The notes beneath the pieces are model-generated. The model made no database searches, was not told the origin of the DNA, and saw nothing but the letters and a program-made list of their open reading frames with translations. The translations under genes were made by a program, and so were the position numbers. Source: Saccoglossus kowalevskii (Eukaryota; Hemichordata; Enteropneusta; Harrimaniidae). Taken from it: 42,287 bases of DNA. The DNA lies in assembly GCF_000003605.2 (NCBI RefSeq), contig NW_003157243.1, positions 33,046 to 75,332 of the forward strand, in the 5' to 3' direction. Shown here in pieces: positions 1 through 42,287 of the stretch; position 1 is the first letter of the stretch; each line of letters starts with the position of its first letter.

Positions 1-770
1 TGCTTGTAATTTTAAATATTGGTACTTGATTGATGAATACATTGGACTGATTCACCATAACCTGGAAACTAATTGATTGTAATGCATGAATTTTTATTCG
101 ATGCTTGTTCAGGGTGTTGGTACGTTGAATAATAAGCCTTGGGTTTGTGAATAAATTGACTAAAACTAATTGGATCTGAAATGGCGGACTGGTGCATTTT
201 GAGTAGCCAGCTGGGTAACATTAGCAATACCAGTGTAGTAGAATCGCTTTTTTGTCGACCTTCGACTTGAATAGTTTTAAATGTGCATTTCCTTTTGTCA
301 CATGTTAAACCCATAATAGTCCAGTACCTGTATCAGGATATAATGAATTGTTTGGGCAATTTGAAATGTGTGCACGTGCTAATTTCTCGTGCACATATAG
401 ACCCCGTATTGGATGGAAAATGGTTCATGTACCAAATATACTACAGCAACTGTGACAATGATTGGCCATTTTAAATGCCACGCCTTCTATTAGTGGTGTT
501 GCCTTTGTCTATACGGTGGTACGGGCATTGGTGTTCTAAACTGAATGTGTATGTGTAACATTTTAAGGCGGTCTAAGTTATTAATATACGACGTTAACCT
601 CAAAATAGAGCTGAAATAATTCACTCCAGCAAGTTTATTTGCATATGACATTTTACTCGGCCAATAATTGGTATTCTATTAGTGTATAGTCGGCACAACT
701 TGCGTCGATTTAACGTTGTCTAGTAGTCGTATTTTTCTCGTCTGTTCACAAACAATTTTGTTGCTTACAG
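1..770. other. Presumed intron upstream of the LDLa exon at 771
   Basis: No LDLa-like exon, RNA gene or transposon end is recognised. Short open frames here show no domain. Since the exon at 771 enters in phase 1, this is most simply intron sequence of the LDLa gene. Confidence 0.4.
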
Positions 771-893
771 TGTGCGGACTTGTTATGATTAAATGTCCAG
801 CTGATGGAGAATGTCTAATTTCGTTTGAAATGTGCAATGGATACGAAATGGACTGCAGCGACAACTTTGATGAATCGACGGCTATCTGTGGAG
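771..893 (+). CDS. LDLa exon (first visible, phase 1-1)
   Basis: The exon lies between a TTACAG acceptor and a GTGAGT donor and encodes one complete LDLa module with six cysteines (starting at the TGC at 773) and the closing acidic DES motif. The cysteine 4-5 spacing (CNGYEMDC) is one residue longer than the usual CDGxxDC, and the usual first Asp is Asn. The frame stays open a little upstream, with a hydrophobic stretch, but no ATG starts it. The splice reading fits better because all other exons of the gene are also phase 1-1. Confidence 0.8.
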
Positions 894-3800
894 GTGAGTG
901 AAATGAACACATTTCAGGTTATTTATGAAACAAGCCCCCTGACAATATTTAAAATCTACATAACTTTTGTATTTTGCGCTCAGTGCGGTGTGGGCAATTA
1001 TAAAAATCGGGTGTGGATGAGTACACTACTGCGAGATGGTTTCCTCGCCACCTAGATGTGAACCACATCTTTTTCACGATGATGTAACATTTTCTGTGCA
1101 GATTTTTTTTAAACATTCAAACCCAAGTTGACCATCCATCGTACCTTGGTGGTGCCAGCAATTGACAAGTGTTTAACCAGTAGTTGAACTTCTCCTTAAA
1201 CCTAAACATTAGAAATTGTATCATGTATATTGTTCAGGATTCCGACCCAAAGCCACGTGACTAACTTAATTTGAAAACGTAATATTAGTAGTAGTTTTCT
1301 GTAAACAAGTCTTCATTACGCCATGCCCTTGCATTCTGCCTGCTTAGACTTGCATATTTAAGATGTTTCTGGCATTTCTCGAGGTTTCTGTGCAAATTTA
1401 TAAAAAATAAAGTTTCATATTCGCCCAATTTTCGAGAGTAAAAGGAGACCCTTTCTCTAGGGCCACGGGCGTTAGCGCCGACATCAGGTGACCAAAGGAA
1501 ATGGAACAAGCGACGAGAAAGTGACTGACCGATCAGAATGCTGGAACCATTACTAGTTACCGCCCCTTTGTGGCTTGGTATGCCATGACACTTGAGGCGG
1601 GGACTAGCCAAGGTTTCCCTGTAGAAGAAGAAGAAAAAAACAAACTTGTAGCTGTGAATTACTATTATGCTTGTGAAAATCTATTGAAATGGAGTAAGTG
1701 TCACTTATTTTATTTTCGGGTTGCAAAATATTATCAAACAATTGGTCATATGGAGGTAGTATACTTGCACACACTTGTTCAGACAGTATATGCGATTACT
1801 AACGTACGATCGTTGGTTACTAAGTGGCGTTGGTGGGTGACATTTAAACCAAGACAAATGTCCAGTAACATCTCAAACAAATCGCACTAAATTTCCGTCT
1901 ACCGCGTTTTGTTGCACCAATTTCGGAAAAGAGTCTTGCGCGTCTAGTATGACGAGGGTTGAGCGATTGACGAATGAAAAACGTGTATTCACGTATCGGG
2001 TCATTGAATGTGTTCAAATGTAGGCGCGGAAGACCTGGAGTTTTACCCTCAAAAGGCGGCCGTGCTCGCTGAAGGTCTCTCAATCTAGCGCTTTTTTTCG
2101 TTTTAACAGATGCATTCGTGCATCTGTTAGTGCCTGGAATCGCTCATATTCGCAACCAGACAATTGATAATGCGAAACAAGAGTCGAACATTTATTTGTA
2201 CGACGAGCTTTGCTCTATTTCTCTTGCCATAGACTAGTTTCATTTTGATTAATATATATATAAACCACAGATCGTTTCGTGTATCGTTGCAAACTCTTAA
2301 TGTCACTAAGCCACGACAGATCGAGAAATTGTTGTAAAAGAAATGGTTTCCGTAAACAAAATATATCATTGCACTAATAACCCAGCCCAAATTTTGTAGA
2401 ATGTGTAAAACTAAAATAAGTGTGGAGGCTTATTTTAGAAAATGTAAGCATCGATTGACAATTCGAACCTGAAGTATTCTTTAGAATATATCCACGTTGT
2501 ACAACCACGTCTCTTCGTTACGTCGCAAGAATACGTGTATGCTAATAAGGAGCCTCGTTGTGAAATACGATAAACGACTCGAGTAGACCGCAACTTTCAA
2601 ACGCATTTTTAAAAATAAGGGGATTTTAGACGTAGTGTAGAAAAAATTTCGCCAAGACACTTAAATTGTCGTCTATGGAAATCTAACATATGGTACAAGA
2701 TTTAAGATGTGCTTTCTAACATTGCGTTTTTTTAACAGCGGAATGTGGACGTGGGGAATACCAGTGTTCAGATGGAAGATGCTTGCCAACTTATTGGGTG
2801 TGCGATGGGTATGGTGACTGTGTTGACGGTGGTGACGAAGCGCCCTCTATATGTGCAGGTGTGTAGTATCTAAAATTCACAATTAAGATTTGTTACATTT
2901 TTACAAGACAAATTACCTGTAGCATACCTCGATGCTCATTCATCAAGTTTTTAATTTCAGGTTGCAGTGTAGGATTCTTGAAATGCTCCGATGGAACGTG
3001 CATATCAACTGATAAAGCGTGTGATGGAATACCAAATGACTGTTCTGGCAATTATGATGACTCGCTAGAATTGTGTAGTAAGATATTTTTTTTAATTGTA
3101 TCTCTCCGAAACAATCTGTACATTTCAGGGGGAAAAAACTCGTACTTTTGAAGACACTCGTTCTACTGGGAAAAGGTTATGACAATCTCGCAAGTAGAAT
3201 ATGCCTCGTAAACCAAGGAACAATTGTACCATGTGCAGATGCGGTGTAACTGCTGTTGTGATGAAATAGCCAAATAATGAGCGTTCAAGGTCAAGTGACA
3301 GGAATGACAGCCTTTTTTGGTAAATGCAATGATGTTGCATTACAAGCCGGAGAAATACTTGTAATGTACAATTCAAATGGTTTTTTTTATCAGGAAATGG
3401 TAATACTGGATGCACACAATTTGCATGTTCAACTGGTGAATGCATTAGTCAAATGAATCTTTGTGATGGAATCGCAGATTGTGTCAGTGGTGAGGACGAG
3501 ACAAACTGTGGTTGTAGCTTTGCTGAATTTACCTGTACTGATGGCAGCTGTATTCCTTTATCCTACAAATGTGACGGAATAGTAGACTGTTCTGATGCGG
3601 GTGATGAAAGCACACTGACATGTAATCTAACCCCCTGCACATTGCTGCAATATGAATGCTCTACTGGTGAATGTATGTCTACAGATCAGCTATGTGATGG
3701 TATTAGTAATTGTCCTAGTGGTGAAGATGAGACGAACTGTGGTTGTACATGGGCTGAATTTACCTGCCCTGATGGTAGCTGTATTCCTTTATCCTACAAA

Positions 3801-6800
3801 TGTGACGGAATAGTAGACTGTTCTGATGCGGGTGATGAAAGCACGCTGACATGTACTGATCCATGCCCAGCATATGAATGCTCTACTGGTGAATGTATTT
3901 CTACAGATCAGCTATGTGATGGTATTAGTGATTGTCCTAGTGGGGAAGATGAGGCAAACTGTGGTTGCACATGGGCTGAATTTACCTGCCCTGATGGTAG
4001 CTGTATTCCTGTATCTTACGAATGTGATGGAATAGTAGACTGTTCTGATGGTGCTGACGAACAAACGCCACTTTGTGCAGTTTGTACAAATGAAGAATTT
4101 ACCTGTACTGATGGCAGCTGTATTCCTTTATCCTACAAATGTGACGGAATAGTAGACTGCCCAAGTGAAGTCGATGAAAGCCCTCATACATGTACTGATC
4201 CATGCCCAGCATATGAATGCTCTACTGGTGAATGTATTTCTACAGATCAGCTATGTGATGGTATTAGTGATTGTCCTAGTGGGGAAGATGAGACAAACTG
4301 TGGTTGCACATGGGCTGAATTTACCTGCCTTGATGGTAGCTGTATTCCTATATCTTACGAATGTGATGGAATAGTAGACTGTTCTGATGGTGCTGACGAA
4401 CAAACGCCACTTTGTGCAGTTTGTACAAATGAAGAATTTACCTGTACTGATGGTAGCTGTATTCCTTTATCCTACAAATGTGACGGAATAGTAGACTGCC
4501 CAAGTGAAGTCGATGAAAGCCCTCATACATGTACTGATCCATGCCCAGCATATGAATGCTCTACTGGTGAATGTATTTCTACAGATCAGCTATGTGATGG
4601 TATTAGTGATTGTCCTAGTGGTGAAGATGAGACAAACTGTGGTTGTACATGGGCTGAATTTACCTGCCCTGATGGGAGCTGTATTCCTTTATCCTACAAA
4701 TGTGACGGAATAGTAGACTGTTCTGATGCGGGCGATGAAAACACACTGACATGTACTGATCCATGCCCAGCATATGAATGCTCTACTGGTGAATGTATTT
4801 CTGCAGATCAGCTATGTGATGGTATTAGTGATTGTCCTAGTAATGAAGATGAGACAAACTGTGGTTGTACATGGGCTGAATTTACCTGCCCCGATGGTAG
4901 CTGTATTCCTTTGTCTTACGAATGTGATGGAATAGTAGACTGTTCTGATGGTGCTGACGAACAAACGCCACTTTGTGCAGTTTGTACAAATGAAGAATTT
5001 ACATGTACTGATGGTAGCTGTATTCCTTTATCCTACATGTGTGACAGAATAGTAGATTGTCAAGATGGTGCTGATGAACAAACTCCACTTTGTGCAGTCT
5101 GTGCTCGTGGAGAATTTGCCTGCCCTGATGACAGCTGTATTCCTTTATCCAACACATGTGACGGAATAGCAGACTGTTCTGATGGTGCTGACGAACAAAC
5201 ACAACTTTGTACAGATTGTACAAATGAAGAATTTACCTGTACTGATGGCAGCTGTATTCCTTTATCCTACAAATGTGACGGAATAGTAGACTGTTCTGAT
5301 GCGGGTGATGAAAGCACACTGACATGTAGTCTAACCCCCTGCACATGGGCTGAATATACCTGCCCTGATGGTAGCTGTATTCCTTTGTCTTACAAATGTG
5401 ACGGAATAGTAGACTGTTCGGATGGTGCCGATGAACAAACACCACTTTGTACAGTTTGTACAAATGAAGAATTTACCTGTACTGATGGTAGCTGTATTCC
5501 TTTGTCTTACGAATGTGATGGAATAGTAGACTGTTCGGATGGTGCCGATGAACAAACACCACTTTGTGCAGTTTGTACAAATGAAGAATTTACCTGTACT
5601 GATGGTATCTGTATTCCTTTATCCTACAAATGTGATGGAATAGTAGACTGTTCTGATGCGGGTGATGAAAGCACGCTGACATGTAATCTAACCCCCTGCA
5701 CATTGCTGCAATATGAATGCTCTACTGGTGAATGTATTTCTACAGATCAGCTATGTGATGGTATTAGTGATTGTCCTAGTGGGGAAGATGAGACAAACTG
5801 TGGTTGCACATGGGCTGAATTTACCTGCCTTGATGGTAGCTGTATTCCTATATCTTACGAATGTGATGGTATAGTAGACTGTTCGGATGGTGCCGATGAA
5901 CAAACTCCACTTTGTGCAGTTTGTACAAATGAAGAATTTACCTGTACTGATGGTATCTGTATTCCTTTATCCTACAAATGTGATGGAATAGTAGACTGTT
6001 CTGATGCGGGTGATGAAAGCACGCTGACATGTAATCTAACCCCCTGCACATTGCTGCAATATGAATGCTCTACTGGTGAATGTATTTCTACAGATCAGCT
6101 ATGTGATGGTATTAGTGATTGTCCTAGTGGGGAAGATGAGACAAACTGTGGTTGCACATGGGCTGAATATACCTGCCCTGATGGTAGCTGTATTCCTTTG
6201 TCTTACGAATGTGACGGAATAGTAGACTGTTCGGATGGTGCTGACGAACAAACACCACTTTGTACAGTTTGTACAAATGAAGAATTTACCTGCCCTGATG
6301 GCAGCTGTATTCCTTTATCCTACAAATGTGACGGAATAGTAGACTGTTCGGATGGTGCCGATGAACAAACACCACTTTGTGCAGTTTGTACAAATGAAGA
6401 ATTTACCTGTACTGATGGTATCTGTATTCCTTTATCCTACAAATGTGATGGAATAGTAGACTGTTCGGATGGTGCCGATGAACAAACACCACTTTGTACA
6501 GTTTGTACAAATGAAGAATTTACCTGTACTGATGGTAGCTGTATTCCTTTGTCTTACGAATGTGATGGAATAGTAGACTGTTCGGATGGTGCCGATGAAC
6601 AAACACCACTTTGTGCAGTTTGTACAAATGAAGAATTTACCTGTACTGATGGTATCTGTATTCCTTTATCCTACAAATGTGATGGAATAGTAGACTGTTC
6701 TGATGCGGGTGATGAAAGCACGCTGACATGTAATCTAACCCCCTGCACATTGCTGCAATATGAATGCTCTACTGGTGAATGTATTTCTACAGATCAGCTA

Positions 6801-9800
6801 TGTGATGGTATTAGTGATTGTCCTAGTGGGGAAGATGAGACAAACTGTGGTTGCACATGGGCTGAATTTACCTGCCTTGATGGTAGCTGTATTCCTATAT
6901 CTTACGAATGTGATGGTATAGTAGACTGTTCGGATGGTGCCGATGAACAAACTCCACTTTGTGCAGTTTGTACAAATGAAGAATTTACCTGTACTGATGG
7001 TAGCTGTATTCCTTTATCCTACATGTGTGACAGAATAGTAGATTGTCAAGATGGTGCTGATGAACAAACTCCACTTTGTGCAGTCTGTGCTCGTGGAGAA
7101 TTTGCCTGCCCTGATGGCAGCTGTATTCCTTTATCCAACACATGTGACGGAATAGCAGACTGTTCTGATGGTGCTGACGAACAAACGCCACTTTGTACAG
7201 ATTGTACAAATGAAGAATTTACCTGTACTGATGGCAGCTGTATTCCTTTATCCTACAAATGTGACGGAATAGTAGACTGTTCTGATGCGGGTGATGAAAG
7301 CACACTGACATGTAATCTAACCCCCTGCATATGGGCTGAATATACCTGCCCTGATGGTAGCTGTATTCCTTTGTCTTACGAATGTGACGGAATAGTAGAC
7401 TGTTCGGATGGTGCTGACGAACAAACACCACTTTGTACAGTTTGTACAAATGAAGAATTTACCTGTACTGATGGTAGCTGTATTCCTTTATCCTACAAAT
7501 GTGACGGAATAGTAGACTGTTCTGATGCGGGTGATGAAAGCACACTGACATGTAATCTAACCCCTTGCACATTGCTGCAATATGAATGCTCTACTGATGA
7601 ATGCATTTCCACAGACCAGTTCTGTGATGGCGTTAGTGATTGTCCTAGTGGCGAAGATGAGACAAACTGTGGTTGTACTCTGGCTGAATTTACCTGCCTT
7701 GATGGTCGCTGTATTCCTTTATCTTCCAAATGTGATGGAATAGTAGATTGCCCAAGTGAAGTTGATGAGAACCCACGTAAATGTCCTGATCCATGCCCAG
7801 CACATGAATGCTCAACTGGCGAATGTATTGCTAATTTCCAAATTTGCGATGGCATCAGAGATTGTGTTAATGGTGAAGACGAATTAGATTGTCCAAATGT
7901 ATGCTCTGAAGTAGAGTTTGCATGTCCCCAAGGTGGTTGCATACCACTGTCGTCTCTGTGCAATGGAGTTGATGATTGTCCTAGTGGTGCTGATGAGAAT
8001 CCTTTCAGATGTGGTAGATTTATACATCATGAATGTAAATCTGGAGAATCTATTGAAGCTCATCAGTTCTGTGACGGTACCATAGATTGTGAGAGTTCTG
8101 AAGATGAACTCGATTGTGGAACTGGATGCTTAGAATCTGAATACACATGTTTGTCTGGACATTGTATATCCTTATTTCGTGTATGTGATGGTGTACCGAA
8201 TTGTGCAACTGGTGAAGATGAAAGTGTCGATCTCTGTGGATGCAATGTCAATCAATTCGAATGCGGTAATGGGAAATGCATATTGGGAGAATACGTTTGT
8301 GATGGTGATCCTGACTGTCCGTATGGCGAAGATGAAGACGATTGTGGTTGTGATGAGGCTAGGGAGTTTAAATGTCCCACCACTGGTGCATGTATTTCAA
8401 TCATCAAAGTTTGTGATGGTATATCAGACTGTGAATATGGCGAAGATGAACGACTGCCAGAATGTCTTCCAACGTTGGAACCAATTACTCCAGAACCAAC
8501 CATTGAAGGTAACTGCCATACACGTGACGCTTGTCTATAATACAAACTTTTAGCTAAATCTGTAAAACTATTTTTTTTATTCTCGTGTCACTCAGTTAAA
8601 CAATTGGCGAATGGGTAGCTGCAAGCCCAGAGATGTGCTTACCAAGATTTATAATTATTAATTATGAAACTTCTTTAGTAGTAGAGTTTATCTAGTATTA
8701 CTAATTTAATGATCTTCCATTCCAATAGAAAAAATATCTAGATTTAGAATTGAAGAGAGATTGGACGCCATAGAAGAGAAGTGCAATGAAGTGGAAGAAC
8801 ATGTAGAGCAACATGAATCATTAAGTGAGTTTTCAAGAAAAAAACATTTTCGTCTTTGAATATTTTTTTGTTGGAAACATTGTCGCATTGTCATGAAGTG
8901 GGTAAGTTGTGACCACAAGCGCAAAAAAAACTATAGTCGTTCTGTTGCAAAGAAAATAGTAATCGATCGTCAAAACCTCGTAGGTTTTTAGTATTAACTC
9001 CACACAATTTCATTCTTAAAGGCAGAGAAACAGTCGCTAGATTCATTGGCTATACAATTGCACGTGGGTAACCTCCACAACGGGTAACTTGGACCATGAA
9101 GTGTGAAATAGTGTGTACTTTTCTAACTATTCACTCTATTCCTGCAATGTAAACGCGCCCCCCCCCCCATTTGGAATAACTGTCACAATCAACTGGGAGT
9201 GGAAGCTTCATTAAGAAAGTAAGATTGTCCAATTATATTCTAGCACACTAATTTGGAAAAGTGTTTAGTGCTTACCTCATAAAAAAACCTTGGTCCAGCG
9301 GATCTTTAATTATCTGAGGAAATCTGTTGCCAATTTTTAATTCAATTCTTTTTCAGATGAGGAAATGTACACAGAACTCTTGGGAAGAATCGAAGCTCTA
9401 GAAGAACAGCTCGGTGCACTTGCACGTAGGTCTTCTCATATTAATTGCAAAACGATTGTACTAGTATATCTGAGTCATGCATGCAATGAAATGTAAATGA
9501 GTGGGGGTGACGTCAACACTGCGTGCGTGAATAGTTTTTTTGGCTATTTTCAAGCTTAATTGGCATTACATAATTGGTTAATTTTACTGAAGTGCACCTT
9601 AACGTCATTCCCTGTGAACAAACTGTATTTCGACATTGCGCTAAATAAAAGAAATTCAATACGATTTGTGCGGCTACGAGTCTATCACGTGTTAGAAAAA
9701 TCGCCCATGGATGCATTCAAAAAAATGCAAATGAACGTATATGTTAATTCGCTACATGTTGGGCTCATTCTACAATATTTTCTGAAACTAGTGTAGTTTT

Positions 9801-10472
9801 TTTTTTAAACAAAATGCTGATTATTAAACGAAACGTGTACTGCAAATGTTAAATGCATTTTCGTTTGCAAATGTCCTTTTAGTAGGTGTGGATTCGCGTC
9901 GCGTTCATTTCGGACAGTTGTTTTAAAAGTTGCGTGGTGTGAAGAGTCTTACAATTGCGGTGATGTTTGCCATGGTCGCAACTTTGAATCTTGTGTTAGT
10001 ATGCCTGTGATTGTATATGGTTCGCTTTTCACAAATATCCATACAATTTGAAAGGTACTTTAGGGAGTTTATACTAAATATTCGAGGAGATAAAGAAATT
10101 ATAACTGGTTTCCATGCCGAAACCTTTTATGCAAGCAATGCAAATCACTAAAAGGCATTACTTTAATTTCTAGCTCCTGCAACGAATGAAAATGTCACCG
10201 TCAAGTCTTTTCACCGTATTGAGTCGAAGTTAGGAAGAAAATCTCTAAGACAAGAAACTACCGGTGAAGAGAAGCAGGCAAATTCCGGTCGCTCGGCAAC
10301 TCTAGCAAAAATTATACCCAGCAGCAATGTTCGTGGACAAATTGAGAACACTAGAGAAACTAACCGCCAGGGAAACTTAACCAGAAACATCACGAGGAAG
10401 AAGACTTTTCTTCATGCTAAGTTACTGTCGTTGAAAAAACTTGCCTCGAGCAAAGCTAAACTGGCAAAATGA
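771..10472 (+). CDS. LDLa-array protein with coiled coil, multi-exon, 5' incomplete
   Basis: Seen: seven exons join in one frame: 771-893, 2739-2858, 2961-3077, 3394-8508, 8729-8824, 9357-9425 and 10174-10472. Each internal junction has AG/GT sites, and every junction is phase 1. The visible product is about 1,978 residues: 47 LDLa modules, a Pro/Thr linker, about 55 residues of charged heptad-like sequence, then a basic tail ending at TGA 10470-10472. The first exon enters in phase 1, so the start codon and any signal peptide lie upstream of the window. Family knowledge: LDLa modules are about 40-residue, six-cysteine, calcium-binding extracellular domains used for ligand binding. The acidic Ca ligands (CDGxxDC...xDE) are kept in nearly all modules. 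Inferred: a secreted, possibly oligomeric, multivalent binding protein. It lacks the EGF, YWTD and transmembrane parts of LDL receptors, so I give no receptor name. Function unknown. Confidence 0.85.
894..2738. other. Intron of the LDLa gene
   Basis: This intron of 1,845 bases has a GTGAGT donor and a pyrimidine-rich AACAG acceptor. I found no additional six-cysteine exon. Around 1440-1645 there is a GC-richer stretch ending in GAAGAAGAAGAA followed by A-rich sequence, which may be the tail of an old SINE, but no clear A and B boxes were identified. Confidence 0.5.
2739..2858 (+). CDS. LDLa exon 2 (phase 1-1)
   Basis: After a T-rich tract and AACAG acceptor, 120 bases encode a six-cysteine LDLa module (ECGRGEYQC...CDGYGDC...GDEAPSIC), followed by a GTGTGT donor. 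It has Trp at the position whose backbone binds calcium in canonical modules, where the giant exon mostly has Tyr. It is clearly diverged from the giant-exon modules, so it was not part of their homogenisation. Confidence 0.85.
2961..3077 (+). CDS. LDLa exon 3 (phase 1-1)
   Basis: Acceptor TTTCAG and donor GTAAGA bound 117 bases that encode one LDLa module (CSVGFLKC...GTCIS...CDGIPNDC...CS-type ending). Like the exon at 771, it has one extra residue between cysteines 4 and 5. The donor leaves phase 1, which matches the acceptor of the giant exon. Confidence 0.82.
3394..8508 (+). CDS. Giant exon with 44 tandem LDLa modules
   Basis: The exon starts after TTTTATCAG and runs open for 1,705 codons to GAAG|GTAACT, so the in-frame stop at 8538-8540 is intronic. 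I count 44 modules of 34-41 residues. Modules 2-38 use a few recurring openings: [33 protein letters not shown] and CARGEFAC. Their centres are nearly invariant (CIPLSY, then CDGIVDC). Modules 39-44 are diverged. Side-chain calcium ligands at both Asp positions and the final Asp-Glu are kept in almost all; module 40 has CNG instead of CDG. Module 41 lacks cysteines 1 and 3. The exon ends in a Pro/Thr-rich linker ([12 protein letters not shown]) that leads into the coiled-coil exons. ATG 3453 is an internal methionine, not a likely start, because the LDLa frame continues upstream to the acceptor. Confidence 0.9.
3513..7800 (+). repeat. Homogenised coding tandem array (LDLa modules 2-38)
   Basis: Units of about 102-123 bases repeat about 37 times with near-identical DNA, including synonymous positions. 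Higher-order periods are visible: a three-module block repeats at 339 bases (modules 5-7 and 8-10). Another three-module block repeats at 348 bases (modules 20-22 and 23-25) and again at 29-31. A block holding the rare CARGEFAC module (about 5030-5460) recurs 1,986 bases downstream (about 7016-7446). Flanking modules are much less alike. Copy number may vary between individuals, and assembly may have collapsed or expanded it. Confidence 0.9.
8729..8824 (+). CDS. Coiled-coil exon 1 of the LDLa gene
   Basis: Acceptor CCAATAG and donor GTGAGT bound 96 bases (32 codons, phase 1-1). The peptide is Glu/Lys-rich with hydrophobic residues spaced as in heptads ([20 protein letters not shown]) and one cysteine that could link chains. 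It continues in frame from the LDLa exon linker. Confidence 0.78.
9357..9425 (+). CDS. Coiled-coil exon 2 of the LDLa gene
   Basis: Acceptor TTTTTCAG and donor GTAGGT enclose 69 bases (23 codons, phase 1-1). They read [20 protein letters not shown], which extends the helical heptads of the preceding exon. The two exons together give about 50-55 residues, long enough for a short dimer or trimer coiled coil. Confidence 0.75.
9426..10173. other. Intron before the C-terminal exon of the LDLa gene
   Basis: This intron of 748 bases runs from a GTAGGT donor to a TTTCTAG acceptor. It contains an open frame without an ATG start that shows no domain. Nothing else is recognised. Confidence 0.6.
10174..10472 (+). 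CDS. C-terminal exon of the LDLa gene, basic tail and stop
   Basis: The acceptor TTTCTAG is followed by 98 codons and TGA, entering in phase 1 as the preceding donor requires. The sequence is rich in Lys, Arg, Ser and Thr. It has a possible N-glycosylation site near the start (NVT) and two more further on (NLT, NIT). It ends in a strongly basic, helix-prone stretch with repeated Leu-Lys and Ala-Lys. No domain is recognised and no membrane segment is present. A-to-T-rich DNA follows, but I see no canonical AATAAA in the 150 bases before the next transposon. Confidence 0.75.
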
Positions 10473-10618
10473 GATTGTATCACCATCTAATGTACGATGC
10501 TACTTTTGTTTTAATTTTAATAGAATAACAAGTTTCATAGTTTATTTATATATTAGTTTATTATATTTTAAATTATTAGATAGCCTATAGGAACAGTGAA
10601 TTTATTTATATATAAGAT

Positions 10619-11158
10619 TAGCCCTGCGTACAGTGCTGTGTGTACGGGGACGCGTTCGGTTGATAGATGTCCCCACCACAGCCCTGCGAACTTTCATAGA
10701 CAAAGTCCGGGACATTGAAAAATATAACTTTTTTAATGAAATAACATGCCCAGCTACCAACAATGATGATCGATTACCAGATATATCCAGAACTTCCAGT
10801 TCGGAGTCCAATTGTGGATGAAATCGGCTACTTTGCCTTAAAAACAAACGCATTCTCTTGCGTGAATGAAATTAAAAATGGCGGCGTTTTGTGGATAATT
10901 CCTCCTGTACCTACGCGTTTACAATTTGTCCGTCTTTACTAGTTGTTTAAAGACATTTCCGTTTCAGATAACTTTTTAATGGTTGTTACGGATAACTATC
11001 GTCATTTCAGCCGATTTCGGCAGAGAAACTACCTATTTTTAACTTGCGCACCAATTACGTGCGTTCCCGGACTTTGTCTATGGAGGTACGCATGGCTGTG
11101 GTGGGGACATCTATCAACCGACCGCGTCCCCGTACACACAGCACTGTACGCAGGGCTA
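10619..11158. mobile_element. Mutator-like MITE with about 100-bp TIRs and 9-bp TSD
   Basis: The left end, starting TAGCCCTGCGTACAGTGCTG, is matched by an inverted copy at the right end for about 100 bases (about 10619-10716 and 11062-11158) with few mismatches. The nine bases ATATAAGAT stand immediately outside both ends (10610-10618 and 11159-11167), a clear target site duplication. Long TIRs with a 9-bp duplication are the hallmark of Mutator-like elements. At 540 bases with no transposase frame, it is non-autonomous. It lies 146 bases behind the LDLa stop codon, so it may sit in or near that gene's 3' UTR. Confidence 0.85.
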
Positions 11159-11167
11159 ATATAAGAT

Positions 11168-13594
11168 ATGATTTACTTGTATTACATAATCGCCTTTATT
11201 TTGTATTCCCTACTTGGAGTAATTAATTTATTCAAGTAAAATAATAATGACCGTCACCAAATGTTTCGATTTTTAGAAATTTTCACTTGCAAAACAAGTA
11301 GGCTGCTATATGCCAGATTGATTGCCGCGATGAAATCTACTGCGAATAGCCCTTGTGCATGAACAAAGACTACGTGAACGATAGACATTTCACGTGCCTG
11401 TTCAAACTTACTCGGCAACTAACAAAGTTAGTAGAAACCCGAGACTGTGGGGCTGTGATGACTCGGCGAGAAATAATTACTCTTGTGTCGCGGTCACTTG
11501 CTTTCACTGACTGCTTCCACTTGAACCCGAAGGGAAGTTTTTGCCATTGTTTATTGTAATTTATATTTTACAACATGGGGGGCGCTACCGGACCATTCAG
11601 TCGCGAGGTTGGGCGAGCAAGATAAAAATTCGTCCCCTTTCAATGCTATTAATAAAACTTCAACCCTGCAAGATAATTTTGTTAATTCTGTTGACTTAAA
11701 AAAAATGAAACTAAAATGCATATTTTACCAAGTTGAATTTTGCATGTTTTGTTAGCAATGTTCATGCCACCATATCGTCTCATCTGCCAGTCAAGATTGG
11801 AAGAATTACAATCGGATGTCCAAAAATGAAATCTGTATCGCTGTGAAAATGCCAGTGAACGTAATAGTATTGGTGCTGCCCTGACTTGTTTATCAGTTCT
11901 GTTTCTCATCAGTAAATGTTTGAAAGCACGTTTCTACATCGTGGTGAAATGCTTTACAGGCTGATTTTCCGTAGGTGATAATGTTGTACGAATTGCACAT
12001 CGTGGAATTATATTACTGTCAGCTGCCCATATACCACATACTTGATATACGAGTCACGGATATTGTTTTAAAAACCACACTTGAAAACAATGTGAAGATG
12101 ATATTGTTTAAATACAAGCGTCACCCGTGGGAATCGGGACAACGCCCATGATGGGTGTCTGTACGAGCGATATGACAAACTATTCAATAGACAAGTTGGA
12201 CCCAACGCGATGTTTGGAATAATGTGATCCAAGATTTGGGCAACAATTGAAACTCGAGTTTCCAATTCCTTCTAAAGATGGATTATCACGTCTTCACATT
12301 CAACCATACTTGGTTGTCATGGAAACTACAACTACACGTGTTAAGAAGTGTTACAAATAGTATTAATCTGATTAATTTACATGGTGTATGCAGTTTTGTG
12401 ATTGATACACCTACCGAGTCTCGTCATTCGCTGGACTCATTTCGGTCATAACAAAATATTTTAGAAGTATAATTCATTCCTTTGAACACAATCCCCGTAT
12501 TATAGCCAAGAACATAAAGATCTTGAAAAATAATATTGATTAACAAGTTTAAATTCCATTACTACGCGGTGTCCCTAATTTAAATATTTCGATGATTGTA
12601 CGTTTTCACACTTATTCATAAAGCACTGGAATGCAATAAGTAGACAGACGGCCTACTTATTTGGCAGATTTGCAAATATCTGAAGCGCGAGCGGCAGGCA
12701 GCAATCCTTTCAGATGTACTGCGCCCCTATTTCTGCTGTGCTTGAAATTGACAATGTAATTGTCCTTCCTGTGAGGTGGCAGAACTCTTTGATAGGTTTG
12801 GTATGTCTACATGTAGCGTTTTACATGTTGCCTGTACGCGAGAATTAAACTGTTAATAACAGTGACGTGAAGTTCATGACCGTGACATTGTCGATAGGAA
12901 ATTGACAATTAAGAACAGTATGAAAACGTATCGCGGCAAGTGTCGGGCAGGTGGTGATATAAGAGGTAACGTCACACATTTAGGGTAAGAAGGGACGTTC
13001 AAAAGGTGTCGTGTATCTTCAAGTTGTTGCTCGCCACTTGTTACCTATAATGCATGTCTGTCCCATATTTAGCACATGTCCTGCGTTGTCAAAGGAGTCA
13101 AAGTATTTTTATTTATTGCCATAAAATTGTAATTTAGTCGGCTTCATTGCTGCCTATTTTGATTTTAAAACTAGACAAATCACGCCTTCAAAATTTGAGA
13201 ACTTAATTCATTTTTTTTCTATGTTTAAATCAACCCTGATATTCCAGTTGTTACATTACTTTCTATGTGAGTTCTGAAGAGGCTACAGCATATGATACAA
13301 ACGGGCGCAAAGTACAGAAGCAAAAGTACACGTTAAATTGGTGCTCCAGTTATCTTAACGCCCACATATGTAAACGACAATACAATATAGTAAAGTAAAA
13401 TTTTTAGTTGAAAATTACGAGTTGAAATGACAGTCAAATTAACTGGAGGCATCACAAGGAGCGAAAATATGTTCTTTTCACTGAAATAGTTGAAAATATT
13501 TTAAAGTAATGCGTAATTTAATTTATGATCCATCATATTTGTAGTGTACGTGATTGGCAATGATTAATAAACACTTGGGCAGTTTCCAGCCGGT
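11168..13594. other. Intergenic sequence, nothing recognised
   Basis: Short open frames here lack domains, codon structure and convincing splice contexts. No RNA gene or transposon end was recognised. Confidence 0.4.
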
Positions 13595-13596
13595 CC

Positions 13597-13618
13597 TTTT
13601 TTTTTTTTTTTTTTTTTT
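13597..13618. repeat. Poly-T tract
   Basis: An uninterrupted run of more than 20 T follows a GGTCC context. It could be the reverse of a retroposon A-tail on the minus strand, but no body was recognised next to it. Confidence 0.6.
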
Positions 13619-13619
13619 G

Positions 13620-15590
13620 TAACTGCAAATTAACATCACTATTTTTTATAATTAGACAGTCCGAATTAAAGAAACTTCAGACACCGCAGCTGCCCACATA
13701 CCAAGGCACGACACATTGTGAATCAAATGCAAGTACTTATGCCCAATACGAGGTACACGCCTATACATCAATGACTGGCTCCTTCACCACAAAAGACCTG
13801 TCGAAAAAATTACTAGTAAACTCGTCCATTTAGGGTTAGGAATGTGGTATCAAGTCGGAGGGGCGTAAAACTGTCGGCCCGTGTCCTTTCCCTGTGCTCA
13901 GTACACGTACCATATTTCAAATTGTTGCGGATTACGACGAAATGTATGGAACTTTCCCTCATACCAAACTTTCAATTGTGTCATTTGAGTGTTGCGCAAT
14001 AAATAAATACTTTCAGGTTGTTGAAAGTAAGCCTTTACTTCCCCATTTTGAAGACCTCTTCAAGACAATGGCAGATGAAAACCAAAACCTGTTTTTACGT
14101 GACAGTTGCATCACGCAGCTCCATGATAAATTGAAATTTCAGGCACAATGTTTCAACTTGTTAATATTGAGTGTATAATGTTTTCTCTAACCCAGAGTTG
14201 GAATCCAATGCATACTACCAATCAAAATATTTCACATGTATCAGATAATCGAACCCGTATGCATTCTAATCAATTATATTTTACCAGTGCGACAATGACA
14301 TACACAACCATATTAAGCGTACTCATTTGAATAATTCAAGCCATCCTCTCCATCAACCAATCTGGTACTCAGGTTGCCAATTTTTGACAATATTAAAGGG
14401 TCGGCAAAAAGTATTTTCGTATGCTGTGATCAATTGTTTTTTCGTAATACTGTAATTTAAATAAATAAAAAAAACGGAATTTCGTAGACATGCACAAGGT
14501 GTAAAATTTTAATCTTCCGTAATTCGTACAATGATCTAATTTCTTTAAGTGTATAAAGTATTTTTCACATTCAATGTCGTAATTCTTACAAAATTACAAA
14601 TTTCTCTTTTTGACGCCCGGGGGCATGCGCAAATCTCCCGGGTGAGGTCGTTGCACATGTGCAGTGAAGTTCTTGTTTATTTCCGCGGTTTAGTGGATTC
14701 TCGTAAATAATGTGAATTTTTCATTGAAAACAAAGGTTCTGCTGTTGGTGTATCGACGTCAGAGGGCTAAGTTGCTACGTATATCTCTAATGTAGGGAGT
14801 TTCGCCTACGGATTTTTTGAATACGCACGTTTTTTATCTTGATTGAATCCTTGCAGTTCTATATTTAAATTATTTATTTTATTCATATTAATATTTGCCA
14901 ATAACTTGTACGTCGGAAGTAAAGTGTATTTGAATTTAATTTGCAGAGGTGATCAATATTATATTTATCAGTATTTTATATTAAATAAAAATAAATACAC
15001 CGTGCTTGCAAAGTGTGCAATAAGTTATTATTAGATGAATGTAAATACGCCGTACTTGTAAGGTGCGAGTTATTGGTAAATAAATATAAATGAGTGTATG
15101 AGTAAAACCACATGTAAATGCATAAAATACGCTATTATACAAGTAATTATAATTAAAATCAATAATTAAATACAAGTATATATCCGCATTATTCAATGTG
15201 TGATATTGTTTGACTCTCGATTCTTAAAACACAAATTATCAAATACATTAAAAACCGTAAAGTGTAAAAAGTGTTTTTTACTGCAAATGGAACTTTCATT
15301 TTATTTTTTGTAAAAACGTAAAATTCCTTTTTGGTGTGTGGAGAATACAATGAGCTAGTCTTGTGTAGATAATTGAGTTTGTAAACAGCTGTTCTGTGTG
15401 TGTTACCAGTATTCGCATATGATTCATACCAAACACATTTATCTCTGCAAAGGGAACAAGGAATCTTGGATTTTCGATTCTGTACGACCATATCTACTGT
15501 CATGTTATGCGATTGAACCCCTAGGAAAACACAGATCCAATAGATTTAAATATATAAAAATAGGTTTTCCGAAGAATAAAAGATTGAATA
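13620..15590. other. Intergenic, AT-rich; small CpG patch near 14.6 kb
   Basis: A GC-rich, CpG-containing patch at about 14610-14700 has two CCCGGG sites and might be a promoter, though no gene start was recognised beside it. Two diverged copies of a roughly 55-base unit (both with CCGTRCTTG) lie at about 14990-15090. An open frame at 15398-15628 has no known domain and its reality is doubtful. Confidence 0.35.
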
Positions 15591-15626
15591 TCAGAACCAT
15601 TCAACAACTAAGGATCGAGATATATT

Positions 15627-15644
15627 AATAAACAAACGTTTATT
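15627..15644. terminator. Palindromic pair of AATAAA polyadenylation signals
   Basis: AATAAAC and its inverse GTTTATT face each other across four bases. On the minus strand, AATAAA at 15644-15639 is the first canonical poly(A) hexamer behind the stop of the DED gene (15972), giving a 3' UTR of roughly 330-350 bases. On the plus strand the same hairpin supplies AATAAA for anything transcribed from the left. Confidence 0.45.
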
Positions 15645-15971
15645 GACTACATACAAAATATAATATATAGTGCCATCTTCTGAACTTTTTAAAAAAAAAA
15701 TACCACTAAACATTAAACAAAACTTTGTTTTGAACTGGATTACAAATTTTCATGTGGAAGCGAAATTATTATTCATTGACATTATTTTCAGGCAATGTTA
15801 CATACATCATTTTACAGTCATTAGCAATTTCGACTACCAATAATAATAAACAATGAAATGAAACAGCTAAAATTGAGTACAAAATGTTTAAGCAGTCCCA
15901 TCGTGGTAAATTCTTTATCAATATGAAGTACATAATCTCTTGTTTCAAAGTTTGGAGAACAAGGCTTCACG

Positions 15972-16069
15972 CTATTCACGCCAACTAACAGGTTGTAATT
16001 CTTTTATACAGTCTGCATTGGGTGTCACACGTCCAGGTTGTGTTGCCACTGGTAAATATACATTTTTTG
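15972..16069 (-). CDS. C-terminal exon of the DED/TRADD-N gene
   Basis: A TTTTTTCATAG acceptor is followed by an open frame in exactly the phase required by the donor at 18123. It encodes 31 residues with a Pro/Gly-containing start (YLPVATQPGRVTPNADC) and ends WRE-TAG at 15972. It is too short for domain evidence. Support is the splice context, matching phase, and peptide-like composition in otherwise AT-rich DNA. Confidence 0.55.
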
Positions 16070-19000
16070 CTATGAAAAAAATAAATACAAGTGGTTAATG
16101 TTCTCAATAACACAAATAAACTGTCTATGTTATGCTTCCAGATAGCATTTATTAGTTTATTAGTAGTGAATGTACACAAACTATGTTTTTGAACAATTCA
16201 ATAATTTCATTCACATGCCACTGTAACTGTAGATAAAAAACAATCGGGTACAAATATCTAAATCAGCATAAAATACCATTAGCGATTGTATAACATGTTA
16301 CAAGTTTTTCCACCAGAAATCAGAATATATATATATAATAATATATATAACAATAATATATATAATAAAATATGCCACTCTATTCTATTGAACTTGAGTC
16401 TTAAACAATGGGTAAGTTTGGTATCCTCTGCTGTCCCTGAGCTCCAGTAAGATGTTGTATCATATTATCATTCATTTTCATCAACATTTTTCTCTATTTG
16501 ATTAACTAATCATGACCAGTAAATCCAACAGATTTAGTTGTAAAAATGATTAAATTGTGTGTATAGGTAGATATTTTAATTCATAAATACATATATTCAG
16601 AATAAAACCAATAATTGCTAAAATTTTAACTTCCTACATGTATATATATTAGATGATGACACGGAAATAGTAGCAGTTGTCAATATAAATGGTAAAATAA
16701 GTGTCAAAGAAAAATAGTTCATTACATATTCAATAAAGGCTATGCATAATAAATACACATGTTGTACTGATGTTGACATCTAAGGTTGAATATAACAAGC
16801 TACATGTGTACCGGGATGTACAATAATATTTCCCTTATAAATATTTAAAGTTGTCCAATTTTATGATTTCAACAAGTCATTGAAAATAACACAGTCCCTG
16901 TTAAAGTTCTCTTTGTGCTCGTCACATTAAAGCGGAGGGGTTGTCGCGAGCGTGTCCTTGAAACTTGAGTTCCAAGTCGCGTATACAACAGATTGTTTAT
17001 TTACATCAAAACATGTGTTCCATGTAGTAGTAATATGGCCAAAAATAAAAACAGCCGTTATTCTGCCATCTTTGATCTGATTATGAAACACACTGATATG
17101 TATGATGTATGTGCCAAATACGAATGAAAATGGTACATAAATTGTGGAAATATAGTAGTAACACCAACAAGTCAAATGGCTGTCAATCGGCCATCCTTGA
17201 CCAGATTTTGAAACAAATTGTCATGGACATGCATTCTAACATGTATAAAGTACATGTATGTGCCAAATTTGAATGAAAAATGACAGAGCATGTCCAAGAT
17301 ACCACAAAAAAACAAAACAAGATGCCTGCCAGTCGACCATCTTTGATCCAATTGCGAAATAAATTGTCATGGACATGTATCCATGTATGTATAATCTATG
17401 TACCAAGTTTGAATGACAACTGACAAAGCATTTTCAAAAAACAAGATGGCTGCCAGTCGGCCATTTTGAATCGAATCGCTAAACAACTGCATGTGCATAT
17501 GTCCCACATAAGGTACTAGGCACATGCAAAGAATGAACGGAATCGGTCCACAGGATTCTGACACAGACTGACGCGTGGACGGACACACGGACGGACGGAC
17601 AGACTAAGAAATTCACGGACGATCGGGGACATGTATCCTAACATGTATGATCTATGTACAAAATTTGAATGAAAACTGACAAATCATGTCTAAAATTGCA
17701 ACATTTTCAAAAAACAAGATGGCTGCCAGTTGGCCATCTTGGATCCAATTGTAAAATAAATCGTCATGGACATGTATCCTAACATGTATAATCTATGTAC
17801 CAAGTTTGAATGAAAACTGAAAAAGCATGTCCAAAATACAACATTTTCAAAAAACAAGATGGCTGCCAGTCGTCCATTTTGAATCGAATCGCTAAACCAC
17901 TCCATGTGCATATGTCCCACATAAAGTACTAGGCACATGCGAAGAATGAACGGAATCGGTCTAAGGGATTCTGGAATATGACTTTGAACGGACGCACGGA
18001 CGGATGGAGACCGAATTATAAGTCCCCGTTTTCTGACTTAGTCCGAACGGGGACTAAAATAGTGATCAAACTAGGTTTTATGTTTGCTTGCTCCCCTTGA
18101 TCAGATAACAAACTTGTACTTACTAGATACATATTCCATCGCCTTCAGGAACTCCTCCTCATTTATGTGAACACCTATCGTAATTTCTGGAACACCGAGC
18201 GTCGAAAGCAGACGAGGTGTGACTAGAACTTTCTGCAGTATATCTCGTAGTGTGCCATCGGTATATCTTTTCCACAATAGTTGTAACCCTTCCCGGTGGC
18301 TGCTTGAAAAGACCAGTCTAATACAGGCTTGTTCCACTCTTGCTAGCACCAGTCCGGCAGCATAGCATAGCTGGCTCAATGCTTGTTGACTTTCACGCCA
18401 CTCCTGTATGCTTGTATGCTTAGGATCCGAGAATTCCATATCCATGTGGATGCTTCTCAGAAAACGATTGTCTTGAGTACGTGTTGCCATTATTGAGGCA
18501 TTTATCCCAAGCTCTCCTGAAGATAATAATAAAGTACAAACTCAACAATATCGGTAAATGAATTTTCTCAACCACTTTCTTTGATGTGCACTAGACTGGT
18601 AATAAAAGTAATGCAACAACAATAAGGACAAGCTATACAGCATGTATAGAATTTGTCTAGCACTAAATAACCGATATAACGCCATTTTGATTTGAATCAT
18701 GAAACATAATGTACTACTGCTGTGATATCAGACATTAATTAACCCATTTCTCCACTAAAATGTTACTGGACAGTGTAGCATTCTACTCAAACCGGGCCAC
18801 CACAAGAAAGCTTAGAAAGAACTTCCATATGCTGAGAGTATTTTAATATGTCTTAAAAGACATATTACAAATTGATTAGCCTTCCAAACAAGAAACTTGG
18901 CAATTAATATTTGTCTGATATCTGAGATGTACAACGTGAAAACTATTTGATTCCGTTATTTAATTAAATTACAGAAATACAAAATACAGAAAAGACGTAA

Positions 19001-22000
19001 ACATTGGTCATTTTCAGTCTTATTTATTCCTGAGCACCTCTACTACAAATTCAATTTAAATCAGATTTTTTGAGATACCAGGAATTGAATACTAATAATT
19101 AGATATGCAGGTTTTTCATTATTAAACTGATCACGTCTGCGGATTACCCTAGAGCATCTCTGAACCAAACTTCAATGAAATGTGATGATTATGCACATTG
19201 GGCAAATTCAGCAGTTAGCGTGCTTGAATTTCTATCTAAAACTAATGCATTGTTCCCAGGGACTTATATATCAAGCCTTATTGAAATGCAATTATTATGC
19301 AAACTAATTAGGTCAGTGTTATATTCCAGGGCACGTGTGCCAAGTTTTATTATAATGTGATGACTAATTCTTATTACAAATCGATAGAAAGCCGAAAAGT
19401 ATTATTATTGCAAATTAGGGAATTATTATGGATGTATATAAGTGGATTTAGGCCAGACTTTTTGTATTCCTTGTTTCTCGAGTTTTTATAAGGCAATTTT
19501 TTTGACGAGGGCGAAAAAAAAATAAAATTAATTCTTTTTTTCCATTAGATTTGTGTGATTCTCAAAAGAATTGTAAACGAGATCGGAGAGAAGAAATGAA
19601 ATAAAATTTTACTCCATGTATAACCTTGCTTCTCATCTGCACAAGACTTCGGTACTTTGATCATGATACTCGAAAATGCAAATTGGATTTGGTATGAGGC
19701 AGGCGGTGAAAAAATTAAGATAAAAATAATATTTTTTAGCAATTTTTTGCGCTTACAAGTGAGAAATTACGCTGAAATAAAATTTTATTTTTATTTCATT
19801 TTCTGCTCTTGTTCATTCGGCGGGTTCGCGAAACAAGATCTGCACAAAATTACAGACTATCAATGTACAAAATTTCATTGAAATGTGATTAGAACTTGAG
19901 ACATTAATGGAAAAGCTGAATTATGAATTATTCGGCAAATTCGGTAATATGCACACATTTTAAACAGGTTTGTTCATAGTCTTAAAGCAACCATTTACCA
20001 CATTTCTTTGAAATGCAGTACAGTAGAACGTCGATTATCCGAACTGTTGGGGGGACATGCTTTTTGCTCGGTTATGCAAACAGTTCGGATATGCGATCTT
20101 GTGTGGGCGTGCTCAAGTTTACAGGCTCACCACACACAAATTCTAACGCACATGACTGTAATGAAATCAAACAATAATACGTGTAGAGTGCGTCATTAAA
20201 AACATTTTTATTTAATCAGTAATACATTGTAATAAAAATGTTGCATGCTGGAATGTTAAAAAGTGTTTCAAAATGTCCGTAAAATGTAGCGATAATAAAG
20301 TTCTTGGGAAAACCAAGTCCCGGAACCAAGTGAAGACGGATTTCTCTGAATGATCGTCATAGGCTGTTTTCGTTATCTTTCGTTTCAGTCCTGCACTTGA
20401 ATCCATTTTACTGAAAAAATCCAGCAGCTTTTGTTTTGCCTTGATATCGGATATCATCGATTTACCAACACCATACTCGGTAGATAGATTGCTTGCGGTT
20501 TCGCCACGTTCTAGTCGATTTATAATTGACAACTTTGCGTCCAAATCAAGTACACAGCGTTTGCATTTCACTGGGGGTAGCCACGCCAACGCTAGATAAA
20601 AGACGCTGATAAAGTAAACAGGTGAAAGGTCGCTTCGTATAGATCGGCTAGCGGCTCGATGTTACCAGATTGCTCTGGGATTTTCGAATGGTAAACTGCT
20701 ACAAGATGTCCCGATTTTATTGGATTCAGCAAAGTTTTTAACACCTAGAACGATTGACATAATAAATTGTTGGCTACTGTGATCATCGGACGTAAACACT
20801 TCGACGCTGTGAACCATCAAACGGCCCGCCGACTGTGGTCATTGGTTGCCGTTGTCTGCTGATAAACCATCAAAGAGGCACACCAAAGGGTTGTCGTTTC
20901 GCCTCTCTTTTTCACTGCACTATTAAACTGGCGTCGCTTCTGTGGCAAGACATCCCAGAAGTTATTTTCTTTCTTTTTTTATTCCGAAGAGGATGTGACT
21001 TCTCATACTGGACATTAAAATTAAAAATCGGAAAAAACATGGGATCGGCTCATAGCCACGTTTCTTTGACNNNNNNNNNNNNNNNNNNNNNNNNNNNNNN
21101 NNNNNNNNNNNNNNNNNNNNNNNNNNNNNNNNNNNNNNNNNNNNNNNNNNNNNNNNNNNNNNNNNNNNNNNNNNNNNNNNNNNNNNNNNNNNNNNNNNNN
21201 NNNNNNNNNNNNNNNNNNNNNNNNNNNNNNNNNNNNNNNNNNNNNNNNNNNNNNNNNNNNNNNNNNNNNNNNNNNNNNNNNNNNNNNNNNNNNNNNNNNN
21301 NNNNNNNNNNNNNNNNNNNNNNNNNNNNNNNNNNNNNNNNNNNNNNNNNNNNNNNNNNNNNNNNNNNNNNNNNNNNNNNNNNNNNNNNNNNNNNNNNNNN
21401 NNNNNNNNNNNNNNNNNNNNNNNNNNNNNNNNNNNNNNNNNNNNNNNNNNNNNNNNNNNNNNNNNNNNNNNNNNNNNNNNNNNNNNNNNNNNNNNNNNNN
21501 NNNNNNNNNNNNNNNNNNNNNNNNNNNNNNNNNNNNNNNNNNNNNNNNNNNNNNNNNNNNNNNNNNNNNNNNNNNNNNNNNNNNNNNNNNNNNNNNNNNN
21601 NNNNNNNNNNNNNNNNNNNNNNNNNNNNNNNNNNNNNNNNNNNNNNNNNNNNNNNNNNNNNNNNNNNNNNNNNNNNNNNNNNNNNNNNNNNNNNNNNNNN
21701 NNNNNNNNNNNNNNNNNNNNNNNNNNNNNNNNNNNNNNNNNNNNNNNNNNNNNNNNNNNNNNNNNNNNNNNNNNNNNNNNNNNNNNNNNATTTGATGAAG
21801 TTTGTGTTTTTAGGACATTTTTTATTTACAGTGGAACACTGGTGTGGCGTAATAGGCTTGTCTGAATTTAGGAAATTATTGGATACTGTAATTCGTTTCA
21901 TTGTTTGCGCAGACACTGTAAACAATGAACGTACACGTGAAAGACGTCGGATTACATATTGATAACAGCTTTATTGAAAGTGTTGCACCAGGAAATCACA

Positions 22001-22990
22001 CAAGGCGACTGTAGTATTTATTGTTCACAGTTGACTTTTGTATTATAGGGAACACAGCCAGACATGCATGCAAACTTTGGGGGACACAGCAGGTTCGGAT
22101 AACCGAACATTTCGGATAATCGACGTTCGGATAATCGACGTTCTACTGTACTTGAAATATCAGCAGGAAAGCCAAAAATTTACTAATTATGCAAATAAGG
22201 TAATTAATATGCAGGGATAACCCAAAACTTGACAACCATGTACCAAGTTTTATTTTAATGAGCTGATTAGCAGCGATATCAGTGGAAAAGCAGACAATTG
22301 ACTAATTATTATGCAAATTAGGTAATTAATATGCATAATATGCACATTAGCCCAGAGCATCTATGCATCAAGTTTTATCAAAAACCAAAATATGCTTCTT
22401 GACATATCAATGGAACAGTCATGCAGACACACTAACTGCAAAGACCATTGTGTGCTCTGCATACGGTCAAAATGGAAAAAATTTTAATAGTAGGCCATAC
22501 CACATGCATTATCTACCTAAACATGCCAGCATGTTTCTAAGCATGTACACATAACATATGCCAATTACCACCTAATATAATGTAATAACATATAATATCT
22601 CTTACCCTGATTAAGTATTCTATACCCATGCGATATTTCCCAGTCTATAATTTTACTTTTCAATCCAAACTGCATCATCGTTGAAAATAAATGACAAAGT
22701 AAATTCAGTTTGTTTTCTTTAATGTAGTTACGTTCATGTAAGTAGTTGAATACACTTTCAGCTGTTGTCAATCTGGCCATATGTCTCTTAGCGATGTAAT
22801 CACCCACTAATAGGTTTTTCATCTCTTCAACTTCATCTGGACTGAGTGCATGGGCTAGAGTAGAAAATAATTGCTTTATAGGTGAGATGCATAGTTCTAT
22901 ATCGGTTCTGGTTACTTCTGGTTGTATGTTAGTATATCCTAAGATAGATCTTGGACATAAACGTTCCAGGCAGTCCAAACAGGCTCCCAT
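15972..22990 (-). CDS. DED plus TRADD-N-like adaptor protein, three exons
   Basis: Seen on the minus strand: exons 22990-22606, 18516-18124 and 16069-15972 join in phase 1 both times to give 291 residues. Residues about 36-118 match the death-effector domain pattern, with six amphipathic helices, LSPDEVEEMKNLL, a VFNYLHE helix and an acidic end. Residues about 170-258 resemble the N-terminal domain of TRADD: a CIRLVF strand, LLWKRYTDGTL, LQKVLVT, a GVPEITIGV strand and EEEF. The tail of 32 residues is unassigned. Family knowledge: DEDs assemble death and innate-immune signalling complexes with FADD or caspase-8-like partners, and TRADD-N mediates adaptor interactions. Inferred: a cytoplasmic signalling adaptor, with partner unknown. 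No protease, kinase or NTPase domain is visible. The first intron holds an assembly gap, so a further exon cannot be excluded. Confidence 0.72.
16315..16372. repeat. AT microsatellite
   Basis: Runs of TA and ATAATA repeat with minor interruptions, within the second intron of the DED/TRADD-N gene. Confidence 0.8.
16925..18060 (+). mobile_element. Helitron/Helentron-like element with tandem cores and ACGG microsatellite
   Basis: Units of about 150 bases recur (about 17040, 17170, 17320, 17440, 17700, 17850). Each contains AAGATGGCTGCCAGTCGGCC and, further on, ACCAAGTTTGAATGAAAACT or variants. Two unit blocks each end in a conserved tail with ACGG microsatellites (about 17575-17605 and 17990-18010). 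The right end is a perfect 10-bp hairpin, AGTCCCCGTT (18021-18030) with AACGGGGACT (18046-18055), followed by CTAA-A. Known: tandem cores, a GACG-type microsatellite and a 3' hairpin with CTRR describe non-autonomous Helentrons, including the bivalve pearl/CvA type. The 5' end is uncertain. It lies in an intron of the DED gene. Confidence 0.6.
18124..18516 (-). CDS. TRADD-N-like exon
   Basis: Acceptor TTATCTTCAG opens the exon, and GTAAGT (18123-18118) closes it after TCT A, giving 131 codons in phase 1-1. The open frame would continue nine codons past the donor to a TGA at 18101-18103. The strong GTAAGT and the in-phase acceptor at 16070 favour splicing, but a readthrough isoform ending SSKYKFVI is possible. 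The first ten residues link to the DED, an alpha-helical stretch follows, and then comes the beta/alpha TRADD-N-like core. Confidence 0.7.
18525..19100. other. Intron of the DED gene, one dispersed repeat
   Basis: About 18885-18975 resembles 26920-27010: both carry AATATTTGTCTG, then GAGATGTACAACRTGAAAAC. So a dispersed, diverged repeat is present. Nothing else is recognised. Confidence 0.4.
19100..20020. repeat. Diverged tandem repeat, left part
   Basis: Loose units of about 110-140 bases recur with variants of CCAGAGCATCT, CCAAGTTTTATTRAAATG and TTATGCAAATTAGG. The same family continues on the other side of the Tigger element (22149-22420). Units are diverged, so boundaries are approximate. 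Confidence 0.5.
20212..20589 (-). pseudogene. Tigger transposase N-terminus (CENP-B/HTH_psq type), truncated
   Basis: The frame contains KRCVLDLDAKLSIINRLERG, then ETASNLSTEYGVGKSMISDI and KAKQKLLDFFSKM, the classic first helix-turn-helix of Tigger/pogo/jerky-type transposases, which binds the TIR. After KSVFTWF the family pattern stops and unrelated residues run to a stop, which marks an internal deletion that removed the second HTH and the whole DDE nuclease. No ATG precedes the domain in this frame; the frame opens with TTG. It is non-functional as a transposase. Confidence 0.8.
21071..21789. other. Assembly gap (719 N)
   Basis: All bases are N. Open frames that cross it are artefacts. 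It lies inside both the Tigger element and the first intron of the DED/TRADD-N gene. Confidence 0.99.
22149..22420. repeat. Diverged tandem repeat, right part
   Basis: This continues the repeat found left of the Tigger insertion. AATTAGGTAATTAATATGCA and close variants recur at about 22190 and 22315, each with a nearby CCAAGTTTTAT or CATCAAGTTTTAT. Confidence 0.6.
22606..22990 (-). CDS. DED exon (predicted first coding exon)
   Basis: ATG at 22990-22988 opens the frame. An in-frame TGA lies just upstream (22999-22997), and a possible acceptor (ACCAG or ACATAG after a pyrimidine tract) precedes it, so the ATG may be in the second transcript exon after a 5' UTR exon. The donor is CAGG|GTAAGAG, phase 1. 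About 35 residues with several cysteines (CLDCLERLC) precede the DED. The usual RxDL motif near DED helix 6 reads QFGL here. Confidence 0.72.
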
Positions 22991-22999
22991 CACTGGTCA

Positions 23000-25070
23000 T
23001 CTATGTCATAGAAATAGAAGGAAACATAGTTGAACTCTGGTGACTTTGCCCTTTGTTATATATTATATTATAGCATTATCAATACCAGTGGATTTTATGA
23101 CATCATTGCAGCAGATTATTCGCGATAATGTATTACATTATTGAGCATCAAGGCCCTGTCCCATGGATATGAATACAATGTTGTTTTCGAAAACGAATAA
23201 ACAAGAAACTATTAAAAAAGAAGAGAAATTTTTAGATAACAAGTATTTAATACCAAAATCGTCATCAAATAAAATGGTCCATAACCAATAACAGCGGATT
23301 TCAATATCAAAATCAGACAATATTTTGAGGGCATCGTCGTCTGCTCTGTACGCTAACGCGCGTTCGGTCGGTTGAAGCGTTCCATCTTGTACGCGCGCTT
23401 CTAGATTCCACGACTTATGCCGCTGTCCCGGTGGCCTCCTGATTAGTTCACCCTATCGTGTTGATGAAGTGAGGTTAACTGAGGATAATTTATCCAAGCA
23501 AATGCGATATTAAAACGAAATGGGGTACAATGTATGTCTACGAGTAGAGAGATGAATTTGTTCAGTTTTTGTAGTGAGTAGTACAGTTTTGTGAAACGAG
23601 ATCGACGATGACCGACATGACTTGCATTTCCTCGGCGTTGACTCCTGGTAAATGTAACAGTCTGGGCACAGTTTGCATAAATAAATGAAAATATCTGTGT
23701 TCTCAGGTGTGTATCTGTTTGTTTATACAGTGAGATTAAAATCACTGTTGGTTCTCCTTCTAGGATGGCCAACACCCACTAGCTTTCCGGTCATGTTCGT
23801 TTGCCCGCTACGCCTGTAAGTTTCGTTTGGCTTCTTAGTATTCGTCAAATCCCCGCCCTCCCGTGGAATTTAAAATAACTATTACACAGACAAAACAGTT
23901 GCCAATAATATCTACTTACACACAGTCAATCTAGCTGGACCACGGCGGCGATCTAGCGTAGTGTAGTGCAAGCTAGGCCGCGGTGGACACCAATACGGCG
24001 TACCAGTCACGGTGTGCCGTTCGCTCAGGCGATCACTATTATGCTACTCCACACCACACAACAGTCACTCATTGACCCGCAATGTAAATTAGTCCAATAC
24101 AATAATATCTGATGGATTAAAACTAGTTTCTTTCTTAGTTTGCCATATGAGATTGTGGAAACAATTTCCAGAAAAAACATTTTAAATTATTCAGATTCAC
24201 GGGCCAGACTCTGTGAAACTATTTCGTCCACTGTGGATTTTTCTCCAATTTTTTTCGCTTTTTAGAGGCACCATATCCCCTGGTATTGACAACGCTACAA
24301 AATAATAACAATTCACGCCTCGTACATACATGTCGCACAAAGTGAGCTTTCGCCCATTATGGGTTGTCGGGTCGTTCATTATTGTTTAAATAATAATCCC
24401 CATTATCATAGTTTGTTTCAATATGAATATGCATTGTCATAATTAATTTTAAATACTAACAGGTTTTAAGGTTTAGACAACAGTGGGAAAGCAGTTTATC
24501 GAATGTCTTTGATAGGTGTAAATATCTTACAAAAACATTGGTGCCTAATTTGTTTAATTATTTTAAGGGACATAATTTCAAGCTGTATTCAAGGTAATTC
24601 AGATTTTTTATTATAAAAAGAAATGCTGCAGCTCAGAAAAAAAGAGCTGCATTTAAACATGAATAGATTTATATATCATGCAAGATACCAGAAAATCTTA
24701 GCTGGATTTTGCCCAAGTATCTTGTACAGGTGTCTGTCAAAAATTAATCACTGAGAAAAATATGAACTGCTTTATTATATTCATTGTGTGACTACTGTAT
24801 TATTTGAAAAGTAAAAAAACACCCTCTATGAATAGCTATCATGTTGCAAGCTCTGCTTTGTATTAATGCAAATCTACTTTTATAGTTAGTTGGTGTCCAG
24901 TGGAGAGAAGTCAACAGTACTGTTGCCTCCTGAAAATCTGAGAATCTTCAAACACTGCAATCTTTGAAGTGCGTTTTTAAACCAGTATTATAAAAACTCT
25001 ATCATTCTGTTCTAATAGTTGAAACAAATTTCTGTGAATTTTCATTTGTCGAATGAACTGTTTGTCAAAT
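23000..25070. other. Upstream region of the DED gene, no gene recognised
   Basis: Two CpG-richer patches (about 23330-23460 and 23930-24040) lie in AT-rich DNA upstream of the minus-strand DED exon and could hold its promoter or a 5' UTR exon. This is inference from composition only. The minus-strand open frame at 23443-23775 shows no domain. Confidence 0.3.
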
Positions 25071-25078
25071 ACAGAATA

Positions 25079-25258
25079 CCGTAAAATCTGTATTAGAAGT
25101 CGCATCTCTAATAAAAGTCGCATTCATTCTTTTTGAATAATTGAGAATCAAAAATTCATCATTTCTCATATGTGTAGATGCTCTAATAGAAGCTACATCC
25201 CCACTGTTGCATTGTACTATTTTAATAGAAGCCGCGGCTACTAATACAGATTTTACAG
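25079..25258. mobile_element. TA-flanked MITE, 180 bases
   Basis: The left end CYGTAAAATCTGTATTAGAA, followed by GTCGC, is inverted at the right end (GCGGCTACTAATACAGATTT, then TACAG) with few mismatches. TA lies on both sides (25077-25078 and 25259-25260). AATARAAGYCGC-like segments repeat inside. TIRs with TA duplication suggest a Tc1/mariner-type non-autonomous element. Confidence 0.7.
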
Positions 25259-25260
25259 TA

Positions 25261-26295
25261 CCTATTTTTGAGTACAATTTTCTTTTCAAAATGTGGATGA
25301 AACATTTTGATTTTTATGTACTTTTTATTTATTGTTTTCGATTTAATAACTTTGGTCTAAACAGATTTTCTATTAGCTTCAGATCTTGATCAAAGTTTGG
25401 CACACAATTCATAGGAGTGCTTATATTGATTTTCTGAAATCTTGTTTTCTGTAAAGATTTTAGGTTTGCAAATCAGCCTGTGCAAAAACTCTCTCCATGA
25501 GTTGGCTTTGAAACCCAGTAAGGGATTCTGAGATACATTACCAAGGATATTATTACAAGATAAATCATTTGCTTCATTGAACACATACAACAATGCATAT
25601 TTCCACAGAGATCAGTGACCTTTGAATGTGTATCACCAGTGATCAGTCAAGTAGAAACAGTCAACATTTTTTTTTTTAGATTATCTCAATTTTTGCATGA
25701 TATTTTCATACAGGACATCTGTCATTCATACTCAGGAAAAACTTTATACTGATGAATAAGATGACCAAGTTATTATGCACACAATAATAACAATTATTAA
25801 CGACGACAACGACGGACAACAATTTTTCCCTTAATATACCTTTCCCTTCCATCTTTGATGTTACAGGCAAGGTAAAACACAATATGACATTATTTCCAGA
25901 TATACATGACTGTTCTTGGCTACCAAATTATATTTAATATTATAAACATTTTGGCAAAAACGACTGTGACCAAGATTGTTTTGATAAAAGTGTATTATAC
26001 CTTGTTCAGGGGGTATTCAACACATTTTGGCAAATGATATGTTTAATTAAGTAAGGTATCTGAAATTTTAATATTATAACAGCCTACCAACTATATTGGG
26101 TACATGCATTCTTATTTTTTTTAGGCTGAAATAGCTGTGCAAAATTATAAACGTGGTTAGAGCCACAATATAAACTTACAAACATGAAACGCATAACACA
26201 CTGCCCCCCCCCCAAATACAGCTTGAAATAGGCTGTCGTGAATGCATGTCAATAGTGACTAGATGGACATAAGCAAGTTAAATCTTTATAAACCA
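25261..26295. other. Intergenic, nothing recognised
   Basis: AT-rich with small homopolymer runs (T at about 25668, C at about 26206). No coding, RNA or transposon feature could be supported. Confidence 0.4.
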
Positions 26296-26304
26296 TATAC
26301 ATTT

Positions 26305-26655
26305 CATAAACAAGCAGACTCTCGGCTGAAATAGCTCCGCATTTCCATCAAAGAACTGAAGATATCATTAGAAAATGAACAAATCTGAGAAGGATTTACC
26401 CATGTATATGATATCAAAGCAACCAGACTTGCAGTTTTCAACAATAAGTCGAAAATATCACTTTTACCAACAATATTCATCAAAATTATAGAATTAAAAA
26501 TACCATCACAAAAAGAACAAATCTAAGAGAGGACAAAAAAAATTGTAGTCTACAAGAAGATGTTGAAAATGTAAAGAGTTGACACGGACGACGCCGACGG
26601 ACAATCACTAATATGACAAGTTCCGCTCAACAAAGTCGACAGCGAAGCTAAAAAT
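26305..26655 (+). mobile_element. Helitron/Helentron-like element, family B copy 1
   Basis: It begins around ACAAGCAGACTCTCGGCTGA and ATAGCTCCGC. It carries about two diverged core units (AAGATATCATTAGAAAATGA; GTCGAAAATATCACTTTTAC), then ACACGGACGACGCCGACGGA, and ends in a hairpin around GTTCCGCTCAACAAAGTCGA followed by CAGCGAAGCTAAA. The same order is found at 39200-39775 with better preserved ends. This copy is older. Confidence 0.6.
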
Positions 26656-27535
26656 AAATTCAAATTTATAATTTTATGCGACCTTAGTATTATTAATTTA
26701 TTGTAAACTAGTTGGTAAGACAATAACTGGTTATATCAACAAAAAGAACTATTAGCTAGTGGTTGAGATGAAAATTTAATGAATCTTTCTGTTTATATTT
26801 TGAATTTTCAAACAGCATTAATTAAAACAAAATTAAGCCATTTGGAATTACATCTGCAAAACAAATCAAAGAAAGCTCTGAAAGAACTCCTGTGTCCTGG
26901 GAGAATTGGAGACTTTTCAGACAAGAAGCTTGATAACTAATATTTGTCTGCTTATTTGAGATGTACAACATGAAAACAATGTGATCCACATTATTGAAAT
27001 TTATAATCCCCAAACTAATTAAATTGTTGCGTTGTATTGCATTAGATTATTTATGCATCAAGATTCATTGAAATATATCAAGAGCAAATGTCTGTAAGGA
27101 TCAAACAATGGTGGCAGGTGTCAAAAAATAGATTTGGCTCATATTTTGCACAGTGATAGTACTTGGTCCACAACCCCTCAAAATAGCTTTCTTTTAGATC
27201 AAAACTCCTTGTTGGCATGGTAATGGACAAACAAAGTTTTCTGGACATTTTCCCCAATTTCCGCATCTCAAAAACACAGAATTTAGCTTATTTTAGGGCA
27301 CTGTCTCGGCGACACCTTTAACCTATCATAAAAACAAAACAAGATCTGAATAGACCAACATTTTGACTTTTTCAAAAATTTTGTGAAATTTCTAAAGACG
27401 TACATTTCAGTTCTTGGGCGGCCTGAAAACAATTAGATGTTTCAAGCTTCAAAAAAATTAACTTTTGTCCCAAATTTGTAACGCTATAAGTGCCGCTCTG
27501 GTATTTTCTTTGGCTTGAAACTTCTACCATATATA
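26656..27535. other. Intergenic, one dispersed repeat
   Basis: About 26920-27010 is a diverged copy of 18885-18975. No gene recognised. Confidence 0.35.
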
Positions 27536-27539
27536 GATC

Positions 27540-28330
27540 ATTAGAATATCTATCAAATGAATTGTTGTATTGTTTGGTTGTCACGTGACTGTCCCTTAAA
27601 GTAGGTCACATTTTGTGTTTGGCGAAAATTGTGAACTTTAGCCATGTTCAAAGTACGCTACATGACAAAGTAAAATATATTTTTAATTCAACTTATTATC
27701 AGAGGTGAACAAATGTATTGTCTATCAAATAGATGCTTCTAGAGTTTCGGGTCATGACGTTCGGTCACGTAGTTGTCCTTGAAATTAAGCCATTTTTTGC
27801 ATTTGTTGAACATACGCTACGTGACGAAGTGAACAATAATTCTTATTCAACTTCCGGTCAAATGTAAATCTATGTATTGTCTATCAAATGAATGCTTGCA
27901 GAGTTTCGGGTCATGACGTTCAGTCACTTGGTTGTCCCTGAAAGTAGGCCATTTTTTGCATTTGACGAAAATTGTGAATTTTAGCTTTGTTGAACTTACG
28001 CTACGTGACGAAGTGAACAATAATTCTTATTAAACTTCCGGTCAAATGTACATCTATGTATTGTCTATCAAATAAATGCTTGTAGAGTTTCGGGTCATGA
28101 CGTTCAGTCACTTGGTTTTCCCTGAAAACAGGTCACTTTTTGTGCTTGACGAAAATTGTGAATTTTAGCCATGTTCAAAGTATGCTACTGTACCTGACAA
28201 ATCAGGATTCTAACTCAACTTCTTGAGGCAGTCATCTATGTGTTGCCTATCAAGTAAATGCTCGTAGAGTTTTAGGGAGTGACGTTTAGTCCCTAGAAGT
28301 CTCTGAAAATATACCATATTTAGACATTGT
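27540..28330. repeat. Minisatellite, about 160-185-base unit
   Basis: Anchors TTGTCTATCAAAT (27546, 27717, 27876, 28060, 28242, with variants) are spaced 171, 159, 184 and 182 bases apart. GTTTCGGGTCATGACGTTC and CTACGTGACGAAGTGAACAA recur within units. About four and a half copies are present, with increasing divergence toward both ends. Confidence 0.85.
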
Positions 28331-29090
28331 GTATCAACTGAATGTTAGGAACTTTTGTTCCCGTGTTAGTGTTCCTTTTGATATGCATTATAGAACATAG
28401 CTGAATTTTAAACAATATCTTAGTTTCTTTATTACAAATTGATATTTACACTTAACTAAACTTTAAGTTAAGTTTAAGTTAACACTGTAAGTGCATTATC
28501 AGTCATTGTAGTACCAATATAATATACATTGCACATTGACAATGTTAAAAGAAACAAACTGTTCAAGAGGCATCTTCTCCAAAGTAACGGAACATCCTAA
28601 CAGCATTTATCTAACAAAGCCTACATAAGAACACCTAAAGTACAGTCTATATAGATCTTTAAAAACTAAATGAATAATGTTATCTACTTAAGGACTAAAG
28701 CATGTAAACATTTGAAAACGTGCTTATTAAAAGATACACACACAACGCCGCTACGGGACACCGATTATTTGTGGCAAACATTTTTGCCTGTGACTAAGTT
28801 TTTTGCATTATTTTTTTCCTTCAATCCCTCTATCTCATCACAACACAGAGAACACAGCGTTCTGGCGATCGTTTAGGCACCGTCCCTCACAGTGGTTTAG
28901 GTTTAGGTGGCGAATAACGATCATCCGAAGACCGATGCTCACAACTTGAATCCCGCCATTAACAAAGAACAATATTATGGTTATATAATTTTTCAGATGT
29001 TTTAATTTGGTATTATTTCCAAGGTTTTTTCCAAAATTCAACCACTATATTTCTCTAAAAATCAAATAAAACCAGTTTTATGTATTTCCG
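28331..29090. other. Intergenic, nothing recognised
   Basis: A small self-complementary stretch (CTTTAAGTTAAGTTTAAGTT, about 28460-28482) is present. No gene or element could be supported. Confidence 0.35.
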
Positions 29091-29092
29091 CA

Positions 29093-32000
29093 TTAAGGTA
29101 GCGAGAAGGGTTTTGTAACGTTTTCGAATAAAACATTCCCTGTCTGTTGTCTCATTCAGAACAGTAATTTAGCTTATATATTTCAAAAGACTAAGTATAG
29201 AGGTACAAGTTCGCACAAACTGGACAGTCATTGTTTACATAGTGATCACGTGACATCAAAAATGGCGAACCTTGTAAAAATGACTAAGTCCGCCATTGCG
29301 AGAGCACACTGCGGAATTTCCTGGTGAAATTTACATCATGCATTGTCCGTAATCAAGTCCATTGAAATGTGTCCTCGGTAATCAAAAGACCTATTATTCC
29401 GATTTCTATGCAGGTCTGTTTTTTTGTCCCCAAATTATTTCATACTTGACACCTTTAACAGACTATTATTCTGTGACAACGCATTTTCTTTAAAAACCCA
29501 GACATATTTCGCACCATCATTATCTTTTGAACGATAACTGCGAGTTTGAATGTCCTAGTCCGAACGCACTTGATTTGGCGGCGGTCCTAATGAGTCGTAC
29601 TCAAAACTTCAACTCGTAAAAAACGCGAAAACAGTTTTGGTTAATAAAACATTGTACATTTGCTGTATTGATATACACTAAAAATAGCCAAACATATTAA
29701 CCACTGATATCATAGTACTCATACAGAGTGTCAGATAATGAATAATTTCAAGCTCGAGCGTGAAAAAGAAAACTGCTGGCATTTGAGTCCGTACTCCAGG
29801 ACGTTCGGGTTTCCATTGTTATGCGAACGAACAACGATGAATAATCCTCTGACAAACATTACTGTCCCACTGTACACGCTGACAGTTTACAAACAAGCTA
29901 ATCCTTCAAGTGTATCTGATAAGAGTTCTAATAAAACGGTTTTCATGGTGAAACAAAATGGCCGATGTTTGAGTGCGACACTGAGTGGCAGATTTTTCTT
30001 TCCCTCGTCTGTCAACGCCTTCTTTTCTTTGCCATTGTGTTAGAAAAAGTGATACTAGTAAAATAGAATATTGACTTGGGAAATAAAACGAGTTAAAAGA
30101 AAGTTGTGCAAAGTTACAGTACTTATTTCGCACAACATCCCGTCCGCTTCCGCTTTCCAATCACCTTTTCTCCCGCTTTTGCGACCGCTTGTAGAATTCG
30201 ACTGGACAATTTCCGCTTTAATTTCGAACACGCAAACCCCGAAATATCAACGCCCGCCCGCCCGCCCACTTGCTCGCGCGCATTTAAAATTCAGACTAAT
30301 AGAAAAATTTCCGAGGTTCACATTGTCTTATAATTGTTAACTGGTTTTTTATGAATGTTGAACAGCTGACAAAAGGTCAAATACTTTTTGTTTTAACTAT
30401 CTATAATTATATGCACGCAATCTGACCCTTTGACCTCGATTTGACTTGGACTGAATATTTTATTTTAAACAATATTCTGACATGAAATACAAAATGTATT
30501 TCAACACAAGTACGACATGGTTGTCTGGGTTTTCTTTTCTGATTGTCGAGTCTTCGCGATGTGTTTTGTATAATTATTGTTGTTTTTCCCCGAGGCAAAG
30601 ACAAGCTGAAGGACCATGAAGCTGAATGACAGTTCATGGGCTGAGTGAAAGGAAATATTTCTCAGCCTAAAATAAAACCTAATATTACACTTCTTTGTTT
30701 ATTTGTTATTTTTACATATGTTTTTCATGACAGTATGTCTGTAAATATCTAGAAAAATCTTGTCTTTCGTTTATAATTTTGATTGTTTGGAATGTCTGTT
30801 AACCGTGTCCCAATAATTTGTTTGGAATGTCGATCCCAGTTGGTTTCTCCTTACTGAGTTTAGGAAGGGCGACGATCAACACAATCAGTCGAGACATGAC
30901 AAACATTGACCCTAATTATTCATGGGGACCATGTCCGTAATTTGTGGGCTGAAACCCCAAATAATTAAACAAGTATTATTATTATAATATATATTTTATT
31001 TAACATCGCAAAACTACAACAGAGCTAGAGTTGTTCGCGGTCAAACAGCCGCATTGAAGACGGTGCAACTTCAACTAGCCATTTCTTACCTTGAAATAAA
31101 AATTCGACGAAGAGCATCAGGGAAAATATTAATAATCATTCTTATCAATGCTTTATTTTATTTAAATCTATGAAATTCACGAGTTTTTAGACATTTGTTG
31201 GCAACTTCCGCGCTAAAAAAGATTGAAAATGTGGGTGTGGTTCTTTGCGAGGTCCTGTTGATAATACGGACAAATATGGTTCTGTGACCCAGGTCGTGCT
31301 CCGATCATGTGACTTTCAGCCAATAAATGATGTTGTAACAAAGCATATTTGACGCTAATTGAAGGGTCTTCGTACCATCATCCAATTTCCGGCGTCGATT
31401 CACATAGTGTTTTTGTGCTGTGGGAGGCTTCAAAATTATTCGCTGAAAAACATCAATATATTTTGACAAACGGGGGGAATTTGACCATACCAGGTTTAGA
31501 TACATTAAAGTCCACGGCGAATCAGTTTTCTCTACAAGTTGGGAAATAAAGTAAACCAGAGTAGGGTCGATGATTGTCAGCCCTGAAGGACTTCCGTGTG
31601 AATCCTGAGTTTCGAATTTTTCATCGACTGGCCACCAAATAGTTATGGCTATAACTAAATCTGACACGTTTTTTAAAGCCTAATAAATTATTCATACATG
31701 TCAAGCTCGATTTTTTCAGGGCATGTGGCCGTTTTTAGTCGAAAATATTATTTTGTGGGAACACTTTCACGGTACTATACGGTATAGACTGAACTCATTC
31801 AATGATTATGACTTATTTTTGAAAATTGAATGTCAAATTTTACCAGATTATTTTGGGAAATAATCATTAACATTTCCTCGTTTCTCTGCTCTGTCAAAAT
31901 GAGTTACCCATGCTTTTTTCACGTAACTGTCTCATTAAAATAATAAAAAATATTACATCTAGAACAAGCACCCAAAACACGTAAGAGGTTCCAGTTCAGT

Positions 32001-33196
32001 TGCTTTCACGATACAAGTGTCATACAACTATTAGATTTGTGTCGTTCAGAATTTAATAACAGTTAATACTAGTTGTATGTTCACACTTTACTATCAAAAC
32101 CACCATTTCGACCACTCATGTGCCAGTGATCATGAATGTTTGGGCGAGGGTCGGTGTTTCCAATGAGCGAGCGAGCGAGCGAAAAAAACGCGATTAAAAG
32201 GCGGTCGGTTTCAGGTCGGATAAGACCGCATGGTTGGAAATTAAGAAGGGGAGGCAAGGGGGGTACATGTAGCTGGTACGGTTTTACGGGAAATAAAAAG
32301 GGTTTTTTACAATTTACAAGGAAAAAAGATGTTTTTACAGTTTACAGTGTTAAAAAATGGAACATTGAATGGTCCGAAGAGCTTTCCGACTCAAATTCTC
32401 CGCCATTGCTGCGCCGTGTGTAGAACCGCATGCGCATATTACCCTCGTAATGCTCTTCATTCGGTTAGAGTGCCTTTTACGTCTTGACATTCAATTTTGT
32501 AGTGAATTGTGCCATCTAGTCATTTTACAGTTTCTAAAATGTAATTTCCCTGGAATATTTTTTACGATTTTTTTATTTGGATGTAAATTCTTTTACGTAC
32601 CGAGAAAAATGACACATTTTTACAGTGTACGAAAAAAATATTTGATTGATTACGTTGTACGTCTAGCCTGTGATTACAGAATTACGGAATTTTTTTTTTA
32701 TTTACGTTGTACGAACAAACAAATATTGTAATTACGTTGAACGAAAATAACCCTTGCCCCCCCTCATTAAGCGATAAGCGGTCAATGTAAAAGCGAAAGG
32801 TTGGGCGAAATGAGTACTGTATGCCCGGACTGTATGACCATGTTTCTCAGACGAAGTCTTAACTGACATTAATGCTGATAATGGACGTTAGATAAACACG
32901 CACTGTTTGCGACGGGAAGCTTGTCATCTGTTATATCAGAATCGTCAACAACAGAGTATACAGATAAGATGTTATCATTTAATCCCTTCCAAAGATAAAC
33001 ATTATGTAAATATCCATAAAACGGCAGTTGTAGTCTTTTCTGCTAGTGTCTTAAAACACTAATTTAAGCAACGTTATTTCGCAATTTCGATCTTTTGTAA
33101 ATCTGGGATGATGTATCAAGGTCTAAAGTAACCGTTTCATTAATTTTTGAAAAATCAAGAAAAAAGTGAAAATTTCTCATTCTCGCTACCTTAAAC
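29093..33196. mobile_element. Possible TTAA-flanked element (weak)
   Basis: TTAAGGTAGCGAGAA at 29093 is inverted as TTCTCGCTACCTTAA at about 33180-33194. If real, TTAA would be the duplicated target, as in piggyBac or Kolobok elements. Only about 15 bases match, which can arise by chance in a window of this size, and no transposase was recognised inside. The interior has CpG-rich patches (30130-30290, 32130-32450) and open frames without domains (31305-31667 minus; 29738-30043 plus). Confidence 0.25.
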
Positions 33197-33404
33197 CTGT
33201 AGTCAATTCATGTTCCAGGGCCACTTTGTTTAGCTGTGCATTATCAGCCAATATACCATTAATTGCATATGCAATAAACATTTTGTGTTTGGACCAATCA
33301 AATTGACGGATTAACACCATCAATATACTGGTATAATATAATAAATAAACAAGTAACATTTGAATATAATCAGTCAAAACATGTCAGAGATAAGGCCTTA
33401 GAAC

Positions 33405-33735
33405 AGCATTCATTAAAACAAAATGGCCGCCAGTCAGCCATTATGAAAAACAAAACAACATGCTTTAGGGACCAATAATGACTTATGTATGTACCAAGTT
33501 TGAACACAATCCATCCATAAATGGTTGAGATCTGCTTTCAGAATGCCACAAAATGTTTGATTTTTGACTATTTTTTATCACAAAAATGGCCACCAATCAA
33601 CCATTTTGAATCAGATCGTCAAACCAATAAATCTGTATATCTACGACATGATGTATAATATTACATCGAATGTATGTGTATAAGTTTAAATGTACTTAGA
33701 ACAGGCATGTCCAAGATATAAGTTCGGTTGCATGA
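33405..33735 (+). repeat. Two degenerate core units of the 17-kb Helitron-like family
   Basis: AAAATGGCCGCCAGTCAGCC (about 33420) and AAAATGGCCACCAATCAACC (about 33583) each stand at the position of AAGATGGCTGCCAGTCGGCC in the 16.9-18.06 kb array and are followed by similar downstream sequence. No microsatellite or 3' hairpin was found here. Confidence 0.55.
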
Positions 33736-33739
33736 AATG

Positions 33740-34495
33740 ACGAATGTATGGATGCACATACACACACAGGTCACAGAAATTAAATTACGAAAGCACAATG
33801 AGCATGTAAATGCCCAGACTACTACAGAACTAGCAACACAACTTTTTTTGGTAAGATGCGTGCCTTGTTTGTTTTGCGTCTTAGCTATTCAATCCAATAA
33901 ACAAATGATTAAACTAACGCGACCATGACATAATACGATATCTGTATTACTTGATCAAACAACGCGAGATAGTGTGAGATGTACACTACACAGAGAGTAG
34001 TACATGTACAAATGTACATTTTTTTCTTGGTTAAATGCTCTCCACAAATACGACAAAACATACTAGTATGTAAGTTATTTCTGTGTTTATTCTCCATGTT
34101 CCTGTAATTATACAAAATAACGAGTATTGGTATAATTAAAATTTATTCTCCATTAAAACATCAGCTTCCTACTGAATATTAAAGGATTTCAATCTGTCAG
34201 TTCTCAAACGCACTGACAACAAAAACTACAAAGCTACCACACAATGAAACATTTGACACCAACACCGCTATTTCACCTTTATAGAAAAAGTTTTAGGAAT
34301 TCTGGGAAAAATCAAAATCACACTTTTAACAATAAGCATTGCTAGTCAGTTCTATAGTAGTCTGAGGTCAATGCTACATGTATATGTTTGTTACCAATAT
34401 TCACACCAGTCTAGTTCCAAAATACATTTATCCCAGAGCAGGGCATGTGTAAATACCAAAGACTTTCAGTTTTAAACAAGCATGCACACTGTAAG
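33740..34495. other. Intergenic, nothing recognised
   Basis: AT-rich sequence with no convincing coding, RNA or repeat signal. Confidence 0.35.
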
Positions 34496-34498
34496 AAC

Positions 34499-35790
34499 CA
34501 ATCTGATTAAAATCTGATGTAGTGTACGGGCTTTAATTATTTTGGCGATAAACTTATTTTAATTTTATTTTTTATTACTTTTGTTATTAATGCACTTTTA
34601 TTTTATTTTATTATTTTACTTTGATTTTGATTTTGTGATTTTTTTTTAATTCCGCCCTACCTACATCTGACCCGATGCCTATGTAACGAGATTTCAACGA
34701 GACCCACTATCGACGATTTTAGTCAACGAATCACAGACCTCCTTCTATAGCGCACATGATGACGTCACCGAGCGGAGTCGGGTAGCAAACACACGTTAGC
34801 GACCGAGAATAACACGGCTTTTCGGTAAGTTTATCATTGTCAAATGCAACGAAAGTCATTTTTATGTTAATATTGTGGCTCGAATGGTTTGACTTTAGAT
34901 CATTATTTTGCATAGTTATTCTGGGAGTGAGATTTTGTTTCCACCGTGTCTTTTTTCATTCGCCTGCCCTGGAGACGGGTGATCGGACCAACATCGTCTA
35001 CGGTATTGAAGCCGTAGCTGTAAATATTCATCAAATTGTATCAACATTTTGTACATTATACAATAATTCTTTATTAAAGTAATTGAGCTGATTTGGACTG
35101 GAATAAAATATTTTTTATTGGAACACATCGCAATTGATCAGGAAATATTTTTTTGCTCCAATTTTCTGCGTCGATGCCGTGGGCCGGTGACCGTTATACA
35201 ATTTAAAATCAGTTTGCATTGTTTACTATAGCTGTTTAGAGTGTTCTACTAATAATTACGATTTACTTATTTTTTTGCTTCCATTCTAGATAATTATGCT
35301 CAGTGATGTAAAATTGAAGCGATGACTGAATGAACGAACCTTGGCTGGCGAAGATGTATCTGGAAGTGTACACATTTGTTGGAAGTGAAAAAAATATTCA
35401 ATGTAATGACAAAAATTCTAAAATGCTGTGGAATTTCTTTTGCAAATAAAAATATAGTAGCAATTTTCTATTAATGGTTTATTCAAGTGGGCAAATTATA
35501 ATGTACAGAAAGATTGCCCGTAGAGTATCGCTACACTGAAAAGTAAGCAACAGACAGCCTGTATAAAAGGGGGGGCTGTTATTGGCTGTTACTTACGCGA
35601 GATTTGAACGGGACTTACATAGGCGGCGGATCAGATGTAGGTAGGGCGGAATTAAAAAAAAATCACAAAATCAAAGTCAAAGTAGAATAATAAAATAAAA
35701 GGGCATTAATAACAAAAGTAATAAAAATTAAAATAAGTTTATAGCCAAAATAATTAAAGCCCCTACACTACATCAGATTTTAACCAGATT
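34499..35790. mobile_element. Long-TIR element (about 175-185 bp TIRs), family unknown
   Basis: The left arm (about 34499-34686) and right arm (about 35616-35790) are inverted copies. Both contain AATCTGRTTAAAATCTGATG, an AT-rich middle (TTTTGTTATTAATGC) and GCCCTACCTACATCTGA. The arms differ by scattered substitutions and small indels, so the element is not new. About 930 bases lie between, with a full TGACGTCA site at 34760-34767 and a possible donor CGGTAAGTTT near 34822. No transposase was recognised and the target duplication is not clear. Confidence 0.75.
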
Positions 35791-35920
35791 GTGTGGTACT
35801 TAATGGTTGAACACAAAACAAGACAAGTTCAGATATGTTTAAATCTATGTATATTCATGGTAACAAAATAACATTAACAATGTTGTCTGTAACATCTCAG
35901 ACAAATCTACCATCAAAATT

Positions 35921-35963
35921 TAATTGGTGTATTAGTTTTTATTAAGTACTAATACACCAATTA
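35921..35963. repeat. Perfect 16-bp hairpin
   Basis: TAATTGGTGTATTAGT (35921-35936) and its exact inverse (35948-35963) are separated by 11 bases. It stands between two transposon-like elements and may be a small foldback or an insertion hotspot. Confidence 0.8.
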
Positions 35964-35973
35964 TACTATATAC

Positions 35974-36660
35974 AAGTTGCATTCACGAACAGCTCCTTAG
36001 CACGGGCTAAGAGGTAAAATTCCTTAGCCCGTGCTAAGAAAACGTGCGTGAACGCTTAGCACGAGCTAAGGAATACTAAGTATGGGTTAAATCTGATCCG
36101 AATTTAAGACAGTCCAGACCCTTAGCACGGGCTAACGAAGTACATATGCGCGAACGCTTAGCCCAGGGTTAAGCGCCCTCTGCGGCGACCTTTGGGTGTG
36201 AAAATTATGCACGTAATCAAATACGTCAAACTTTCTCATTCCCAAAGTTAACAGACCTGAAGTTTTCGAGGAATGTTGCATTGTCCCATGTTCGTATAAC
36301 GACTCTATTCCACAAGTCATTACTCCGCGCTCGCTTCAACACTGATCGGTTCGCCATTGTATACTGTTTCTGTGCATCCAAATAAGTTGGGTCCGTCTTC
36401 TCGTGTTCCTGTGCACGTCGCTTCAAAATTAGAACGAAACATGCCAGCAGCAGAAATAGAACCTCGCGCGTGTCATCCATTTTTCGTCGTAAATAGCGGC
36501 TTATCAAAGGTCACCGACTAATGGCACCCCTTAGCCTGTGCTAACGACTGGCCCTCCCTGTGCGTGGACGCAATTGGATCTAGCCGAAATGCAAATATGC
36601 TAGATAAGCCGAAATCAGCTTAAATCTTAGCCCGTACTTCGTGTAGCGTGAACACAACTA
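35974..36660. mobile_element. PIF/Harbinger-like remnant with repeated TTAGCACGGGCTAA motif
   Basis: Imperfect inverted ends (AAGTTGCATTCACG at left; CGTGAACACAACT at right) flank about 690 bases. The motif TTAGCACGGGCTAA or its inverse occurs at 35997, 36024, 36056, 36122, 36158, 36531 and 36627, with variants. The first two copies form a 16-bp hairpin. Inside, on the minus strand, is a fragment like the N-terminus of Harbinger transposases. I could not define a clean 3-bp duplication, so the family is likely but not proven. Confidence 0.55.
36226..36480 (-). pseudogene. Harbinger-type transposase N-terminal fragment, frameshifted
   Basis: ATG at 36480 starts MDDTREVLFLLLACFVLILK, followed by basic residues and then LWNRVVIRTWDNATFLENF. 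HARBI1-type transposases have a similar W-x-R-V-V ... W/F-L-x-N-F-R-M-x-x-x-x-F-D-Y region before their nuclease domain. After ENF the matching continuation (GMRKFDVFDYV) is in another frame, so a frameshift is present, and the DDE domain is absent. The hydrophobic N-terminus is unusual. Confidence 0.45.
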
Positions 36661-38200
36661 TAGAAATATATATAATGTGCTTCAGGTATTAGTCCCTTGC
36701 TGAGTGAACCAAATACATATAGATACAATATGTTTTGCAAATCTTTGATAATTAACTATATTATAACAATATTTTTTTAATTTATAACTATACGATACAA
36801 TGCAAGCAAATAGCTATTTAATAAAGAAGATATCAAATAAACAATAAAAAACTGATAGTAATGCATGCAAGTTATTTCAACTTTAACACATGAAATGTTC
36901 ACAACTATTAATAAGGTTGGAAGTCGTTACCAGTTCTCTGTTGAATGTCAACAAGATGTCTTGTGTCACTTCAGCAGCAAACAGCAGTGTATTTCTTATG
37001 AATACACGTTATAGTGTAACACAACATTACTACTGGGAAAGATAAGAGATATCAGTGGAACGAATCTTGTATTCCCAAAAAACCAAGACATGCTGATTAT
37101 CTCGAGTAAAAAAGAGCACTCCTATTGGGAATTAAATACTTCTCAAAATCAATGCAAGGTTTGTACTTCTGAAACTAGTTTAGGTAGCTCAACTTACTTC
37201 CAATCAAGTAGCATTTGTGCTAAAAAGTATTCAAAAAGTAAAGTATTCACAAAACAATCATTAGTATTTCTATTCAGTCAAAATTTATTTGGGTTGGCAA
37301 AAAATTAATATTTTTGAAATCTGGAAATGGGTGAGCCATATTCATGAAATATTTGACATGCATGTATGTATGTATGTATTTACTTGTAACTTGGGTGGAC
37401 TTGTAGATTTGATTATCACGAGTAGACTCATTTGTTTACTGTTCATTGGGATTATGTTTAATCAGGTCTTTCTGGTTTCATGTATGTCCATCTTTATATT
37501 TTAGATGGGGGGGAGGGGGCATAAAATCAGTTATTAGTCCCTATTTGCTATGTTTTGAAACTGTCTTGATACATGTGAGACGTGAAAATGGTAATAGGTT
37601 ATCTACAACCAGGAATACAATATATTTGGGGATTTGTTGCATAAATATTAAATATGAATGTTGAATGACTGTATAAAAATTGATTCTGCAAACATCTCAC
37701 TAATTCCTTTTTTTTCAGGGCCACCACATCCTTCAAAAAGTAAACTACCATACCACTATATCTTGAATAAAGAAAATTTATTTTTTAAAAAATGAACGTA
37801 TTTTGCTGAATATACACTTATTCTTATTTTGGGGTATATACAGGTTGTGTGGAAAAGCCACTTCAGCTACGAGTAACAAATCAACTTGTATGTGCTCAAT
37901 TGAAGTAATACTAATACTATCTGATGTCCCAAATTCAGTTTGAATTACATGATTGGTCCAAATTAGCATTTGACCTTTAAACATCCAGGTGGTCAGGTGA
38001 CTTGTATAAAACAGTTTTCAAGTGACAAAAAACTTGTAAACATTGATTGGGTAGGGGTGAAAAACTAGGAGGTAGAGGGTAATCCTGGGAAAACAAAGAT
38101 TGCCAGTTGTAACAGATTGATTTACAGATCTAATTGGCTTATGTGAGAAGAAAGATTAAATAATTCATTTGCATAACAAAAGTCCAGCATACCCAGCTCA
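36661..38200. other. Intergenic, nothing recognised
   Basis: AT-rich with a short ATGT repeat near 37365 and G-runs near 37505. Short open frames have no domains. Confidence 0.35.
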
Positions 38201-38300
38201 ACTTCCTTTTATTACTCTATTGCTGTAGACCCATAGAAAGATTTCTAAGGATGCTATAAAGATTATTATTATTCGTAGTAGTATTATTACATTAACATAT

Positions 38301-38737
38301 CTATATTTGAGGGGTTCCTGCATTAGATTGGGACATCAACTCAACTCGATTTAATTGCTCAGTCAGAGTCTTAGCAACTTTAACATCACCCTCCAACTGT
38401 TCACACAATACATTGTACCTGAAGCATCTTTCTTTCACTCAGAAGTTGCTCTCGTAACTGTGGTGGGGTTTCCAAAGGTAACACCTCACTAGGATCCCCC
38501 TTTCTCACATTATCCGGCTTTAGTTTGAGTGGTAACTCAGACCCTCCCCAACTTCAATCTTAGAACCCAAGGACAGACTAGAAACTTTGTCAGGAAATGA
38601 ACAAAACAACTCGGTGTCATCATCAAGTTCAGAAATTGTAGTCTCTATCTTCACCCCAGAAAATAAATTCTGAATCTTATCATGTATTAACCCCAGGGAA
38701 GAACTATTCACCCTACCTCTTAGTATGACCACATAAT
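38301..38737 (-). pseudogene. Unknown coding fragment with two frameshifts
   Basis: Reading the minus strand, protein-like sequence runs from about 38737 to TAG at 38301-38303 if the frame is changed twice (near 38545 and near 38400). It contains GLIHDKIQNLFSGVKIETTI, an acidic SELDDDTELF segment, PPQLREQLLSERKML and a coiled-coil-like end (VAKTLTEQLNRVELM). AATAAA follows about 90 bases downstream on the minus strand (near 38210). The fragment is cut at its 5' side by the 3' tail of a LINE. I do not recognise the family. It is either a decayed host gene end, a processed pseudogene, or part of another transposon. Confidence 0.45.
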
Positions 38738-38910
38738 AATAACTTTATTGCCTCCGTGTAAAACGATTTACATAGGATAAGTACAGCAAAAAAATAAGTT
38801 TTAAAATAATAACAAGATATATGTAAAAATATTGTACAAAAGAACGTAGCTAGTATTTAAATGTCAAATAAATCTTTTTGTTGTGTAAATATAATTGGCA
38901 AGTTCTATAA

Positions 38911-39924
38911 GGGACGATACCAAAAGATCGATGTCGGATAAAAAACTTAATTCCTTTAGTTTTTTTCCAAACCCCCCTACCCCCCACTGAAACTTAATTG
39001 ATAAATATTGGTCATGGCGTCAGACTACATTCACCATTAAATACAAATTGATAATCGAACAGTAGTATTGCATAGCAGTTGGCTGTCGAGTGGGTGTAAA
39101 AAGATTTTACAAATGCACCTCATTTGACGCACAGATTTACACTCGAACCAAACCATTTTTCTGTTTTTTTCCCTTTTCGGTTATTTCTGTCCATGATTGG
39201 ATAGAAAAACAAGCAGCCTGTCGGCTGAGATAGCTCCGCTGTTAGCAATGCACATGGCAATTAAAGAACAGAAGATATCATTAGAAAATGAACAAATCTG
39301 AGAGAGGACCACATGCAGTACCTATATGTATAATATATCAAAGCAATTGGACTTGCGGTTTTCAACAAGAAGTCGAAAATATCACTTTTTACCAAAAATT
39401 ACAAAAATATTCACCAAAATTAGAGAATTGAAGATATCATCACGAAATGAACAAATCTGAGAAAGGTCCACATGTAGTACCTATATATGTAATATCAAAG
39501 CAATTGAACTATTGGTTTTTAACAAGTCGAAAATATCACTTTTTACCAAAAATGACAAAAAAATTCACCAAAATTAGAGAATTGAAGATATCAACATGAA
39601 ATGAACAAACCTAAGAGAGGTCTACCCAAGGTACATATACACCAAGTATCAAAGCATTCAGGCTTGTAGTTTTCAAGAAGAAGTCGAAAAAGTAAAACAT
39701 TGACACGGACGACGACGACGGACAATCACTCATATGATAAGCTCCGCTCGACAAAGTCGACAGCGGAGCTAAAAAAAAACTACAAATACTCCAAGATTTT
39801 TTTGACTTCATTAAAAAATAAAATCGTTTTTGTCGGATGGAAACTTTTTGAGGTCAAAACCCCCCACCCCCAAACTAAAGGAAATAAGTTTTTTTATCCG
39901 ACATCGATCTTTTGACGTCGTCCC
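38911..39924. mobile_element. TAA-flanked TIR element (Harbinger-like MITE) inside the LINE
   Basis: The ends GGGACGA and, after a short mismatch, AAAAGATCGATGTCGGATAA are inverted copies over about 55 bases (38911-38965 and 39870-39924). TAA flanks both sides (38908-38910, 39925-39927). Short TIRs starting GGG with a 3-bp TAA duplication point to PIF/Harbinger. Removing it rejoins the LINE in a plausible way. It carries no transposase, and most of its interior is a Helitron-like element. Confidence 0.7.
39200..39775 (+). mobile_element. Helitron/Helentron-like element, family B copy 2
   Basis: It starts near ACAAGCAGCCTGTCGGCTGA and ATAGCTCCGCTGT. About three core units of roughly 150 bases follow (each with GAAGATATCA, AAATGAACAAATCTGAGA and GTCGAAAATATCACTTTTTA). 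Next come GACACGGACGACGACGACGG and a 3' hairpin AGCTCCGCTCGAC-AAA-GTCGACAGCGGAGCT, ending CTAA. The subterminal AGCTCCGCTGT at the 5' side is the inverse of the 3' ACAGCGGAGCT, as in Helentrons. It is nested in the TIR element at 38911-39924. Confidence 0.65.
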
Positions 39925-39939
39925 TAATTATAGCCCTAC

Positions 39940-40600
39940 TCTCCAAAAAAAACATAGAGTTTTTGTTTAATGTGTTTCTGAATTAGAGTTTATAATACAA
40001 AAATTTGATCAGTTGTTCTGTGGTTTTTTCTGAAGCCGGCCTGGTTGTTTTTAAGTATTTTATTTTCTTCAATGAAACAGTTTATGCGTTTATTTATGAT
40101 TGAACAGAAAAATTTACCAATACAACTTGAAATTGATATTTCCCTGTAATTTTGAGGGTCTAATTTGAGTGATGCAACTTAAATTCCAAATATCTGAGAA
40201 AAATGGGCTACTCAAAACTAAGTTAAACAATTTTGTAAGTGAATTAATTAGATAGTTTGAACTGTATTTTAATTGTTTCGAACAGAAACCATCCAAGCCT
40301 GGTGCTTTTTTTGATTTTAGCATTTTCATTGCTCTAATAACTTCTTTATCACTAATAACCTTATCTAAGTGATCATTTAATATCATTTTCTCTTCATGCT
40401 CTGATAATTCTTTCATTATATTTTCCTGGAAACTATTACCATCTTTTTCATTGTTTAGTGTTGCATACTATTCCACCATTTAGTTGTTGAAATTGGATTA
40501 TTACAGTTTTGATCTGTAATTTTCATATGGTTAATAATTTTCCAAAATTCTTTTGAATTTCCTTGTTGAAGAGTTCTGAGTTTACTAAGATAATTTTCTT
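39940..40600 (-). pseudogene. LINE reverse transcriptase N-terminal fragment
   Basis: Conserved LINE RT segments appear in order: FWKIINHMK (linker), VIRAMKMLKSKKAPGLDGF (RT motif 0/1 region), then YRPISISSCIGKFFCSIINK in a shifted frame, and NQAGFRKNHRTTDQIFVL (motif 2 region). The YADD catalytic region is absent. The frame changes near 40140, with stops near 39990. It is not functional. Confidence 0.8.
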
Positions 40601-40927
40601 GGATTTGTTTTTTCTGTTGTTTTATAAGTTTCTTAAATCTTTTCTTTTTAGAATAAAGTTTGTCTTAGTTGCATATCAAATGAAAATTTATTTATCAACT
40701 CTGCACAAGCCATTAGATCACATTTACTCTGGTTGCATTGTCTAACAAACCATCAGGGATTCGTTTTTTTTGTTTGTTTTTGTGAATATTTTTATTTGGA
40801 TTAATTTTATTAAAAATACCTGAAGCTGAACGTTTTAGCTGATTAAATTTCTGGGATGCTATATTTACATTGTTATACTTAAAATTGTGTTATTAAACTT
40901 CAATTTTACTCTGTATAACTTTTGATG

Positions 40928-41335
40928 CTAATCATGGTATTTCAAAGCAGATAATTTATCCCATTTCCACTTCCCAGGCATTGGCTCTAATTTAGTGTGT
41001 TCATGTTGTGTAGTGTGCACATTAAGTAATGTTGAAATTTGGCAATGATCTGAATAACATGTAAAACTGTGGAATTTGAAATATTCAAATTTGTTGAGAA
41101 GATCAGTTGTTGCTAAGCCATAGTCTACCACAGTTACCATTCTAGTGATAATTTACGTACAGTTTCCACAAATATCATCTGCTATGCGACCATTTAGAAT
41201 TCTCAAGTTACAATATTTACAAAGATCACATAATAATTTTCCATAGCTGTTTTTGTTTTTATCCATGTTACAGCAGTTCAAATTAGTATCTATCATACAA
41301 TTTTGAGGTAGTGGTACACGTCTTGAACTGTCACT
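40928..41335 (-). pseudogene. LINE endonuclease fragment
   Basis: Minus-strand frames read DTNLN, then YGKLLCDLCKYCNLRILNGR, a GNCT-like segment, a stop, then TVVDYGLATTDLL and YSDHCQI. This order (D-x-N-x-N ... N-G-R ... T ... S-V-x-D-Y ... S-D-H-x-P/Q-I) is the C-terminal half of the apurinic-type endonuclease of LINEs, including the catalytic SDH. WKWDKLSALKYHD is the usual start of the linker. A stop codon interrupts it near 41155. Confidence 0.75.
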
Positions 41336-41339
41336 TTGA

Positions 41340-42287
41340 GTGAAATCATGGATCTATGTCAACACCATACTTGACACAAAACAATGGCCACTGACTGCAG
41401 AGTATACCAGTTGCCATGGCATTAAATATTATACACCAAACTGTAATCTAAACTCTGTTGGTCCCTAATTGCTAAATAATAAATTGTAAGAGTAATCTGA
41501 CCCTCTAGGTCGATTGTATATATACTTCTACCTCAAATTTAGTATAGTATTATCATACAGATGAAGTTGTCAAAAAAAAGTGTACAAAAAAGGCTTCTAT
41601 GACATGTAATAGCTAATTTGCATATTCTGTGGAAAGAGTTGTCAAATTGGGTATTTGGATAGGCTGCCATATTGCAAAGATTAAAATTTTTCCAGGAATT
41701 TTACAATATTATTGGTTCAGGGGGTTACCTCTATTGTATGCTATGTCAGATTGTGCATAAATTTGCATAATTAAAAATGGCTGATGAACTCTACTTATGG
41801 CGTTACGGTGACAGATGTATAATAATAATGACAATTCATTTATTTCCTTGAATATATTCTTAAATACACACTCACAGAAAAAAATAATACTATGTATAAA
41901 TATGCAAGGAAAATGGAAATTCTTGCAGCAAAGCTTGTAAAATATATTTCCCCTTAATTTGTAAATTACTTCTTTGCTAGCATATTTGACAGATTGTTAC
42001 TTATCCAAAATAAAAAAAATAAATTAATACAACAAAAGATATACATATCTCTAAGTTTAATTTCGCAAAATATTTAAATCAGCGAAAACTGTGGCATGTA
42101 AATTATACTACACTGCCAATTTAGTTATTCAATAATTTACGTTTATATACCTTTTTAAATAAAGAACAATTAGAACAATTGTTAATACCATTTCACAATT
42201 TCACACAACTATGAGTCAAACACATAGATTTTAAAGTTGTTCTTTTATAATTGATTAATCATAAATCATCAACGAAAGTCGATGTGA
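41340..42287. other. Intergenic, nothing recognised
   Basis: AT-rich DNA to the window end, with no coding, RNA or transposon feature that I can support. Confidence 0.35.

Follow-up and report, generated by a model that had tools for sequence, protein, structure and literature searches.

Analysis of a 42,287-nucleotide stretch of the Saccoglossus kowalevskii genome (NW_003157243.1, positions 33,046–75,332; hereafter the window) showed a gene in which 44 LDLa modules are held in a single giant exon. When its seven exons (E1–E7) were joined, they yielded 1978 residues with the sole stop at the end. Judged from sequence features, the gene probably, and with moderate confidence, encodes a secreted, coiled-coil-joined, calcium-dependent multivalent binder whose array expanded in frame through unequal exchange. 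Such a protein looks familiar in kind but extreme in degree, and no comparable single-exon LDLa array was apparent among the open-access papers listed, as far as titles and the first lines of abstracts indicate.

Exon layout and the LDLa array

Splice sites were assigned from the sequence together with its conservation on two further contigs, giving the following exons.

771..893, + strand: exon E1, 123 nt, phase 1-1, one LDLa module (Pfam, 15.5 bits)
2739..2858, + strand: exon E2, 120 nt, phase 1-1, one LDLa module (Pfam, 44.6 bits)
2961..3077, + strand: exon E3, 117 nt, phase 1-1, one LDLa module (Pfam, 20.6 bits)
3394..8508, + strand: giant exon E4, 5115 nt, phase 1-1, 44 LDLa modules
8729..8824, + strand: exon E5, acidic coiled-coil segment containing RLDAIE (RhxxhE-type trimer motif)
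9357..9425, + strand: exon E6, coiled-coil segment containing RIEALE
10174..10472, + strand: exon E7, basic terminal exon with stop TGA at 10470-10472

All introns were read as GT-AG in phase 1, in agreement with the phase proposed for every boundary in the first-pass annotation. The single-module exons said to flank the array were found on the 5′ side (E1, E2 and E3) but not on the 3′ side, where the exons at 8729-8824, 9357-9425 and 10174-10472 gave no LDLa match in Pfam searches. E2 and E4 scored above the curated PF00057 cut-off of 24.1 bits and E1 and E3 below it, the latter two each having six cysteines. The window starts where a run of Ns (C4670:27112-33045) ends, so further 5′ exons are probably absent from the assembly. 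Hydropathy over 19 residues peaked at a mean of 0.97 in E4–E7; these exons therefore contain no membrane helix. The N-terminus, which may hold a signal peptide or a membrane anchor, lies in the assembly gap. A regular-expression search of the six frames of the window detected neither an EGF pattern nor a credible YWTD repeat. Two YWTD-like strings were returned by the same search, at 30532 (+) and 40203 (−), the latter within a retrotransposon-like frame. The window gave no hits to Rfam and no tRNAs.

E4 sits in an open frame at 3333-8540 (1735 codons from stop to stop), is bounded by AG (5′) and GT (3′) and comprises 1705 stop-free codons. A Pfam profile search at a permissive limit of E 10 gave 44 PF00057 stretches (1197.5 bits), and an independent count on C4–C5 anchors also gave 44, confirming the module number first assigned to 3394-8508, an array length read from a gapped assembly. 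NCBIfam profiles gave no match. The exon encodes 262 cysteines (43 x 6 + 4), with six in 43 of the 44 modules and four in module 41 (8016-8117, +), from which C1 and C3 are absent. The D..D..DE set that we take to be the calcium ligands (D at C4+1, D at C5−1, and DE) was present in 41 of the 44 modules; Asn occupied one of these places each in modules 3, 40 and 42. At the level of residues, this supports the earlier description of the array as calcium-binding. At the position presumed to be the lysine-site aromatic, 26 of the 44 modules have Tyr and not one has Trp. The array is acidic (359 D/E vs. 32 K/R; pI 4.05), and its linkers measured 1–4 residues at all 43 joints, with a length set by module type. 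An AlphaFold2 model of modules 5–10 was poor and uninformative (pLDDT 44.8).

The coiled coil and basic tail (E5–E7) had been missed in the earlier reading of the gene. The heptad fit of E5 was weak, with hydrophobic residues at 5/10 a/d positions in the best register; the corresponding figure for E6 was 6/6 (Tyr counted). Together, E5 and E6 contain two RhxxhE motifs, a number reached in 0.2% of 20,000 shuffles; the trimer meaning of this motif is taken from the available excerpt of PMC5940361. E7 consists of 98 whole codons with a pI of 11.3 (22 K/R vs. 7 D/E) and had no Pfam match.

Homogenised core, divergent edges and probable growth

Comparison of the E4 modules with each other gave the following segments.

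3411..3509, + strand: module 1, divergent 5′ edge, best-partner nucleotide identity 73.7%
3513..7670, + strand: modules 2-37, homogenised core, best-partner nucleotide identity 91-100% per module
7674..8465, + strand: modules 38-44, divergent 3′ edge, mean pairwise nucleotide identity 52.9%
5391..5976, + strand: recent in-frame block duplication, second copy at 6438-7023, 1047 bases downstream
4772..5503, + strand: older in-frame block duplication, second copy 1986 bases downstream

Homogenisation, initially ascribed to the whole array, held for modules 2–37 but not for modules 1 and 38–44, which are divergent; the exon was therefore probably multi-module before its expansion. The 36 core modules, with two module types intermixed, had an all-pair mean nucleotide identity of 73.6%. 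The best self-match (5391-5976 vs. 6438-7023) showed 2 differences over 586 bases, and the older block (4772-5503) differed from its copy at 23 of 732 bases. The six listed self-match offsets (339, 348, 699, 900, 1047 and 1986 bases) are all multiples of 3, which supports the suggested growth by in-frame duplication within the exon. In the core, dN/dS was 0.30 for the 27 long modules and 0.48 for the 9 short modules; pN/pS in the six duplicated blocks was 0.19–0.27, the youngest block resting on two differences. Several E4 modules at least 1 kb apart were identical.

Related exons in the same genome

Of 1658 candidate LDLa places in the genome, 150 were scored. This array accounted for 25 of them and a frame that spans a gap for 1, whereas the other 124 fell in frames no longer than 187 aa. 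Single-module frames made up 48 of the 57 LDLa frames (21 loci and the window), so that the one-exon-per-module plan, put forward as usual for animals, is supported within this genome. A 5559-aa open frame on contig C2959 was rejected as a giant exon, being nearly all a 15.9-kb N run, and a 1864-aa frame on C1003 was rejected as mostly N (4.3 kb). No relatives were found among viral contigs, a collection of viruses in which absence means little; bacterial and archaeal contigs gave two pattern matches, neither confirmed by tblastn, and absence means little there as well.

C2959 is a paralogous contig with single-module LDLa exons and a second homogenised array. The homologue of E1 is split there across two frames, and one extra LDLa exon lies upstream, where the window meets the gap; one strict filter found no signal-peptide exon upstream on this contig. 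Amino acid identity to the C2959 exon was 79% for E2 (dN/dS 0.26) and 76% for E3 (dN/dS 0.17), and modules 1-3 of E4 gave a dN/dS of 0.25 against their counterpart, which opens with several modules that share one frame and correspond in position. The C2959 array, built on a 216-bp unit that repeats at 98.5% over 194 comparable bases, runs into the 15.9-kb gap; its six modules had at most 79% amino acid identity to window modules, and it was homogenised separately from the window array. Because of an in-frame TAA, one lost cysteine and the broken E1 frame, the C2959 copy may be decaying.

Homologues of E5–E7 were found in unchanged order on a further contig, C2484. Amino acid identity was 66% for E5 (dN/dS 0.16) and 68% for E6 (dN/dS 0.31); E7 was the most weakly conserved (34% identity, dN/dS 0.41), and the C2484 tail has a pI of 9.7 with 17 K/R vs. 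10 D/E. One of the two RhxxhE motifs is kept there (RLTAVE) and the other is not (TIEALE).

Proposed product and rival explanations

The product would be an extracellular protein, secreted or at least soluble at its C-terminus, in which at least 47 consecutive LDLa modules precede a short coiled coil, the probable junction of three chains, and a basic tail. Each module would fold around one Ca ion and offer an acidic pocket for ligand lysines, while short linkers would fix the spacing of neighbours so that a basic ligand could be gripped by many modules together, a grip that oligomerisation would multiply. The array would have grown by unequal exchange within an already multi-module exon, and continued exchange would keep the modules alike because, as we propose, copy number and avidity outweigh single-module identity. 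The absence of the second trimer motif on C2484, the 5/10 heptad fit of E5 and the possible decay of the C2959 copy count against this reading. Lysine binding by the array may also be weak or absent, since no Trp stands at the presumed site and Trp-less repeats of LRP1 did not bind RAP. In the excerpted text of PMC8239462, LDLa has four conserved acids, the lysine-gripping site consists of four acidic residues plus an aromatic, and the RAP result concerns CR.30-31 of LRP1, where the conserved tryptophans are missing.

Parallels to parts of this architecture exist. SCO-spondin, for which ten LDLa before two EGF domains and 13 overall are described in chick (PMC8487547, in the text available), shares giant size, secretion and a block of tandem LDLa with the proposed product, but the many other domains noted there (vWF-D, TSR, EGF, CTCK) were not found by Pfam in the exons studied here. 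Clusters of the LDL receptor family (LRP2/megalin, LRP1, VLDLR) share tandem LDLa, the six-cysteine pattern and the Ca-ligand residues. The array differs from them in never having Trp at the presumed pocket position and in being an unbroken run of 44, which LRP2 matches in four separate stretches. C2H2 zinc-finger arrays also hold many copies of a small module per exon and grow by in-frame duplication, with a different module and role. The 1–4-residue joints of the LDLa array compare with 3–10 in LRP1 (PMC8239462, excerpt). Annelid haemoglobin linkers, which form coiled-coil trimers whose LDLa binds globins (PMC5383013, PMC6400237, in the sections available), resemble the proposed product, which would likewise be secreted and link LDLa to a trimer-forming coil; their order is reversed, an N-terminal coil being followed by a single LDLR-like domain and a beta barrel (PMC5383013), whereas the coil exons here lie 3′ of 44 LDLa.

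Given that LRP2/megalin, VLDLR and LRP4 are the best solved relatives of the array, it could be the extracellular part of an endocytic receptor of the LRP/LDLR type, with EGF, beta-propeller and membrane parts in other exons. We consider this very unlikely: the downstream exons encode a coil and a basic tail with a stop and have same-order homologues on C2484, E4–E7 lack a membrane helix, and the EGF and propeller parts of that family were not found in the window (regular expressions in six frames gave just two YWTD-like strings and no match to EGF). A role like that of the annelid linkers, in which a triple-stranded coil carries LDLa holding the subunits of a large extracellular complex, is highly improbable; the two ingredients are the same and linker L3 (4u8u) matches the array weakly (E 2.9e-4), but here the coil is C-terminal, the modules number 44 and Pfam found no other domain. 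It is quite improbable that assembly has produced a false copy number or that the locus is a decaying pseudogene. Identical modules at least 1 kb apart, the gap directly upstream, the entry of the C2959 array into its 15.9-kb gap and the stop in that copy speak for this reading; against it stand the 1705 stop-free codons, the pN/pS of 0.19–0.27 in duplicated blocks, the many distinct module variants in place of one unit and the conserved flanking exons. Partial retroposition, with cDNA recombining into the gene, would account for 44 modules without introns beside upstream modules that retain them, and is likewise judged very improbable as a substitute for within-exon growth. The divergent modules of both edges share the same exon, and the E4 counterpart on C2959 also opens multi-module in one frame at matching positions; the intron-free state therefore predates the core expansion, which an ancient retroposition could still have preceded.

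The basic tail raises an unlikely, though conceivable, alternative in which it docks into the LDLa pockets of neighbouring chains, giving a head-to-tail, Ca-dependent gel or matrix. An acidic array (359 D/E, 32 K/R) and a basic tail (22 K/R, 7 D/E) within one protein would suit such docking, as would the likewise basic C2484 tail (17 K/R, 10 D/E). LDLa frames on C1003 and C3803 also end in basic stretches (297 aa, 69 K/R vs. 29 D/E, and 90 aa, 20 K/R vs. 7 D/E, respectively), although these are open frames rather than proven exons and the tails were counted without a control set. However, conservation is lowest in the tail (34% identity, dN/dS 0.41), Trp is absent from the presumed pocket position, seven other multi-module frames stop 2–19 residues past their last module and are tail-less, and glycosaminoglycan binding, or cleavage as a propeptide, could be the role of a basic tail instead. 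A self-polymerising secreted family of coil-trimerised acidic LDLa arrays, bridged by their tails into a Ca-switched extracellular gel, is distinctly unlikely; if true, modules gained or lost in frame inside a single exon would tune the mesh and strength of the gel.

The gene is a clear example of how a modular protein of an animal can leave the one-module-per-exon layout prevalent among the LDLa frames seen in its own genome. Old edges and a young core make the order of events readable, and a relative has undergone its own, separate homogenisation. Should calcium and lysines be bound in the way that the residues of the array suggest, it would be a natural binder of very high valency with short, fixed linkers, and could be used to ask how module number sets avidity.

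Exon layout of the LDLa gene

The assembly (572 Mb in 4830 contigs) is gapped, and the window is animal DNA located on contig C4670 (33046–75332). The LDLa gene was divided into seven exons (E1–E7; coordinates from the window start):

771–893, +, E1, one LDLa module (Pfam)
2739–2858, +, E2, one LDLa module (Pfam)
2961–3077, +, E3, one LDLa module (Pfam)
3394–8508, +, E4, 44 LDLa modules (Pfam)
8729–8824, +, E5, nothing over Pfam cut-off
9357–9425, +, E6, nothing over Pfam cut-off
10174–10472, +, E7, nothing over Pfam cut-off

All six introns, read from the sequence, had GT-AG ends and phase 1, and E1–E7 joined in silico were open throughout, with the terminal stop as the only one. The single exon with 44 modules and the phase 1 boundaries proposed in the first-pass annotation were thus recovered. 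Its description of one-module exons as flanks held on the 5′ side (E1–E3) but not on the 3′ side, where E5, E6 and E7 gave no Pfam match reaching the cut-off. Two of E1–E3 scored under the curated Pfam cut-off for LDLa; the length of the E4 array and the 5′ end of the gene are the weakest points of this model.

Genome-wide, at least 150 LDLa places were scored from 1658 first-look candidates; 25 were within the window array (counts are lower bounds), one was in a frame on contig C1003 that crosses a gap, and the remaining 124 were in frames of at most 187 aa. Among 57 LDLa frames from the window and 21 other loci (18 of these chosen for long frames; the C1003 frame, with its N run, and contigs C2959 and C2484 set aside), 48 had one module, six had two, one had three, one (contig C3803) had five and one (the window) had 44. 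Frames were read ignoring introns, so these values are upper bounds on exon content. Since most frames held one module or were at most 187 aa long, the 44-module layout is extreme among the LDLa frames examined.

Growth of the array and its relatives

The homogenisation previously ascribed to the array was confined to modules 2–37, whose best partners had 91–100% nucleotide identity, whereas those of module 1 and modules 38–44 reached just 61–82% (mean among modules 38–44, 52.9%). Six large self-matches were detected in E4, all with offsets divisible by three, which agrees with the earlier proposal of in-frame duplication within one exon; the youngest spans 586 bases with 2 differences. Between duplicated blocks pN/pS was 0.19–0.27, changes being mostly excluded from the protein. 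The alike core, divergent edges and in-frame blocks indicate that E4 was probably a multi-module exon of several old modules beforehand, the middle of which then expanded. Either unequal exchange or gene conversion would fit this pattern.

Contig C2959 carried homologues of E2 (79% identity) and E3 (76%), an E1-homologous stretch broken across two frames, an additional LDLa exon further upstream, and the beginning of a second array, which enters a 15.9-kb gap. This array was homogenised separately from that of the window, because its 216-bp unit recurs at 98.5% across 194 comparable bases, yet its six modules have at most 79% protein identity to any window module. With its in-frame TAA and one lost cysteine, this copy may be undergoing decay, or its sequence may have been misread. 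Contig C2484 (10,124 bases) carried homologous E5, E6 and E7 exons in the same order. Rough dN/dS values, based on 15–65 synonymous sites each, were 0.26 (E2), 0.17 (E3) and 0.25 (modules 1–3) against C2959, and 0.16 (E5), 0.31 (E6) and 0.41 (E7) against C2484. The two contigs are likely the two ends of a single paralogue.

Other features of the window and the mitochondrial contig

The window also contained:

18107–18541, −, TRADD-like N match, sub-threshold (19.5 vs. 23.7 bits)
20218–20661, −, CENP-B N-terminal domain, over cut-off (29.8 bits)
22571–22996, −, death effector domain frame, over Pfam cut-off (43.5 bits)
27794–28169, tandem pair of a 184-base unit (92% match)
39993–41152, −, non-LTR retrotransposon-like frames (by eye)

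The death effector and TRADD-like frames probably belong to an apoptosis-type adaptor gene on the strand opposite the LDLa gene. The CENP-B domain, near a 719-base N run (21071–21789), is suggestive of a pogo/Tigger-type transposon remnant. The reverse transcriptase match in 39993–41152 was under the cut-off (24.4 vs. 29.6 bits).

The mitochondrial contig (C4830) comprised 17,037 bases. TGA stood for Trp in 5/7 aligned places, ATA was opposite Ile in 5/8 and Met in 0/8, and AAA was opposite Lys in 1/1. Its block order, COX2-ATP6-COX3-G-ND3-R-ND4L-ND4-H-S-ND5-CYTB (the labels ND3, ND4L and ND4 were assigned by eye; treating the contig as circular joins COX2 to ATP6, which lie at its opposite ends), is the deuterostome one. 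The codon readings and the block order are jointly consistent with an acorn worm. COX1 was on the strand opposite ND1, ND2 and COX2.

Inner order, tail and proposed action of the array

The 44 modules contained 262 cysteines; module 41 (8016–8117) lacked the first and third, the rest of its cysteine pattern being intact. By LDLa pairing these two form one disulfide, so that a whole disulfide would be lost. The D..D..DE calcium set was present in 41/44 modules, and E4 had 359 acidic vs. 32 basic residues. Spacing of the last two cysteines distinguished short (n = 13) and long (n = 31) modules. Linkers between modules (joints) measured 1–4 residues: a single Gly in 11/13 short-to-long joints, two residues in 16/18 long-to-long joints, and three or four in 10/12 long-to-short joints, one tally hinging on the start chosen for the degenerate module 41. 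Because linkers in LRP1 are described as 3–10 residues long (PMC8239462), 29/43 joints fall below the LRP1 range, provided that linker ends are counted alike. All six N-glycosylation-type sites of E4 read NLT, the same string as in six NLTP inter-module joints.

Each module would bind one calcium ion, and by analogy with LRP1 its acid pocket could grip ligand lysines, as described for LRP1 with RAP (PMC8239462). The presumed pocket aromatic position was Tyr in 26/44 modules and Trp in 0/44. In LRP1 itself, a module pair lacking its tryptophans is described as not binding RAP (PMC8239462). Both observations argue against a simple transfer of the LRP1 grip to E4. RhxxhE-type motifs, which are described as favouring trimers (PMC5940361), occurred in E5 (RLDAIE) and E6 (RIEALE); two such motifs were attained in 0.2% of shuffles of E5/E6, and C2484 keeps only one of them. 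No membrane helix was seen in E4–E7. E7 is basic (22 K/R vs. 7 D/E), as is its C2484 counterpart (17 vs. 10). Two further loci combined LDLa modules with basic stretches:

L016 (C1003:215001–225000), from 8425, +, LDLa modules at a gap edge, then a lysine-rich 297-aa stretch in the same open frame (69 K/R vs. 29 D/E)
L019 (C3803:268001–278000), 4726–5616, −, five-module LDLa frame with a basic 90-aa tail (20 K/R vs. 7 D/E)

Upstream near the L019 frame, an apparent signal peptide followed by PPGQL-type repeats was noted by eye. Seven other multi-module frames ended 2–19 residues past the last module. Both loci were chosen for matching the array, and the tail charges have no control set; the recurrence of basic tails after LDLa modules is a lead only. 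On a bold reading, such tails would dock onto the arrays, building a calcium-switched matrix.
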